64,000 nt of DNA, from positions 4,526,001 through 4,590,000 of the forward strand of contig NZ_CP066339.1 in NCBI RefSeq assembly GCF_016406125.1. The letters are read 5' to 3'. Below are positions 1-64,000 of the stretch, piece after piece. The notes beneath the pieces were generated by a model that did no database searches, was not told where the DNA came from, and saw only the letters and a program-made list of their open reading frames with translations. Every line of letters begins with the position of its first letter. The first letter of the stretch is position 1. Origin of the DNA: Alicyclobacillus sp. SO9 (GTDB taxonomy: Bacteria; Bacillota; Bacilli; Alicyclobacillales; Alicyclobacillaceae). The translations under genes and the position numbers were made by a program.

Positions 1-77
1 TACAACTCTCTTCTAAATAGTTCTTCATAACGCCTCAATGTCGATACCAGTTAGTTATCTGCAAACAAAAAGGGGTG

Positions 78-299
78 TTACTTACCATGGGCGCTGCCTA
101 ACATGGGCATGTCGTCGAATGAGAACGCAGGGAGGTATGTTCCGATAACCTCCCTGCCTTTCAAAAGGTGATTTAGAAATCGATAAGAGCCTTCTCTTGA
201 GCAGTAGTGCCCAATCGTGAACGGAGTTAGTATAATTTCACACTTGTCTTTTTCGATGAAATTAGGTGCATAGTCCAGTCTTTCTCCCCACTTCTGCAT
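78..299 (-). pseudogene. Small open frame, possible gene fragment
   Basis: This is an open frame of 73 codons on the minus strand. The frame stays open upstream to a TGA at about 345-347, with no good ribosome site before the ATG. Composition looks protein-like, but I recognise no family. It lies upstream of, and divergent from, the helicase cassette. It may be the remnant of another cargo gene or may be chance. The rest of 1-543 holds nothing I can identify. Confidence 0.2.
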
Positions 300-543
300 G
301 TCTATAATTCTCTCTTGAAATCCTTGTAGATCATAAGCATGGCTTCATAGCACCGCCCGTCTGATAGTAATGGTACAGGCTCCGACCACTTTTCGACAAA
401 GGTGACTTATTGCTAGGTTATTCAACAATTGTTTTTATATCATTCATGAACACCATTGACTATCGTATTTTGTCCCTTATTGTGGAATATTGGGAAGTGG
501 CGTAAAATCGTGTCTAAGAAGGATCTCGTTTGGAGGGAAGAGA

Positions 544-3255
544 TTGTCATCTCCGGAACCTGTCCGACTCCCCATTACCTACAACAAGTGGAATGATGCA
601 TTGTTTGACTACTTCTTTGCAACGGCTTCTCACAAAATCATCTACTTGTATACGAACGAGCGCACCATTATTCAGATCGGCCAAAAACTAGGTCTTCCGG
701 AAGACGAGTGTCTACCCTCATTTACTTATTGTGTTAGATCGTACGTAAACGATATAGCCCAATTGTTTCGTCTGACACACCATCGAGGCATGAAATGGTA
801 TAGACAGGGTGCTGTTGGACATCCGCCATTCCTCGCAGTGCTCGCTTTGACTGTGCTTGCTGCCACCAAAATGGAATCAGACGCCGAAGAGCACATTGGC
901 GGCGGTAATTACTATCATAGGCTACGTGAACTTCTTGAGACAGCCGATAGGAGCGGCATGCCTTTAGGATTTAAGGACTGCATGCAACTTTGGGATATCC
1001 TGTTAGCATGGCAAAAGGGTAATGACGGGCAATATGGCTTTACGTTTAGTTTCACGTTTTCAAGCATTCCGTATTGTGGATACCCAAGATCGCAGTGTCT
1101 TATTAGAGATACGGAACGTGGATTACTTAACGAATTCTTTATTTGGGCGCAATATGAATCCGATTCAGAGCTAGAACATGACTCTGTAAAAGCCAACCTC
1201 GAGGAATATCTTTCTGCGAGGTCCTGCCGCTTAAGCCGATGGTTTTTCCACAACACAAAGGGCATCAAAGAGGCAATTGTTCACATGGCCATTGAAGAAC
1301 TCAAAAACTGGGAACCGGAGTATGAACCGGATTTACTTCAAACTAGCAGAAAGAATATCCCTCTTTCACTGTTGATAGAACTGGGAAACATGTTTTCCAG
1401 AGAAGCCCGATTTTCACTCATATCAGCACCCGTGCTTACTGAAGACAAAACTCAAAATTTGGCCGATGGTCTGCAGTTCCGTAATGGTTATTATCTCTAC
1501 GAATCACCAAGCCCTAAGGAAATAGCAGAAGGCCTTTTCCTAAACACGGAAACCCAAAAACTAGCGTATAAAGGTAGCGAAGTGATAGTTTTCCGCAAAG
1601 GAAATGATGTTGGGCTGGGAGGATGGCTCAGTAGAAAGGACATGTTACCAGAGCATGAGCATCTAATACTCTACACTTGTCATGAAGCAAGCACGATTGA
1701 GGGGTGGATAAACACAAACTCTTTCAGTAAAGTCTCAAAAATTAGTGCGGGTGTGCCTGATGGCTGGCAACTTACGAAACTTAAACTGTCACGAGATATA
1801 ATTCTTACAGATGATTTTCGGGCCTATGGAATCAAGTCCCGTACCGACCACGTAACCGTAGCCTTTCAAGGTGGATTAAAGATAAAACACAACTGTTGGC
1901 TGTATAATTACCCTCCTGCACTTTCAGTTGTAGCACCTCCAAAGTCAACAATCTCGATCGATGGTAGAGAAATACTCTGCCTTACGGATGGTTCAACATT
2001 GGTACGTTGCGATCATTATCTACAGGAACCCGGAGTTCATCATATAGCCATCTCAGATAAAAGTTACACTATGTATATTTCCATGCCTGAAGAGACTACC
2101 TTCACTCAGCTATCACACAGGCCATACCACAGGTTTACGGTAAATCCCGGAGTTTCTGTTGATATTTCCGGAACGTATTTGTTACACGATCCTTTAGCAC
2201 TTCCAAGCCCTCTAGTCCAAAATGGACCAAAGGAAGTTATTTTGACAGGAGAAGGACGACTCGTTGCCCGATACCCGGAGGAGTCTATCATGCGCTGCGG
2301 ACCCTATATTCGCTCTATTGATCATATTGAAAACATTGAGTCGGTACGTGGTGTATCACCTCTACCGCTTCGCCCGATTGATCATTTAATTGATTACCTT
2401 GCATTAAAACGGGAAGGCAATTGGGACAGTTTCCTTAATGCTCTTGAGTTATGTTTGGGCCAAAGCGATGGACTTACAGCTTATAAGGTGCGCCGATTTT
2501 TCTCCGACTTGGGTATCGTAGAATTTGTCTCAGAGGCAAGATACACTAACAGATTCAAATGGAGAGCACTCCCGCCGACATGTGCTGTGCTTCCTTTAGC
2601 GGACTGCGCAGTGATCTTAACCGGTACTCGCCCGAGAAGTTTCATATCCTTTCTACGCTCTGAAGCGCAAAACATTCAATTACGATGGCATATACCACAA
2701 TCGGATTTCCAGCCTACAACCTTCTACCTAGTCGCAGATCAGATGGACGAGCTCTTCGGATTTTTATTTACTCGCCAGGTAGCTTTCAACCACAGCGAAG
2801 AGTATTTTAGCTACGACCTAATTCGAAGTTTGCCCACGTTGGGAGAATTTCTGAATGCCTCGTTGGACGGAATGGAGCCTTTTAACCCCATTTCCTTTGA
2901 AGGTTGGAACACAATCTTCCATCGTTGGGAACCGGAAACACGTTCCGAACTGACGAGATACAATTTGGGATATGGGCGGAAACTACATCTTTTGAAGCTA
3001 TCGAGCCGAACAGTCCAAGTAAGTCCAGAGGTGGGGAAGCTATATGCCGCCTCAGTCCACAACCAACGTATTTTTTCATACTCGAACTATAGGCTGAGTG
3101 TAAGAAAAGAGTACCTGTTACCCGAGCTCTACTCTAGGGCTTTAGTGCTGTGCAGTGGTTCTTCACCCAAAACGACCTTTGGCAAGACCATTTATCGAAA
3201 CATTCCTGGCGAATTAGCGCTGATAACTGCATTTCGGTTAGGTTTTGAACTCTAA
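544..3255 (+). CDS. Large protein preceding DruE-like helicase (Druantia-III-like companion candidate)
   Basis: This gene encodes about 903 residues with no motif I can name. It is rich in aromatic and charged residues, has no signal peptide and no evident membrane span, and is probably cytoplasmic. I place the start at the TTG at 544 because GGAGGG lies six bases upstream (532-537). An in-frame TTG at 490 has no ribosome site. It ends 13 bp before the helicase gene, so the two form an operon. In Druantia type III a large protein of unknown function (DruH) precedes DruE. Position and size fit that role, but I cannot show homology to DruH from sequence alone. It could instead be a cassette-specific target-recognition subunit. 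Confidence 0.75.
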   Translation: MSSPEPVRLPITYNKWNDALFDYFFATASHKIIYLYTNERTIIQIGQKLGLPEDECLPSFTYCVRSYVNDIAQLFRLTHHRGMKWYRQGAVGHPPFLAVLALTVLAATKMESDAEEHIGGGNYYHRLRELLETADRSGMPLGFKDCMQLWDILLAWQKGNDGQYGFTFSFTFSSIPYCGYPRSQCLIRDTERGLLNEFFIWAQYESDSELEHDSVKANLEEYLSARSCRLSRWFFHNTKGIKEAIVHMAIEELKNWEPEYEPDLLQTSRKNIPLSLLIELGNMFSREARFSLISAPVLTEDKTQNLADGLQFRNGYYLYESPSPKEIAEGLFLNTETQKLAYKGSEVIVFRKGNDVGLGGWLSRKDMLPEHEHLILYTCHEASTIEGWINTNSFSKVSKISAGVPDGWQLTKLKLSRDIILTDDFRAYGIKSRTDHVTVAFQGGLKIKHNCWLYNYPPALSVVAPPKSTISIDGREILCLTDGSTLVRCDHYLQEPGVHHIAISDKSYTMYISMPEETTFTQLSHRPYHRFTVNPGVSVDISGTYLLHDPLALPSPLVQNGPKEVILTGEGRLVARYPEESIMRCGPYIRSIDHIENIESVRGVSPLPLRPIDHLIDYLALKREGNWDSFLNALELCLGQSDGLTAYKVRRFFSDLGIVEFVSEARYTNRFKWRALPPTCAVLPLADCAVILTGTRPRSFISFLRSEAQNIQLRWHIPQSDFQPTTFYLVADQMDELFGFLFTRQVAFNHSEEYFSYDLIRSLPTLGEFLNASLDGMEPFNPISFEGWNTIFHRWEPETRSELTRYNLGYGRKLHLLKLSSRTVQVSPEVGKLYAASVHNQRIFSYSNYRLSVRKEYLLPELYSRALVLCSGSSPKTTFGKTIYRNIPGELALITAFRLGFEL

Positions 3256-3268
3256 TACATAACAGGCG

Positions 3269-6200
3269 GTGACAAGTTTGGAGGATGTTTGGGGGATTTT
3301 TAGCACATTGCAGGAGATGTACGTGAAGTACATGGATAGCCCGTTCGCTCTCTCGAGTTCCGAGCTTATCAAAGAACGGAGGGCGCTCCTTGAAACTGAA
3401 GGCATTATTCACCAAGTTCCTTATGTCGAGGCAATGCCATCATTCGTGAGTTCTGGGAAAACCCTAAAATCAGCTTGCTCGAATATCGGGTGGGCGACTG
3501 ACTTTGCTGAGTTTGCTAACAAGGGATTATTTGATGAATCCTTTCGAATGCATCAACACCAGTTTGAAGCCTTTCGCCGAGTTCTTGAGTCAAAACGAAA
3601 CGTCGTTGTAACTTCAGGCACCGGTTCCGGAAAGACAGAAAGTTTTCTGCTGCCTCTCATTGCTTCGATATTGGATGAATCAATAGGATGGTCCCAGCCC
3701 AGTGCTAAAGCCGATCCATGGTGGGAAATCGGTTCTTCTTGGAAAGGGGAGAGAAATAACGAGAGGCGCCCCGCAGCGATCCGGGGCCTAATCCTATATC
3801 CACTTAATGCGCTTGTAGAGGACCAACTAACTCGGCTGCGTAAAGCACTAGACAGCGATGATGCTCGTGAATGGCTTGATGACCACCGCCATGGGAATCG
3901 TATTTATTTTGGGAGATATACAGGAAAAACTCCTGTCTCTGGAAGACAAAACTCCCAAAAACGTAGGAAGATGCGCAGTATCATGCTCAATATGAAGGAC
4001 ACCGAGGAAGGCCTTCGCACACGCTACGCAGACCTAAAAGAGGGATTGCACGATACCGTAGATACCGGAGAGATAGACTCAGAGCTTGCGTCTAAGATTA
4101 ACAAGGCACTTGGAGAAGAGCTTCTGGAGAAGGGTCAGACAATGACAAATGCCCAGGCCTCGGAGCTAAGTAAAAGATTGGACAGTCAACTGGATGAAAA
4201 CTTATCATTTATACCACAAACTAGTGGTGCAGAAATGGTATCAAGATGGGATATGCAAGAGACTCCTCCTGACATCTTTATCACAAACTTCAGTATGCTC
4301 AACATTATTCTCACCAGAATGATAGAACAAAATATCTTTGAGCAGACCAAGGCCTGGTTGGCCGAGGATAGTTCCCACACCTTTTTCCTTGTGCTTGACG
4401 AACTACATACATATCGTGGAACAGCCGGTACTGAGGTTTCGTATGTCCTACGTGCATTACTCCACCGCCTTGGTCTCTCACCAGATAGCCCCCAATTGAG
4501 AATCATTGCAACAAGTGCTTCGTTGGATGAAACTGGAAAACAATTTCTTGAGGATTTCTTCGGCGTATCTGCAGAGCAGTTTGATGTGTTAGCTGGAGAG
4601 AGGGAAACTGCCGACAAATATCACAATAGAAACACGTATCAAGATCACGCTCCTGCGTTCGAAGATTTCTACAATAGAGCTACACAGTCTACCCACATTG
4701 ACACGGCACTAGAACAACTGTGTAAAGATCTGGACTTATACTCTAGCGAGCCAAACCTGTACCAGAAGACATTTGATGCTCTCAATCAGTCCGGTGCGAT
4801 TCACGCATTTGTCAAACAATGCGACCGCCCTCGTTCGATTTTAGATTTAGCAGAACAGATGTTTCATTCAAGAAACCCCAGTGCCGTTGCAGGCTTCTTG
4901 AGTGCATTGGGAGAAGCCAGAGATAAGGGACAGGTCGCAGTTCCGTTGCGTGGTCATCTCTTCTTCCGTAATTTTCAGGGACTATGGGCCTGCTCAAATC
5001 CACATTGCGACGCTGTGGAACCAAAGTATCGATTTGAGGGGCGTACCATAGGAAAGCTTTATACTCAACCTCAGGTTGCCTGTAGCTGTGGGGGGCGTGT
5101 CCTAGATTTTTACTATTGCCAAAACTGTGGTGATGCATTTTTAGGTGGTTACAAGACTGTAAACGACTCAGAGGAGGATACATTCGTATTAAGTGCAGAT
5201 TTCCCTGAACTTGAGCAACTACCAGACAAAATGCCTGCCACGAAAAAGTACGCCGATTATGCAGTGTATTGGCCTGGCATGCAGATACATAGCGATACAG
5301 CGGAATGGAAGAGAAACGGTGGTGCTGTACGTTTTTCGTGGGAGAAAGCATCATTCAATCCTTTCTTCGGTAGTATTCGAACAGACGCACTACGAAATCC
5401 AACTGGGCACTGGTTCCAAATACATGGCCAAGATACAGACAAAATACCTGCATTCCCTACGAGATGCTGTGGTTGCGGCGACGACTGGGAAATCCATTTA
5501 CCCGGAGTGCCAATTGAAAGCACGGTACGAACACGTTCACCAATTCGAGGTCAACGAACAGGTTTCGATAAGGTCAGTCAAGTTCTGATCGATAGTCTTA
5601 TGCGTGAGTTTACTGGCTCGGACAATTCGAAAATAGTATTATTTTCCGACAGCAGACAGGACGCCGCCAAACTCTCTGTGAAATTTGAACAAGGACATTA
5701 CCTAGACCTACTCCGTCGTGTTGTGTCATCGGCTGCACACGAGGATAGGGCTCCTGTACTCTCGTGGATAAAATTAGTTCGTGGAGAGCCTCTTGATGAG
5801 CAAGAGCAGCGACTGGCAGAACAGTATAGACTCTCCTCGTCAACCTACAGACTCGCTCGTGATATCGAGGACTATTTTAAAGGATATCTACCCGACGAAG
5901 TTCGTCAGGACGTTGACAACCTTGTGCGACAAGTATCTCTTCCCCCCTCACTTCGTGAATTGTGGGATAAAATCGAGCGTCGTATTGTAAACTTGGGCAT
6001 GAATCCGGGGGGACCATACAAATCACTTCAGAATTTCAAAGCTGGACAGTCTTTACATTCGTGGACTGACCTATACACCTTTAACCATTCATCTATAGTC
6101 CCCGCTCCCGAAACGGTAGACGAGAGGCAACACCACAATGAACTAAAGAAGAGTCTACAAGAAAAAATCGTTGCAGACACCTTATTCTCCCAGAGAAAAC

Positions 6201-8869
6201 GAGACTTTGAGTCTTTAGCACTTGGTACAATGATTACTGACCCGGACATGTCTGTTGAAGACGCATTGGGTAAATCTTCTGATTTTTGGAGAGGATTATT
6301 TGATAGCTCGGTACGTATTCTTGGCGCCAACCGCAGGTATAGTGGTGGGCGAAAAGCTCCCTCAGACTTTGCACCTAAGGTGCTTAAAGATTATTGGTCT
6401 GCTGTTTCAAGAAAACATAGTTTGGATGAGTCGGCTATCCTTTCGACGATGGAATCCATGTTTCGACGAAGTTCGGGAATTCAGCAATATATCATTCAAA
6501 TCGATAAAATTCATATTGTACCGTATGATGAAGGCACCCCCGTGTATGCATGTGTTAAATGTCACAGAGTTCATCTACACCCGTCATGCGACGTTTGCAC
6601 GGACTGTTTTTCGGAACTGGTCCAAAAACAGTTAAAGTCATCGGATGTCAACGACTACTATCGATCACTTGCGGACGACATCCGAACTGAAACCAGGATC
6701 CATACTGAGGAATTAACTGGCCAAACTGATGCGGAAGAGGCATCTAGGCGTCAGAAATTGTTTCAAGGCATCTTCGACGACAGTGATATTCCCCTGGTGG
6801 ATGAAATTGATGTCTTGAGCGTTACAACAACCATGGAGGCAGGAATTGACATAGGTTCCTTGAAGATCGTCGCTATGTCAAATATGCCGCCCCAGCGATT
6901 TAACTATCAGCAACGGGTTGGACGATGTGGACGTCGTGGAACACCGCTATCTGTCAGTCTTACCATGTGTAGAGGACGGAGCCACGATGACTGGTACTTT
7001 GATAACCTAGATCGAATTACGGGTGATCCCCCTCCGCAGCCGTACATTGACGTTAATTCGGTAAAAGTTTTCAAACGAGTCCTCGTTAAAGAGATTCTTT
7101 ATCATGCATACAGAGCTACTGGATTGGAAAACGAAGTACAAGAAGGCCTTAGCGTACATGGGGATTTCGGGAGGCGTGAAGATTGGAGCACATATAAAGA
7201 GAGAATACAGAAATACTTACAATCTCAGGAAGGGATGCAGTTTGCAAAAGAAGTGATTACAGCTCTCTCGTTTCGGGTCCATCTTTCCGTACACGACCAA
7301 CAAGCGTTATTTGCCTACGTGACAAACGGCGAAGTGGCAGGTGAAATTTCCCAAATAAGTAATGATATTCGCTACTCTCACATAGTACCGCTGAGTGAAT
7401 GCCTTGCAACTGCCGGATTACTGCCCATGTTCGGGTTTCCAACCCGATTGCGCCTTTTACATCACCAACCTCGCACAGAACGTTCATTTGTTGGTGCTTT
7501 GGAAAAAGGTACCGTTGATCGAGATTTAGAAATTGCAATTGGAGAATATGCACCTGGCTCTGAAGTCGTCAAGGAAAAAGCTAAGCACCGGGCTGTGGGT
7601 GTGGCCCACTACACCCCCTTGGGGTCGAAGATCGAAGCCGAACCAGAGCCCTTAGGCCAGCTTCGGACAATTGCATTGTGCAAGCACTGTCAGATACTCT
7701 ATGATGGGGCTCCGGACTCGCTACCCGATCGATGTCCGTCCTGCGGAGCTTCGAAAATGAGTAATGGCGTTTTTAGACATATTCCAATTTCTGAGCCAAT
7801 GGGTTTTCGCTCTGATTGGAATGAACAAGATTTTACGGAGGAATTTGAATGGGTGTCTCGGGGATCCTCACCACGGTTGGCACAAAAACCCCCTTCAGCC
7901 GTTACTCAGGTATTTAACACTCAGTTTTACAGTCAAGAGGGTGACATCTATACCTTAAACGACAATACTGGAGAACTTTTCACTTTTTATAAAGCAAAAA
8001 ATCCCTTTGATGGTTGGATTGAAAAGAACAGTGTTGGTGTAAATGGGTTTAACCCTGCACTTACTAGCACGTCGGTTGACACAGCGCTAGCATCCATTAA
8101 AAATACGGAAGTTTTGGTTCTAACTCCGGCAACATTACAACCAGGTATGACATTCAATCCCGCTATCCTGGGCGTTAGAGCTGCGCTCTATTCTTTTGGC
8201 TTCCTGTTTCGGCGAATTGCATCCGACCTTTTGGACGTTGATGCTGATGAGTTACAAGTTGGATTTAGGTCTGTAGTTTCATCAGGTAACACGGTTGGAC
8301 AGATATTTCTTGCGGATCGCTTAATTAACGGTGCCGGTTATTCAAGATATCTTGGCCAGCCAGAAGTGCTATCAAAGTTGTTAAGCGATTTGTCTGGTCC
8401 GTTGATGGGAGCTCCAAATCTTAAACACCATGATTGTGATTCTTCTTGTTATGAATGTTTGAGAACGTATGAAAATATGTCTTACCACGGTTTGCTAGAT
8501 TGGAGACTGGCGTTTGATGTTGCCAATGTTTTGACTGACCCAACATTCGTTCCAGGGATTGGTGAAAGGTGGGGCGGTCTTGTACGGCGATCCGCAAAAG
8601 GCATGGTATCCAACTATCCTGGGATGCAGGAAAAGTGGTTCGGCCAAGTACCTGCTGTAATTTTTCCAGGCGAAAACATTGTAGCACTGTTTGGTCATCC
8701 CTTATGGAACATTCATGAAGATTTCCTCAATGAACCGATGAGTGAGGCGACCGTTACGGCTGAACTGGAATTTCCTGCTGCCAAGGTAATTCGATACAAT
8801 ATATTCGATCTTATAAGAAGGCCCGTCTGGATCATCAATGACATTTTGAGTCAGGAGTATGCCCAATGA
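3269..8869 (+). CDS. DruE-like giant DEAD/DEAH helicase with DUF1998 domain
   Basis: This gene encodes 1866 residues of a superfamily 2 helicase. Visible motifs in order are Walker A (GTGSGKT, near residue 118), VLDELH as motif II (near 374), ATSAS as motif III, FSDSRQDAAKLS starting the second lobe (near 790), TTTMEAGIDIG as motif V, and QQRVGRCGRRG as motif VI (near 1215). Several Cys pairs suggest zinc ribbons: CSNPHC and CQNC near 575-620, CVKCH with CDVCTDC near 1095, and CKHC with CPSC near 1475. The C-terminus has the DUF1998 signature, HHDCDSSCYECLRTYEN. Length and layout match DruE of Druantia systems; DrmA/DrmB of DISARM are relatives. It starts at GTG and its stop overlaps the nuclease ATG. 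The likely role is ATP-driven DNA translocation in antiphage defence. Confidence 0.9.
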   Translation: MTSLEDVWGIFSTLQEMYVKYMDSPFALSSSELIKERRALLETEGIIHQVPYVEAMPSFVSSGKTLKSACSNIGWATDFAEFANKGLFDESFRMHQHQFEAFRRVLESKRNVVVTSGTGSGKTESFLLPLIASILDESIGWSQPSAKADPWWEIGSSWKGERNNERRPAAIRGLILYPLNALVEDQLTRLRKALDSDDAREWLDDHRHGNRIYFGRYTGKTPVSGRQNSQKRRKMRSIMLNMKDTEEGLRTRYADLKEGLHDTVDTGEIDSELASKINKALGEELLEKGQTMTNAQASELSKRLDSQLDENLSFIPQTSGAEMVSRWDMQETPPDIFITNFSMLNIILTRMIEQNIFEQTKAWLAEDSSHTFFLVLDELHTYRGTAGTEVSYVLRALLHRLGLSPDSPQLRIIATSASLDETGKQFLEDFFGVSAEQFDVLAGERETADKYHNRNTYQDHAPAFEDFYNRATQSTHIDTALEQLCKDLDLYSSEPNLYQKTFDALNQSGAIHAFVKQCDRPRSILDLAEQMFHSRNPSAVAGFLSALGEARDKGQVAVPLRGHLFFRNFQGLWACSNPHCDAVEPKYRFEGRTIGKLYTQPQVACSCGGRVLDFYYCQNCGDAFLGGYKTVNDSEEDTFVLSADFPELEQLPDKMPATKKYADYAVYWPGMQIHSDTAEWKRNGGAVRFSWEKASFNPFFGSIRTDALRNPTGHWFQIHGQDTDKIPAFPTRCCGCGDDWEIHLPGVPIESTVRTRSPIRGQRTGFDKVSQVLIDSLMREFTGSDNSKIVLFSDSRQDAAKLSVKFEQGHYLDLLRRVVSSAAHEDRAPVLSWIKLVRGEPLDEQEQRLAEQYRLSSSTYRLARDIEDYFKGYLPDEVRQDVDNLVRQVSLPPSLRELWDKIERRIVNLGMNPGGPYKSLQNFKAGQSLHSWTDLYTFNHSSIVPAPETVDERQHHNELKKSLQEKIVADTLFSQRKRDFESLALGTMITDPDMSVEDALGKSSDFWRGLFDSSVRILGANRRYSGGRKAPSDFAPKVLKDYWSAVSRKHSLDESAILSTMESMFRRSSGIQQYIIQIDKIHIVPYDEGTPVYACVKCHRVHLHPSCDVCTDCFSELVQKQLKSSDVNDYYRSLADDIRTETRIHTEELTGQTDAEEASRRQKLFQGIFDDSDIPLVDEIDVLSVTTTMEAGIDIGSLKIVAMSNMPPQRFNYQQRVGRCGRRGTPLSVSLTMCRGRSHDDWYFDNLDRITGDPPPQPYIDVNSVKVFKRVLVKEILYHAYRATGLENEVQEGLSVHGDFGRREDWSTYKERIQKYLQSQEGMQFAKEVITALSFRVHLSVHDQQALFAYVTNGEVAGEISQISNDIRYSHIVPLSECLATAGLLPMFGFPTRLRLLHHQPRTERSFVGALEKGTVDRDLEIAIGEYAPGSEVVKEKAKHRAVGVAHYTPLGSKIEAEPEPLGQLRTIALCKHCQILYDGAPDSLPDRCPSCGASKMSNGVFRHIPISEPMGFRSDWNEQDFTEEFEWVSRGSSPRLAQKPPSAVTQVFNTQFYSQEGDIYTLNDNTGELFTFYKAKNPFDGWIEKNSVGVNGFNPALTSTSVDTALASIKNTEVLVLTPATLQPGMTFNPAILGVRAALYSFGFLFRRIASDLLDVDADELQVGFRSVVSSGNTVGQIFLADRLINGAGYSRYLGQPEVLSKLLSDLSGPLMGAPNLKHHDCDSSCYECLRTYENMSYHGLLDWRLAFDVANVLTDPTFVPGIGERWGGLVRRSAKGMVSNYPGMQEKWFGQVPAVIFPGENIVALFGHPLWNIHEDFLNEPMSEATVTAELEFPAAKVIRYNIFDLIRRPVWIINDILSQEYAQ

Positions 8870-9984
8870 AAATTCCAGAATGGCCACACCCTAGTCGATT
8901 AGAAAAAACATCACCGGCGGGTTTTGAATCGCTGCTGTCGTGTCCTCTTAAGGGGTTTCTGGACACAGTTCCATCTCTCCCCGCACATCGTGTCACACAC
9001 CCAAAGGCGTTGATCGGGATCGTGTGTCACGACATGTTACGACGAGCAAGTGTCGGGGCGTACGACCATATAGATCCAAGTGAAATAAAGCAAGTGCTCC
9101 GTGAACAATTTCACCAAAAATGCCAACACCTGCTTCTCAGTTCGGTAAACGCTAGTCAATCTCAACGCTACGGTTCACCCGAAAATTGGCCTGGATATAA
9201 CATCAGGTACTATAGACTACAAGCCTCAGCGCTTCAGACATTTGAACGCCGCAGCACTAATACAAACCGTTCAGATATGTCAAATGTCGATATACTCGCA
9301 GAACGGGAGTTGAAATCCTCTAACGGAAGACTGGTTGGCAGGCCTGATCGTATGATTTACCGAGAGCATGGAGATGCAATCATTGAGGACTATAAGACTG
9401 GAGAGATTTACGATGGTAACGAACTAAGAGCGCACATAAGGAGACAAATGTTACTCTACACCTTTCTTTGTGTCGAATCTTTTGATGTTCATAACGTGAC
9501 GTTCCGAGTTATTCCCATGAACGGAGTTGTTTATGAAGAGAACGTGGATCTTGCAGAGGCCGTTCGATTTGGCGACAGCGTTTTTGACACTCTTGATAGT
9601 ATCAATACATCACTGCTTGAAATTTCGAGAGGAGAGAAACTTTTCAATGAACTTGCACAACCTTCAGCCGAATCTTGTGCTTTTTGTCCGTATAGGAATC
9701 GATGTGACACATATTGGTCAAGCATGACAACTTCAAATGGGTCGTTCCTCGATGTAGAAGGTAGAATTGATAGTGTTAGTTCCTCCTCGCACTACACGGA
9801 GATAAGACTTACTTCCACAAGCAGTGGGCAGTCATTTGTAATAAGTGCTCCTATCACCTTTTACGACTCCCATCTAGAACCTTCTCAGAGGATACGATGT
9901 ATCCAATTACGTAAGGTGGGGGAAAGTTCTACAGATATCTTTACTGAGGTATACGAAGACACAACCATATGGTGGAGTCTGTAG
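8866..9984 (+). CDS. Cas4/RecB-like PD-(D/E)XK nuclease with probable Fe-S cluster
   Basis: This gene encodes 372 residues of the PDDEXK_1 (Cas4/AddB/RecB) nuclease superfamily. The core is visible as GRPDR (catalytic Asp, near 162), EDYKTG (D/E-x-K, near 175) and RRQMLLY (motif with Gln, near 194). The N-terminal LLSCPLKGF Cys, together with CAFCPYRNRC near 273-282, gives the four-Cys pattern that binds a 4Fe-4S cluster in Cas4 and AddB. The ATG overlaps the helicase stop (ATGA) and follows AGGAG, so it is translationally coupled to the helicase. It probably supplies DNA cleavage for the helicase. A dedicated Cas4-like nuclease is not a component I know from canonical Druantia type III. Confidence 0.87.
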   Translation: MKIPEWPHPSRLEKTSPAGFESLLSCPLKGFLDTVPSLPAHRVTHPKALIGIVCHDMLRRASVGAYDHIDPSEIKQVLREQFHQKCQHLLLSSVNASQSQRYGSPENWPGYNIRYYRLQASALQTFERRSTNTNRSDMSNVDILAERELKSSNGRLVGRPDRMIYREHGDAIIEDYKTGEIYDGNELRAHIRRQMLLYTFLCVESFDVHNVTFRVIPMNGVVYEENVDLAEAVRFGDSVFDTLDSINTSLLEISRGEKLFNELAQPSAESCAFCPYRNRCDTYWSSMTTSNGSFLDVEGRIDSVSSSSHYTEIRLTSTSSGQSFVISAPITFYDSHLEPSQRIRCIQLRKVGESSTDIFTEVYEDTTIWWSL

Positions 9985-10151
9985 GCACACCGTATGGTTT
10001 GTCTATGCGCATGACACAAAGTGAAACTCGCCCGTGTTTCCTATAGCACTAGTTTCAAAGCATTGTGTTTTATACGTTTGTTCTGTTTCGGGTCAGTGTC
10101 TCAGCCCTCTCCCTCCCCCTTAGAAAATTCCAACTTCTCAATCCAAATCGA

Positions 10152-11090
10152 CTACTTTGATTCGTAGTTCTCGGACCTATTCAAGAGTTCCAAAAATTTA
10201 TCTTCATCCTCACCCAAGACATACTTTCTTGCACTTAGCAGAACGTCTACAAAGAGTTCATGATTAGCCAAGTCGTCCAAATCATACTTCTTCAGCATGA
10301 TTGTAAATGCTCTCTGCAAAACTTGAACCAGTGGCCGCAGCACTCCTTGACTCATTTTATGTAACAATTGAGGATAATGTAGTTCTCGATCACCTAATCC
10401 CAGAGTCACAGGAAGACCCAAATGCTCTTCGATGTGTTCTAACAGGGCACAGAACCCACCGTCACAATCATGAAACCGTGGCAATGGAATGGCTGGAAAT
10501 CTGCTGTAATATTGAAAATTGATTTCTGTCAGTTGTTTGGCTGCAGGCGTCCCGGCACAAACCACGGAAATATTCCCAAGATTGGTCAGACTCTTGATAG
10601 CCTCCATCGCTTCAATCTGTTTTACGCTTCGAGAAGTTAGAATGTAATCCATTTCATCTAGGATGACCATTTCAACACGTTGCTGCTCGATTAGTTTGAG
10701 TGCTTGTTGTTTAACGTCGCCGATCTTTGAGCCTCCCGGTTGCGGAGCACCCAAGGCTTTCACTATCTGATGGTAAAATTCGTACTTAGTAAAGGGTTCA
10801 GGTAGATCCGTATATACTACCGGACGAATGTCATACTGTGTGCCTTCTTCATCCACATCGACATATCCTATATTCTCTTTCGCCTTGACATATTTACGTA
10901 ACAGAGTTGATTTTCCAACGCCCGATTCACCATAGATAAACAAGTGCCTTGGAGTAATCATGTCACGGTCCGTACCTTGTTCCGGCCGGAGAGAATCTAA
11001 TTCATCCCAAATTTCACGATACCTTGGGTGAGCAATATTAAGGATCTTCACTCGTTGAAGAAGAGCGGCCTTGGCTTCGACGTCATTCAT
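10152..11090 (-). CDS. tnsC: TnsC/TniB-like AAA ATPase of outer Tn7-like element
   Basis: This gene encodes 312 residues of an AAA+ transposition regulator of the TniB/TnsC type. The Walker A is GESGVGKST (near 52) and the Walker B is MVILDEMD (near 140). The sensor-1 region reads SVVCAGTP. The protein is short, closer to TniB than to the 555-residue TnsC of Tn7. It links target selection to TnsAB and normally works with a TniQ protein, but no tniQ follows here. Downstream lies only a convergent gap of 167 bp and then the nuclease gene. The ATG overlaps the tnsB stop (ATGA) after a GGAAG site, so it is the third gene of the tnsABC operon. Confidence 0.9.
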   Translation of the reverse strand: MNDVEAKAALLQRVKILNIAHPRYREIWDELDSLRPEQGTDRDMITPRHLFIYGESGVGKSTLLRKYVKAKENIGYVDVDEEGTQYDIRPVVYTDLPEPFTKYEFYHQIVKALGAPQPGGSKIGDVKQQALKLIEQQRVEMVILDEMDYILTSRSVKQIEAMEAIKSLTNLGNISVVCAGTPAAKQLTEINFQYYSRFPAIPLPRFHDCDGGFCALLEHIEEHLGLPVTLGLGDRELHYPQLLHKMSQGVLRPLVQVLQRAFTIMLKKYDLDDLANHELFVDVLLSARKYVLGEDEDKFLELLNRSENYESK

Positions 11091-13181
11091 GCTTCCTCAA
11101 CTTCCTTTTTCCTTTGCACTGACTTCTTTACGGCATCTGCAAGTTGCTCCAACGACGGTGTATATTCTAATGGTTTACCGGATTGCGGCTGTCCAACCTT
11201 AAGTTCCATATTAGCTCGCTTCGCCATTTGTCGGGCCTTTCTGCCTCGTTTGAGTTTCTGTTGAACTCGTTGTTGCAGTGCCAATTTTGCATTTCTAACT
11301 GACTTTGTACCTGGAATCCTATTTGCCTTTTCGTTTGCTTCCTCTCTTGATTCCTCACAAATCAGCTTCCACAAATATGCATTCATCCCTTTTAACTCGT
11401 CGGCACTAGGTAACACCGCTGGAACCTCTACGTATTCAGCGGAGTCCGACGGTTGAATGTAGATACATGAGATGTCATCGATGTCGTACTTTACTTTGTA
11501 TTTGGTGGAACGTGGACCAATCAGGTGAGACAGCTTGTCCAACTTATACAGTCGGTTATTCAAACGTACCCCGTCACGGGTATATGGTTTCATCACGACC
11601 GGCAGTAGCTCAAGACTATATGTTTCTTTCTCTTCTAAAGTTACAAAATCCGGATATCCAACCTTATTGATTCCATCCACCCACCTTGTGATTGGTCGGT
11701 CAGCGCTGGATGGGAGTCCCCGGTGAGGACTCATTTGGTATTGGTCAACAATATACATTGTCAGAAGTTCACGGATGTCTTCGAGTGTAAATACAGCTTC
11801 CTCATCAGGCTTGTATTCGCCAAGAGTCGATACGCTGCTCTTCCGAGTCCCATTCAGCCTGTGTATCAGTTTTGAATTTAATGTCCCAAATAGTCGCTCA
11901 ATGGCGGCTCCATACTCCGGCGTCTTTCTCGGTCGGTATCGTACATTAGACCTGAGGGTTTCATTGATCATACGTCTCACGGCGATACTGCGAAAATCCT
12001 TGCCGTTATCGAGTAAAAAGACAGTAGGTATTCCGAACACCTCCCATTCGTTAAAGAGGTCGTATTTTTCTTTAACCCTCTTGAAAAAAACTCCTTGTTG
12101 AATAGCCTTTCGCACCACGTTTGCAGATGGTGGTTCAAAAGAAACATACATGCACCATACCATCCGGCTAAATACGTCAATTCCCAACGTAATCCAAGGA
12201 CGTCCTATGACTAACCCTGACTCGTCAATAACATCCATATCCAGTTGCGTATGGTCTATTTCAACAATGTGAAGCGGATATTGTGCTTCTTCGTTAGAGA
12301 ACCCTCGAATGAGATCATCATATTTCTTTGCAGCTTTATTGCCATCACGCATTCGCACTCTGATTTGCTCATCAATGCGATCCAGCAACTTCACGTTTTG
12401 GCTCCTCGATGCCCCGTCGAAAACATCGAAGTGCAACAGATTCATTAAATGCCTCTTTCGTCATGCGCTTGAGATTGAGGTATTCCTGCTCAATAACTTC
12501 CTTGACAATAGGTATGTACTTCTCATCTATTCGGACATCAAGAATCTGAAGAACCTCATCGGGCTTTTTAGGATGGCAGATCACTAACTGCTTGTTATCG
12601 CTGCGGAACAGATAGCCACTACCTGCTCTGCTGATAAGTCCTTCCTCGCCACGTTGTGCTTCACTTTCCGCCTGTCTGTATGCTGCCAACAATCGTTTGA
12701 TAGTCCTGACCGAGGTTCCTTTAGCCCCGTCGCCATCCTCACTAACTATCGAATATCTTCGTGAGATTCTTCGTATTAACTCCTCTTGAGTCAATTCATC
12801 AAGAGTCTGTCCCTCAGAAAGGTAATGACTGTGGTACATCATAAACTCATGCATTGCCCTTATATCATGTCGCTTTACTCGTTCCAAGAGAAGCAAGGGT
12901 CTAATCAGTTTGAGACGACCCGATACCTTGTGACGCTGCGCCTCGGGTAGGGTGTCCAGAAGAGACATGAATTTGGCATTATCCTTTTTGATCTCCCTTA
13001 GCATTGCTTTACCCGCTTTGAACGAGGGGTTGGTAACCAACTCGACAAAGTTAATTTCAATCGATTCGCCGTCTCCTTCTACTCGCTTGATCACAACGTT
13101 TGGTGGGGCAATGGCAAGAATCACGTACTTTCGGCCAAAATAGATAAGTTCCGAGTTCAGTTTAAGTTCATTAAAGGTCAT
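11087..13181 (-). pseudogene. tnsB: TnsB-like DDE transposase of outer element, split by a frameshift
   Basis: Two overlapping frames together encode a normal TnsB of about 700 residues. The 5' part (13,181-12,372) holds the N-terminal DNA-binding helices. The 3' part (to 11,087) holds the integrase core with catalytic Asp in IDHTQLD, Asp in LLDNGKDF and Glu in AAIERLFGTL. The frames differ by one base. The best join is the run TTTT at 12,396-12,399 (AAAA in the coding sense). Removing one A reads EEPNVKLLDRIDEQ straight through, which looks like a TnsB linker. This implies a one-base insertion, or a sequencing error. The first ATG overlaps the tnsA stop and follows GGAGG. Without a repair the outer element lacks its strand-transfer enzyme. 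Confidence 0.82.
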
Positions 13182-13924
13182 ATTTCCTCCCTCAGTCCTA
13201 TTGGTAAGAATGTCCCGCCAAACTCACAAGAAACTTTCACAGTTGAGTGTTCGGTGATGGGTTTCTTTATATTGACCCACAAGGCTCCCGTGGCGATGAG
13301 GTGGTAAATAACAGGCAACACAAGTAAAGGGTCATACTGTGGTATCAAACTCCGAGAGAGTTCAACGATGGAGGTTTGTTCGATAAACTGAAGTTTTGCC
13401 ATGAGCTGCGGGACACAGTTTGCATACCATTTGCGGCTCTTTGTGAATCCAGTCAGGAGTTCAATATTCCTTAAAATGAGTTTCGGCAGCGCCCTTGGGA
13501 AAATAACCTTATAGTCCCAACCACGGGATGTTGCGTAGTCTGCACAAACCTTGTCTATCAGTCTTTGCTTCTCGTTTGAGTCATGGGGAAAGGCTTTGGA
13601 TTGATAAAGCTGAGGAATAGAGCCTTCACGAAAGACGAGGACATCGGGTACATGAACCCAGCTTTTAAGGTTTCCGAGGTCATCTCTGTAAGGTACGTGA
13701 ATTCGTAGCGGTTGAACGTAGTATCGAATAGTATGATGATCCAGCTCGAGTAGGGAATACAGTGCCCATTCGACAAGTGACTCATACTCCGCAACGGCAT
13801 CCATTTTGTGACTGTGAAAGGCCCCTATGACATGAGGACGCTGTTTACTATCCCTGTTATCAACCTTCCTCTTCGGTGCAAATTCAATATCTTCTTGGTC
13901 CCACGCCTTGTTTGCCCAATTCAT
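13178..13924 (-). CDS. tnsA: TnsA-like endonuclease of outer Tn7-like element
   Basis: This gene encodes 248 residues. The N-terminal half carries the restriction-like fold of TnsA: Glu in YESLVEW (near 49), Asp in HVPDVLVF (near 94) and Lys in YQSK (near 108). The C-terminal half has the winged-helix-like part that contacts TnsC in Tn7. TnsA cuts the 5' ends of the transposon so that it leaves by cut and paste. It is the first gene of the operon, with AAGGAGGGG before the ATG, and its stop overlaps the tnsB ATG. It reads inward from the outer right end, as in Tn7. Confidence 0.88.
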   Translation of the reverse strand: MNWANKAWDQEDIEFAPKRKVDNRDSKQRPHVIGAFHSHKMDAVAEYESLVEWALYSLLELDHHTIRYYVQPLRIHVPYRDDLGNLKSWVHVPDVLVFREGSIPQLYQSKAFPHDSNEKQRLIDKVCADYATSRGWDYKVIFPRALPKLILRNIELLTGFTKSRKWYANCVPQLMAKLQFIEQTSIVELSRSLIPQYDPLLVLPVIYHLIATGALWVNIKKPITEHSTVKVSCEFGGTFLPIGLREEI

Positions 13925-13986
13925 CCAACCCCTCCTTAGTATTAGAACTTGGTTTCAATAGAAGATATTTATAAGCTGTTTATCAT

Positions 13987-14014
13987 TCTATATCGCATTT
14001 ATCTATTATGTCAA
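13987..14014 (-). promoter_or_regulatory. Promoter of outer tnsABC operon
   Basis: On the minus strand a perfect TTGACA (14,014-14,009) is followed after 16 bases by TATAGA (13,992-13,987), about 65 bp before the tnsA start. The surrounding DNA is AT-rich. It is called by sequence match only. Confidence 0.6.
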
Positions 14015-14630
14015 CTTAATACATGTTTACCATTTTGTCCTATTTTGGATAACATACGTTATATCGATAAGTATGCTATGCCTAACCAAGAGAAGCCGCC
14101 ATGCAATTTTATTGTTTGAATCACAAAGTCACGTGAATTTCATCATCGAACGCCGACCCACTTCGAGCTCTCCCTCGGGTACGTACAAGTTTTCATTTCT
14201 TCACGAGCACCGGAACAGCTATCAATTTTCCTTTTTACAGGCGAATGAGTTGAGAATTATTATTTGCGACGGTTGACCCAATCTTGAGCCACACACTTTC
14301 TCTGGCAGTGACTTAATCTAGAAGTCAGCCTGCTCAATTCGTTAAGGAGATTGAAAACCTTGAACAAAACGGCTGCGGTGGTTGCGTTGACTGTCTGTCC
14401 ACTTAAATTGGGTCTTTACGTCCTCCTTCTTGCCGAGCCGTTTTTGACTTATGACTCTCATTACAGCGCTATCCGTTTCAAGAGCGAGAGAGCACCATTC
14501 GAAACTTTATATTGGAGCCGACCGAGTTATGCCATTTGTTACAACACAGATTGCTTAACCACGCTTGTATGAATTGCAACATTCCGGTGAATTATTACAT
14601 AATGCAATTTGTATTAAAGGGTATACAAAA
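14015..14630. other. Non-coding right-end region of outer element
   Basis: No credible gene lies between the tnsA promoter and the end repeats. The short open frames here lack ribosome sites and resemble no family. It is probably the internal side of the outer right end. Confidence 0.5.
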
Positions 14631-14694
14631 GTCCCGCCATGGCAATCATTGTGCCATGGCGGGACAGAGCAAACGGTGTCATCTAAAGTTATAC
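14613..14694 (+). repeat. Outer right-end TnsB-type sites 1 and 2
   Basis: ATTAAAGGGTATAC (14,613-14,626) and TAAAGTTATAC (14,684-14,694) match, imperfectly, the repeat found three times at 33,103-33,240. They share its orientation. The 69-bp spacing is similar to that of the distal three. I read them as the inner part of the outer element's TnsB-binding array, cut off by the inner transposon. Confidence 0.5.
14631..14665 (-). terminator. Strong hairpin terminator facing left, between outer right end and tnsA
   Basis: The stem GTCCCGCCATGGCA (14,631-14,644) pairs perfectly with 14,652-14,665 across a 7-base loop. On the minus strand the stem is followed by TTTTG, so it stops transcription entering the element from the right. 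This would insulate tnsABC from flanking promoters. Confidence 0.7.
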
Positions 14695-14746
14695 GTCAGT
14701 GTCAGTATTAAATACTTCTTGTGCCACTTGCAGTTATAACCCACAA

Positions 14747-14751
14747 CAAAC
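14747..14751. repeat. Target-site duplication, left copy (CAAAC)
   Basis: CAAAC directly precedes the TGT that starts the inner transposon. The same five bases directly follow the terminal ACA on the right (33,086-33,090). Five-base duplications are typical of Tn7-like insertion. Confidence 0.9.
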
Positions 14752-14911
14752 TGTAGCATTACAATCAAGTTGTTACTTATAATTCCTTGTAGGTCTTAGG
14801 ATTTTGAGGATCGGTTCATTTCAAATTTACAATTCAGGTTGTTACCTTCAGCAGTTTCCGAGAATCAAGATCCTAAATCAGATGATTATTTATTACAATC
14901 AAGTTGTTACC
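14752..14911 (+). repeat. Left end of inner transposon with three spaced TnsB sites
   Basis: Three copies of TTACAATCAAGTTGTTACC or a close variant lie at 14,759-14,777, 14,827-14,846 and 14,893-14,911, about 67 bp apart. Wide spacing at the left and tight packing at the right is the Tn7 pattern. The innermost copy overlaps the 3' end of the OLD/TOPRIM gene and supplies its stop codon. Confidence 0.9.
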
Positions 14912-16830
14912 TTTTCTAACTGGGTATTAGACATATTAGTGTCTGTTCTCTCTTCGAGTAAATTTGCGCGCTTGATAAATGTAATTAATTCCTCAATTTT
15001 GTCACTCAAATCATGAGCCACGTAAGATTCCTCAGTCCAATGATCAGAAACAAGCTTGGCGGTTTTTGTTTTTTTACTTGCAAGATCGGAGGCAATTTTT
15101 TTATGGCCTGTCGTATCTAGGCAAGTACCATCCGCAAATGTGTATTGTGCTGCGCAGATCTCATCAAACGAATCAAACTGTCCAAATAAAAAATCGAAGT
15201 CGGAGATTAAGGATAAGTCCTTTCTCTCACCATTAATTTCCAAATAGTGTCGTGACATTTCTTCTCCGAACATAACTTTATAAAGAATATCACCTGGAAT
15301 ATAGTTCTCAATTTCGCGTCCTTGTGTAATCCAAAGTTTTACATAGTCAGATAACTGAGCTCCAGTCTCGGTTGCGCTTTGATTTAAATGGGTTTGTAGT
15401 CTTTGAACCCTTTGCTTTAGCGACTCGTGTTCTGAATCTAGATCAGAATCACATACAACTACAGCATATCGACTTGTTTTTAGAATATCTATGTACTCTT
15501 CCTCACCAAGAAAATCGTATGAAGATAGGTTGGAACCACCATACATCATAAACGTGTAGTGTTTTCCTTCAATCAGCTCAGAAGACCGACACGTTATCCA
15601 TCTTTTAATGTACGTCCGATCACTTGGCCCTTCAACCCAAATTACGACGTTGCTCTGAAGCAGTTGTGATGGTCTGATCCCTAGTTCATCGAGCAGTCGG
15701 AACTTCTGCACGACCTCGTGGCAAGGCGATATAGTTGTGTACTTATCCTCCTTTCGTGAAACCCGATATACACTCCATCCGTCGTTGACCTGGTCCACAA
15801 GGACCGACGAATGTGTACTTATGAACATACAGTGGTTGGGGAAATTCTGCTCTATTACCCGAACTAATTGAATGACTGCCTCTGGATGTAGGTTACTCTC
15901 CGGTTCTTCTATAAACACATTTAACGATTTGTCTCTGTTAAGGAAGAGGTACGCTAATAACATAATCATTTGTGCAACACCTGTACCGAGATGTGACAAG
16001 TCAGCCGATATTCTTTTTCCTCCCCTTGTTATGTAAAAGCGCAACTCCGAGTCTTTTGGATCAAGCTGGAACATCGGTTCATCTAAGATGCTTTTGAGCC
16101 AGCGTTCTAGCATTTCCTTAAAGTCAGCCCACTCGTCATCTTGGTGATTTCTAATTTCTATTATTTGACGAACGATATCGCTACCGTCAAAATCACTCTC
16201 ACCTGCATCCCATGACGATCTTGCGAAGTGCCGCACGGGGTCTACGAACACTAGACTGTGCAGAAATGCTAACCAATAATCGTAGGTATCATTCGGGTAT
16301 TGCATTCCCTCTTTGGGGTTTTCATACTCCATGGTATCTGGATTTAGTAATTTAGGCGTGCCCCCATCGGTTGCTTTAAACTCTTCAAGCAATGGTATGT
16401 TGCCATATAGTACAGAGAGGCATGACAGCTTACTTGAACAGTTATGGCGGGCTTGAAGAACTATTGGTACTACCGATCTATGAAGGGTCGGTTCTCTACC
16501 TGACCATACATGGGGTAATTCATCTAGTGCAATTTTGGAAACGATTTCGCATCCATCAAACTTCCATGTGTTCTGGATGCTAAACGCCTCTGGGATGGAG
16601 TTCAAACTACCATAGTTATCGAAGGGGCTGCTTATCTGATGCTGATCCACTTTATCTTTGAAATGTCTAAAAGTTATCTCCCGCAAATGGTATAAATACT
16701 TAAAAAGGTTAGATTTTCCAGTATTGTTCGGTCCTATGATTAAATTGATCCGTTTCAAGTCACGCAAATGAACCCCTTCTGTATCGGAGAACGAACGCCA
16801 ACCGTTTAGCTCAAGTTCCTTTATACGCAT
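14899..16830 (-). CDS. OLD-family ATPase-TOPRIM nuclease
   Basis: This gene encodes about 643 residues. The N-terminus is an ABC/SMC-like ATPase with Walker A GPNNTGKS (near 34), a signature-like region LSHLGTGVAQ, Walker B FIEEPESNLHP (near 310) and the His switch FISTHSS. The C-terminus is a TOPRIM nuclease: Glu in VEGPSD (near 405), Asp pair in VVCDSDLDSE (near 460) and Glu in GREIENYI. OLD proteins, including GajA of Gabija, are DNA nucleases in phage defence. Its ATG overlaps the HerA stop by one base. The last codons, KVTT and TGA, are part of the transposon's left-end TnsB site. The partner is HerA rather than the UvrD-like helicase of Gabija. Confidence 0.9.
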   Translation of the reverse strand: MRIKELELNGWRSFSDTEGVHLRDLKRINLIIGPNNTGKSNLFKYLYHLREITFRHFKDKVDQHQISSPFDNYGSLNSIPEAFSIQNTWKFDGCEIVSKIALDELPHVWSGREPTLHRSVVPIVLQARHNCSSKLSCLSVLYGNIPLLEEFKATDGGTPKLLNPDTMEYENPKEGMQYPNDTYDYWLAFLHSLVFVDPVRHFARSSWDAGESDFDGSDIVRQIIEIRNHQDDEWADFKEMLERWLKSILDEPMFQLDPKDSELRFYITRGGKRISADLSHLGTGVAQMIMLLAYLFLNRDKSLNVFIEEPESNLHPEAVIQLVRVIEQNFPNHCMFISTHSSVLVDQVNDGWSVYRVSRKEDKYTTISPCHEVVQKFRLLDELGIRPSQLLQSNVVIWVEGPSDRTYIKRWITCRSSELIEGKHYTFMMYGGSNLSSYDFLGEEEYIDILKTSRYAVVVCDSDLDSEHESLKQRVQRLQTHLNQSATETGAQLSDYVKLWITQGREIENYIPGDILYKVMFGEEMSRHYLEINGERKDLSLISDFDFLFGQFDSFDEICAAQYTFADGTCLDTTGHKKIASDLASKKTKTAKLVSDHWTEESYVAHDLSDKIEELITFIKRANLLEERTDTNMSNTQLEKVTT

Positions 16831-18467
16831 CAATCATCATCCCTTTGAACATTCGACTTGTTGCGAGTAGTCCAAGATCTTATGAGGCGTTCAATGGAGT
16901 ATCCGTTCGGCGGGCCGTCGTTCCAGGATTTGTGAAATCTAACATCATTGCTCCTTGGACGAGGGGCAGGCTCATCAAAGCGGATTTTTCCTGGTAGAAC
17001 GACTGCATCTCCCGTAACTAAAGCCTCCCCATCCCTGAGACTCGATAGCGAATCTGCTTGCTCACCGAGCATATCAGGAAGTAATCTCCTGATTTTGTTT
17101 TGATCTAAGTCATTAGTCAAACGTAAGGTGATAAATGTCCCGCACTGGGACAAAACTGTCGATGATACATTGGACGGACGTTGTGAAACTACCATAAGAC
17201 TTAGTCCATACTTACGACCCTCTTTAGCAACCTTCTCAACCCGTTCCAGACATAAAGAATATACTGATGACGAGTCATCAGGAATGTATGTATGGGCCTC
17301 TTCTAACACCAGTGCTATCGGTAATGATTCAGGATCCAAGTCCCAGTATCTGTAGTCAAAACATAATCGGGTTAAGACTCCAACACAGATAGTGCGGATT
17401 TCAGCAGGCAGACCACTAAGGTCGAGCACAGATACGTATGTGTTGTCATCTGCGTTGAGCCCTAGGAGCGAGCGAAAATAATCTGTAAGACTCAGTTGCG
17501 AACTACTGTCCCGTTTTAAGAACCTGAACCTATTGTCTTCATTAAGAGCCTGTAACTTAAGCAGTATTTTATTATACGGATCTTGCTTTGATTCAGACTT
17601 CTCACTATCTTTCTTAGCTTTGATCCTCCCGATTAATGAGTCCATGTCAAAGTACACAGGGCTATCTACCGAGATGCTTTGTTGAATGGTTTCATCCGTA
17701 ACGTTATCCTTCTTTAGTGCTTCGATAAATTCCTTAATATACATCTTCTGCGTACCACCGGCTTCGGGATAATATATACCAATGAACTCTTCAAAGTCTA
17801 AAAACCAGTAGGGGAGTGAAAACTTTTCCCAGGGAACTACATTTGTCTTGTCCTCCCACTCTCCAGAAAAAGCGCTTGAGTACTCATTATGAATGTCAAA
17901 GAAAATCAGTCTTGGTTGAGGATAATCTCGTAATATTGACTGCGCAATTCGAGCTACCGTGCTACTTTTCCCACTGCCAGTAGTCCCCATAATGGCAACA
18001 TGTCGCCCAAGTAGTCTATCAAGTTCAAGAAAAGCGTCGCCCGCCCCGCTCATTGAGCGTCTACCGACCTTAAAGTACCTTGCATCCGCATTTGATTCCT
18101 CATGTATCCCTAACAACCTGTTGACTTGATCACCATTTAGAAAGTACACGTCGCAAGTGATGGGGGGATACTTACTGACACCTCGCGTAAACTTCTCTTG
18201 TTCATTGACACTGCCAACTATTGCAAGTTCCACAATTCTGTTCTCACGGTGTCCGCCATCACGTGTCTCCACTTCTTCGATGAACACTCTTGTCACGGTG
18301 CAAATTGTGTCTCCATGAAAACTACCACAATTGACGAAAGCCCCGATTTCTGCGTGTAGCGCTGAATCATGACTCCCTACTGACAACCGTTCAGCCTTAA
18401 CGACAATTTTCCCTCCGTCAACGCTACTAACCATTCCAAACTTCAGTTCGTTACGTCGCAAATCCAT
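16830..18467 (-). CDS. HerA/FtsK-type ATPase, DNA translocase
   Basis: This gene encodes 545 residues of the HerA (DUF87) family. An N-terminal beta-barrel-like HAS domain spans roughly 1-130. Walker A is GTTGSGKSST (near 165) and Walker B is LVLEEAHTYI (near 392). The segment KEGRKYGLSLMVVSQRPS that follows is highly typical of HerA, with the arginine finger region in RLTNDLDQ. HerA forms hexameric rings that pump DNA, usually with a nuclease partner such as NurA, DUF4297 or SIR2 proteins. Here the partner is the adjoining OLD/TOPRIM protein. A clear AAAGGAGCC ribosome site precedes the ATG. It is probably one two-gene defence operon. Confidence 0.92.
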   Translation of the reverse strand: MDLRRNELKFGMVSSVDGGKIVVKAERLSVGSHDSALHAEIGAFVNCGSFHGDTICTVTRVFIEEVETRDGGHRENRIVELAIVGSVNEQEKFTRGVSKYPPITCDVYFLNGDQVNRLLGIHEESNADARYFKVGRRSMSGAGDAFLELDRLLGRHVAIMGTTGSGKSSTVARIAQSILRDYPQPRLIFFDIHNEYSSAFSGEWEDKTNVVPWEKFSLPYWFLDFEEFIGIYYPEAGGTQKMYIKEFIEALKKDNVTDETIQQSISVDSPVYFDMDSLIGRIKAKKDSEKSESKQDPYNKILLKLQALNEDNRFRFLKRDSSSQLSLTDYFRSLLGLNADDNTYVSVLDLSGLPAEIRTICVGVLTRLCFDYRYWDLDPESLPIALVLEEAHTYIPDDSSSVYSLCLERVEKVAKEGRKYGLSLMVVSQRPSNVSSTVLSQCGTFITLRLTNDLDQNKIRRLLPDMLGEQADSLSSLRDGEALVTGDAVVLPGKIRFDEPAPRPRSNDVRFHKSWNDGPPNGYSIERLIRSWTTRNKSNVQRDDD

Positions 18468-18488
18468 ATCTTGGCTCCTTTCCTGAAA

Positions 18489-18695
18489 CTACTTGAACCA
18501 ATTAAGTTCCCCAAGATTTTCCGTTATGTGCTCAATGTAGTAGCAATCTTCAGAGGAGACTGAGTGAAGGTAATCCACGCAACGCAATATATACCTTGTT
18601 CTGAATTTCCCAAATTTTACATTCCATTTTTTGTATTCGACACTACAAAACAAAGTCCTGCACGAATCGACTTTACACTTGATAGCCTTAAGCAT
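18489..18695 (-). CDS. Short open frame upstream of HerA gene, doubtful
   Basis: This open frame has 68 codons, is Cys- and Lys-rich, and ends 22 bp before the HerA start on the same strand. No good Shine-Dalgarno site precedes the ATG and I know no family. It could be a small third component of the operon or only its leader. Confidence 0.25.
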   Translation of the reverse strand: MLKAIKCKVDSCRTLFCSVEYKKWNVKFGKFRTRYILRCVDYLHSVSSEDCYYIEHITENLGELNWFK

Positions 18696-19273
18696 TAATA
18701 AACAGGGCTTTCGAGGTCATGTACGACTTCGAAAGCCTTGGTATTACTAGACGTAGTTCGCACTTGGTGTGACACGGCCGCCCCGGAACACAAAACCCAC
18801 CTAAGTTAGCGTCTCCGAATACACCGGCGATAGCACTTTCGGATTTCGCCCAAAACACATGCCGAAATACCAAATCCGTTTTCTCGTCCACATCGCAACT
18901 CATTTTGGATTTCACCTAAACGGTTTGAGATATAATGAGATTGCAGTCGCTGCCTTTGAACTCCTCGGTCGAAATCCCCGCAAAACCATACGGGACAAGA
19001 GGACTGGTTAATTAGTTTGCCTGAACGTATTATCGGTGTGTGAAGTTACCTGGACAGACAGTTAATCCCCAAGAGAAAGGTCGACCAACCCCTTGGGTGG
19101 AAGCGGTTGTATTCCGCAGTTTCATTTTGCAGAAAAACGCGGCGTCCAGTTATCCATAATGACTGCATGCTTATTCACTTTTCGGTGATATCCTTATTGA
19201 AGAAACGGGCAGCAATGTGCAAGATCCATTCATTGGGGAAAATCAGAATAGTCGTTGGAACTGTGGTACCACG
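18696..19273. other. Gap between HerA operon and GNAT gene
   Basis: This divergent intergenic region contains a hairpin (stem GGCTTTCGA at 18,706-18,714 with 18,729-18,737). No recognisable coding sequence is present. It should hold the promoters of both flanking operons, but I see no convincing -35/-10 pair. Confidence 0.4.
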
Positions 19274-19286
19274 GGGAGGTGTTTGA

Positions 19287-19763
19287 TTGGACTACATGTC
19301 TTTCATAAATCTGGATCTGGAATCTGACTGGTACCAGAGTATGTGCGCATTGCACAGCACGATCTTTAGACCTCAAGGCACCGACGCCATTGAAGAAGAA
19401 CTGTCCTCAAAGCCTAACTTCCTTATCCTTGTTGCCCTAGCTAATCAACAAGTTGTTGGATATAAAATCGGTTATCAAGAACGTCGAACTCGGTTTTACA
19501 GTTGGCTGGGCGGTGTGCATCCAGAATATCGAGGGCAAGGGATAGCGTCAGAACTTATGCTGAGACAACATGAGTGGTGCAGGAGTCAAGGATATACGGT
19601 AGTACGGACTCAGACCAAGAACAAGTGGAGAAGCATGCTGATTTTGAATTTGAGACATGGCTTTGATGTTGTTGGCACTTATACAGATAAACATGGAGAA
19701 CCGAAAATCATTTTGGAGAAACGCATCGAATCATCCGCTCTTCATCCAGACAACGGTCGGTAA
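19287..19763 (+). CDS. GNAT-family N-acetyltransferase
   Basis: This gene encodes 158 residues. The acetyl-CoA binding core is visible as GGVHPEYRGQGIASELM (near 72-88), which contains the R/Q-x-x-G-x-G/A loop of GNAT enzymes. The fold continues with the conserved NLRHGFDVVGTY segment near the end. It starts at TTG, supported by GGGAGG seven bases upstream (19,274-19,279). The substrate cannot be read from sequence. In the inner transposon it may be a passenger, or it may modify a protein or toxin in the neighbouring systems. Confidence 0.82.
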   Translation: MDYMSFINLDLESDWYQSMCALHSTIFRPQGTDAIEEELSSKPNFLILVALANQQVVGYKIGYQERRTRFYSWLGGVHPEYRGQGIASELMLRQHEWCRSQGYTVVRTQTKNKWRSMLILNLRHGFDVVGTYTDKHGEPKIILEKRIESSALHPDNGR

Positions 19764-19875
19764 CGATATACATAATAATTCATTGATCTGTAATGTGCGT
19801 TGTTCAGGTAAGGGGCAGGTTTGTTGAGGAGCATGACGAAGCTAATTGCAGTGAGTCTGTCAGGAAAGAGGTGTT

Positions 19876-20196
19876 GTGGCAATTAACGAAGAACAGGTAA
19901 GCGAGCTTAAGAAGGAATTGTACGCGGAACTCGATGAACTCAGCCGAAAGCATCGGTCGTTTAAGTTACGTACCAGCGTGGTCACTAACTTGTTGATGCC
20001 AGGGCTTGGGTTCTTTGTCTATGGACAGTCGTATGTGAAAGGTCTCATATCTTTGGTTATATTTTGGGGGTACTTCTGGTTTTTCGTCAAAGACATAGTT
20101 CCCAACACCGATGCTGGTGTTGCTGTTTTCTATTTCATTCCCACGGTGGTTATCTGGATTGTTAGTGCAGTTATGGTTGCGTATCTCGATGGCTAA
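19876..20196 (+). CDS. Small membrane protein
   Basis: This gene encodes 106 residues with a charged helical N-terminus (about 1-35). Three hydrophobic stretches follow at about 36-52, 56-72 and 80-103. The middle part, with GLGFFVYGQ, resembles TM2-type or DUF-class small membrane proteins. It starts at GTG behind GGAAAGAGG. It lies between the GNAT gene and the AAA-subtilase pair, on the same strand. Function is unknown. The 320 bp after it (20,197-20,516) hold nothing recognisable. Confidence 0.65.
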   Translation: MAINEEQVSELKKELYAELDELSRKHRSFKLRTSVVTNLLMPGLGFFVYGQSYVKGLISLVIFWGYFWFFVKDIVPNTDAGVAVFYFIPTVVIWIVSAVMVAYLDG

Positions 20197-20549
20197 AGAC
20201 GGGTACGGCTGAACAAACGAGGGGCATGTTCTAAGCCGTTAACAGGATCTGAGATTGCATGTTCATGCAGTCTGCAAGGCACGCCTCTTGCGTCGCAAAT
20301 GGGCAGTTTAGTCGCAGATGAAGCGTTAAAAAATATAACACATCGTTACATTTGAACTGGGCAGATACTTTCTTCGATGGTACAGAATTTCCCCTTCTAG
20401 AAAATGTGGAGCTTAATTTACAAAAGACGTCAAACACATCATAATGAAGCGAAAGCGCGTGCGGCTCAGCAGTACATAACGATAAATTAGGAACGGCTCA
20501 AATAAAGGGAAGAATTGTGGACTCTAGACTTGGATTGGAGGTGAATGGA

Positions 20550-21563
20550 ATGACATCTACCGACATTATCAGGAAGCTTTTTCTTGCTTATTCGAAACGT
20601 GATGATGACGAATTTCATCGTTTGGCAGAAGAGTTCATTGACCTTGAGAAGCGAAAAAAGCACAATTTAGTCGTCAAAGAACTTAAAGAGGCATTGTACA
20701 GCAAGAGTGTCAACAATCGCCATGCAATGAAGCGCTATCGGACTGACCTGCCCATTCCGAGGGACAACGACAACGGTTTTCCATTACTAGAGATAGGGGA
20801 ACATGAGCTGAGCTGGGATCAACTTGTTTTACCGGAAGATAATCGAGTTGTGTTGGAGCAAATTATTCGCGAATTCAAGGGCATGGAGATATTGGCAACG
20901 TTCAATTTAAAACCATCGAATAAGGTTTTATTTTGCGGCGCTCCAGGCACTGGCAAGACGTTCTCGGCACAAGTATTAAGTTCTGTTCTCAACATCCCTT
21001 TGGTATACATTCGGTTTGATTCCATCATTTCATCATATTTGGGTGAAACGGCGACTAACTTACGCAAGGTTTTCGAGTTTATAAAGAATGGTGTATGGAT
21101 TGTCCTTTTTGACGAAGTTGATATAATTGGTAAGAACAGGGATGATCACCACGAAAGTGGCGAGATCAAGCGAGTGGTCAATAACTTTTTACAAATGCTT
21201 GATGGTTTTGATGGTGAAAGTTTGATTATTGCGGCGACGAATCATCCACATATTTTAGATCCTGCAATATGGCGACGCTTTGATGAAGTAATTAACTTTA
21301 CATTACCAGCGTTCGATGAACGGCACCGTTTACTCAAACAATATTTAAATTCCATTAAAAAGCATGAGTCTGTCGACATTATGGATTTGGCGTCGAAAAC
21401 GGAGAACTTCAGTCCGGCAGACTTGAAGGGTATGTGCAAGGAAGCGATGAAACACGCGATTGTAAATGGAATGGACGTTTTATCTAAGGAAGATGTGGAG
21501 TTCGCTTATTTACGCTATATAAGCCGGTATCAGATTCGGGCTGGTGCCGAGGTAATCGAATAA
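20550..21563 (+). CDS. ietA: IetA-like AAA+ ATPase
   Basis: This gene encodes about 337 residues. I choose the ATG at 20,550 because GGAGG precedes it; an in-frame GTG at 20,517 lacks a ribosome site. After an N-terminal helical part come Walker A GAPGTGKT (near 130), Walker B IVLFDEVD (near 188), sensor 1 IIAATNHP (near 230) and the arginine-finger segment WRRFDE. This is an FtsH/spastin-like classic AAA module. It ends 17 bp before a subtilase gene. AAA-subtilase pairs are known as IetAS, first described on an Agrobacterium Ti plasmid as a stability/exclusion pair and later reported as antiphage. The assignment rests on this pairing and the motifs. Confidence 0.85.
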   Translation: MTSTDIIRKLFLAYSKRDDDEFHRLAEEFIDLEKRKKHNLVVKELKEALYSKSVNNRHAMKRYRTDLPIPRDNDNGFPLLEIGEHELSWDQLVLPEDNRVVLEQIIREFKGMEILATFNLKPSNKVLFCGAPGTGKTFSAQVLSSVLNIPLVYIRFDSIISSYLGETATNLRKVFEFIKNGVWIVLFDEVDIIGKNRDDHHESGEIKRVVNNFLQMLDGFDGESLIIAATNHPHILDPAIWRRFDEVINFTLPAFDERHRLLKQYLNSIKKHESVDIMDLASKTENFSPADLKGMCKEAMKHAIVNGMDVLSKEDVEFAYLRYISRYQIRAGAEVIE

Positions 21564-21580
21564 GGCGGTGCTGTTATAGC

Positions 21581-24007
21581 ATGGAAGCTCGTGACCATTT
21601 GCCACTACCTTTGTTTCAACTGGACTTGCCAAAGAAGCCTCGACCAGGTGGTGGGGGATACCAATCACCTGAGGGTCGGCAGAAGAGTGATTTTTATCGA
21701 CAAACGAAAGCCCAAACAGACAACATTGCCCGCTCGTATAATGATTTGAAAACCAAATACAGTGGACGACTGGACCCGCATCTCATTTACCGTATCAAAG
21801 TCAATCAAAGCGTCGATTACGCTCAATTTGAGAAGTCCCTCAATTCTTTAGGCGGCTTGACTGTTCTGTCCGTGGCAGAGGACAAGAAGGGGTACTGGGT
21901 TGTATTTTCAAATGATTCGGAATTTCAAACCTTAAATGATAAGCTTGCACAATATAGCGGGGTAGTTCCAAACGGGCACAAATACGATTTCTTCAACGCC
22001 ATCGATGCTATTGAAGATGTGCCGAGAGAAGAGAAAATTGGCGAATTGCTTCAAAAGCACCCGCTTACAGTAGGCGATTCGAGCTATTTAAACGTGGAAT
22101 TATGGCGGATTGACGATGACCAACTCTACTCTTTTATCGACCAGCTAAAGAGTCAATACCGAGGAAACAACCAGTTTCGCATCAGCGATCAGTTGGTTAC
22201 ACGGTCGTTTGTGTTGCTGCGTGTTAAAGTGAATGCTGAAATATTTGAGGAATTGTTGGCGCTCAAAGAAGTTGCTCGAATTGACCGACCGTTTATTCCT
22301 ACGTTTTCTCCAACTTCTTTCAATAGTATTGATATATCCGAGTTCGAAATCGCTCCCCCTGCTGATGAAGCCACAGGGGTTTTGGTCATTGATTCCGGCA
22401 TCGTTTCAAATCATCCATTATTAGAGCATGCTGTTGGTGGAGAAGAAAATTTTCAAGAAGGGGAATCTGAGTCTCAGGATTTAGTAGGTCATGGCTCACG
22501 GGTTGCCGGAAACGCAATCTATGGGGAAATTGAAGATTGTATCGAACGACGCGAGTTTTTCCCTTCAAACTGGCTCTTCTCGGCTAAGGTGATGTATGGT
22601 GTGGAGAATTTGCATGGGGGATTTGACTCGACGTACGATGAGGAAAGACTACTTGAGCGTCAATTAATGGATGCAATTACGTCCTTTTTAGACAATGAGG
22701 CGTATCGGATTAAAGTTGTAAATTTATCGTTCGGAAATAAAGAAGAAGTTTTTAAAAGTCACAGTAGTCGCCAATTCCCTCTTGCCGCATTGATTGATGA
22801 ACTGGCGGTTTATTACCCACATGTTGTTTTCGTGGTGTCGACCGGGAATCTGGATCCGCGCGAGATATATGGTCAGGAGCTTTCCGATATTTTAGAGGAA
22901 TTTCCGAATTATCTAGTCGAAAATGATGCATTTCGAATCATTAATCCCGCATCGTCGGCATTGTCCATCTCTGTCGGTTCAATTGCGCCAAGCCATCGCT
23001 ACATGAACGTTGGCATGGATCGCACTGAGGAAGAACTTTGGTCGCCAGTTGCTCAGGAAAATGCACCGTCGCCGTTTACGCGTTCCGGTTTTGGAATGAA
23101 CGGTATGATGAAGCCTGAACTTGTTCACTATGGCGGAAATCTTGTTTTGCGAGAACAATACGGACGCATAGTAGAAAATGTCGGTGGGAAAATGATACAC
23201 CTTTCTAATGATCCAACAGAGAGGCTTTTTGCGTTTGATTATGGGACAAGTTTTTCTGCGCCAAAAGTAACCCATATTCTTGGGCAAATTGCAAATCGGT
23301 ATCCGACTGCGTCCGCCAATTTGATGAAAAACTTGTTGCTCCAATCTGCGCAGGCGATTAAGACGGATGGCTTTAATGGAAATGAAACTCAACAATTAAA
23401 GTCAATTTGGCAAACGCAGGGATATGGTGTGCCTGATATCAATCGCGCAATTCATTCGTTTGAGAACCGTGTTTTGCTGTTTCATGAAGGAGACATCGGA
23501 CTTAAGCAAGTTCAAGCATTTAGCGTCGGTTTGCCGAGCAGTTTCTTTGAAACTAAAGGGTATAAAAAAATATCAGTTGCCTTAACGTTTAATCCGCCAA
23601 CGCGCGCGACAAGAGGAGACAGTTACCTGGGTAATCGGTTGGAATTTAAGCTCTTTCATTCCGTTGAGCCAGGTCTCGTGGTTGATAAATTTGCAACTGT
23701 AGATTTGACAGATGGTAATGATGAAAGGACACCCCCAGAACTAAAGAATAATGAAATCGAACTGATTCCTGGGACCAACATCCGAAAGTCCGGATGCCAT
23801 CAAAAGGGGTCAAAAGAGTACAAACGCGAAACGAAGAACATGCCTCGTACGCCGATTACACTTGTTGTTATGAATTTAAACAAATGGATCAGGGATGAGA
23901 ATTATCGTCAATCCTATTGTGTTTCGGTCATGCTGGAGCACGCTGAGGAAGTTAATCTGTATGAATCCATTCGTACCGAAGTAATGCAACGCGTGCGGAT
24001 CAGATGA
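21581..24007 (+). CDS. ietS: IetS-like subtilisin-family (S8) serine protease
   Basis: This gene encodes 808 residues. The S8 catalytic triad is intact: Asp in VLVIDSGI (near 269), His in VGHGSRVAG (near 307) and Ser in YGTSFSAP (near 557). The oxyanion-hole Asn is in VVSTGN. An N-terminal region of about 250 residues lacks a signal peptide, so the protease is intracellular, unlike secreted subtilisins. A C-terminal domain of about 200 residues follows the protease. It is coupled to the AAA gene 17 bp upstream. By analogy with IetAS, the ATPase probably controls or feeds the protease during phage or plasmid entry. Confidence 0.88.
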   Translation: MEARDHLPLPLFQLDLPKKPRPGGGGYQSPEGRQKSDFYRQTKAQTDNIARSYNDLKTKYSGRLDPHLIYRIKVNQSVDYAQFEKSLNSLGGLTVLSVAEDKKGYWVVFSNDSEFQTLNDKLAQYSGVVPNGHKYDFFNAIDAIEDVPREEKIGELLQKHPLTVGDSSYLNVELWRIDDDQLYSFIDQLKSQYRGNNQFRISDQLVTRSFVLLRVKVNAEIFEELLALKEVARIDRPFIPTFSPTSFNSIDISEFEIAPPADEATGVLVIDSGIVSNHPLLEHAVGGEENFQEGESESQDLVGHGSRVAGNAIYGEIEDCIERREFFPSNWLFSAKVMYGVENLHGGFDSTYDEERLLERQLMDAITSFLDNEAYRIKVVNLSFGNKEEVFKSHSSRQFPLAALIDELAVYYPHVVFVVSTGNLDPREIYGQELSDILEEFPNYLVENDAFRIINPASSALSISVGSIAPSHRYMNVGMDRTEEELWSPVAQENAPSPFTRSGFGMNGMMKPELVHYGGNLVLREQYGRIVENVGGKMIHLSNDPTERLFAFDYGTSFSAPKVTHILGQIANRYPTASANLMKNLLLQSAQAIKTDGFNGNETQQLKSIWQTQGYGVPDINRAIHSFENRVLLFHEGDIGLKQVQAFSVGLPSSFFETKGYKKISVALTFNPPTRATRGDSYLGNRLEFKLFHSVEPGLVVDKFATVDLTDGNDERTPPELKNNEIELIPGTNIRKSGCHQKGSKEYKRETKNMPRTPITLVVMNLNKWIRDENYRQSYCVSVMLEHAEEVNLYESIRTEVMQRVRIR

Positions 24008-24594
24008 CCGCTGCTACGCCTGACATGAAACATCATTATCAGGGCTATGGTTATGGTGTTGTGTATATTTTAGTAAACACCATCGCTGCTAATCGTGAAC
24101 ACCGAAAAGGGCATCGTCAAGTAACTTATGCATGGGGGTGGTGCGACTCAAGGCATCGGCTCCCGTCTTCAGCTAACGGGGGCATTAACGACAGAAGAAC
24201 GGCTAATGGAAACTGCATAAATATGAAAAACGCGGAATATCTGAGCCCGCGCTTTCTGTGTTTTAGTATTCCATTTTCCGTGTTGGGTCATCCGGAGTGA
24301 ACTTACTTTAGTCATCACTAGACGCTGCGGCTTCTGCACGGCCGTAGGCTTGACAAAGCTGTTCGCAGTCTTTGTCTCCACTTTAAGTAGACTCACCGTT
24401 AAGGTTCAACTTTGGTGTATGTATTCCTCCATTCAGGGCAGCATAAGAATGCATAATTTAAACGAAGGGAATGTTCCAGTAATGGAATGGCTACAGTTTT
24501 CACGAGAACTACTTGAAAATATCGCCCCCGCCGTGGCAGCATTTCTCTTTGCCTTGGGCGTGCTTTAAGTTTGATATAAGCGTAAATTTAAGAT
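24008..24594. other. Convergent gap between cargo and tns module of inner element
   Basis: I see no recognised gene. An imperfect GC-rich stem followed by T-rich sequence near 24,225-24,265 could terminate ietS transcription. A small palindrome (GTAAATTTAAGATTTAC) lies near 24,584. Short open frames here have no family resemblance. Confidence 0.4.
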
Positions 24595-24801
24595 TTACGT
24601 TAACGCCTGCTCGGCAAATAATGCCGGATTCCTAACCTTCTTTTGTTCATAGCTTCGTTTGTGATTTGAAATCTTGGCGTCCACCCAGCCAGTGACGTTC
24701 TCCCGGTTTCTCTGTAACAGGCTCCATAATGAAAGGATCAGAATTAGGTGGATGACTCCCCACCAAAAATAGAGGTTCCATGAACGACTTTCGACCTTCA
24801 C
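24595..24801 (-). CDS. Small predicted membrane protein coupled to tniQ
   Basis: This open frame has 68 codons with one hydrophobic stretch (about 13-28, WWGVIHLILILSLWSL) and a basic C-terminal half. Its GTG overlaps the tniQ stop (GTGA), which suggests translational coupling. No family is known to me. It may be a real last gene of the tns operon or a chance frame. Confidence 0.4.
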   Translation of the reverse strand: MKVESRSWNLYFWWGVIHLILILSLWSLLQRNRENVTGWVDAKISNHKRSYEQKKVRNPALFAEQALT

Positions 24802-25904
24802 GAGTCCTCGCCTTGGGTTGCTGCCGCCTCTTGCATGCTCTGGAGGAAGCTTGCAGCGTCCGTTAAGACGTTACGCCCGTTAACGAAATTCACAACGTTT
24901 CCAGCAATGAATTCCATGAGCAAGATGTGCTTTATAGGTATATCGTATTGTCGGGGTTGATGGAAGAAGAGACGATAAAGCCAATCATGTGGTCGATGCC
25001 ATCCGTTACGGGGAAAGTAACCAATGAACCGCCAACTATCATACTGCCCCTCAACTTCGTCCTCTGGTCGTAACGAGGCGTTCACTGTGTCCAAATAAGC
25101 ACTTCCAAAGCGAGTTACAAATTCTTGTCGTACAATATCATAGTAATCAGTCCGGATATATCTCTCGCGGTCTAGGTCTACGTTTAGACCTCGATGCTGC
25201 CATTTGTACTGCCCCGTTTGGTTAATCCATTCCCGATAAGACTCGTTTAGAAACTTTAATCCAATATGCTGCATACCTCCCTCCAGAACAAATAGGGAGT
25301 CCTTGGCAACTGTCAGGAGTGTTGCACTAGTATTCCAAACTATCTTTTGCGTTAAGTCATGACCCCTACTACAAACCGTAGGCGTTATAACGTATTCAGG
25401 CCTCGTCGTCTCAAATGGGAGTCCACACACTGGACAGGAGCCAAGAAGAACAGCGTTGTGTTTCGGACATATAAATACCCCTGGTATTTGGTGTACTCTG
25501 TGCCAGTATGACTCACCGAACACACTCACGTCTTCTACCACGCACTGAGGACAGCAATATAGAGCCTTAGAATGGTCGACTATCGAGCGAAGAGCATTAC
25601 GAGGATTATCATCCAACATTAAGTTTCGAACCTCTGCCTGCTTCTCTGGAGTCATGAATGTCGCGTAGTACCGGAATAGTGTAGTATTCTCCACCAGGTA
25701 ATCTACTGTAAACGAGCTCTTTAAGCGTTTCTTGAGAATCCGTAGATAAGATGGCATTTGAATTGATACTGTGTGGCTTCGGCGCCCAAACAATTTCATC
25801 GAGATGTCGTGATCTGAAGTTAAGCCAGTGCGAAGGACCCATCTAGCAATCACACTATATAGTATCTCATCAGGATAAGGGCGAGGAAGCTCAATCCAAC
25901 TCAT
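24798..25904 (-). CDS. tniQ: TniQ/TnsD-family target selector 1 (inner element)
   Basis: This gene encodes about 368 residues, starting at the ATG at 25,904 behind GAGAGGTGA. The N-terminal TniQ signature is PRPYPDEILYSVIARW. The zinc-finger region CPQC (near 120) continues with HRVHQIPGVFICPKH and CPVC. The C-terminal part is much shorter than in TnsD, so this looks like a plain TniQ. TniQ proteins bridge TnsC to a target DNA or a guide complex. It overlaps the 3' end of the longer tniQ gene. Confidence 0.88.
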   Translation of the reverse strand: MSWIELPRPYPDEILYSVIARWVLRTGLTSDHDISMKLFGRRSHTVSIQMPSYLRILKKRLKSSFTVDYLVENTTLFRYYATFMTPEKQAEVRNLMLDDNPRNALRSIVDHSKALYCCPQCVVEDVSVFGESYWHRVHQIPGVFICPKHNAVLLGSCPVCGLPFETTRPEYVITPTVCSRGHDLTQKIVWNTSATLLTVAKDSLFVLEGGMQHIGLKFLNESYREWINQTGQYKWQHRGLNVDLDRERYIRTDYYDIVRQEFVTRFGSAYLDTVNASLRPEDEVEGQYDSWRFIGYFPRNGWHRPHDWLYRLFFHQPRQYDIPIKHILLMEFIAGNVVNFVNGRNVLTDAASFLQSMQEAAATQGEDS

Positions 25905-27783
25905 GAAATTCACCTCTCGGAACATTACCTACCTGCGTCGGGCAAGCTAGATCAACTGCTTCACGCAGACATTTCTGAACACCCTGATCCATGGGGTTGC
26001 TCAGCCCTGCCAGTCGCATGACTTTCCACTCCGCAACTGGTTCTCCTTGACCAAGGAGATACGAAACGGCCCGCCTGATTCTACGTTTCTGAAAGTCAGC
26101 GACAGTCTCCATATGATCATCTAATACTTGTTGGGTCAGCGGCAATTTGCTTAGACACTTTTCTAACATAGACTTTTTACCACACACTCTACCGATCCGT
26201 CCAACTGTTACCCTAACGGGCTTCTCTCGCTCGTCAATGATTTGCTGTACAGTTTTCTCAACAACGTGACTCATCGCTAGGTCACGAGCTCGCCAATCGA
26301 CCCTTGGGCGATTGGTTGCCACATTTGTCAATGGCCGCGGTAACATTTGCTCTAGCCATTGTCGGTCATGACGGAGTAGCCATTGATAATCCCTGTTATC
26401 CATATGCCGAAGCTGCGTGCGGGAAAGACTTGGGTTTCCGTACATGATACTCGTGAATCTCTGTCTCCGCAGTTCAAGTTGCGATACGACTGTTGACTCT
26501 AAATTCTCCGGGGGCACTATCTGCTCATTTAACCGGATAGTTATAACCTTTGGGTCAGTGCCTAATTCCCGTGCCAACCCACGAAGGCTCCAACCTTCTT
26601 GAGAAATTAGAGTTTGAAGTTTGTTCTCCCATACATGCCCAAATTCTTTAATTCGACCGAATCGTATGCGGTCCTCTTCACGACGATCTGGTCCACGACG
26701 AGAATAGGTAAATCCACAATTACAACGAAATGTACCCACCGGTCGCCGGGTATCGCTACAGATGGTTATGGTCAAGTCTTCGACGACATTCTGCATGTGA
26801 TGATCGGCAGCCTTGTTCAAACATGGCCACGGGCCACGACCAAAAGGTGTAAACCGCGATCGACTGAAGAATCTGGGAGCGTCTTCACTGAGGAATTCGA
26901 TGAGAAGTATATGAAGCATTGGATGGAGAGCCTTCTTGGGCTTCCGGGTTAATTCCCGAAGCCAACTCCATTCATTATCCTTAATCGGTGCACCCACGCC
27001 AACTTCCGTCCAAAAGGCTTGGGGAAACTGCCGCATAAACCGTTCATAAAGTGCAGCTTGGCGTATAGAACCCTTGGGAGTTGCCAAGTCCATTTTATAG
27101 AGAGCATTAATATAACGTTCTCGAAGGAATTCGAGCGAGTCCCAGGGTGCAGTGTTATTGAGGATAAACTGACTATCTGAGGCTAATCGGGCCAGCAAAG
27201 GATCGTTATTCCGCTCTGGAACCAATAGAGAATGCCCGCAGGTACATACGGTCAGTGGATAGGGAAACTCCTGAATTCCCCGTTGATATGGAGCGCTGTC
27301 ACAATGGGGACATTTGCTACGTAGTTTCACTGAATGCTTGGGACAAACCTTAACACCCGGAATGTGGTGGACCCGATGCAAGTATGGTTCACCGTATGTT
27401 TGAATATCATCCTCAACACAGAGCGGACACCAAACCATTTGCAAACCAAGGGGAACACGACTAGCAACTAATCCAGACTCCAAATACACACTTAGGTTTC
27501 CATCATGAAGCATGTCTTGTTTGACGCGCTCAGCCATTCGTGGGTGAAGAAAGGAACAGTAATAGGGAAAGAGCGTATTCTCCATAATTAGCGCTTCCGC
27601 TGATTTATCAAAGTGACCCTGCTGCTCTAACCTACATAAATGGGAGGGAAGATGCACTGATGGGCGCACCCCTTCCAATCCAAAAGCCTTACGAACGCTC
27701 TCCTTGAAGCTGCTGTGACCAGAATAGATGTGGTAGCGAGCAATCAATCCAACAAGTAACTCATCCGGGTAGATCCTTAGCAC
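25891..27783 (-). CDS. tnsD: TnsD-like long TniQ protein (inner element)
   Basis: This gene encodes about 630 residues. I place the start at the GTG at 27,783 because AGGTGA lies just upstream and the protein then begins with the TniQ signature RIYPDELLVGLIARY. Zinc motifs CPLC, CPKH and CPHC follow near 110-160, with a further CNCG motif near 365. The segment WSLRGLARELGTDPKVI (near 405) is a helix-turn-helix. Long TniQ proteins of this type are sequence-specific DNA binders that choose an attachment site in Tn7. The gene overlaps tnsC by 23 bp. Confidence 0.88.
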   Translation of the reverse strand: MLRIYPDELLVGLIARYHIYSGHSSFKESVRKAFGLEGVRPSVHLPSHLCRLEQQGHFDKSAEALIMENTLFPYYCSFLHPRMAERVKQDMLHDGNLSVYLESGLVASRVPLGLQMVWCPLCVEDDIQTYGEPYLHRVHHIPGVKVCPKHSVKLRSKCPHCDSAPYQRGIQEFPYPLTVCTCGHSLLVPERNNDPLLARLASDSQFILNNTAPWDSLEFLRERYINALYKMDLATPKGSIRQAALYERFMRQFPQAFWTEVGVGAPIKDNEWSWLRELTRKPKKALHPMLHILLIEFLSEDAPRFFSRSRFTPFGRGPWPCLNKAADHHMQNVVEDLTITICSDTRRPVGTFRCNCGFTYSRRGPDRREEDRIRFGRIKEFGHVWENKLQTLISQEGWSLRGLARELGTDPKVITIRLNEQIVPPENLESTVVSQLELRRQRFTSIMYGNPSLSRTQLRHMDNRDYQWLLRHDRQWLEQMLPRPLTNVATNRPRVDWRARDLAMSHVVEKTVQQIIDEREKPVRVTVGRIGRVCGKKSMLEKCLSKLPLTQQVLDDHMETVADFQKRRIRRAVSYLLGQGEPVAEWKVMRLAGLSNPMDQGVQKCLREAVDLACPTQVGNVPRGEFHELD

Positions 27784-29461
27784 GAAGCTCACCTGACAAA
27801 ATGAATTGAACTGGGTCTGCAACAAATCCAGCTCGAACCAACGATGCGTACGGCGTCATTTTGTCAGTTTTCCCTTTTCTAACGGCATTAATCATTGGGG
27901 TGTTACTCGATGTTGAAGAGTTTTTCTTACGAGTGCTCTTGCGAACGGGCAAATTGTCAGCCGATTGTCCGAGTCTCACCATGCCACTAGCAGCTTTACC
28001 GGACATGCTGTTAGCTTGATCAAGCATGGCATCTGACGCTTTAAGCGCCTCTCTCTTCCATCTATTTAGGTCATCGTCTCTAGTTTGGCTGGTAGCTCGG
28101 ATTGCGGTGGCTTCACTGTGTCCCACTGCGATTAGCCACTCAATGACCTCTTGCTCTGGGTCTGACTCTGTTTGAATACTCCCTTCTTCGACCAGGTTCT
28201 CGACGGCTTCTTGAACAAAGTCCTTGATAACTATCGGTTGATCAATATCAGGATATTTCTCCAAGTCCTTGCCTGTACGAATCGCCGTTAAAACAGGATG
28301 TAGATGATAAAAATACTCTTTTGCAGTGTTACGTAAAAGATGGGTATCCAGTGCTTCTTTGCCAGAGGTCATTGCGCGTATCTGGGCGATGGCAAAGAGC
28401 TTGACGATCAAATCCGGAATACCCATAGTTTCTGAGTATATGACACCCTCAAGTTGAGAATTCAACGGAGCAAATTTCCTTGTCCACTGGTACCTCCATA
28501 AGTTAGACAAAAATAGTTTCCAGTCTTTGGTTTTCGGTTTAAGCCTTGTCCATCCTGGCATCGCTGGAAATCTCCGTCCATCTCTAAGCTCACCGTGGAA
28601 AGTCTTTTCAATACTTGGATTCCCAATCAACAGCACGGGTACACCAATTGTGTTGGCTAACTCGACAAAAAAATTCAGCATCTTCTCCTTTCCACCGCTG
28701 GCTGCTTGATTTAAGTTCTGAATTTCATCGATCACTAATATGCCCAGACTGTGATTAAATGCCGTCAGTTTCATTTTACCGAGCAAAATACTTGTGGTTA
28801 TCCCGTGTTGAGGGGCAAGCCGTTCCGCTTCACGAGTACCAAACAAGTCATCAAATACCTGTAGAAAATCTAAGCAAAGTGACCTCAGCGACCCATCCGG
28901 AGGGCAGTCAATTTTAGCCCATACGACTTGAGTATGTCGGAGGTGTTCCGTTTCATGTAGGATTACCTGCGGATACTGCATGAGGATTCTCTCAACAGCT
29001 GTGCTCTTGCCAATTCCAGACAATCCAACTATACTTCGTGCGCTCGCCGTGGACGTCGGGATCTTAAATTTATTTAGTTCCATCTCCGCTACTTTAGGGT
29101 CTCGAAGAGCAAGTGCAATATGTCTCATCATCCGGGCATGATTTGGAGTTAAAGGATTACGGGATAAATATCCCCTTCGGACCAAGACAGAAAGATCTTG
29201 TTCCAGATTCACATGTCGATTAAGAGGATGCAGAAAATCCTCTAGCCGCATAACACAGTGTAATCTAAGGTAGGGCAAGAGTTCTTTTTCCACTTCTGAA
29301 AATTTAGGTTTATTTGACATGTATCGGAGGACTTCCTCAGGACTCATGATCGGTGGCAGCGCTTCAATAAGTGGATTTCCCCGATAATCCTCGTGTATTT
29401 GCTGAGTGTACTTTGCTGGCTCAATGGTTCCAATGAGATTATGAAGTGGTTTGTGTGTCAT
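27761..29461 (-). CDS. tnsC: TnsC AAA+ ATPase (inner element)
   Basis: This gene encodes 566 residues, close to Tn7 TnsC. Walker A is GLSGIGKST (near 145) and Walker B is LVIDEIQNLN (near 242), followed by sensor 1 VLLIGNPS. The long C-terminal part (about 390-566) probably contacts TnsA/TnsB and TniQ. It decides whether a target complex licenses insertion. Its ATG overlaps the tnsB stop. Confidence 0.93.
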   Translation of the reverse strand: MTHKPLHNLIGTIEPAKYTQQIHEDYRGNPLIEALPPIMSPEEVLRYMSNKPKFSEVEKELLPYLRLHCVMRLEDFLHPLNRHVNLEQDLSVLVRRGYLSRNPLTPNHARMMRHIALALRDPKVAEMELNKFKIPTSTASARSIVGLSGIGKSTAVERILMQYPQVILHETEHLRHTQVVWAKIDCPPDGSLRSLCLDFLQVFDDLFGTREAERLAPQHGITTSILLGKMKLTAFNHSLGILVIDEIQNLNQAASGGKEKMLNFFVELANTIGVPVLLIGNPSIEKTFHGELRDGRRFPAMPGWTRLKPKTKDWKLFLSNLWRYQWTRKFAPLNSQLEGVIYSETMGIPDLIVKLFAIAQIRAMTSGKEALDTHLLRNTAKEYFYHLHPVLTAIRTGKDLEKYPDIDQPIVIKDFVQEAVENLVEEGSIQTESDPEQEVIEWLIAVGHSEATAIRATSQTRDDDLNRWKREALKASDAMLDQANSMSGKAASGMVRLGQSADNLPVRKSTRKKNSSTSSNTPMINAVRKGKTDKMTPYASLVRAGFVADPVQFILSGELRAKDLPG

Positions 29462-31620
29462 TCTTTACCCCCATCTCCAAGGTCTGTTATATCCGCAATG
29501 AGGTCGCTGTAATCTGCATCGTCAACTTCGCCCGGCGTCGGAGCATCAGGAAATTGAACGATTTTACTTGGTTGTTGATGTGATGTCCGTCCCAGATGCC
29601 AGGAACTGTTCTGGCGCTCAATCGCCTTTTGATCAGAGCGATGCTCCCGAACATTTTCCTTCTTCATTTCCTTGTTGGGGATATTTTTCCTTTTCTTCTT
29701 TGCCTCTCGAATAATTTCATCAATATGTGTGTCCTGCTCTATGCCAGCTTGTAATTCGTCAAATTTCAGAGTAGGATTCATGATGGTCTCTTCATAGGAG
29801 TCGATGTCACGAGCTTCCTCGTCGCGTAGTCCTCTGTATGGCGAATAAATGTCCGCTAGGTGACAGACCTCGAAACCTTTCCCATCATTCAAGCGAACGT
29901 ATATTTCGTCGATATTACGCGGGTCGAAGTGGATGGGCAAGGACTGGCTCTTGACGCCGCCTACAAACCATTGTTTTCTTAGAGCAGTCTCTCCCACATA
30001 GTATCGGTTGCGAAAACGAATGCCTTTCTGCGTAATGAGAGCATTCTCTGACGGCAAGAGATTCAAACGCAGAATGTCCTTTGGAAAGGTATGTAACCCG
30101 TTGTACTCGTTCTTTCTCCCCCAATTCCACAGATGTATCGGGACAGGTGGTACATCGTCCATTATCATGTTCCTAGACCGTTGATAGTGAGACAGAACAT
30201 GGTGATTGTTATACTTGAGGACCATACGAATCATTACTTGTTCAAATTCCTCAATGTCTAACACTGCATCAAGAGGATACTTGCGTCCGCCTCGCTCCTG
30301 TATGCGATGCGGAATAGCCCCAGGCACCCATTTAATCGCCTCTTCGTTGACAAGTCCAAAACTACGTTCGACAACCGGTTTCCAGTCTGGCCTATAGGGG
30401 GGAAGCGTTTGCACGTCCGTGTGTAATGTTTGTACTAAGTGAGTTGGCCTAGTTCCCTCGAATTCTCCGCGGTCGGTTGTGAGTATCTCTGGAACATGTT
30501 GCGCAGGCCATTCTTCTGGGCGTATCTCAATCCCGTGCGATGCACAATACGCTACTTTGTCAGATGCAGCGTTCTCCACAGCCATCATGCCGCCTAACCA
30601 GCTTGGTCCTTCCAAACCGACGTATAACCCTGCAATGAGACGGCTGAACAAGTCAATAACGAAGTACAGTATTGGTCTTCCGATAAGCCAGTCTCTGTTG
30701 ACGCGGTGAACCAACCATATATCTGCGATTGTCGCATCTATCTGAAACACATGGCCTGGTCCCTGTGCTTCATGATTTGTATTGCCGAGTTTAGGTCTAA
30801 ACTCCTTTTCGAACGTTACAGAACCGTATTGAGCTCGTAATGCCTTCTCGCGGTCACCGTTCTTCTCGTACCAATACCGAAACTGTCGCATAGTTGGTAG
30901 TTCTCCCTCGGGGAGAAGTTGGGCCACCATGTTCCCATCTTTCTCCACATACCCATCGTTGAAAAATTTCTCTAACATTTTGCGATAAACCTTAGTGAGT
31001 GGGAGACCTGAGCCTTTGTAGTACCATTTATTAATCGCCACTTCAAACGCGTTCTCGACCGCGGGTGTAACGGGAATTCCCTCGAACTCAGGGATTGCCT
31101 TTGCCCTCATACTCTTCCGACCGACCTTTGTAGCTTTCTGCTCTGTGACCCGGCTACCACCGCAAGACTTGTAATTTGGTAAGAGGGCGTTAACTATTTT
31201 ACCGTCATGCCAATATCGCCGTAGCCACTTATATATTTGTTGATGGCTAACACCAGTTCGTTGTTTGCATTCCTGGATCATAGCCCATCTGCTATGCTCA
31301 TCATATATTGCTGGCTCTTCTTTCACCATATCCTTAATCACATCCCATGCTCTTTCCCTACGGCGTCGATAGGTATCCTTTATTAAGTTCTCTTGAGCCA
31401 AACTCTTTTCGCTTACAAACTTGGTCACCTTCACTTGGCCTGCTTCCAAGAGTGCAGTCAGGTCACTGATTCTCACAAATTCAGGTTTTGCGTTTGGTTC
31501 CTTCATATCAAATACGACAAGGGAGTTTTGTCTCGGATTAACCCACAAAATCCGTGTTAGCCGTATATCATCGTCGCTAGTCGTCCAATCCAACACCATT
31601 CCAGAAACTAAATCAATCAC
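29458..31620 (-). CDS. tnsB: TnsB DDE transposase (inner element)
   Basis: This gene encodes about 720 residues. The start is placed at the GTG at 31,620, ten bases after AGGAGG and overlapping the tnsA stop. The N-terminal half has helix-turn-helix DNA-binding modules. The integrase core shows Asp in FQIDATIAD, Asp in TTDRGEF and Glu in PVVERSFGLVN, the DDE triad. The C-terminus is charged, as in TnsB proteins that contact TnsC. It would bind the 19-20 bp sites at both ends of the element and join 3' ends to the target. The frame is intact, unlike tnsB of the outer element. Confidence 0.93.
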   Translation of the reverse strand: MIDLVSGMVLDWTTSDDDIRLTRILWVNPRQNSLVVFDMKEPNAKPEFVRISDLTALLEAGQVKVTKFVSEKSLAQENLIKDTYRRRRERAWDVIKDMVKEEPAIYDEHSRWAMIQECKQRTGVSHQQIYKWLRRYWHDGKIVNALLPNYKSCGGSRVTEQKATKVGRKSMRAKAIPEFEGIPVTPAVENAFEVAINKWYYKGSGLPLTKVYRKMLEKFFNDGYVEKDGNMVAQLLPEGELPTMRQFRYWYEKNGDREKALRAQYGSVTFEKEFRPKLGNTNHEAQGPGHVFQIDATIADIWLVHRVNRDWLIGRPILYFVIDLFSRLIAGLYVGLEGPSWLGGMMAVENAASDKVAYCASHGIEIRPEEWPAQHVPEILTTDRGEFEGTRPTHLVQTLHTDVQTLPPYRPDWKPVVERSFGLVNEEAIKWVPGAIPHRIQERGGRKYPLDAVLDIEEFEQVMIRMVLKYNNHHVLSHYQRSRNMIMDDVPPVPIHLWNWGRKNEYNGLHTFPKDILRLNLLPSENALITQKGIRFRNRYYVGETALRKQWFVGGVKSQSLPIHFDPRNIDEIYVRLNDGKGFEVCHLADIYSPYRGLRDEEARDIDSYEETIMNPTLKFDELQAGIEQDTHIDEIIREAKKKRKNIPNKEMKKENVREHRSDQKAIERQNSSWHLGRTSHQQPSKIVQFPDAPTPGEVDDADYSDLIADITDLGDGGKE

Positions 31621-32425
31621 TTTCAGCCCACCTCCTGGTATCTGATTCACTGTGTCGGGTCTTAACGATATGCAAAGGTTTCGTCGGTTCAATCGGTTGT
31701 AGCATATCGACAACCCAACGTTTCGTCGCAATTAGATGTCGAAATATAGTAAGGCTTGTACCTTCTGGATAGCCTAATAACTCATCCACTAACGATGCCA
31801 AGTCTCTCATAGCCAACCCCTTTTCAAAATTTCTTTCTGCAACTCGACATACTCTTTCAACTTGCTCAAAAGAGAGGCCGTAATCCTCAATGTGAATCGT
31901 CTTTCTTATACCTTTTAAGTTTGTAACCAACACATCGGGTAGATTATCTTCTGTAACAAGCCACCAGGAGGCTCCCCGAGCGGTCCAATATATCCGTTCT
32001 ATTTCAAGTTTCTCAACGTCACGCTTTGATATTTTATCGTGGGCTTTGACACTCCAGACCACAGTACGTCCATCAGTTGTTTTAATTACAAAATCGCTTG
32101 TCATGACAGTGTATTCTTTTGTCTTTGGGTGTCTAGGATGCTCTACGCCAATCGCATTAGCAATCTTAAGGGTTTCCTCCTGCTCCAGTGCGTATTGGTC
32201 ATAGGGAACTTCAACCCAATCTGACCACTCCAGCAATATCCGATACGCGGTTTCTATATCAGACAAAAGATTTCCAACCCATGGAGCCTTGGGATGCGTA
32301 GTGCGGGTCGATCTACCGAGGGATGGTATGTCTTGTACCTTTATGTACGGTTCATAGTCTGGCCCTTCTACCTGATTCTTTCCTCGGCGCTGCATCTCCG
32401 GCTCTTCGCGTTTACGTTTAGCCAC
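31613..32425 (-). CDS. tnsA: TnsA endonuclease (inner element)
   Basis: This gene encodes about 270 residues. The start is placed at the GTG at 32,425, five bases after GGAGGTG; longer frames upstream lack a ribosome site. The nuclease core shows Glu in LSDIETAYR, Asp in VMTSDFVIK and Lys in WSVKAHD. The N-terminal tail is basic. TnsA cleaves 5' strands at the transposon ends. It is the first gene of the tnsA-tnsB-tnsC-tnsD-tniQ operon. Confidence 0.9.
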   Translation of the reverse strand: MAKRKREEPEMQRRGKNQVEGPDYEPYIKVQDIPSLGRSTRTTHPKAPWVGNLLSDIETAYRILLEWSDWVEVPYDQYALEQEETLKIANAIGVEHPRHPKTKEYTVMTSDFVIKTTDGRTVVWSVKAHDKISKRDVEKLEIERIYWTARGASWWLVTEDNLPDVLVTNLKGIRKTIHIEDYGLSFEQVERVCRVAERNFEKGLAMRDLASLVDELLGYPEGTSLTIFRHLIATKRWVVDMLQPIEPTKPLHIVKTRHSESDTRRWAESD

Positions 32426-32626
32426 TTTTTCACCTCCATATAGGCAAATATCATACAAATCACCCCTTTCTATTGACTCACATGCCCATCTCCGCAAACC
32501 AGTAATGAGTTCAAGGAGTAACGGGGTATACCACATTTTCCGACGCTCACTCAGCGCTTAAAACCTACGCCAACTTCGTTTTTATCGAAAATAGACGATT
32601 TTAATTTCACGTTATAATTTGCTCAT

Positions 32627-32661
32627 AAAAAAACCGCCCCGGGATCTTCCAGGACGGTTTT
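32627..32661 (-). terminator. Hairpin terminator between inner right end and tnsA
   Basis: AAAACCGCCCCGGGA is followed by a near-complementary arm ending in GGACGGTTTT. The minus strand runs into seven Ts after the stem, so it best stops leftward transcription coming from outside the element. It occupies the same relative position as the hairpin of the outer element. Confidence 0.7.
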
Positions 32662-33018
32662 CAAAAATTGAACTCTATAGTTTGATAGATAGATACGCAT
32701 GTCTAAAAGCATATTATGCACCACCCACGTATTAGCGAGCATGTGTTAAGTCTAGGCAATTTGAACCAACTATATACCTTTGTTCGAACTAGATGATTCA
32801 GGAGAATGGGTTCTGCTATCCCCTCTAACACTACTCAGTATGCTGCTCCTCCATATATCTCTAGCACCAAAGCCGCCGGCCTATGAGTTTGCCAGACTCC
32901 CACGAGGGCCTTATAAGCACGAGTGAGCTCAGACTATTGAGCCGAATTCACCCGTGCTATCCAACTTCATGTCCTCAGTTATCCATTCAATTCGAGTTTC
33001 AAACATCCAGCAACATAA
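32662..33018. other. Non-coding inner side of inner right end
   Basis: No gene is seen. The stretch separates the terminator from the TnsB sites. Confidence 0.4.
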
Positions 33019-33085
33019 CGTAAGAACTTGATTGTCACAGGTAACAACTTAATGTAACAGGTAAGAACTTGGTTGTAAGTCCACA
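33019..33085 (-). repeat. Right end of inner transposon with three packed TnsB sites
   Basis: Three sites abut at a pitch of about 20 bp: 33,019-33,038, 33,040-33,058 (GGTAACAACTTAATGTAAC) and 33,060-33,079. They are the reverse complement of the left-end sites. The tip is CCACA at 33,081-33,085. Confidence 0.9.
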
Positions 33086-33090
33086 CAAAC
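33086..33090. repeat. Target-site duplication, right copy (CAAAC)
   Basis: These five bases are identical to 14,747-14,751 and directly follow the terminal ACA of the inner element. Confidence 0.9.
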
Positions 33091-33102
33091 CTGATCGCAG
33101 AA

Positions 33103-33240
33103 ATTAAAGTTGTATACTCCAGAAGCCCTGTTTCAAACATTTTAAACATGCGGGAGATCAGCATTCAAAATTAAAGTTGTATACTAAACGACCCGCACAA
33201 ATTAAATGGGCTTAAAAATCGAAGAATAAAGTTGTATACT
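33103..33240 (+). repeat. Outer right-end TnsB-type sites 3 to 5
   Basis: Three direct copies of ATTAAAGTTGTATACT lie at 33,103-33,118, 33,170-33,185 and 33,225-33,240 (the last begins AATAAAG). Spacings are 67 and 55 bp. They lie outside the inner transposon, and related sites lie left of it. They therefore fit the distal part of the outer element's right end. Confidence 0.65.
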
Positions 33241-34551
33241 ACTGGGTGGTTGCTTGAATAATTCGCTTATATCGACAAACCATCGCAAAATTGACGTCGC
33301 CGTCGGGAAGGTCACCGTGACATGTGTTGTGTTACCCACACGCCCCTCAAACGTGCGCGTATATACTAGAATGCTACATTCCTTGCCGCGACTGGGATTA
33401 TAGAGGTTTCGGACCGCGCACTTCCTGCTTGATCCGCACACGTCTCGTCGATTTTGGCCCCCTTTCATAGGGTGCGGCTTTGAGCAGACGTGCGTGCTAG
33501 AAATAGTGTGCGTCTAGAATTATGATTTTAAACACTGAATGCGAATTTCTCTAGGAGAATTTGGACGGTTCATTTTCGGTTTCTACAATAAAAGGGCGCA
33601 AGATCCGGTAGTACTGCGGGGAAGTTAGTTCCTCTGAGCTAATGAGCCCTGCCAATTACAGGGGAACGAGCATTGTATACCGCAATACAGTTGCTGCTGA
33701 ATTTGGAGAAATCACATCCTCATCAGAATGAACATCTTCTGCAACGTAGTTACTTGAGCGAATTGACTTCACTTTACCTTACATCTAGTTTTCGAGAAGA
33801 TTTCAAATAACGAAATCACGAAATAGGGGAGTCCACTTGTACAGTGAGCTAGGTGATCGCAGCTGTTACTAATATTCAAGCAGGACATTCCCATGTACAG
33901 AAGAGCGCAGAACAAATCTGGTCAGTCAAAGGCTCATGGGGAATCACAGGTTGCGCGTGTGCGTCTTCAATCAAGTCCGCACCCCCTTTCCCTATGACAA
34001 TATGCGCATTGTCACCCTGCCCCGCATCCGTATATTCTGATACTATGGACTTTTATACCTTCATCTGTAGACTCGTACCCAGAGCCTAATTCCAGAAGCC
34101 AAAATATCCTATAATTCTGCAAAAACGATAACACTCGATGTTGTACCAAAGGTTCCTCCGAGTAATGAGATTTCAGGCTTTTTTGTCCGAGCCGAGATCT
34201 TGATACCTAACCTCAATGACTCTCTCACTACCAACTGCTTACAAATGGGCGAAAAGGACATGGGCGGATGAAAAAATTGGAACCTATTGATACATTGGCA
34301 CATAAAATCGCCAATTTCAATACTGCAAATAACTGAGCGGAATCCACATAACTACACCTCATGCATGAACATGCAAGACTGAATCCGATACAAATGCCAC
34401 ATTCGTCCTCAAGATTAAATTGGTTAACTTCAAATTTATTTTCTGTTTTCGGATGCCATGACGTGTCAAGTACTTACGGGAGGAGAGTCATGTAATCATA
34501 AATGGATTTGGAGTGTATCACGGCAATACAATTTATATTCCACTAAATATT
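33241..34551. other. Gene-poor stretch between outer right end and nagA
   Basis: No intact gene is visible. On the minus strand around 33,870-34,030 a broken frame reads like protein (for example HIVIGKGGADLIEDAHA), but it has stops and frame changes, so it may be a decayed gene. Several short frames on both strands lack ribosome sites. Confidence 0.4.
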
Positions 34552-35739
34552 TCACTGCTTAAAGACCTGTCGACCACCGATCCAAGTCGCTACAACATGA
34601 AGATGTTCGTCCATTATCACGAGATCAGCATCTTTGCCAACTGCAATTGATCCTTTCTTCTCGCCCAATCCAAGTTCCCTTGCAGGTACCATCGAAGCCA
34701 TGTATGCGGCGTCCACTAGACTCACGTTAACTGACTCAACCATGTTGCGGATTGCTGCATCCATAGTTAATGTACTACCTGCTAAGTTGTGACTATCTGT
34801 TAGTACGGCTAAACCATTCTCTACAGTTACGTCAAGGTCACCCAGACTATAAGTACCATCCGATTTTCCTGCTGCAGACATCGCATCGGTGGTGATAATT
34901 ATTCTTTCTCGACCTTTGAGATGATAAACTAATTTCATCACCGTTGCAGTGACGTGATTCCCATCCGCTATTAACTCGCATATAACATCATCGGACAATA
35001 GCATAGCCCCAACCGTTCCGGCTTCGCGGTGATGCAATCCACGCATGGCATTAAACAGGTGTGTGGCATGCCTAGCACCAGCAGAAACACCTAGCATCGC
35101 CTGCTTTATGGTAGCATTGGTATGACCAATGGAAGCGATTATTCCGTGTTTCTTCATCCAATGAATAACTTCGATAGCATACGGCCGTTCAGGTGCAATG
35201 GTAACTTTTTTCACTAATCCCTTAGAAATCTCCGTTAATTGTTGCAATATGTCTATTGATGGTGTAATCACATATTTTGGGTTTTGAGCGCCACACCGCT
35301 CTGGAGAGATAAATGGCCCTTCCAAATGAACACCAAGAATTTGTGCACCTTTACACGAACTCGTCGCAGCAGAGCTTACGGAGGTTAAAACATTTTTAAG
35401 GTCGTCAATTGGTGCCGTCAATGTGGTAGGGAGCCAACCGGTCGTTCCTCGTGTGGCATGAAAGATAGCAACTGCTTGGATCGCTTTAACACTACCGTCC
35501 ATTACGTCATACCCATCCCCACCGTGTACATGAATATCAATGAAGCCAGGTAATATCCATTGTCCTCCTACATCAATCAAATCCGTTGCTTCATCAATGA
35601 CGGATTGAGGTAGGTATTCACTGTCCCCAATGTCATGGATAATTCCATTTTTGATAAACAACCAACCGTTCTCAATTAGCCTATCACTAAGAACTAAACG
35701 TGCCTTATAAAAGGCCAACCCAGAAGTTTCGCTTATCAT
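34552..35739 (-). CDS. nagA: N-acetylglucosamine-6-phosphate deacetylase
   Basis: This gene encodes 395 residues, full length for NagA. Metal and substrate motifs are visible: DIHVHGGDGYDV (near 67), LEGPFISPE (near 140), HTNATI (near 205), HLFNAMRG (near 228) and TDAMSAAG (near 285). It hydrolyses GlcNAc-6-P to GlcN-6-P and acetate in the cytoplasm. The ATG overlaps the nagB stop, so both are made from one transcript. Together with nanE it forms the lower part of the sialic acid route. Confidence 0.95.
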   Translation of the reverse strand: MISETSGLAFYKARLVLSDRLIENGWLFIKNGIIHDIGDSEYLPQSVIDEATDLIDVGGQWILPGFIDIHVHGGDGYDVMDGSVKAIQAVAIFHATRGTTGWLPTTLTAPIDDLKNVLTSVSSAATSSCKGAQILGVHLEGPFISPERCGAQNPKYVITPSIDILQQLTEISKGLVKKVTIAPERPYAIEVIHWMKKHGIIASIGHTNATIKQAMLGVSAGARHATHLFNAMRGLHHREAGTVGAMLLSDDVICELIADGNHVTATVMKLVYHLKGRERIIITTDAMSAAGKSDGTYSLGDLDVTVENGLAVLTDSHNLAGSTLTMDAAIRNMVESVNVSLVDAAYMASMVPARELGLGEKKGSIAVGKDADLVIMDEHLHVVATWIGGRQVFKQ

Positions 35740-36485
35740 ACATTTACACCCTTTATCATTTGTAAATCTAGTAACGATGCGCTTTCTTTATCGAGAACCC
35801 ATATCACGTCGTTATGCAACTGCAATATACTTGCCGGAACTTCAGTACGTATAGTTCCCTCTATAGAATTGACCACGGCTCTTTTCTTTGATTCTCCAAA
35901 TGCCATGAGTACAATTTGTTTTGATCGTAGTATTGCTTGAACACCCATTGTGATTGCACGTTTAGGCATATTATCTGTATCTCGGAAAAATTTCTCGTTA
36001 TTGTTAATGGTGTCTTCAGTTAAGTCCACCACATGTGTCGTCGAAAGTAGGGATTGATTTGGTTCATTAAAGCCAATATGTCCATTTACACCTATCCCTA
36101 ATATTTGTAAGTCGATGGGGTTCTTTGAAATTATATCCTCGTATCTTCGGCATTCTTCATCAAGATTATCAGCTGTACCAGACGGAATATAACTTTCTTT
36201 TGGACGAATAGGTAACCGACGGAATAGATTTTCTTCCATGAAATATCGGTAGCTATGTGGATGTTCAGAGTCTAGACCAACGTATTCATCAAGGTTCAAT
36301 GTACTAGTTTGTGACATATCAAGTCCATACATGGAAATTTGTACAAATGAAGCATAGCAGGGCAACACCGTACTACCAGTTGCAAGACCCAATACTGGCT
36401 CATCCAAACGCAGCACGGTCTGCTCCATTAATGTTGCTACATATAGTCCGCCTTCACTGGGGGTTTCAAAGATACGTATTCTCAT
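35736..36485 (-). CDS. nagB: Glucosamine-6-phosphate deaminase
   Basis: This gene encodes 249 residues. NagB motifs are LGLATGSTVLP (near 33), LNLDEYVGL (catalytic Asp, near 63) and GIGVNGHIGFNEP (near 129). It converts GlcN-6-P to fructose-6-P and ammonia. The start is supported by GGAGG six bases before the ATG. It is the first gene of nagBA and diverges from nanA across a 217-bp promoter region that holds two copies of the GGATATTT motif. Confidence 0.95.
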   Translation of the reverse strand: MRIRIFETPSEGGLYVATLMEQTVLRLDEPVLGLATGSTVLPCYASFVQISMYGLDMSQTSTLNLDEYVGLDSEHPHSYRYFMEENLFRRLPIRPKESYIPSGTADNLDEECRRYEDIISKNPIDLQILGIGVNGHIGFNEPNQSLLSTTHVVDLTEDTINNNEKFFRDTDNMPKRAITMGVQAILRSKQIVLMAFGESKKRAVVNSIEGTIRTEVPASILQLHNDVIWVLDKESASLLDLQMIKGVNV

Positions 36486-36569
36486 AATAGTCCTCCATTC
36501 AAATTAAAAATTATGTCGACTTACCTAGGTAGAATTCCATTGCAACAGCCTAAGATAATAATAGTATTT

Positions 36570-36642
36570 ATTATAACGGATATTTCCTTCTTAATAAAAC
36601 AATAAAACGGATATTTACTTTTATTTAGGTTAGGTTTATTCT
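36570..36642. promoter_or_regulatory. Divergent nagB/nanA promoters with two candidate RpiR-family operators
   Basis: For nanA, TTTACT (36,614-36,619), 17 bases and TATTCT (36,637-36,642) form a promoter. GGATATTTACTT (36,609-36,620) covers its -35. For nagB, a TATAAT lies on the minus strand at 36,575-36,570, with the related GGATATTTCCTT (36,578-36,589) in its spacer. The same motif with the same promoter geometry precedes the rpiR-type gene at 55,636. Confidence 0.6.
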
Positions 36643-36702
36643 TGTAGATAAAGACCAAGCGTAATGTGCTAGGGAGTTCTAAAGAGAATGAGGTGACACG
36701 AT

Positions 36703-37575
36703 GTGAAGGGAATTTACAGCGCCTTGATAGTACCATATGACAAAAACGGTAAGATAATTGAAAGCGGCCTACGACAGATAATTCGTCACAATTTGGACGT
36801 CTGCCACGTTGATGGGCTATATGTAAATGGTAGTTCTGGAGAAAATTTTCTGATTTCTACCGACGAGAAGAAACTGATCTTTGAAATCGTGAAAGACGAA
36901 GTTGGAGATAAAGCAAAATTAATTGCTCAAGTTGGCTCCATTAATGTGCATGAAGCGATTGAACTGGGTAAATTTGCAGCGTCGTTAGATTACAACTGTC
37001 TATCTGCTGTGACACCATTTTATTACAAATTCGACTTTAAAGAAGTAGAATATTATTACGATTCCATTATCGGTGAGACGGGGGAAGACATGCTCATTTA
37101 TTCTATCCCATCCCTCACGGGAGTTAGTATGTCACTCTCCCAGTTCGATAGGCTATTCCAGAATGACAAAATTGTTGGAGTTAAATTTACATCTGCCGAT
37201 TTTTACTTACTCGAACGAATTAAACGATACTTTTCTAACAAACTGGTCTTTTCAGGTTTTGATGAAATGCTCTTACCCGCAGTCGTCTATGGAGTTGATG
37301 GCGCTATCGGGAGCACATTTAACGTAAATGGAAAACGTGCCAAGAGAATATTTGAGCTCCTCCAAAAGAAAGATTTAAAGGCAGCGATAGATGTACAAAA
37401 CGAAACCAATGATCTAATCGAAAGAATCATGGATTTAGGAGGTCCGTACCAAGTACTTAAAGAGATTCTAAAAACTAAGGGAATTGAAGCAGGTATATGC
37501 CGCGCACCGATGAAACAGTTTGATAAGAGTCGGTATAGTGAGGTCGAAGAACTAGTACAAAAATTCTCTCTCTAA
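36703..37575 (+). CDS. nanA: N-acetylneuraminate lyase (DHDPS/NAL family)
   Basis: This gene encodes 290 residues of a TIM-barrel class I aldolase. GSSGENF (near 44) is the lyase substrate loop. The Tyr of YSIPSLTGV (near 134) and the Schiff-base Lys of VGVKFTSADF (near 160) are the catalytic pair. The residues are typical of sialic acid lyase rather than dihydrodipicolinate synthase. It splits Neu5Ac to ManNAc and pyruvate. It starts at GTG behind AGGTG. It is divergent from nagBA. Confidence 0.9.
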   Translation: MKGIYSALIVPYDKNGKIIESGLRQIIRHNLDVCHVDGLYVNGSSGENFLISTDEKKLIFEIVKDEVGDKAKLIAQVGSINVHEAIELGKFAASLDYNCLSAVTPFYYKFDFKEVEYYYDSIIGETGEDMLIYSIPSLTGVSMSLSQFDRLFQNDKIVGVKFTSADFYLLERIKRYFSNKLVFSGFDEMLLPAVVYGVDGAIGSTFNVNGKRAKRIFELLQKKDLKAAIDVQNETNDLIERIMDLGGPYQVLKEILKTKGIEAGICRAPMKQFDKSRYSEVEELVQKFSL

Positions 37576-37911
37576 ACGAGAAGAGAATTTATTGCAATAT
37601 ATACAAAAGTTTCATTGGCAATGCCGTTTCTCGACCGATATTTTTTTGGAAATATCCAATCAAATGAGTTTGAATTACAATCAATGTTTGTGTGGAGACA
37701 CCACATGCATCAAAATTAAATAATTTCAGATGCACAACAATCTCTTTCACACGAGATAGCTATAAAATCCACATTTTTCATGTTAACGAGAAGAACAAAT
37801 CAATGAGAAACCACAGTATTACTTCTAAGGAAGAATGGCTTAGAAATATAGCCAATTAGAATTGAATGAGCTCCCCGATTCGCAGATGGAGTGTGCTTCG
37901 AAAGGATCTAG
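37576..37911. other. Gap between nanA and nanE
   Basis: This is AT-rich DNA of 336 bp with no gene. A small palindrome (GGAAATATCC) lies near 37,649. A separate nanE promoter is possible, but I cannot place one. Confidence 0.35.
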
Positions 37912-37920
37912 GTGACCGTG

Positions 37921-38658
37921 ATGTATAAGGAAAAATTTTTTAAACTTATTCATAGGAACCTGATAGCCTCTTGTCAGGCATTACCAGGTGAGCCTTTGTT
38001 TGGAGATGTAGTGATGGCAAAAATGGCTCTAGCATGTGAACTGGGCGGAGCCGTTGCAATTCGAAGCAACTCCGTTGTTGATATTCGGGCCATTTATCAA
38101 GCCACACATTTACCGATCATAGGATTGATTAAACGCAACTATGAAGACAGCGATGTCTTTATTACTCCAACACAAACAGAAGTGGACGCTTTGCTAGACG
38201 AACCAATTGCTTGTATCGCATTGGATGCAACAGATCGGAAGAGGCCACATGGCAATACGCTTGCTGAATTGGTTCAGTATATCAAAGCAAAAGCACCCGA
38301 AATGGTTGTTATGGGGGATGTCGCAACGGATAGCGATGCTACACATGCGATTTCAGCAGGAGTAGATATGGTGTCAACGACATTGTCTGGGTACACTTCC
38401 TCAAGTCCAAAAATTGAAGCTCCTGACATGGATTTAGTAGAATTCCTCGCGAGGGAATTCACGCTTCCTGTAATTGCAGAGGGACGGATAAGCACCCCGG
38501 AACAAGCCCGCCAATTGTTGAATCTTGGCGCATGGTCTGTAGTTGTTGGAGGGGCTATCACCCGGCCTCAACAGATTACACGGACTTTTGTAAAAGGAAT
38601 GCAACACCCAATAGATGGATACTGTAACGGATTCACAATCAATTCCTCTACTAACTAA
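37921..38658 (+). CDS. nanE: N-acylmannosamine-6-phosphate 2-epimerase
   Basis: This gene encodes about 245 residues, full length for NanE. Recognisable segments are LIASCQALPGEPL (N-terminus), IIGLIKRNY, the CIALDATDRKRP strand, MGDVATDSDA, and VIAEGRISTPEQA with GAWSVVVGGAITRP (phosphate-binding loops of the TIM barrel). It converts ManNAc-6-P to GlcNAc-6-P, feeding NagA. I prefer the ATG at 37,921; in-frame GTG codons lie just before it. Confidence 0.95.
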   Translation: MYKEKFFKLIHRNLIASCQALPGEPLFGDVVMAKMALACELGGAVAIRSNSVVDIRAIYQATHLPIIGLIKRNYEDSDVFITPTQTEVDALLDEPIACIALDATDRKRPHGNTLAELVQYIKAKAPEMVVMGDVATDSDATHAISAGVDMVSTTLSGYTSSSPKIEAPDMDLVEFLAREFTLPVIAEGRISTPEQARQLLNLGAWSVVVGGAITRPQQITRTFVKGMQHPIDGYCNGFTINSSTN

Positions 38659-39094
38659 GGACCACTGCACAGTTGGCAAGCGACGGTAGGGACTCAATCT
38701 CTTACTATGGAACTTTCCATACATACTCATTTCTTTAGGATGAGTCCTATCTCGCTTTATCTTATGGTGATCTGTTTGCTTATGTTTTCATTCAGTCCTA
38801 AGTTTCTTGCAATATCACTTACAGACAGAGAATCATTATACCCAATTATTTTAGGCGGCCCCTTGTTAAACTCATCTGGGAATTATTCAAAGATATACTC
38901 CAAATAGACAAGTAGGTTCAGATCTCTTTCTTCACCGTGTCGACAATACCCTGAGTAGAGGCGCTAGCTCTAGCTTCAACGAGCGTGTTACTAAATAGCA
39001 ATGGCTTTTTGCCAAATCAAAAAGTTCCATAGATCGTTCGCTACGAAATCCAAAACAAAGAATCACCCAACTTATCCACAGGGAGATAAGAACT
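38659..39094. other. Gap after nanE
   Basis: I see no supported gene. A short + strand frame from 38,707 lacks a ribosome site. A run of AT-rich sequence follows nanE. Confidence 0.35.
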
Positions 39095-39478
39095 TCAGGA
39101 ACTATTGAGAATCCCCGCAGTTAGTAGGAACTCTGAGAATTTACCTAGAGCCACACAATTGGGCAATTTTCTCTTCAAGCTATTTCCGTTCGCACTTGAT
39201 TCTTCACATCCGTCTACTCTGCGCATGAATACGCTTCTTCCCGTATCCCTATTCGACAATTGCCTTTTCATCCTTAGTTCTATCCATAACTCACCAGGTT
39301 TCAGATAGGCCAACTTAATCAATGTCCTATCGCGTTTCACCACGACAACTGCATCGAATAAACTTGCACGACCTTTCATGTTTCTTAAATCATAGAGAGA
39401 TATTTTACTCAAGTTCTTACGGAAGAGAAAAGAAATGCTGCTGAGAAAATTCTCAAACAGCATTTCAAGCAAAATCAC
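39095..39478 (-). CDS. Unknown small protein at end of lipid operon, doubtful
   Basis: This open frame of 127 codons starts eight bases after the SRPBCC gene stop on the same strand. The middle segment, with VVVVKRDRTLIKLAYLKPGE, looks protein-like; the ends do not. I know no family. It may be real and co-transcribed, or chance. Confidence 0.3.
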   Translation of the reverse strand: MILLEMLFENFLSSISFLFRKNLSKISLYDLRNMKGRASLFDAVVVVKRDRTLIKLAYLKPGELWIELRMKRQLSNRDTGRSVFMRRVDGCEESSANGNSLKRKLPNCVALGKFSEFLLTAGILNSS

Positions 39479-39486
39479 TCTACCTT

Positions 39487-39933
39487 CTATATGGATTCGT
39501 GAGCAAATCCAGGTCCGTTGATATTGAAAACACGATTTGTCTCACACAATTCCTTCAAACGACCAATGCGCCAACTGGACATCGATTCCAGTGGAACAAT
39601 CTTTCGCAACCATCCACGATGTTCCGTTGTATAGACGACTACGGTTGTCTGTTCGGAATCTTTTTTTAATTCAATCGTCCCGGTTTCCTGATTTCCCTTA
39701 CCTGAAAGTTGATACTGAAAGTACTGTTTGTTACGATCCTGATTCACAACTCGACATCTCACCCATCCAAGCCCGCGAACGCGAACAGAGAATTCATTTA
39801 GATTTTCTGTCTCCCTGACTTCTTGTAAAGCACCATTCCACATCGGCCATTTAGTGACGTCACAAATCGTATTCCATACCTGTTGCCACGGCACTTTAAT
39901 TTGAATTGTTTCACTGGTTGCCAACTGAATCAC
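39487..39933 (-). CDS. SRPBCC (START-like) family protein
   Basis: This gene encodes about 148 residues. IQIKVPWQQVWNTICDVTKWPMW is a standard opening of the SRPBCC/polyketide cyclase-like fold, and VRVRGLGWVRCRV forms the sheet. The fold binds hydrophobic ligands. AGAGGGA sits almost on the first GTG, so the TTG nine bases later (39,924) is a likelier start. It is the seventh gene of the tetR operon, 12 bp after fabG. Confidence 0.8.
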   Translation of the reverse strand: MIQLATSETIQIKVPWQQVWNTICDVTKWPMWNGALQEVRETENLNEFSVRVRGLGWVRCRVVNQDRNKQYFQYQLSGKGNQETGTIELKKDSEQTTVVVYTTEHRGWLRKIVPLESMSSWRIGRLKELCETNRVFNINGPGFAHESI

Positions 39934-39945
39934 TCCCTCTTATTT

Positions 39946-40689
39946 CTAAAATCGAATGCCCCCATCGACTCGAATCAATTCACCATTGATGTAATCAGAA
40001 AGAGTTGATGCAAGAAATACAGCGACCGACGCAATTTCTGAGGTTGACCCCGGTCTTTTGAGCAACACTTCCTCCAGTTTTTGATTCATGACACTTTCAG
40101 GAACCCGCCGACTCATATTGGTATCCACTAACCCAGGCGCAATGACATTTGCAGTGATGCCTTTTGCGCCATACTCTTGTGCAATGGCTTTCGTTAATCC
40201 AATTAACCCTGCTTTGGAGGCGGCATAATTCGCCTGCCCCGCATTACCCAGAACACCGCTAATGGACGACACATTAATAATCTTTCCAGCACGTTGTCGC
40301 ATCATTTTTCGTATCACATGTTTGGTACATAGGAACGGACCGCGCAGATTCGTGGCCATTACGCCATCCCATTGTTCAACGGACATGTTCATAAGGATAT
40401 TGTCCATTGTAATGCCCGCATTATTGACCAGAACATCCACTCGTCCGTACTTCTCTATGATGCGTTGCATCATAGATTGCACATCCTGTTCTAAAGACAC
40501 GTCTGCCTGAACGAGAAATGCCTTATCCCCCCCTTTGATGATTTCGTCCCGCGTATCCTCTGCGGCTTCTTGATTCTTCGTGTAATTCAACGCCACCATT
40601 GCCCCTTGTTGTGCAAACGCTTTGGCGATGTCCCTTCCAATCCCCCTTGAGGCACCCGTGACAATGGCTACTTTTTCGTCTAGTAACAT
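39946..40689 (-). CDS. fabG: 3-oxoacyl-ACP reductase-like SDR
   Basis: This gene encodes 247 residues of a short-chain dehydrogenase. NADP(H) binding is TGASRGIGRD (near 12). The NNAG motif and the catalytic Ser in NVSSISGVLG, with Tyr-x-x-x-Lys in NYAASKAGL (near 152), are all present. The sequence is very FabG-like (LRGPFLCTKHV, ITANVIAPG). It would reduce 3-oxoacyl-ACP or a related acyl substrate. It is probably dedicated to this operon, since no other fatty acid genes are beside it. Its start overlaps the preceding gene. Confidence 0.9.
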   Translation of the reverse strand: MLLDEKVAIVTGASRGIGRDIAKAFAQQGAMVALNYTKNQEAAEDTRDEIIKGGDKAFLVQADVSLEQDVQSMMQRIIEKYGRVDVLVNNAGITMDNILMNMSVEQWDGVMATNLRGPFLCTKHVIRKMMRQRAGKIINVSSISGVLGNAGQANYAASKAGLIGLTKAIAQEYGAKGITANVIAPGLVDTNMSRRVPESVMNQKLEEVLLKRPGSTSEIASVAVFLASTLSDYINGELIRVDGGIRF

Positions 40690-41312
40690 TCAACTCTCAC
40701 CTGTTCTTGTTCGTGATGATCTGCGGCACGCAGTAAGTTCAAAACATCCGTTTGTTTCATGGCGTTTGCAAGTATGGAGGAAAACACAATCTTCCCACCG
40801 TTTTCCCCAATCGAATATTTCAAGTACGAAACGGATTTTATCAGCACATACTCAAATGACCCCTGAACACATTCCTCTTTCTCAGAAATAGTGTGTTGAA
40901 AGATGTTGTAGGCTTGAGCAGCAATCGAAGCATAGGCTTTTGGAATCCAGAGATACGGCGGAATAAGGAGTTTCACTAATTCTCCTTCGTCCACAGTGCT
41001 ATAAAGGGCTTCACACTCAAACCCATCCACTTCTTCCCGCGTTGCGAATACAGTTTGTATTACATCAGGGTCAACAATTGATGTGAAAAGAGTCCCTCCT
41101 TCTTCAAGGAAACGCTCGATTTCTTCAACTTGCTTTGCTGTAGGTAATACAGTTTGCAATTTCATGGCATTCAAGGATGCCATATTGCCCCATACGCAAC
41201 GATGGCCTGATTCATTGATCATAAGTACGTCGTCGTGTTTTAAAGAACATTCTTCTGTCCAAGGCTGCATTTGAACACCAGACAATTTCGCTAACCCAAT
41301 GGTATAGAGCAT
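40680..41312 (-). CDS. Unknown protein of the MMPL/FabG operon
   Basis: This gene encodes 210 residues with no signal peptide, no membrane span and no motif I know. It lies between the exporter and fabG, 12 bp after the former and overlapping the latter, so it is certainly co-transcribed. The region PPYLWIPKAYASIAAQAYNI is the best candidate for a conserved core. It may be an enzyme or carrier of the lipid pathway. Confidence 0.7.
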   Translation of the reverse strand: MLYTIGLAKLSGVQMQPWTEECSLKHDDVLMINESGHRCVWGNMASLNAMKLQTVLPTAKQVEEIERFLEEGGTLFTSIVDPDVIQTVFATREEVDGFECEALYSTVDEGELVKLLIPPYLWIPKAYASIAAQAYNIFQHTISEKEECVQGSFEYVLIKSVSYLKYSIGENGGKIVFSSILANAMKQTDVLNLLRAADHHEQEQVRVECY

Positions 41313-41324
41313 AAACTTCCTCCC

Positions 41325-43574
41325 CTACCCCAATTCTTGAGGTTCAATCTCTGATTCAACAGGCTTCCAGTGAAAAGACCCCCACCAATTAGCCCTACCA
41401 AGAAGTTTCATGATGGATGGAACAAGAATGGTCCGAACAATCAAAGCGTCCAGTAAAATCGCACAGGCCAGTGAAAATCCTAATTCTTTCACAACTTCAA
41501 CCTGAACCGTCGCAAATGCAGCGAACACCGCAACCATAATGGCGGCTGCACCGTTGACCAGGCCGGCCGTGTCTGCAATTCCCCGGGCGATACTTTGTTC
41601 ATTGGTAACACCTCTGTCATGAAACTCTCGGATTCGACTGATGATGAAGACTTCATAGTCCATGCTGAGTCCGAACAGAACGGCAAACAATACCACTGGT
41701 GTGACCGAATTGATGGCATTAAACGTATCAATCTTTCCAAAGATTCCACGCTGGAAGACTTCTACGAGCAAGCCCGTACTCGCCAAGGTGACGAGAGAAT
41801 TAAGGACCAGTGCCTTAATGGGCAATATAATGGAACGGAAAGACCATAGAAGCACCAAGAAACTGATGATAAGCACACTCACAATAATGATTGGAAAACT
41901 GTGCAGTACTTTTTGGTCAAAATCGAGTCCCGTTGCTGTTTGCCCACCAACATACGCATGAATAGATCTGAGGTTTGATTGATCTAATAGGATACGAATT
42001 TGTTGAACCAACTGATGCGTGGTTACGCTATCAGCCGGGGCTTTTGATCCGACAATCAAAACAGATGTTGTTGAACCCTTATTGTGGTTCACAAGGTTTC
42101 CCAGTTGGTTCTGAACTTGAGATGGGAGAACGCTCCAGTGAAGATAGGCTTGATGATACTGAGCGATAGTCCAACCAGGATGCCAATTGGTCAGACTGTG
42201 AACACTTTTTGTGTTGGAAAGCGAAGCAATCTTCTTTGTGATCGTATGGATTGTCTGTAACCGATTGGTAGACGTCATTGTTCCGTTATTGCTCGTCAGG
42301 ACAACTTGAATCGGAAAGATGTTCTGCTCACCAAATTGGTTCTTGACGACCTCTAAGCCCTGGCGTGACATACTGGTCTTTGGAAGAATCGAAGCAGATG
42401 CTACGGGAACCTGCATTCGCAGTGAGGATGAAGGGTACGCAAGTCCCATTAAGATCAAAACCGCAGGAACCAAGAACAAAACTGGTTTTTTCATAAGCGC
42501 ATGAACAAATCGTTCCCAACGCCCTGATGAACCTTTTCTCCCAAAAGGCAGGCGAAGCGCATTCACTCGATGTCCCAACAGCGTGAGAATTGCCGGCAGC
42601 AGTGTTAGTGCGACGGAAACCGCGAGAACAACAACGATGACGCCCCCGATGGCAATGGAATTGAAAATCATAATGCGCGGTAGAAATAGAGATGACAAAC
42701 TGATGGCCACCGTCATACCGGAGAAAAAGACAGAACGTCCAGCCGTTTCTACTGCTTTTCGTACGGCATCCCGAACCTCTCTTCCTTGCGCCAGTTCTTT
42801 GCGATACCGACTCACGATAAACAATGCGTAGTCTACGATTACCCCCAGACCCACCATACTGATAGCGTTCGTAAGGAGGGTATTTAACTGTTCATGACTT
42901 GCAAATCCATACGCTATAGCCATGGTTGTTGGTAATGCCACCATCGCCATAGCCAGTGGCAGAATGGCCGCAATAACGGACCGAAAAACGAGTAATAAAA
43001 TGACGATCATGAGAGGAAAGGCAATCATTTCTGCGGAAGTCAGGTCATGTTTCGTTGTGGCATTAAGGTCATAATTTAATGCCGGGGAACCTGTCACCCA
43101 CCAGTTGAATCCACCTTTCACCTGAGTTTTTACAATGTGTTGGAAGGCAGGCATTAAGTTATCCGCCTGTGTTTCTGTGGCATTGAGACCTACGTCGATG
43201 ATCGTTGTGTGCTTATCTTTCCCCACAAGGTTTGCATTGTGATTTTGATAATAGGTTTTCACATTCGCCACGTAAGCGTTAGAACGCAGCGCCGTAGCAA
43301 CTGCGTTCACTTCTGTCTGAAATGGCTGTTGTGAAACGGTGTAGTTCTTATCTTTGAGTACAATGATCATATTTTGTGGGTACTGGTTGCTAAATTTGGA
43401 TTGCAACACCGTTTGCGCCATCGCAGACTCACTGTTGGGATTGTTGAATCCCCCTGCTGTCAGCTCATTGGGAAGTTTTTGGGCAAACAACACAGATGCC
43501 AACAACACAACCACCCAAACTCCAATAAATGTTTTCGGGTGACCAGTCACCCAGTTGCTAAGTTTTTGAAACAC
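41325..43574 (-). CDS. MMPL/RND-family lipid exporter
   Basis: This gene encodes 749 residues with the duplicated MMPL layout. One N-terminal span is followed by a large extracellular loop (about 35-175), five spans (about 180-340), a span near 370, a second loop (about 390-545) and five more spans. The conserved GLGVIVDYALFIVSRYRKEL and FGLSMDYEVFIISRIREF segments carry the proton-relay Asp-Tyr pairs. MMPL proteins export lipids or hydrophobic products. The gene overlaps the acyltransferase by 28 bp. It starts at GTG. Confidence 0.92.
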   Translation of the reverse strand: MFQKLSNWVTGHPKTFIGVWVVVLLASVLFAQKLPNELTAGGFNNPNSESAMAQTVLQSKFSNQYPQNMIIVLKDKNYTVSQQPFQTEVNAVATALRSNAYVANVKTYYQNHNANLVGKDKHTTIIDVGLNATETQADNLMPAFQHIVKTQVKGGFNWWVTGSPALNYDLNATTKHDLTSAEMIAFPLMIVILLLVFRSVIAAILPLAMAMVALPTTMAIAYGFASHEQLNTLLTNAISMVGLGVIVDYALFIVSRYRKELAQGREVRDAVRKAVETAGRSVFFSGMTVAISLSSLFLPRIMIFNSIAIGGVIVVVLAVSVALTLLPAILTLLGHRVNALRLPFGRKGSSGRWERFVHALMKKPVLFLVPAVLILMGLAYPSSSLRMQVPVASASILPKTSMSRQGLEVVKNQFGEQNIFPIQVVLTSNNGTMTSTNRLQTIHTITKKIASLSNTKSVHSLTNWHPGWTIAQYHQAYLHWSVLPSQVQNQLGNLVNHNKGSTTSVLIVGSKAPADSVTTHQLVQQIRILLDQSNLRSIHAYVGGQTATGLDFDQKVLHSFPIIIVSVLIISFLVLLWSFRSIILPIKALVLNSLVTLASTGLLVEVFQRGIFGKIDTFNAINSVTPVVLFAVLFGLSMDYEVFIISRIREFHDRGVTNEQSIARGIADTAGLVNGAAAIMVAVFAAFATVQVEVVKELGFSLACAILLDALIVRTILVPSIMKLLGRANWWGSFHWKPVESEIEPQELG

Positions 43575-44803
43575 TGTTTCATCAACCCACTCTCTAGCCT
43601 GTATTCAGGGTTTATTCTCAACATCTGTGCTAAGGCTTCGATTTTTCTCCGTACGTCATGATGGGAATGCGATGGTACTTGTAACACCTTCTCCAGTGTC
43701 TTCATGGCGTCATCTACTCTTCCCAATTTCACTTGGCATTTGGCCAACCCCATATACAAGAAAACCTCGTCTGGATTGCATTCTACCGCTTGTTGGTACA
43801 ACTGCAACGCCATTTCTCTCTTTGCCCCCAGCCATTTGGGAACTTCCATATGCCACATGGCCAGTGCATATAAAGCGTGTGCATGGTTCTCGTCATAAGA
43901 CAATGCTCTGCGAAACATCTTTCGTGCCTTCATCATCCATCGCAATTTTTTGGTCGTCTTACTGATGAGAGCCAATCTCCCATAGGCTCTGCCAAGTTCA
44001 AAATATGCATCGGCGTTCTGCCGGTCTTCTTTGAGAATTTCTTCACAGATATACTTTGCTCTGTCGTGCAGGACTTCCGGTGAAAACGGAGTACTAGGTG
44101 TCGGATGAATTCCGAGTTCATTCCACTGTCGCGCAATATGAATCCGTTCTTCTATTGTCGGATTCTCTGGAGAGGTGCTTTTGTCATCGATCATTTGATG
44201 ACTGAGCCGAGACAACTCCGCCATGATATGACTTGTCGCCTGTTCTAATTCATCTCCCTTTTTCCCGAAAGACTCGGGCAAAATGGGGACTCCGATTTCA
44301 ACAGTGGCACGGTGAAGCCTTGGCACAAGTCGATATTTCGGTAAAATATCAAAGGTCCCGTTTAATCCTACGGGAACAATTGGGACTTTCCCGAGTAAGG
44401 CCAGTTTTACTGCTCCAGATTTGCCGCGAAGCATCATCCCTGTAGGACTGCGTGTTCCTTCTGGATAAATGCACACAATCTTTCCTTCTGAAAGGTATTT
44501 GAGTACCATTCGAAACGCAGCCGTATCCGCAGATTCACGGTTGAGTGGAATACACCCTACGGACAGATGCCACATCCGTGATAAAGGATGAATGAACGCT
44601 TCTTTTTTCGTTAAATAGTACACCCTGGACTGACGGTACTGTTTTAGAATTGTTGCAACGACGAAATGGTCCATGAAACTTGAATGATTGGCAACCAAGA
44701 GAAAGCCGCCGGACGTTGGCAGGTTTTCTTCTCCTTGTACGGTTCCAAGAAACCATCTACCAGTCACCCGTACAATCACACTTCGAGATAGAGTACCGAT
44801 CAT
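43547..44803 (-). CDS. PlsC-like acyltransferase fused to TPR repeats
   Basis: This gene encodes 418 residues. The acyltransferase half has NHSSFMDHF (NHxxxxD catalytic motif, near 38) and YPEGTRSPTG (near 115), as in 1-acylglycerol-3-phosphate acyltransferases. The C-terminal half (about 235-400) has tetratricopeptide-type helices, for example DAYFELGRAYGRLAL and HALYALAMWHMEV. The fusion suggests docking to partner proteins. AGGTG precedes the ATG. It probably transfers an acyl chain to the product exported by the MMPL protein. Confidence 0.88.
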   Translation of the reverse strand: MIGTLSRSVIVRVTGRWFLGTVQGEENLPTSGGFLLVANHSSFMDHFVVATILKQYRQSRVYYLTKKEAFIHPLSRMWHLSVGCIPLNRESADTAAFRMVLKYLSEGKIVCIYPEGTRSPTGMMLRGKSGAVKLALLGKVPIVPVGLNGTFDILPKYRLVPRLHRATVEIGVPILPESFGKKGDELEQATSHIMAELSRLSHQMIDDKSTSPENPTIEERIHIARQWNELGIHPTPSTPFSPEVLHDRAKYICEEILKEDRQNADAYFELGRAYGRLALISKTTKKLRWMMKARKMFRRALSYDENHAHALYALAMWHMEVPKWLGAKREMALQLYQQAVECNPDEVFLYMGLAKCQVKLGRVDDAMKTLEKVLQVPSHSHHDVRRKIEALAQMLRINPEYRLESGLMKQCFKNLATG

Positions 44804-44814
44804 GAGATTTTCAC

Positions 44815-45465
44815 CTACCGAACAGCAAGATCGTGTTTTGGCGTATAGGCTCCGTTTCGTTCCATATACTCCCGCAAATCTGCGATAGTGATATACGGCA
44901 TATCGTACTGTTCCTTGAATTCAAACAAGTCATCTCGTCTAGCCATAGTGCCATCCGGCTTGATAATTTCAACAATCACTCCGGCAGGCTGGTACCCTGC
45001 AAGACGTGCCAAATCCGTCGCAGCTTCGGTATGACCGTTGCGTTCAAAAACTCCTCCATCCTTTGCAATCAGCGGGAAGATATGCCCTGGACGAACTAAG
45101 TCATTTGCAGAAGCGTTTTCCCGTAAAGCAACATGAATCGTTCTTGCACGGTCCCATGCAGAAATTCCAGTCGTGACACCAAATTCAGGTTGTGCATCAA
45201 TGGTCACTGTAAAGGCGGTCTGAAAGGTTTCTGTGTTCTTTTCCACCATGAATGGCAATTCCAGCCGCTTGGCAATGGCCGAACTGATGGGCATACACAC
45301 AAGACCTCGACCCTCTGTGATCATAAAATTGATGTTCTTTGGTGTTACCAAGTCGGCAACGCACACCAAATCCCCTTCGTTTTCCCTGCCTTCGTCATCT
45401 GACACAATAATCAACTTTCCTTGACGTAACACTTCCAACGCACGTTCGATTGAATCGAATTTCAT
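44815..45465 (-). CDS. ribB: 3,4-dihydroxy-2-butanone-4-phosphate synthase, stand-alone
   Basis: This gene encodes about 216 residues. I place the start at the ATG at 45,465, seven bases after GGAGG. DDEGRENEGDL (near 25), RPGHIFPL (near 140) and GHTEAATDLARLAG (near 155) are the RibB active-site motifs. It makes the four-carbon precursor of riboflavin from ribulose-5-P. In Bacilli this domain is usually fused to GTP cyclohydrolase II in a rib operon. Here it stands alone between tetR and an acyltransferase, with no other rib genes. It may supply its sugar phosphate to a lipid product. Confidence 0.93.
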   Translation of the reverse strand: MKFDSIERALEVLRQGKLIIVSDDEGRENEGDLVCVADLVTPKNINFMITEGRGLVCMPISSAIAKRLELPFMVEKNTETFQTAFTVTIDAQPEFGVTTGISAWDRARTIHVALRENASANDLVRPGHIFPLIAKDGGVFERNGHTEAATDLARLAGYQPAGVIVEIIKPDGTMARRDDLFEFKEQYDMPYITIADLREYMERNGAYTPKHDLAVR

Positions 45466-45479
45466 TTGTTTTCCTCCGA

Positions 45480-46082
45480 TCAATTGGTGGTTTGAAGTAC
45501 CTTTTGCACAACTTCCATGACAAATGGAATCCGATCTTCATGTTCCATCATCGGGATTGCATAAGGCGGCTGGAGTTCAGGCATCAGCATCACAATCATT
45601 TCCAAAATTACGTACCCAATTGCTGTCGAGTTGGATGTATGGAAGTCCCCCCTTTCTACACCATCATGTATGATTTCACAAAGAGGTTGACGAAGGTCTT
45701 GAAATATCTTCGATACCTCTTCGGGAAACACCGGATCATTTTGAAATTGATGCCTTGCCCATATTTTCAAAAAAGGAAGATAAGATTCATCCTTTGTAAA
45801 GGAAAACAGTGTACGGACAATCAAGTGAATCTTTTCAATGGGTGGAATGTCCAGCAGCATAATCTGAGTTCCCATGTCATTAAATTGGTCTACAATCGTC
45901 TGAATGGTTGCTAAATAAAGTTCCTGTTTCGTTTTGAAATATAGATAAATGGTTCCTTTCCCAATTCCAGCGTTGATAGAGATATGATTGATGTTTGCTT
46001 TTTCAAATCCCTTTTCAGCAAACTCCACTGCAGCAGACCGCAGAATTTCTTCCCTTTTAGCAGATTGATCTCTGGAAACCAT
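45480..46082 (-). CDS. TetR-family transcriptional regulator
   Basis: This gene encodes about 200 residues. I choose the ATG at 46,082 because AAGGAGG lies five bases upstream. The N-terminal HTH reads ISINAGIGKGTIYLYFKTKQEL (typical TetR, near 27-48). The C-terminal domain is helical, with an aromatic-rich ligand region. It is first in the operon and most likely represses it. A semi-palindrome lies between its -10 and its ribosome site. An acyl-CoA-like ligand is plausible from the context. Confidence 0.92.
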   Translation of the reverse strand: MVSRDQSAKREEILRSAAVEFAEKGFEKANINHISINAGIGKGTIYLYFKTKQELYLATIQTIVDQFNDMGTQIMLLDIPPIEKIHLIVRTLFSFTKDESYLPFLKIWARHQFQNDPVFPEEVSKIFQDLRQPLCEIIHDGVERGDFHTSNSTAIGYVILEMIVMLMPELQPPYAIPMMEHEDRIPFVMEVVQKVLQTTN

Positions 46083-46099
46083 ATAAACCTCCTTAACAT

Positions 46100-46147
46100 T
46101 GACTGACTGGTCACCCATATATTACTGCCAACATTTTTTTATGTCAA
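46100..46147 (-). promoter_or_regulatory. tetR operon promoter and operator
   Basis: On the minus strand TTGACA (46,147-46,142), 17 bases and TAATAT (46,124-46,119) form a near-consensus promoter. TGACTGACTGGTCA (46,100-46,113 on the + strand) is an imperfect inverted repeat just after the -10. It is well placed for autorepression by the TetR protein. Confidence 0.7.
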
Positions 46148-46383
46148 TCCATACTCAGAAAGTCAGCGAAAGATCTAATCTTCAACCGTAAACCTTCCCC
46201 CAACTTTTAAATAAAATCCGAAAGACAAATGTAACGCAGGCAAATCATCAGGCCGATCATACAGGTATGCATTGGCGAATTCATTCACGAGTACCACTAT
46301 GACCGCCCATGTCAATCACTAGACGTAAGCGTCAAACTAAAGGCACGTCGCACTCTCAAATCGAATGTGAGAGAATGTAAGAA

Positions 46384-46405
46384 CCCCGCCGGTTGTCCGG
46401 CGGGG
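46384..46405 (-). terminator. Hairpin after the IS91-like transposase
   Basis: CCCCGCCGG (46,384-46,392) pairs perfectly with CCGGCGGGG (46,397-46,405) across TTGT. It lies 17 bases past the transposase stop. It may be a terminator, or the end hairpin that IS91-type elements use as ori or ter. Confidence 0.6.
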
Positions 46406-46421
46406 CTGTTGCGTAAGTTGT

Positions 46422-47382
46422 TTATCGCCGATGTCGAACTTGCTCTGGTAAGTCATCGGACCAAGGCAGTAGACGGTTTAAGGGGTCTGTAGAGCTCTCG
46501 TCCAGGTTTGGCAATTGCTCAAACAGATACTCCAGATAAGTAAATGGGTTGAGACCATTTTCCTTAAATGTCACCATACCATTGTGCACACGAACAATAC
46601 GGTTGTTGGAAATTGCAACACGATGGGTATATCGGCCCAGATATTCTAGGACATGTCCTGCGTTCTTGAAAGGTGGTTTACAATACACTACCCATTCTTT
46701 ACGGTACAGAGAGGATATCCAATCCTGGAACCGATGAGGCTCTCGTAAATGCACCATGGAGCCATAAAATTCGAGCTTTGTCCGTTTCAGGTAATCAAGG
46801 AACTTTCCCCTGAATTTTCGTGACAGCACCTTCACGGGGATGAAGAACTTTTTTCTTGAATACACCCATTTACCGTCCGTGGTGAGTCCGCCGCCTGGTA
46901 CGATACAGTGTACACGGGGGTGGTGCATGAGGTTTTGTCCCCACGTATGAAGAACGGCAGTGAGTCCAATTTTCGCGCCCAGGTATTTCGGATCGCCTGC
47001 GAGTTCGGACAGCGTTTGCGCAGCAACTTTGAATAAGATGCCGTAGACTTCCTTGGGGTTCTGGTAAGCGACCGGATTTAACAGGTCTGGCAGGGTAAAG
47101 ACCACGTGAAAGTATCCGACATTGTCTAACAAATCGGCCTTTCTGGCCTCGATCCACCGCTCTTTCGTGAGCGTTTGGCATTTTGGACAATGACGATTAC
47201 GACAGAAATTGTAGGATATACGTGTAAAACCGCACTCATCGCATTCATCCACATGTTCCACCCAAGGCAGCGGTTCTACAGTTTTGAATGGCTCGAACCA
47301 CTTTTCGTTGCTCGGGGGAAAGCGAATGGGCGAACTGATAGCCTTCACCGTACTGTGAAAAAATATCTTGTAACTCAGGCAT
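46422..47382 (-). pseudogene. tnpA: IS91-family transposase, frameshifted
   Basis: The main frame of about 300 residues has the zinc-finger segment CDECGFTRISYNFCRNRHCPKC and the HUH-type core (HVVFTLPDLLNP, HPRVHCIVPGGG, YLGRYTHRVAISN with the catalytic Tyr). The true N-terminus lies in another frame. It starts at the ATG at 47,382, which overlaps the recombinase stop, and runs [15 protein letters not shown] to CRTAALGG. The two frames join at AA (47,257-47,256). Dropping one A restores LGGHVDECDECG. This is a single-base insertion or a sequencing error. Confidence 0.82.
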
Positions 47383-48181
47383 GTGAATAAGCCTCAGAGT
47401 TTCTATACACACTTTGGTTGTCTAACGGGCTAACAATACCTGATGTCACGTTCGCCAAATGTAAATAGACCGTAGTGGATTGAATACTGGCATGTCCAAG
47501 TAGAGCTTTAATCTGTAACAATGTGGCATCGTCTTCTAGCAGGTGTGTAGCAAAAGAATGCCGCAGTGTATGGGTAGACACATGCTTGGTAATGCCGGCC
47601 TTTTTCACCGCTTTATTAAAAGCATTGCTGATACCATCGGACGTAATATGGGAGACGTTGCAAGCAACTGAGAGCAGAGTATAGCGATCCTTGCCTCCTT
47701 TTCCACCCCGCACAAATATACGCATGGTTTTAGAATCGATGTGCTGAATTTTAAGGGCCGCAGCTTCACTTACCCGTAGTCCCGAACTATATACTGTCAT
47801 CAACATAGCCTTGTGTTTAAGGCTTTGACAACTGTCCAGAATGGACGCCATTTCTTCACGGGTTAACACTTCAGGGAGGGCTTTACGCTTCTTTTGACGC
47901 GGAATCTGGAGATAATTCAACGTACGGTTCAAAGTGACAGCGAAGAGAAATCGGATAGCAGCACTATAAACGTTTACCGTTGCAGACGATAGCTTTTTCT
48001 CATTGACTAGATGTGATAGGAATTGGCGAATATCTTCTGCATCCAAGTGGTCCACAGGGCGTTGACAAAACTCTAGAAAAATCCGAGCATGCATGGTATA
48101 GCTCGCTAAAGTGTTTGATGACAATCCCCGCATACGGATGTCTTCTGCCATCCTTCGTAACGCTTGTTTTTGACTCTCCAT
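47375..48181 (-). CDS. Tyrosine recombinase of the IS91-like element
   Basis: This gene encodes 268 residues of a phage-integrase family protein. The N-terminal SAM-like core-binding domain covers about 1-85. Catalytic residues are Arg in [12 protein letters not shown] (near 150), [12 protein letters not shown] (His-x-x-Arg, near 217), the His of GHASIQSTT (near 240) and Tyr in TTVYLHL (near 246). An integrase upstream of the transposase is a known arrangement in some IS91 relatives. Its 5' end overlaps the open frame left by the truncated IS66 gene. Confidence 0.9.
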
Positions 48182-48340
48182 GTGGCATTCTCCTCAAGAT
48201 TCATTTTGCAGTGACACTCGACACCGCATAGCGTGAATCTTAGAAGAATCGCATACGTAAGGAAAGTAACACTAATAGGAAAATAGTCCCGCCAAGGACG
48301 ATTTTTTGCCACCGCGTAGCGGTTTAGCAGTTTAGTCCAA

Positions 48341-48372
48341 GATGAGTTATGCAAAGCTTTGCATAACTCATC
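48341..48372. repeat. Perfect 32-bp palindrome at the IS66/IS91-like junction
   Basis: GATGAGTTATGCAAAG is followed directly by its reverse complement. The outer GATGAG on the IS66 side is still IS66 coding sequence (the Asp-Glu of LHADE). The palindrome therefore spans the insertion point. Confidence 0.85.
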
Positions 48373-49095
48373 TGCATGAAGGTACTTTCTGCCCAGTAAC
48401 TCTTCATGCATGCGCTCGTAGATTTTGGTCAACCATTGATTCGCTCCATACAGAACCCAGTTGGCCATCGTCTGCCGGGATAGTAGGGTTTTCTGACGTT
48501 CAAACTGTTGCTCCAGGCGATACAATGGCATGCCCTGTACGTATTTCTTATCCAGGATGTAGGCCAGTGCCGATGGAGACGCCCAACTTCTCACAATCGC
48601 CGGTTTTGGCATCTGTGCTTTCACGATGGGTGTATGAATTTCGTTATGTTCACAGTGGCGGCAACCATAGATGTATTGCACATGCTCCACCACTTTTACC
48701 TGAGCAGGAATGATCTTCACTTCCCGTCGGGTGTCTTCACTCATTTCATGCATGGGCCCGCCACAGCAGGAGCAGACCTGTTCTGCCTCAGGTAAACGGT
48801 ATTCAATGCGGTCAACCGGTAAGTGCTTTAGCAGTTCATCCCACTGACAGGGTTGTTTCTTTTTTCGTTGGTAAGTAACGGTTTCCTCGAATTCTTCGGC
48901 GGCGTGCTCGGTTTCAAGGTCTGCCTGTGCTTCCGCTTCGTTGAATAGCCGAGTCTGCAAGGAATCCAAGTCGGTGTGTTCGCTGGAGACACCAAAACGC
49001 TTATGTTGAGCCAGGCGGAGCTTCTCTTCCAGCCACTCCACCTTAGACTTCAGTTCGCCTACTTCATGCTTTAATGTTGTATTTTCTTGCTGCAA
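48367..49095 (-). pseudogene. tnpC: IS66-family transposase TnpC, 3'-truncated
   Basis: About 243 residues of the N-terminus remain. They comprise a coiled coil ([20 protein letters not shown]), the zinc-binding domain with CSCCGG and CRHCE, and the start of the DDE domain up to LHADE, where the first catalytic Asp lies. The catalytic remainder is missing. The frame continues into unrelated codons from the IS91-like element down to 48,106. The first codon is a TTG, and the frame is open a little further upstream. Confidence 0.88.
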
Positions 49096-49476
49096 TGCAG
49101 CAGTCTCTTCTGTGGCATTACCGCTGACCTATCCATAAGCTATAACGGTTTGTTGCCGCTTGGGAACAAGCGCAGGCTCCATCCGGCAAAAAATTTTTCG
49201 TATAGTATTACGTCAAACGCTCGTAATATTCTTATTCTAATGTCCAAGGTGATATTGCTCGATCCCTTTGCTATGCAAATTGGTTCAGCATTGGTCACAC
49301 TTGCCTGCCTGGATCTTCACTGCCAGCAACATTTAACTGTGGCGCTCTTTTTGTTGTGAGATTATTGCGCTATAAAGCTCAATCCCATAATTTCAACTCT
49401 GGCTCGTGGGCTAGTTAATGTAATCTCCTATAGTAGTTCCAAACCTCTTTTAAAAACGGAAGTGCCTGCGGTACAT
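49096..49476. other. Gap holding the IS66 remnant end
   Basis: No gene is seen. This presumably includes the left side of the IS66 element, but I found no convincing terminal repeat and no tnpA or tnpB. Confidence 0.35.
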
Positions 49477-50487
49477 CTAACGGTACAGATGGCAAGCAAT
49501 ATAGTGACTACTATTTGAGGATTCTTGGACTAGATCTGGCTCAACTTCAGAACAGAAATCCATTGCCTTAGGACATCTAGTGTGAAAGGGGCAACCCGAA
49601 GGTCTGTTAATTGGACTTGGCACATCTCCCTGCAGGATTATTCTTTGCTTCTGTCTATTGATTACAGGCTCAGGCACAGCTGACAATAAGGCTTTTGTAT
49701 AAGGATGTAAAGGATTAAGATGGAGTTCTGTGGAATCAGTAATTTCAACAATTTTACCCAAATACATAACGGCAATTCGATCACTGATGTATTGCACTAC
49801 ACTCACATCATGCGCAATGAATACGTAGGTTAAACGAAGCCTTTTCTGGATTTCTTTCATTAAGTTCAGTACCTGGGCTTGAATAGAGACATCTAGTGCG
49901 GAGACAGGTTCATCACAAATGATCAACTCTGGCCTGATAGATAACGCTCGAGCAATATTGATTCGCTGTCTTTGTCCCCCCGAAAACTCATGCGGAAATC
50001 GATATAGGTAGTCTTCAGTCAAATTGACCATATTTAGCGCATCAATAATCATGGTCATTCTTTCTTTCCGATCAGAGTACCCATGTATTTTTAATGGTTC
50101 ATCAAAAGCCTCAATAATTCTCTTTGAAGGATTTAAAGCGGAATACGGGTCCTGAAACACCATTTGAACCCGACCTCTAAAATCAAATATCTCCTTCGGT
50201 TTCAACTTGGTGATGTCTCTTTTATATCCATCAAAGTTAAACATCAGTTCACCAGCCGTCGGACGTTCAAGCAACATCATAGTCCGGCCAAGAGTGGATT
50301 TTCCACAGCCAGACTCGCCCACTATACCTAAGGTCTCTCCCCTTTTTATATCAAGGCTAACATCATCCACAGCTTTAACGCTCCCAATATTTCTACGAAG
50401 AAAGCTACTTAGAACAGGATAGTATTTTTTAATGCGGTTAACTCGAAACAAACTATTGTCTACATTTGTTATACTCTTAATGCTCAC
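49477..50487 (-). CDS. ABC importer ATPase 2 (OppF/DppF type)
   Basis: This gene encodes 336 residues. Walker A is GESGCGKST (near 59), the signature is FSGGQRQR (near 167) and Walker B is [13 protein letters not shown] (near 185). The C-terminal oligopeptide extension with [14 protein letters not shown] suggests the Fe-S or zinc-like Cys cluster common in OppD/F proteins. It energises uptake with the other ATPase. It is last in the five-gene operon. It starts at GTG. Confidence 0.93.
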
Positions 50488-50498
50488 TTGGCTAAAAC

Positions 50499-51500
50499 CT
50501 ACTTTCTATCTTCAAATAGTACACAGCGAACCCTGTGACTTTCTGAAATACTAACTTCCGGGATAGTTCCAAACGAGCACTTATCCATGGCAAGATTACA
50601 GCGATTGACGAATTCACAACCACTATTGTAATCTTTTGGATTGGGAGTATTCCCCTGAATGGAGGCTAGTTGTTTACTCTTATCTAATCCCATTGTGGGA
50701 ACTGATTTTAACAAAGCTGCAGTGTATGGGTGACGAGGATTGTTGATTATGTCCTCGACAGTTCCATATTCCATAATTCTTCCCATGTACATTACAGCTA
50801 CATAGTCTGCAGTTTCAGCTACTAGACCCATGTTATGTGTAATTAAAACTACTGACATTGAATATTGCTTTTGAATTTCTTTGATCAAATCCATAATCTG
50901 AGCTTGAATTGTAACATCCAGTGCAGTTGTAGGTTCGTCTGCAATCAATAACTCTGGATTAGAGATCATTGCAATAGCAATCATTACGCGTTGCCTCATG
51001 CCACCACTAAATTGGTGAGGATATTCATTTATTCGCCGTTCGGGATCTGAGATACCTAACTTTTTTAACATTTCCACAGCCCGTAATTTTGCCTCTCTTC
51101 TCGATATTTTTTGGTGCTCAAGGAGTTTTTCGGAGACCTGCCTTCCTATGCGATGTGAAGGATTTAATGACATTATTGGGTCCTGAAAGATCATGCCGAT
51201 TTTCTTCCCTCTAATTTTGCGCATATCCTTACCGTATTTATCAAAACGTAGAAGGTCAACTTTCTCTCCTTCACTATTAAAATCAACTGTCCCACTAGTT
51301 ATTTCCGCATTATTAGGTAGTAATTGCACAACAGAGTTTACAGTTACGCTCTTGCCACATCCAGATTCACCAACAATGGCAAGCAATTTTCCTTTTGGTA
51401 CCTCAAACGACACATTTTTCAAGACTTTGACTTCGTCGTTGTGTTCATCTCTAAATAAGACAGATAAATTATCAACTTTTAAAGTGTGCTGTTGAGACAT
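50499..51500 (-). CDS. ABC importer ATPase 1 (OppD/DppD type)
   Basis: This gene encodes about 333 residues. I place the start at the ATG at 51,500, six bases after GAGGTGG; an earlier ATG at 51,515 overlaps the permease. Walker A is GESGCGKSV, the signature is FSGGMRQRV and Walker B is LLIADEPTTALDV. The Cys-rich C-terminal extension (CEFVNRCNLAMDKC) is present. It pairs with the following ATPase. Confidence 0.93.
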   Translation of the reverse strand: MSQQHTLKVDNLSVLFRDEHNDEVKVLKNVSFEVPKGKLLAIVGESGCGKSVTVNSVVQLLPNNAEITSGTVDFNSEGEKVDLLRFDKYGKDMRKIRGKKIGMIFQDPIMSLNPSHRIGRQVSEKLLEHQKISRREAKLRAVEMLKKLGISDPERRINEYPHQFSGGMRQRVMIAIAMISNPELLIADEPTTALDVTIQAQIMDLIKEIQKQYSMSVVLITHNMGLVAETADYVAVMYMGRIMEYGTVEDIINNPRHPYTAALLKSVPTMGLDKSKQLASIQGNTPNPKDYNSGCEFVNRCNLAMDKCSFGTIPEVSISESHRVRCVLFEDRK

Positions 51501-51511
51501 GTTGACCCACC

Positions 51512-52432
51512 TCACTGTTTCGGATCAAGAATATCTCTCAATCCATCCCCTACAAAATTTATAGACAAGACAAATAAAGAAATCGTAATGCCTGGAATAA
51601 TCCATAGCCACCAATAATTTCTTACAACATCTAATGACTTAGCGGCACTTATCATGTTCCCCCATGAAGGTGTGCCCACAGGTACACCTAAACCTAAAAA
51701 GCTCAACCCGGCCGATGTAAGTATATAAATTCCAATGTTGGTCGTCAGAGATACAATCACTGGACTCAAAGCGTTGGGGAGCATATGTTTGAATATAATA
51801 GAGGTCTTTCGTATTCCGAGTGACCTACAAACAGATACGTATGTTTCTTCGCGAAGTGACAAAAATTCATTACGAACTAAACGGAACGTTGTTGTCCACC
51901 CTGTGATTGCAAATACAAAAATCAGATTATTTATTCCTTGCCCAAGTACTAGCTCTAGAATAAGAATCAAAATTAAGCTCGGAAATGTCATTGTTAATTC
52001 AGAGAACTTTACTAAAAATCCATCTAACCATCCACTCAAGTACCCTGCAAGAGCACCTAAGATGACCCCTATTACAGTTTCGGACAAGGCACTCAAAACT
52101 CCGACGTAGATCGATACACGTCCTCCGTATAAAATCCGAGCGAATTCGTCTCGCCCGAGTGTATCCGTACCAAAAATGTGTAACGAACTGGGTGGGTGTG
52201 AAATTTGAGCGAGATTCATTTGATATGGATCATAGCTTGTAATAAATGGTGCGAGTATTGAAAGCAACGTAATCAAAACGCAAATTATAAAGCCAATAAC
52301 CGCAAGTTTGTTTCTCCAAGCCTTCTTTACACGTATTCTGAATAAACTTGATCTTTGTTTGTTACTAGTACGCATCTTAACGAGGTTTGTCTCCTGCGGT
52401 GACATAATCTCGGAATCTTTCACAGAACACAA
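51512..52432 (-). CDS. ABC importer permease 2 (OppC/DppC type)
   Basis: This gene encodes about 306 residues with six membrane spans. The OppC N-terminal domain pattern (FIICVLITLLSILAPFITSYDPY) is followed by GTDTLGRDEFARILYGGR, typical of DppC. The EAA-type loop reads YVSVCRSLGIRKTSIIFKHM. The TTG start is closely preceded by GAGGGG; a GTG at 52,423 is an alternative. It forms the channel with the other permease. Confidence 0.92.
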   Translation of the reverse strand: MCSVKDSEIMSPQETNLVKMRTSNKQRSSLFRIRVKKAWRNKLAVIGFIICVLITLLSILAPFITSYDPYQMNLAQISHPPSSLHIFGTDTLGRDEFARILYGGRVSIYVGVLSALSETVIGVILGALAGYLSGWLDGFLVKFSELTMTFPSLILILILELVLGQGINNLIFVFAITGWTTTFRLVRNEFLSLREETYVSVCRSLGIRKTSIIFKHMLPNALSPVIVSLTTNIGIYILTSAGLSFLGLGVPVGTPSWGNMISAAKSLDVVRNYWWLWIIPGITISLFVLSINFVGDGLRDILDPKQ

Positions 52433-52440
52433 TCCCCTCT

Positions 52441-53394
52441 CTACTGTAATCGGATTCTCGGGTCGAGCATTGCGCTAAACACATCTATTAAAGCGCTTGC
52501 AAGTAATATGACTGTAGCAATCATCATCGTAGTTACCATAATTACCGGATAATCATCCGAAGTGATTGCAGATAGTAGCGCCGATCCGATTCCGGGCCAA
52601 GAGAAAACTTGCTCAATAATAATCGAACCACCAACCAGTAAAGGAATGCGAAATATTAAAATCACGAGTATGGGGCGAAGAGAGTTCCTAAAAGCGTGAT
52701 ACCAATAAACTTTCCATTCTGGTATACCCTTACTTCTGGCTGTTTTAATGTATTCCTTATTTAATACATCTAGCAGTGCGCTACGTGCGTATCTTAAGAG
52801 TACCGCCAGCATTCCAACTGACAAGGTTATAGATGGCAATATAAGATTTGGAAGGCTACCTAAAAACGTAGGGCTCTGTTCATTGATCCTTCCTCCAATT
52901 GGAAGCCATCCAAGTTTTATGGATAAAATCTGGATTCCAATAATACCAAAGAAGAATTCTGGAATTGAAATACCAATAACACCTATAATTCTAGTCAAAC
53001 CGTCGACAATAGTGTTTTTCCGAATTGCAGCGATTAAACCTAACAGTATCCCAAAAATCGTTGAAAATAGTATTGCGCAGCCAGACAGTTCTAATGTTGC
53101 AGGTAATCTCAGGCGAATAATGCGTGAAATAGAATTACCCGTTGTAATACTGTATCCAAACTTACCCTCCAACAAATGACGTAGCCATGTTAGATACTGA
53201 ATGTATATCGGGTTGTCTAGCCCCAACTGCTTTCTAAGTGCTTCTAGATTAGCGGAATTGGATGCAACATCTGGAGGCGCAAGGTAACTTACAGGATCAC
53301 CGGGCATAAGTTTAATCGCCACGAACACAATAATACTGATGATAATCAACATCGGTATAGTTGCAAGTATCTTCTTGACAATAAATGTTGTCAT
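52441..53394 (-). CDS. ABC importer permease 1 (OppB/DppB type)
   Basis: This gene encodes 317 residues with six spans and the DppB opening (IVFVAIKLMPGDPVSYLA). The EAA loop is EYIKTARSKGIPEWKVYWYH. It ends with FSAMLDPRIRLQ, as usual for the family. The ribosome site AGGTGA precedes the ATG. A gap of 230 bp with a strong hairpin separates it from the binding-protein gene. Confidence 0.93.
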   Translation of the reverse strand: MTTFIVKKILATIPMLIIISIIVFVAIKLMPGDPVSYLAPPDVASNSANLEALRKQLGLDNPIYIQYLTWLRHLLEGKFGYSITTGNSISRIIRLRLPATLELSGCAILFSTIFGILLGLIAAIRKNTIVDGLTRIIGVIGISIPEFFFGIIGIQILSIKLGWLPIGGRINEQSPTFLGSLPNLILPSITLSVGMLAVLLRYARSALLDVLNKEYIKTARSKGIPEWKVYWYHAFRNSLRPILVILIFRIPLLVGGSIIIEQVFSWPGIGSALLSAITSDDYPVIMVTTMMIATVILLASALIDVFSAMLDPRIRLQ

Positions 53395-53513
53395 GCCTTA
53401 TCACCTCGGTAATCTCTAAGTAAAAAACATCTGATAGACTCATTCCATTCGGAAATCCGTATCTTACTGTAAAATATTATTGCAAAGGAAATGACCAAGT
53501 ATTCCGCCGATAC

Positions 53514-53561
53514 TCATCACGCAAAAGCTTCCCTAATGTTTGGGTCACTTTTGCGTGATGA
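53514..53561 (-). other. Intercistronic stem-loop between binding protein and permease genes
   Basis: TCATCACGCAAAAG (53,514-53,527) pairs perfectly with 53,548-53,561 across a 20-base loop. No T-run follows on the minus strand, so it is not a full terminator. Such structures often protect the binding-protein mRNA and raise its yield relative to the membrane genes. Confidence 0.7.
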
Positions 53562-53624
53562 TTCTCCTTTTACTCATGCTTCGTTCAATCAGTTGATGAC
53601 AAAACTACTGTTTCAACTTCCAAC

Positions 53625-55295
53625 TCATTTAATCGTCCAATTTTGAAAATCCATATTGTAATTGTACCATGGGTTTCCCAATTTCCCTGCCAATTTAACC
53701 TTGTTATTATTGACAAAATAAGAGTTACCAAGCATAAATAAAGGTGCTTTATAAAGCGTTTTTTCCTCTAGTTTCTGAAGAGCTAGAAGTGTAGATTTCC
53801 TTTGTGCAGGATTGCGAATTTCACTCAGTTTCTTGATGTCAGCATTAAATTTTACCAGGTTGCTCTTCCCCCATATTTTGGTGAAAAAGTTATTTGGGTT
53901 TGGAGAATACTCATTATACCAATTTTGAAAATTGAATGCAGACAATCCCTTTAATGCAATATCGTAATTTCTCACCTTAAATAGGTCGTCAGTTGCATTT
54001 CCCTGAAATTGTTGCAGGTTAACCTTCATTCCTAGATTCCTCAAATATTGAGCTACGGCCGTCATGAAATTTTTCGAGTTTTGGTCACTATAATAGTAAC
54101 GCAGTTTAATTGTTTGTCCGAAGTTGAAATGTGCTTGCTTTAGTAATTGTTTTGCTTTTGTAGGATTGTAGCTATAGGTTGGAGCACTTGAATCGTATGC
54201 CGCATTCGATGAAGGAACACCCGTATTGTTTATTCGTGCAAGACTGGGATAGATGCTTTTCGCTAATTTTCTTCGATTAATCCCATAGAGTATTGCTTGT
54301 CTAACTTTATAGTTAGCCATAGGATCATCGTTTTTATTTCCTTTATCACCTTTGATATTAAAAATTAGATACCTATAATACAAAATATTTATAGGGTGCT
54401 CTACAAATCCTTTCACTGATTTTAATCCACTAACTTCTTGTGGATTATTTGTGTTATAAAGGTCCAAATTTCCTTTTTGTGCGGCTAATACTGGGTTTGA
54501 AGCTCCACGTATTATAATTTTTTTAATCTTAGGTTTAGGTCCATTATAAGTATTGGAAGGAACTAAAATCGCATAGTTACCGGGTACAAATTTAGATAGT
54601 TTGTACATACCATCTCCTATAGGGTGCTTCCAAAAGCTACTCGTTCCAATCTGTAGTGGATTAACATTTTTCAGTAGATGCTCAGGATAAATTGGGAATT
54701 GACCCAGAACGTCAATAAAGTCGGCAACTGGCTTGACGAGATTAATCGTTATAACATTCCCGTTGGCAGAAACTCCACTTAGAGAATTAGATGTCCCTGA
54801 TATCCAGCTTTTTGCCCCTTTAATTTCAGAAAATGAATTGGTATACATCGGGTTTACCAAAGTTGCTTTTAAAACTGTTTTTATACTCCATACTACATCT
54901 TTCGCAGTCAGCGGTTTTCCATCTTGCCACTTAAGGTGATTTTTCATCGTTATTTTATACGTGAGTCCATTAGACGAAACACTATAAGACTTTGCTAGGT
55001 CCGGTGTTTCTTTGGTGAGTGCTGCATTAGGCAAAAACAAACTTCTAAACATCAATACATTTTGAAGTCCCCCACGATTTAACCAAAGTCCAGGGAACTT
55101 AGATCCAACAGGACCACCAGGCGCTCCACTAGATCCTATCCATAGAATGTTTAGTGCATTGTTCCCATTTACAGAGCTGCTACTAGATGAAGTGTTGTTA
55201 GGTGAGCTATTAGATTGGGATGAATTTGCTGGCGAACACGCTGTTACCATGGTACCGAGTCCCAAAACTACACAAGCAGTTACTAATTTTTTCAT
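53625..55295 (-). CDS. Extracellular solute-binding lipoprotein (SBP family 5), sialic acid candidate
   Basis: This gene encodes about 556 residues, starting at the ATG at 55,295 behind AGAGGTG. The signal peptide MKKLVTACVVLGLGTMVTAC ends in the lipobox VTAC, so it is a membrane-anchored lipoprotein. A Ser/Asn-rich linker follows. Family 5 features include WQDGKPLTAKDVVWSIK and YKVRQAILYGINR. The family usually binds peptides, but SatA-type members bind sialic acid. The position beside sialic acid genes argues for Neu5Ac or 2,7-anhydro-Neu5Ac as ligand. Confidence 0.9.
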   Translation of the reverse strand: MKKLVTACVVLGLGTMVTACSPANSSQSNSSPNNTSSSSSSVNGNNALNILWIGSSGAPGGPVGSKFPGLWLNRGGLQNVLMFRSLFLPNAALTKETPDLAKSYSVSSNGLTYKITMKNHLKWQDGKPLTAKDVVWSIKTVLKATLVNPMYTNSFSEIKGAKSWISGTSNSLSGVSANGNVITINLVKPVADFIDVLGQFPIYPEHLLKNVNPLQIGTSSFWKHPIGDGMYKLSKFVPGNYAILVPSNTYNGPKPKIKKIIIRGASNPVLAAQKGNLDLYNTNNPQEVSGLKSVKGFVEHPINILYYRYLIFNIKGDKGNKNDDPMANYKVRQAILYGINRRKLAKSIYPSLARINNTGVPSSNAAYDSSAPTYSYNPTKAKQLLKQAHFNFGQTIKLRYYYSDQNSKNFMTAVAQYLRNLGMKVNLQQFQGNATDDLFKVRNYDIALKGLSAFNFQNWYNEYSPNPNNFFTKIWGKSNLVKFNADIKKLSEIRNPAQRKSTLLALQKLEEKTLYKAPLFMLGNSYFVNNNKVKLAGKLGNPWYNYNMDFQNWTIK

Positions 55296-55421
55296 TTTTT
55301 CACCTCTTTGCATTTTAGACCCCAAATTCGTCATACTAGACAAAACATTCCGATAAGAAAGGATACCGATTTCCAGACGTCTACTTATACGTATGTTCTA
55401 CATTACAGTTGTTGTTTTTGA

Positions 55422-55450
55422 GTATAATAGGAGGTATTATCCTTTGTCAA
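55422..55450 (-). promoter_or_regulatory. Promoter of the ABC importer operon
   Basis: On the minus strand TTGACA (55,450-55,445), 17 bases and TTATAC (55,427-55,422) lie about 130 bp before the lipoprotein start. The spacer holds GGATAATACCT, a weak match to the regulator motif seen at 55,636. Confidence 0.65.
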
Positions 55451-55602
55451 TTATTTTTTTGGAGAAAGAATCTTTTTTTATCTCTAAAATTTAATTCCAC
55501 CATAAATCAGTGCCTAGAGTCATTAAAACACAGCAATTTTTTAAGGTTCTGAATATCCTGTTTATATACACCTATTCCTTCTATAAATATTTTAAAATAA
55601 AA

Positions 55603-55669
55603 AAGTATATATCCTCTTATTTTATATTTTATAAAGGATATTTACTTTATAAAATTGTTAATGTATGTT
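55603..55669 (+). promoter_or_regulatory. rpiR-type gene promoter with paired candidate operators
   Basis: AAGTATATATCC (55,603-55,614) and GGATATTTACTT (55,636-55,647) form an inverted pair. The latter covers a -35 TTTACT (55,641-55,646), followed after 17 bases by TATGTT (55,664-55,669). This is the same arrangement as at the nanA promoter. Confidence 0.6.
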
Positions 55670-55684
55670 TAAGGAGGGAATTGA

Positions 55685-55741
55685 TTGGGCGAAGACGCAA
55701 AACTCCGTGACATTTTCGAGGAATGCACAAATTCCCTTTAA
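55685..55741 (+). CDS. Possible 18-codon leader open frame
   Basis: A TTG follows AAGGAGGGA at a six-base spacing and opens an 18-codon frame ending TAA, upstream of the regulator. The ribosome site is one of the strongest in the region. It may be a leader peptide or the remnant of a gene start. Confidence 0.3.
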   Translation: MGEDAKLRDIFEECTNSL

Positions 55742-55805
55742 GAACAGGAGAATTATGCCGTAGCATTTCAAGGTTTAATAACTAATGATGTCGAGGAGGA
55801 GTACA

Positions 55806-56639
55806 ATGCCGGACTCTCAACTGAACTCTGTGCTAGTGAAGATCCACGGATACGCGCACGCGTTTACAAAAAAAGAACAAATTGTGGCAAACTACGTGCT
55901 GGAAAACCCAGATGATATTGTTTACTTGTCCGTCATTGAGCTGGCGGAATTGGCGAAAGTCGGCGAAACAACCGTGATTCGGTTTTGCCGTGAACTAGGT
56001 TATAAAGGTTATCAGGAATTTAAACTGGCTTTGGCAAAAGAAAGTTCCTCTTCTAATTCCAATGTAGATGAATCAAATCTAATTGGAAAAATTGGCAGTT
56101 CCCACATTAAAGCAATTGAAGGAACTTTGTCACTTATCGACCCTGCTTCACTCGAAGACGCATTCGATATGATTGTGCAAAGTAAACGTATCCACTTCTG
56201 CGGTGTTGGAACCTCTGGCATTACTGCAATGGATGCAAAGAGTAAGTTTTTGCGGATTGGTATTCGATCGGAGGTAACTACAGATACACATTTTCAACTT
56301 ATGAATTCTTCAGTGATGAATGAAGATGACGTTGTCATTGGTTTCAGCATTTCAGGAAGCACAGTCGATACAATACGAGTGTTGGAATTGGCAAAAGAAA
56401 ATGGAGCAAAAACGATTGTCGTTACTCAATTCGCGAAATCCCCCATTACGAGAACTGGAGACATTATCCTTCTTACTGCAGGACGAGAGGCACCACTGGA
56501 GGGAGGATCTTTAGCTGCAAAAATTGCCCAACTTGTCGTCGTAGATTTGTTGTGTACCGGTGTTACATTACGCAGAAAAGATGAAAGCTTACATTATCAA
56601 CGTAAGACTGCGGAATCTGTTGTAGATAAAATTTATTAA
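55806..56639 (+). CDS. RpiR/MurR-family regulator (NanR candidate)
   Basis: This gene encodes about 277 residues. I choose the ATG at 55,806, which follows GAGGAGGAG; the ATG at 55,785 lacks a site. The N-terminal HTH_6 domain includes LAELAKVGETTVIRFCRELG (near 40-60). The C-terminal SIS sugar-phosphate domain has HFCGVGTSGITAMDAK and ISGSTVDTIRVLELAKENG. RpiR proteins of this type regulate sialic acid or amino sugar use and respond to sugar phosphates. It is followed directly by the ROK kinase gene. Confidence 0.92.
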   Translation: MPDSQLNSVLVKIHGYAHAFTKKEQIVANYVLENPDDIVYLSVIELAELAKVGETTVIRFCRELGYKGYQEFKLALAKESSSSNSNVDESNLIGKIGSSHIKAIEGTLSLIDPASLEDAFDMIVQSKRIHFCGVGTSGITAMDAKSKFLRIGIRSEVTTDTHFQLMNSSVMNEDDVVIGFSISGSTVDTIRVLELAKENGAKTIVVTQFAKSPITRTGDIILLTAGREAPLEGGSLAAKIAQLVVVDLLCTGVTLRRKDESLHYQRKTAESVVDKIY

Positions 56640-56649
56640 GGTGATATTT

Positions 56650-57534
56650 ATGAAGTATGTTTTAGGTATTGATATTGGTGGAACCAATATCAAAGCAGCG
56701 CTGGTTAATTCAGAAGGGGAGCTTACGGAAATACGATCTATACCGACGAACGCTTATAAAGGTCGCGACTATGTACTACAAAACCTTCATTCCCTAATTC
56801 GTGAATTTGTCCGTCACCCTGGCATTCAAGGTATCGGGATTGCAAGTGCCGGAAGAATTAATTACAAGTCGTGTATTGTTGAATATGCGACTGACAACCT
56901 ACCGAATTGGACCAATTTGAACTTTAATAAGGAAATCTCTGAGGTGTATCACTTACCCATTGCTGTGGACAATGACGTAAATGCTGCGGCAAATGGCGAG
57001 GCTTGGAAGGGTGAGCATCAAGAGTGTGAAAGTATGTTTTTCCTGGCTTTAGGTACTGGCGTCGGCGGAGGCTTTATTCTAAACAATGAAATCGTTCGCG
57101 GGCACACTTGGTCCTTTGCGGAAGTTGGCCATTGGTCGTTATACCCAGACGGTCTATTCTGCAACTGTGGATCTCGCGGCTGTAGTGAACAGTACGTGTC
57201 TGGTAGTGCGTTACATAGACGAATTTCGGAAATCATCGAGATTAGACTAAAAAATCCAAGAGAGATCTGGTCGGAGTCCATTCAGTTACACCCTAGCGTC
57301 GAAAAAATTATCGATAACTATTTTGACGATTTAGCATTGTTGCTCCGTCAAGTTCAACTAGCCTTCGATCCCGAGTGTATCATTATTGGTGGAGGAGTTG
57401 CAGAAGATCACTCTAAATTCAAACACATTCTATCCCCGAAACTAGGTAATGGAAGCGATAGGATTCACTTTGCAACTTTAGGAAACAAGGCCGGCATAAT
57501 TGGCGCTGCAAAGTTAATATTCGATATGTGTTGA
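56650..57534 (+). CDS. nanK: ROK-family sugar kinase, probable N-acetylmannosamine kinase
   Basis: This gene encodes about 294 residues starting at the ATG at 56,650 behind AAGGTG. ATP binding is GIDIGGTNIKAALV at the N-terminus. The catalytic Asp lies in AVDNDVNAAANGE (near 103). ALGTGVGGGFIL and the ROK zinc motif CNCGSRGCSEQ (near 175) follow. Among ROK kinases the substrate is inferred from context: NanA and NanE need a ManNAc kinase between them, and this is the only candidate here. It starts 10 bp after the regulator stop. Confidence 0.85.
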   Translation: MKYVLGIDIGGTNIKAALVNSEGELTEIRSIPTNAYKGRDYVLQNLHSLIREFVRHPGIQGIGIASAGRINYKSCIVEYATDNLPNWTNLNFNKEISEVYHLPIAVDNDVNAAANGEAWKGEHQECESMFFLALGTGVGGGFILNNEIVRGHTWSFAEVGHWSLYPDGLFCNCGSRGCSEQYVSGSALHRRISEIIEIRLKNPREIWSESIQLHPSVEKIIDNYFDDLALLLRQVQLAFDPECIIIGGGVAEDHSKFKHILSPKLGNGSDRIHFATLGNKAGIIGAAKLIFDMC

Positions 57535-57612
57535 GAGATACGGACGCAATCCGGGTGAGAATTAAACTAGTTAAGATACATTATTAATAATAAGCTTGCA
57601 GGAGATGATATT

Positions 57613-58719
57613 GTGCTTCGAGTGGGCATCGTAGGTGTTGGATACTTTGGGGCTGAATTCGCTAAAATATGCGGAGAACTCGATGACGTGGAGTTAGTCG
57701 CTGTGTATGGCGGAAGAGATGCAGAAGAAACGGCACGAAAAGTACCTTGCTGCTTTGAGACCAGTCTGCAAAACTTGTGTAACAGACCAGACATCGATGC
57801 GGTCCTCATTACGAGTCCAAACTTTGCTCATAAAGAGGGCGTGCTGGAGGCATCAAGGCATTCAAAACACGTGTTTTGCGAAAAACCCATAGCACTATCG
57901 TTGGCAGATTGTGAAGAGATGCTTACTGCCTGCCAAGAGCACTCTGTTCTTTTTATGGCTGGTCATATATTACACTTCATTTCCGGGTTAAGAAAAGTTA
58001 AAAAACTTATAAAATCCGGCGTCATCGGCGATCCCATTATTGCTCATGCAGAACGAACTGGCTGGGAACCAAAGCAGCCTAATATAAGTTGGAAAAAGAG
58101 AAAGAAATTTTCCGGCGGACATTTATTTCATCATATCCATGAATTGGATTTTTTGCAGAACATAATGGGACCTGCTAAACAGGTTCACTTGATGGGGGGA
58201 AATCGAGGTCATATCGGGAAAGCATTTGGAGATGAGGATGATATTCTTCTACTCTCAATAGAATTTAGCAATGGCGGTTTTGGAACAATGCAATACGGAA
58301 CAGCTTTTCATTGGGATGAACACTATATTAAGATTAACGGAACAAGAGGCGCTATCAACATTAATTTTCAGAAGTCAACCGTGAAAGTTAGAGATGAAAA
58401 CGGGCAAATTACTCAATACCCGCTTCATGACTTACCTGAGGAAAATCAGGCACGCATCGAACAGTACGACAGGATGCATGGGGGCATAGTTTACGGGAGC
58501 CCTTCGGAAAGACCCCCACAATGGTTATCGAATGTAATGAGACATGAAATAGCATACTTTCGAGATGTTTTACTTGGTCACCCCATCGATGATGAATATA
58601 ATTTTCTCTTTGACGGGACGTCTGCGAGATCTTCTATTCACACTGCAGAAAAGGCAATGACTTCCCTTCTAACCCATCAAGTCATTGACCTTAGTGATTC
58701 CCAGAAGGGCAATAAGTGA
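57613..58719 (+). CDS. Gfo/Idh/MocA-family oxidoreductase (possible 2,7-anhydro-sialic acid enzyme)
   Basis: This gene encodes 368 residues. The NAD-binding Rossmann fold opens with GIVGVGYFGAEFAKI, and CEKPIALS (near 93) is the family's Lys motif. The C-terminal sheet domain includes GGHLFHHIHELDFL, with the usual catalytic His. It lies 79 bp after the nanK candidate with its own GGAG site and GTG start. In gut bacteria a related enzyme (NanOx, YjhC) converts 2,7-anhydro-Neu5Ac to Neu5Ac. That role fits the context but is not shown by sequence alone. Confidence 0.85.
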   Translation: MLRVGIVGVGYFGAEFAKICGELDDVELVAVYGGRDAEETARKVPCCFETSLQNLCNRPDIDAVLITSPNFAHKEGVLEASRHSKHVFCEKPIALSLADCEEMLTACQEHSVLFMAGHILHFISGLRKVKKLIKSGVIGDPIIAHAERTGWEPKQPNISWKKRKKFSGGHLFHHIHELDFLQNIMGPAKQVHLMGGNRGHIGKAFGDEDDILLLSIEFSNGGFGTMQYGTAFHWDEHYIKINGTRGAININFQKSTVKVRDENGQITQYPLHDLPEENQARIEQYDRMHGGIVYGSPSERPPQWLSNVMRHEIAYFRDVLLGHPIDDEYNFLFDGTSARSSIHTAEKAMTSLLTHQVIDLSDSQKGNK

Positions 58720-59151
58720 CTTTGATTATTTGTAAAATCCTGGAAATCACATTCTGCATTCAGTAGTTCCCTCGGGTAAACACTAAGATGTTAGGGTGAT
58801 GAACACGTGAGTCTAACACCAGGATCCGTATGTGTTTCTGCAATTTTGGAATGCACAGAGCAATTGCAGCCATCGCTATTAGACGTGGCTCGGAGCACTC
58901 CCAAGTGGGCTCAAATTGCCTAACACTTGAATTAATGTATTGCTATCTCACCTGATGTAATGGCTGCGGGCGAACGGGGGTATTGCCCCAAAAATGTGCA
59001 CGGAGCCCGTGGAAAAGATTTGTCCACCGTCGTTTCTGTGGCTAATTGTTCTTCTGAAGCGACTTCGTGCCCACCCTCGGTTCACTGTTCCGGTTTGAGC
59101 GTGAGCGTTTGGGCACTCGCAGCAGACCGTACCCGTCTTTGAGCCTCCCTA
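58720..59151. other. Gap after the oxidoreductase, IS debris likely
   Basis: No intact gene is seen. Composition is more GC-rich than in the preceding genes, as in the decayed transposase next to it, so part of this may be the same remnant. Confidence 0.35.
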
Positions 59152-59990
59152 TTATCCACTAAATCCCTGTTCGGACGTGAGACATTGCATCGAATGTGGA
59201 CTGTGCTGTGCGAACTCAGGACCCACCTGAAGCGTCATCGAAAATCGCCCGCAAGTACTCGGCCCTGCGCAACACCACTGTGCTTGGAGCCGGGGCAGAC
59301 AAGACCTTCCTGCTTGGATTGCAGGTTGCGACCGGACAGGTGAGTATTTACTGCACTTTGTGAGCCGCACCCCTTCGTCTCCATTTTGTGACCGGCAGTA
59401 CAATGGGACGCCCCCGTAGGAGTCCATCTTGTCAATGCCACGGGCATCGCTCTCTTTGCCTTTGCGACCCCTGGGATTTATCGGAGCAAGTAACGTCACT
59501 TTCAGCATATTCCTTGTTACTCTCTGGCTGTCTGTGGCGTAATAGATGGCATCCGCTAGCACGTACTTCACGGGCTTTACAAGTTCCTCAAACTCAGATT
59601 GGAATCGCTCAAGGGTCTGCTCTAACGTATGAGCATCGTACTCTCCGCCTTTGCACACTTCTCGGTGAACGGGAGTTAACCCTATGTCCCACTGAGTACC
59701 GCGAACCCTTATGACCCACATAAGATGCGGCGTTACTCTTTCGAACAGGGTATCCTCAAATTACGAGACACCTTGCTGCGGTTGAACGCACTCACCAATT
59801 TCCGGGCTTTATCCTATAATCCGAAGTGAATCGAGCAAGTGAGCGGCAACTGAAAAGCTTGCCTATAAACCCACAAGTTGCGGCAATGACCTGAAAATAC
59901 ACACTCTCTCCCACGCTCTCGATGTACAGCAATCGAGCCAGTTGAAACTCACGCATGATGGGCATAAAATTCTGCGGGTTGTCGCCTGCT
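59152..59990 (-). pseudogene. Decayed DDE transposase
   Basis: One open piece (59,721-59,152) reads like the middle of an IS4/IS1182-type transposase: GTQWDIGLTPVHRE, then PVKYVLADAIYYATDSQRV with a catalytic-type Asp, then APINPRGRKGKESDARGIDKM. Its C-terminal part is frameshifted nonsense. Upstream, to about 59,990, another frame gives MPIMREFQLARLLYIESVG, which resembles an N-terminal part. Stops and frame changes show it is dead. I cannot name the family with certainty. Confidence 0.6.
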
Positions 59991-60153
59991 CGGCTGCAAC
60001 GTATCTAAGTATGAGTTGTATCAAGTCAGATACAGATCAATATTATCACACGATTATCCTTACTGTGGTATAGCCGCACTTGTAGCTCATCCTTGACAGC
60101 ACCCTAGACCCCGCAAGGGATTGTAGGGGGGATTTTGCCCTACAGCACAAATA

Positions 60154-60172
60154 GCCCCAAACGGATTGGGGC
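60154..60172 (-). terminator. Hairpin after the IS1634-like transposase
   Basis: GCCCCAA and TTGGGGC (stems 60,154-60,160 and 60,166-60,172) lie 20 bases past the transposase stop. The T-run is weak. Confidence 0.5.
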
Positions 60173-60191
60173 CGTAAGGATGGGATTCTCG

Positions 60192-61991
60192 TTAAACGAG
60201 TGTGCCTGAAGACGTGTTGCGTAGTTGGATTGCCTTGGCAGGAAGCGGGATACCCAGTGCCTTGAGGACCTCGCTTAGGTTCTGTGGTGGCGGTGGAACG
60301 CTGAGGAATTCTTTCCCGAGAAACTCGGCTTTCATCACGTGCCAACGCGAGAGGTCTTTCATGATTCGCTCGCCTGTGTACCAACGGTCATTCAGTTCCT
60401 CCAGCCGTTGCTCGCGCTCGTCTGCGTTGGTCATCTGCTCTGCTTCTTGCTCTTGCTGCGCCCACCCACGTCGGTACATCACTTGGATCTCTTGCTCGAA
60501 CAGATAGGCAAGTACGCAGACGAAGATGTGCCCGCGCACACGTTTTTCATTCCAGTGGTACACCGGCCCTACATCCAGGAAGTTCTTGATCTCTCGAAAA
60601 GCCCGCTCTACGTTCATCAACGTTTTGTAGGAAGTAACCACCTGTTCGGCAGGGAGCAACGTGTTGGTCTTAATCACAAACTTTCCGTCGCGTAAGGCTT
60701 CTTTGGCGAGGGCCGCCTCATTCCATGTGTAGGAGAGCTTCTGTTCACTGAACTCCACCTCAAGGAACCCCTGTACACCTTTTTTGGTGAGGATGTCACT
60801 GACTTTGAGCATGATGGACTGTGTACTTGCTTTTCGCCCGCGATGGGGCTTGTCCAACCACGTCTGGTAGTCCACCAATGCCTGTTCCGCTTCCTCCAAT
60901 GCCGATGTGCGGAAGGCTTCATCCGCCTTCGCCTTCAGCGGATTGTAGCAGAGAATATAGCGCGCATCTTGCCCTTTCTCATCGTCTTCCACTGCAGATG
61001 CGGGCACTTCGAGATAGCTGAGATTTCCGCGCAGCTCAGTGTAGAGAGAGAGGTCACCGTACTGTGCCAATAAGGTGTCGCTAACCACGCGGCCACGTTT
61101 GTGGTAGCCCACAATATAGGGATACTCAAGCGCCGCCAACAACTCCGTGTTCTTTTTCGTGACCATACCGCGGTCTCCGACGAACACACATTGTTCAACG
61201 GAGAAGTCTTTCTTCAAACGCTCCAGAACTTCCTTGACGGTCTTTTTGTCCGGCGTGTTTCCCGCAAAGACTTCATGGGTAATTGGCAACCCATCCGGAG
61301 TCACAAGCAGACCCAGCTCGACCTGTTCCAGGTCCGGCCTGTGGGTTCGTGAATATCCATGCTTGCCAATTGGGCAGTGGTGGCCACTGAGGTGCGTACT
61401 GGTCAGGTCATAGAGTACAAGCGATAAACGAAAGTTCAAGAGGTCCGTGAGTCGTTGATAGATAAATGTCTCCAGTTCGGGCTTCATATCCATCAGGTGA
61501 TCCAGCGCACGATAGAAATGTTGCAACTGCCAGGATTCACCTTCCTCCTCCGGAAGATACATGTCCTCAATCGTATGAAACAAATCCAACTTACTAGACG
61601 GATTCATCAAACGGTTACAGACCATGGCCTTTACATAGCGAGCTACGTCAAAGGTGACCTGACGGTCTTTGAGTCCGGTCTCTATCGCCTTGGTCAACCC
61701 AAGCTGATCCCACAAAAATTGAACCACGTAGGGAACGCCAAAAGAGAGGGTCGACTTGGGGTCAAAGTCCTCAATCGAACCAGAGGTACGGTTCTGTAGG
61801 AGCGATTCAAGGGTACGAATAAACTGCTCAATCTCTTGCTCAGAGTAGTTATCGATGTTACCAAGACTGGCAATCCGACGCTTTTTAACGGTTTTTCCCT
61901 CGCGATAGGACTCAACAATATGCATATACCTGTAGGTACGACCATCGGGGCGTTTTGTGGATACAACTTGTGCGAACACTGGGCTCACCAC
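60192..61991 (-). CDS. IS1634-family transposase
   Basis: This gene encodes 599 residues, full length. The N-terminus is HTH-like (RTYRYMHIVESYREGKTVKKRRI). The DDE domain is of the IS4/IS1634 type: VLYDLTSTHLSG (first Asp, near 205), VGDRGMVTKKN (second Asp, near 275) and the C-terminal YKTLMNVERAFREIKNFL with the catalytic Glu and YREK-like signature. The frame is intact. I could not fix the terminal repeats, so the limits of the insertion sequence are not given. It lies between a dead transposase and an ABC exporter operon. Confidence 0.9.
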   Translation of the reverse strand: MVSPVFAQVVSTKRPDGRTYRYMHIVESYREGKTVKKRRIASLGNIDNYSEQEIEQFIRTLESLLQNRTSGSIEDFDPKSTLSFGVPYVVQFLWDQLGLTKAIETGLKDRQVTFDVARYVKAMVCNRLMNPSSKLDLFHTIEDMYLPEEEGESWQLQHFYRALDHLMDMKPELETFIYQRLTDLLNFRLSLVLYDLTSTHLSGHHCPIGKHGYSRTHRPDLEQVELGLLVTPDGLPITHEVFAGNTPDKKTVKEVLERLKKDFSVEQCVFVGDRGMVTKKNTELLAALEYPYIVGYHKRGRVVSDTLLAQYGDLSLYTELRGNLSYLEVPASAVEDDEKGQDARYILCYNPLKAKADEAFRTSALEEAEQALVDYQTWLDKPHRGRKASTQSIMLKVSDILTKKGVQGFLEVEFSEQKLSYTWNEAALAKEALRDGKFVIKTNTLLPAEQVVTSYKTLMNVERAFREIKNFLDVGPVYHWNEKRVRGHIFVCVLAYLFEQEIQVMYRRGWAQQEQEAEQMTNADEREQRLEELNDRWYTGERIMKDLSRWHVMKAEFLGKEFLSVPPPPQNLSEVLKALGIPLPAKAIQLRNTSSGTLV

Positions 61992-62111
61992 CGCTCATAA
62001 TATTACCTACAATTATACAATATAAATACTTTTATAACAAGGAAAAAGTTATCCACTGTCCAAACACATTTTGACCTACATTTTTGAGCTCAAAACACAA
62101 CTTATCAACAG

Positions 62112-62132
62112 AAAAACCGCGCAACGGCGCGG
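62112..62132 (-). terminator. Terminator of the ABC exporter operon
   Basis: CCGCGC and GCGCGG (62,117-62,122 and 62,127-62,132) form a stem followed by TTTTT on the minus strand, 19 bases after the permease stop. Confidence 0.8.
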
Positions 62133-62150
62133 CTTCGGGATACTGATAAC

Positions 62151-62705
62151 CTACTTTTCCACAGCTAAACTGTCAAAGATGAGCTTTAAAAACAGTTCGA
62201 TAACGACAAAGACCCCAGGTACAAGTTTCAAATTGGTTACGACAAACGTCCCCAGCCAACTCACACCTATGGTTGTCCCGAGACGAACAAGAAACAACAA
62301 ACCAAATAGCAGGATTACGGAATGATGTGAAAAACTGAATGTCACTGTATACGTCAATGTAGAGGGCATAGTCTCCACAATTGTAATCACTGTAAAGGAT
62401 AGAACCATAGACACCGTTGACACACGAAAACGGCTCAGCAGTCTTGTCTCTTGCCGTACAAAAAAGTATTGATATGAGCGGCTCCAGCCCTCGGATAACA
62501 CCGTGATGACGGTAAGCAGTATCATTAATGAAAAACGACTGATAGCCGGTAAGGTAACAATCGCATCTGGGCTTTCGTTCAGAAATCCAAACACTAAAGC
62601 CGCGTAGCCTGCCAAAACCCAAATTCCCAGTCGTCCTCGGTGAAATCGAACATACTTATTCCAATATTGTCGTACATCGGCTGCAACAATGTGCCGGGTT
62701 GTCAA
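62151..62705 (-). CDS. ABC-2 type exporter permease, short
   Basis: This gene encodes 184 residues with about five hydrophobic segments (about 30-45, 56-70, 95-112, 125-145 and 155-178). It is smaller than typical ABC-2 permeases, but a terminator lies directly after it, so it is not cut by the neighbouring IS. Its start overlaps the ATPase stop. It presumably forms a dimeric channel with the ATPase. The substrate is unknown. Confidence 0.75.
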   Translation of the reverse strand: MTTRHIVAADVRQYWNKYVRFHRGRLGIWVLAGYAALVFGFLNESPDAIVTLPAISRFSLMILLTVITVLSEGWSRSYQYFFVRQETRLLSRFRVSTVSMVLSFTVITIVETMPSTLTYTVTFSFSHHSVILLFGLLFLVRLGTTIGVSWLGTFVVTNLKLVPGVFVVIELFLKLIFDSLAVEK

Positions 62706-63424
62706 CCTTTCTCCTCCCGTCTCTCAAGCAAGGACCGATAGAACTCTTCAATTCTACGATTCGTGGAGCCGGAGGCATCCCGAACATGCTCAGGCAATGG
62801 GCCAAGATACCTCATTTCTCCATGATCCATAACAAGAATTCGATCTGCCACGTCAACTACGATATCCAATAAATGGCTTGAGAGAAAAATCGCCTTACCT
62901 TCCACGGCCAGTTCTCGGATTTGCTCCTTCACCTCTGCGTTGGCCACAGGGTCCAGTCCGTTTGTAATTTCGTCCAAAATGAGCACATCGGGATCTTGAA
63001 TCAATGCAGCTGCTAAAGAAAGTTGGCGCCGCATACCTAATGAATAGGACTTTGTTAATTGGTTCGCTGCGTCCGTCAAATGTGCGCGAATCAATTGTTT
63101 CTCAACGATAGCATCGATTTGACGTTTATCTACGCCAGACATGACGCTGATAAATCTTAGAAATTCTCTTCCTGTCAAGTGCTCATAAAGAATTGTCTCA
63201 TCCGGTACATATGTCAACTGTTTCGTGGTTCGTTGAATTTCTCCACTCGTGGGCTTCACTTCATCGGCAACCAATTGCATCAAAGTAGTTTTACCAGCAC
63301 CGTTTCTTCCAACAAGGGCTAACACCTCACCAGATTGTAGTTCGAATGATACGTTACCGACTGCTCGAAGTGTTCCATAACGTTTGGTAAGTTGACTAAC
63401 GACTATGAACTTTTTTGTAGTCAC
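62702..63424 (-). CDS. ABC exporter ATPase
   Basis: This gene encodes about 240 residues from the GTG at 63,424, supported by AAGGA; the frame is open further upstream without a ribosome site. Walker A is GRNGAGKTT (near 39), the signature is YSLGMRRQLSLA (near 134) and Walker B is VLILDEITNGLDP (near 155). This is the CcmA/drug-exporter type. It powers the short permease that follows. Confidence 0.92.
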   Translation of the reverse strand: MTTKKFIVVSQLTKRYGTLRAVGNVSFELQSGEVLALVGRNGAGKTTLMQLVADEVKPTSGEIQRTTKQLTYVPDETILYEHLTGREFLRFISVMSGVDKRQIDAIVEKQLIRAHLTDAANQLTKSYSLGMRRQLSLAAALIQDPDVLILDEITNGLDPVANAEVKEQIRELAVEGKAIFLSSHLLDIVVDVADRILVMDHGEMRYLGPLPEHVRDASGSTNRRIEEFYRSLLERREEKG

Positions 63425-63784
63425 GTTGTCCTTAAAGAACTGTTTGTTAAATATCTCCGTCGTCGAACACTTCCTTATCTGAGTCATATGCATGCCAGAC
63501 GACCCAACAGTTTCCAAACTCGTTTTCGTGCAGGTCGTTTTGGAGTAAGCTTACATTCGATACCACCATTAGAGGCATTGACTCTATTCGAAAGCGTACA
63601 ACATAATTGTGAAGAGAATATAAACAAATCATCAAAACCCTGTTACGATCTTCTTATTTCGACATGCTCTCCCCCATCATGACCAACCATGTGACGGATT
63701 TAGTTCTTAACAAAGAAGAAACAGCGTAATGGCGGCATACTTGCCGCGAATGCCGGAATGCACCGATTCGCTTATGCCACTTTC
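63425..63784. other. Gap upstream of the ABC exporter operon
   Basis: No gene is supported. The open frame leading into the ATPase, and small + strand frames, look non-coding. Confidence 0.35.
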
Positions 63785-64000
63785 TTATTTACCGGATTGA
63801 TACATCCCCTTGAGTTGACCCATCAATTGATTCATCTTTGCTACATTATTTGCACCAATGTCCTTCTTCAGAGCTTGGTCTGAATTCATAAGAGATTCCA
63901 TACGACCAAAATCCTGCTCTTTCATAGCTTGCTGCATGTCTGGAGAATTTCGTAGTTCCTGCATGGCAGAAGAGCTCATGAATTGTTGTTGTTGCTGAGG
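63785..64000 (-). CDS. Unknown gene, 5' end beyond window
   Basis: The frame is open from the window edge to a stop at 63,785. The last 64 codons from an internal ATG at 63,979 are rich in Met, Gln and Asn. The codons before them read PQQQQQF, so the gene most likely starts outside the window. No signal or known domain is visible. It could be the tail of a Gln-rich secreted or coat-type protein. Confidence 0.5.
   Translation of the reverse strand, partial: PQQQQQFMSSSAMQELRNSPDMQQAMKEQDFGRMESLMNSDQALKKDIGANNVAKMNQLMGQLKGMYQSGK

Follow-up and report, generated by a model that had tools for sequence, protein, structure and literature searches.

Druantia type IV, composed of the helicase DruE together with DruF and DruL, was described in 2021 by Payne et al. 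in the PADLOC paper and reported there from 11 phyla (PMC8565338). In the accessible part of that paper the type is defined as being without DruM and DruG, both of which are required in type II (DruM, DruF, DruG, DruE). The DruE of type III (DruH-DruE) carries a PLD domain, according to the accessible sections of two further papers (PMC13192584; PMC12458937). A search of the literature found no mechanism for Druantia type IV; among the papers found, the name "Druantia type IV" and the protein DruL appear only in the PADLOC paper (PMC8565338), and none treats Druantia and DruK together.

In the stretch of Alicyclobacillus sp. SO9 DNA analyzed here (64,000 nucleotides, referred to as the window), three intact open reading frames lie in one direction at 544-3255, 3269-8869 and 8866-9984 (+). 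The first gene, druFL, encodes a fused DruF-DruL protein of 903 aa (P0001), druE encodes a helicase that belongs to the YprA family and to the IV/II branch of Druantia (P0002, 1866 aa), and druK encodes an AddB/Cas4-like PD-(D/E)XK nuclease (P0003, 372 aa). The sequence GGAGGG (532..537, +), whose position six bases before the TTG start at 544 makes it a likely ribosome-binding site of druFL, can be read directly. Only 13 nt separate the druFL stop from the druE start, and the druK ATG (8866) overlaps the druE stop (8869), with the reservation that starts were assigned by the longest frame, which may overstate gene overlaps. Because PADLOC models for DruF, DruL, DruE and DruK match in operon order, the operon is assigned to Druantia type IV in a fused, nuclease-bearing form (DruFL + DruE + DruK). 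It shares with described type IV systems the three core proteins, the order F-L-E and the helicase subfamily, and differs in having DruF and DruL as one chain, an attached DruK, and a DruM-like methyltransferase 1.5 kb upstream. The original prediction of a three-gene operon with a DruE-type helicase is borne out, including the GTGSGKT and EDYK motifs. The system is not an unrecognized one, as had been proposed, since DruE, DruF and DruL constitute type IV in the accessible text of PMC8565338 and the PADLOC-DB 2.0 model name DruK already covers the nuclease family of P0003.

The first protein had been regarded as unknown or as a candidate DruH, and proves to be neither. Its N-terminus matches PADLOC DruF4 (residues 11-292, E 3.2e-38) and its C-terminus DruL4 (residues 671-893, E 1.2e-11), and no match to a housekeeping family was found. 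Profiles built for this study, each including the window sequence itself as one row, place F at residues 24-598 (559..2283, +; E 3e-119) and L, which begins with a winged-helix-like domain, at 628-921 (2371..3252, +; E 1e-73) of a 921-aa frame starting at 490. The AF2 model of whole DruFL has a pLDDT of 88.4, and that of the DruL part alone 94.6. VIA comparison of the whole model indicated an Ig-like stretch at 433-514, while the start of the DruL part gave weak matches to MarR, Fur and RosR folds (Z 5-6.7), all VIA matches of either model having Z <=7.4; in these predicted models the Ig-like stretch and the winged helix are read as common arrangements only. No new fold is claimed for DruFL, as the VIA rows covered mainly 433-514 of the whole model and residues 1-147 of the DruL part. 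Foldseek found no PDB match at E <= 0.001 for either model and none among viral structures for the DruL part at the same threshold, and the DruFL profile matched nothing among PDB sequences at E <= 1. The roles proposed below for DruF and DruL are guesses, since their folds matched nothing convincingly. P0001 is patchily distributed: a survey of 299 genomes from its class found it in its own genome alone; it matched two plasmids and no phage.

The helicase P0002 scores 1785 bits (E 0) against PADLOC DruE4, 1668 against DruE2, 710 against DruE1 and 403 against DruE3. A type III system, with DruH as the first protein, would agree with the order of a large protein followed by DruE and with the YprA-family helicase common to both. 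It is refuted by the profile comparison and retains practically no probability: P0001 matches DruF and DruL, none of the 13 PADLOC models that it matches (E <= 1) is a DruH model, P0002 has no PLD domain in Pfam, and the DruE3 score falls far below that of DruE4. The affinity to type III in the original prediction is accordingly withdrawn. The likeness to type II is closer, with homologous DruF and DruE, a high DruE2 score and a cytosine methyltransferase nearby; DruL sets the operon of the window apart, and no DruG model was among the PADLOC matches listed for the operon proteins, the methyltransferase or a neighboring Argonaute.

Pfam recognizes DEAD and Helicase_C in P0002. Across 88 aligned DruE rows the Walker A motif GTGSGKT (residues 117-123; 3617..3637, +) is 99-100% conserved and motif II, DELH (residues 377-380; 4397..4408, +), 97-100%. 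The predicted DUF1998 module corresponds to an MZB zinc-binding region at residues 1646-1731 (8204..8461, +), which falls below the Pfam cut-off (E 8.4e-4) and contains C1723, C1727 and C1730, present in 99-100% of the 87 rows filled there. From residue 1768 onward, no column of the 88-row alignment (among those filled in at least 44 rows, with DruK-bearing and DruK-less sets both inspected) has D or E in half its rows. This lack of a conserved acidic residue suggests that DruE has no working nuclease and that DruK is probably the cutter, and it agrees with the inactivation of Vsr domains in Druantia types I and II reported by Bell et al. in the accessible part of their paper (PMC12458937). 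H1810 (99%) and R1850 (91%) are conserved in the last DruE domain, so that it has some function, and it may contain a degenerate active site. Searches with P0002 matched 156 plasmids and 2 phages.

That the operon brings its own Fe-S PD-(D/E)XK nuclease, as had been predicted, is supported by matches of P0003 to PADLOC DruK (E 8.7e-19) and Pfam PDDEXK_1 (E 6.5e-17; 62.7 bits against a cut-off of 22) and by four invariant cysteines. Among 20 aligned DruK rows, the active-site motifs GRPD...DYK (residues 158-177; 9337..9396, +), which end in EDYK at 174-177, have invariant G158 and D161, and K177 is kept in at least 90% (L068 being an exception). A CxxC-x5-C arrangement of C271, C274 and C280 (9676..9705, +) is likewise invariant, as is C26, and from this pattern the four cysteines are likely Fe-S ligands. 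The best matches of the DruK profile among solved structures are the helicase-nucleases 6ppu and 7sjr, which we take to be AdnAB, and Dna2 (5eaw). DruK shares its Fe-S PD-(D/E)XK signature with Cas4 and with the nuclease domains of Dna2 and AddAB-AdnAB, and differs from the latter two in being a separate protein beside a helicase rather than fused to one. DruE is an SF2 helicase, and the helicases fused to Dna2/AddAB-type nucleases are SF1. No plasmid was matched by P0003.

The proposed co-occurrence of the three genes was examined among relatives. Of 88 loci with a DruE relative, 81 match the DruF profile, the DruL profile or both (69 match both), an association beyond chance, and most relatives have the order F, L, E. 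DruK is less constant, standing directly after DruE in 24 of 67 genome loci and missing in 43, where the 67 are those in which DruE is followed by 900 nt or more (12 genome loci with less were dropped, and L091, whose open DruE frames do not exceed 1400 aa, was left out of tree and counts). It is missing from all eight plasmid DruE loci and, in the clade of fused DruFL proteins to which the window belongs, from four of six members (L013, L014, L015, L073). Given these absences, DruK is not essential to every type IV system, and where it is missing the DNA must be cut in some other way or left uncut. Its presence is scattered over the DruE tree with 13 changes, a distribution that fits an exchangeable effector. 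On viral contigs a DruK-like gene lies right behind DruE in 3 of 27 loci, two of them type-I-like (DruD-DruE1) systems.

DruK could instead be a loose passenger or repair nuclease, with DruFL-DruE alone providing defense. Many relatives, including close ones, do without it, and fragmentary or split copies in three of the 24 DruK-bearing loci (L021, L051, L087) indicate that it can be lost. We consider this unlikely, because DruK overlaps or nearly adjoins DruE across distant phyla, its active site is conserved, and, at E <= 1e-12, every stand-alone DruK found in 398 genomes of the phylum sits at a DruE-like gene. This search with the DruK profile, made independently of DruE, matched six genomes: that of the window, four with UvrD-helicase/PDDEXK fusions, and L095, whose stand-alone gene overlaps the 3' end of one that matches the DruE profile. 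L095 is a weak case, since its nuclease matches Cas4 (E 8e-10) slightly better than DruK (1e-9).

A cytosine methyltransferase gene lies outside the window on the same strand, 1.5 kb upstream of druFL. No gene was recognized in the intervening 1.5 kb, which against the genes of relatives' loci gave nothing better than E 0.088 apart from its own overlapping frame. One possibility, tentative but to be taken seriously, is that Druantia IV performs helicase-driven restriction-modification along the lines of DISARM, in which the DruM-like methyltransferase would protect the host and DruFL-DruE-DruK would attack unmarked DNA. C5 methyltransferase genes crowd into the 1.5 kb ahead of the operon, with 20 in this near zone (110 kb in all) and 8 farther away (349 kb in all; binomial p 1.6e-7). 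Five loci have gene runs M-F-L-E-K (L038, L041, L052, L072, L077), and L024 has the same run with a 688-nt gap after M. The methyltransferase upstream of druFL itself matches DruM2 at 505 bits. A same-strand methyltransferase stands just upstream in 9 of 20 DruK-bearing loci and 1 of 46 without DruK, a count that includes the window, entered by hand as having both genes, and drops rows with less than 1.5 kb upstream and DruK-less rows with less than 900 nt after DruE (among them the methyltransferase-bearing L018). Without a tree, among 87 relatives, Fisher p is 2e-4 for the same-strand gene and p is 0.013 when every C5 gene up to 3 kb away is counted. Once kinship is taken into account, roughly 3.3 independent pairs are concordant and none is discordant, with a median p of 0.25, and the methyltransferase-DruK link, no longer significant, is graded as suggestive. 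Further points weigh against restriction-modification: 11 of the 20 DruK-bearing rows have no same-strand neighbor methyltransferase; a C5 gene occurs in the locus flanks of 23 of 63 rows without DruK as well as 16 of 24 with it, and crowding of defense genes may explain part of the signal; and type III Druantia is reported, in the accessible part of one paper, to sense phage proteins (PMC13192584).

The outline of DISARM (helicase, DUF1998 module, methyltransferase, nuclease) would be shared if the methyltransferase belongs to the system. Membership in DISARM itself was rejected, as the DUF1998/MZB module lies inside the helicase P0002, the nuclease is PDDEXK_1 rather than PLD, and DrmA reaches only 33 bits. 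Membership in Dpd was also rejected, since DpdJ scores 65 bits and its NCBIfam cut-off is 800.

The operon converges with a Tn7-like tnsABC set (10152..13924, -). This consists of tnsC/TniB (10152-11090, -; Pfam TniB above cut-off), tnsB in two overlapping frames (11087-12445 and 12372-13181, -; Mu-transpos_C above and rve below the Pfam cut-off, the 269-aa frame having no Pfam match and being named by position) and tnsA (13178-13924, -; TnsA-like N below cut-off). A second Tn7-like set (24798..32536, -) runs from a TnsA-like gene (31613-32536) to TnsB-, TnsC-, TnsD- and TniQ-like genes; Pfam matches TnsD and TniQ at 25891-27825 and AAA/TniB at 27761-29461, the other genes being provisionally named from their reading frames. 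It is accompanied by three repeats with the core AAAGTTGTATACT at window positions 33103, 33170 and 33225; both strands of a 120-kb stretch, searched at <=5 mismatches, yielded no other copy that could mark a far end. Defense genes nearby include SIR2-Argonaute, Shedu-like, HerA and IetAS, beside the Tn7-like genes. Adjacency to tnsABC could mean that the operon belongs to the Tn7-like element as a module for DNA repair or transposon maintenance rather than being a defense system. This is highly improbable, as plasmids, viral contigs and other genomes carry relatives, and the family is catalogued among anti-phage systems.

As a Druantia type IV system, the operon would be expected to act against phages, with its products forming a complex and dividing the labor. 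The assignment taken together with the mechanism set out here is given a probability of about 0.7. DruFL may be an adaptor or sensor that binds DNA, a role suggested by the winged-helix-like fold opening its DruL half, and may let DruE onto invading DNA that is probably being replicated. The helicase would spend ATP travelling along and opening the DNA, and DruK, as kin of the Dna2 and AddAB/AdnAB nuclease domains, would cut the exposed strand, a task assigned to it because DruE appears to have no working nuclease. The upstream cytosine methyltransferase probably marks host DNA as self; speaking against this are its higher score with a generic type II methyltransferase model (MTase_II, 555 bits) than with DruM2 and its distance of 1.5 kb from druFL. 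Extended to this branch of Druantia, the proposal becomes somewhat doubtful: a helicase-powered restriction-modification in which DruM would mark self, DruF-DruL would read or gate, and a nuclease-less DruE would deliver DNA to an exchangeable Dna2/AddAB-like DruK, repeatedly gained and lost behind DruE in type IV/II and type-I-like Druantia. With one fused adaptor, a single helicase and a single nuclease, the locus is a compact set. It connects Druantia type IV with a nuclease of its own and perhaps also with a methyltransferase, and suggests a way in which a nuclease-less Druantia helicase may destroy DNA and yet spare the host.

The operon consists of three intact, co-directional genes on the forward strand, exactly where the original prediction had placed them: druFL (544-3255), with a TTG start preceded by GGAGGG, druE (3269-8869), with a GTG start, and druK (8866-9984), whose ATG overlaps the druE stop. 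The interval from druK to tnsC (11090-10152), which converges on it, contains no open reading frame of at least 80 amino acids. Pfam gives nothing for the first product, P0001, up to E 1. Against PADLOC-DB 2.0, DruF is the match of its N-terminal half (best E 3.2e-38) and DruL that of its C-terminus (E 1.2e-11); no DruH model is among its matches, and the suggested equivalence to DruH does not hold. The second product is a DruE-like helicase, as anticipated (DruE4, 1785 bits; DruE2, 1668; DruE1, 710; DruE3, 403; PADLOC-DB 2.0), and the third is indeed a PD-(D/E)XK nuclease (Pfam PDDEXK_1, E 6.5e-17; DruK in PADLOC-DB 2.0, E 8.7e-19). The name DruK was met solely in this model library, and no paper with Druantia and DruK as whole words was found in the openly licensed literature. 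In the PADLOC paper, the set of DruE, DruF, and DruL is named Druantia type IV (PMC8565338). The operon exists as described, is undamaged, and belongs to an established system, Druantia type IV, rather than the unrecognised one that had been proposed.

Relatives were collected by querying a set of 84,980 species, each represented by a single genome, with a DruE alignment of seven rows; the best 80 genome loci of the scan (a sample, not a census; 32-51% identity in the best segment) were joined by eight DruE loci from plasmid records, giving 88 loci. Our own iterated profiles detect DruF in 77 and DruL in 73 of the 88, with either in 81 and both in 69. Seven loci have neither, three of which (L019, L075, L084) include almost no upstream sequence. 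Where both are present they are mostly two separate genes immediately 5' of druE. A single DruF-DruL chain is shared by the window and its five nearest relatives (L012-L015 and L073, from Paenibacillus, Bacillus, and Neobacillus), and is also found in L010, L011, L081, and L091. On a DruE tree (FastTree, 88 rows, L091 left out) the fusion requires three changes; local support for the six-member clade that contains the window is full. A search with P0001 over 299 genomes of the class matched solely the genome it comes from.

AlphaFold2 models the DruFL chain with a mean pLDDT of 88.4 and a pTM of 0.65, and the DruL part alone with 94.6 and 0.91; neither model has a Foldseek match at E 0.001. 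In the model, DruF comprises a largely helical domain, reaching to roughly residue 254, and beta-rich domains after it, including an Ig-like one (433-514), and DruL begins with a winged helix weakly matching RosR, MarR, and Fur folds (Z 5-6.7; the comparison covered mainly the start of DruL). Because of this predicted winged helix, and by analogy with the role reported for DruH in type III (PMC13192584), we would guess that DruF-DruL might serve as a DNA-binding sensor or gate.

Co-occurrence of the three genes had been set beforehand as a check, and it was found elsewhere: within 700 nt after DruE, an iterated profile detected DruK in the window and in 24 of 79 genome loci, all among the 67 whose sequence extends at least 900 nt past DruE, and in none of the eight plasmid loci. 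DruK is nonetheless optional, since 43 of the 67 testable genome loci lack it, including four of the six members of the fused clade. Its distribution requires 13 changes on the DruE tree. Three of the 24 genes are fragmentary or split (L021, L051, L087), and DruE-DruK spacing ranges from -196 to +15 nt except in L021 and L087 (more than 300 nt). Residues C26, G51, H55, E146, G158, D161, Q194, Y198, C271, C274, and C280 are invariant in 20 aligned DruK proteins, and K177 is kept in at least 90% of them. Among solved structures the DruK profile matches helicase-nucleases, including Dna2. Searched independently of DruE (E <= 1e-12), it matches in six of 398 genomes of the phylum: the window's own, four with UvrD-helicase/PDDEXK fusions, and L095, where (at 33-2145) a 391-aa nuclease gene, matching Cas4 about as well as DruK, overlaps the 3' end of a gene matching the DruE profile. 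Among 27 viral-contig loci recovered with DruE, three also have a DruK-like gene directly after it. One, L105, also has a DruFL fusion; the others, L108 and L110, belong to a type-I-like system, as their neighbours are DruD and DruE1. Directly after DruE, two DruK-lacking Streptomyces loci carry either an AAA ATPase and an HNH-like gene (L033:15432-17950) or a 580-aa protein with no Pfam match (L054:15430-17172); these are possibly other effectors in its place.

Helicase motifs examined in DruE are 94-100% conserved, except for C1220 (A in 91%), and its solved relatives include 9wae (595 bits; named 'Helicase' by its depositors) and 9tu7 (172 bits). According to Bell et al. (PMC12458937), DruE carries an inactivated Vsr nuclease in types I and II and an active PLD domain in type III. 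From residue 1768 of DruE to its end, in no alignment column occupied by at least 44 of the 88 sequences do D or E account for half of the residues. H1810, P1811, F1846, and R1850 are retained in 85-100% of rows, and in at least 80% of both the DruK-bearing and the DruK-lacking group. Given the missing acidic columns and the inactivated Vsr of types I and II, we infer from sequence that DruE is probably a motor without a cutter of its own. DruK would then be the cutter where present, a reading that leaves the loci without DruK unexplained.

The operon lies between a tnsABC set (10152-13924, reverse strand) and a TniQ gene (Pfam; reverse strand) at 5816-7606 of L002, the stretch of the same contig reaching left of the window. 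The same interval holds a methyltransferase, a SIR2-Argonaute fusion (L002:9746-12973; PADLOC pAgo, 1243 bits), and a Shedu SduA-like gene (L002:8780-9652; Pfam). To the right are a HerA helicase and adjoining ATPase gene (14899-18467; best PADLOC match of the latter, ATPase-Toprim) and an IetA-IetS pair (20517-24007), both of them further defence candidates lying between the first Tn7-like set and a second with TnsD. In our reading, the defence genes of the region are cargo carried by Tn7-like elements or placed between them; a search for repeat copies over a 120-kb stretch did not find the element borders. The first tnsB is split over two overlapping frames (11087-13181): either the gene is damaged, the sequence is in error, or there is a frameshift. 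Two open reading frames adjoining the TniQ gene (L002:3722-5383, with no Pfam match, and 5337-5819) look putatively TniQ-related, and beside the TniQ-like genes lies a short CRISPR-like array (L002 ~2780-3150; window ~ -13220 to -12850) with six copies of a ~30-base repeat (core CCCCACGCGGGAGCGTGG) at a spacing of 65-69 bases. At 33103-33245, upstream of the second tnsA-like gene, AAAGTTGTATACT is present as three direct repeats, which may be binding sites for TnsB at an end of the second element. Further left on the contig, open reading frames at L092 8514-14753 resemble another, apparently degraded Tn7-like set, and the region may therefore hold stacked elements.

The methyltransferase, a C5 cytosine enzyme (L002:13881-15077), is encoded on the operon's strand 1.5 kb upstream of druFL, outside the window, and scores 505 bits against PADLOC DruM2 vs. 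555 against a generic type II model. Among 87 relatives, 20 upstream C5 genes lie at 0-1.5 kb and eight further out (110 vs. 349 kb of sequence covered; p 1.6e-7), only 10 of the 20 being on the operon's strand. Counting the window, a same-strand upstream C5 gene is present in 9 of 20 rows that have DruK and in 1 of the 46 that lack it; anywhere in the examined flanks, a C5 gene is found at 16 of 24 loci with DruK and 23 of 63 without. The order methyltransferase, DruF, DruL, DruE, DruK is contiguous or nearly so in L038, L041, L052, L072, and L077, and has a 688-nt gap after the methyltransferase in L024; L060 has the methyltransferase, DruF, DruE, and DruK, with DruL visible solely in a looser search. 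A separate cassette of a GmrSD/DUF262 gene, a small gene, and a C5 methyltransferase also recurs beside Druantia loci (L012:2969-5910; L105:15877-19602; L009:13932-16758, with the small gene annotated as HEPN-like). Once shared ancestry is taken into account, the same-strand association with DruK is backed by some three independent pairs and contradicted by none, a number too small for significance; a link between DruK and a same-strand methyltransferase is possible. In the openly licensed papers searched, no description was found of the DruF-DruL fusion, of the recurrent addition of DruK after DruE, or of this link. The association between methyltransferase and DruK was the least expected result of the analysis.
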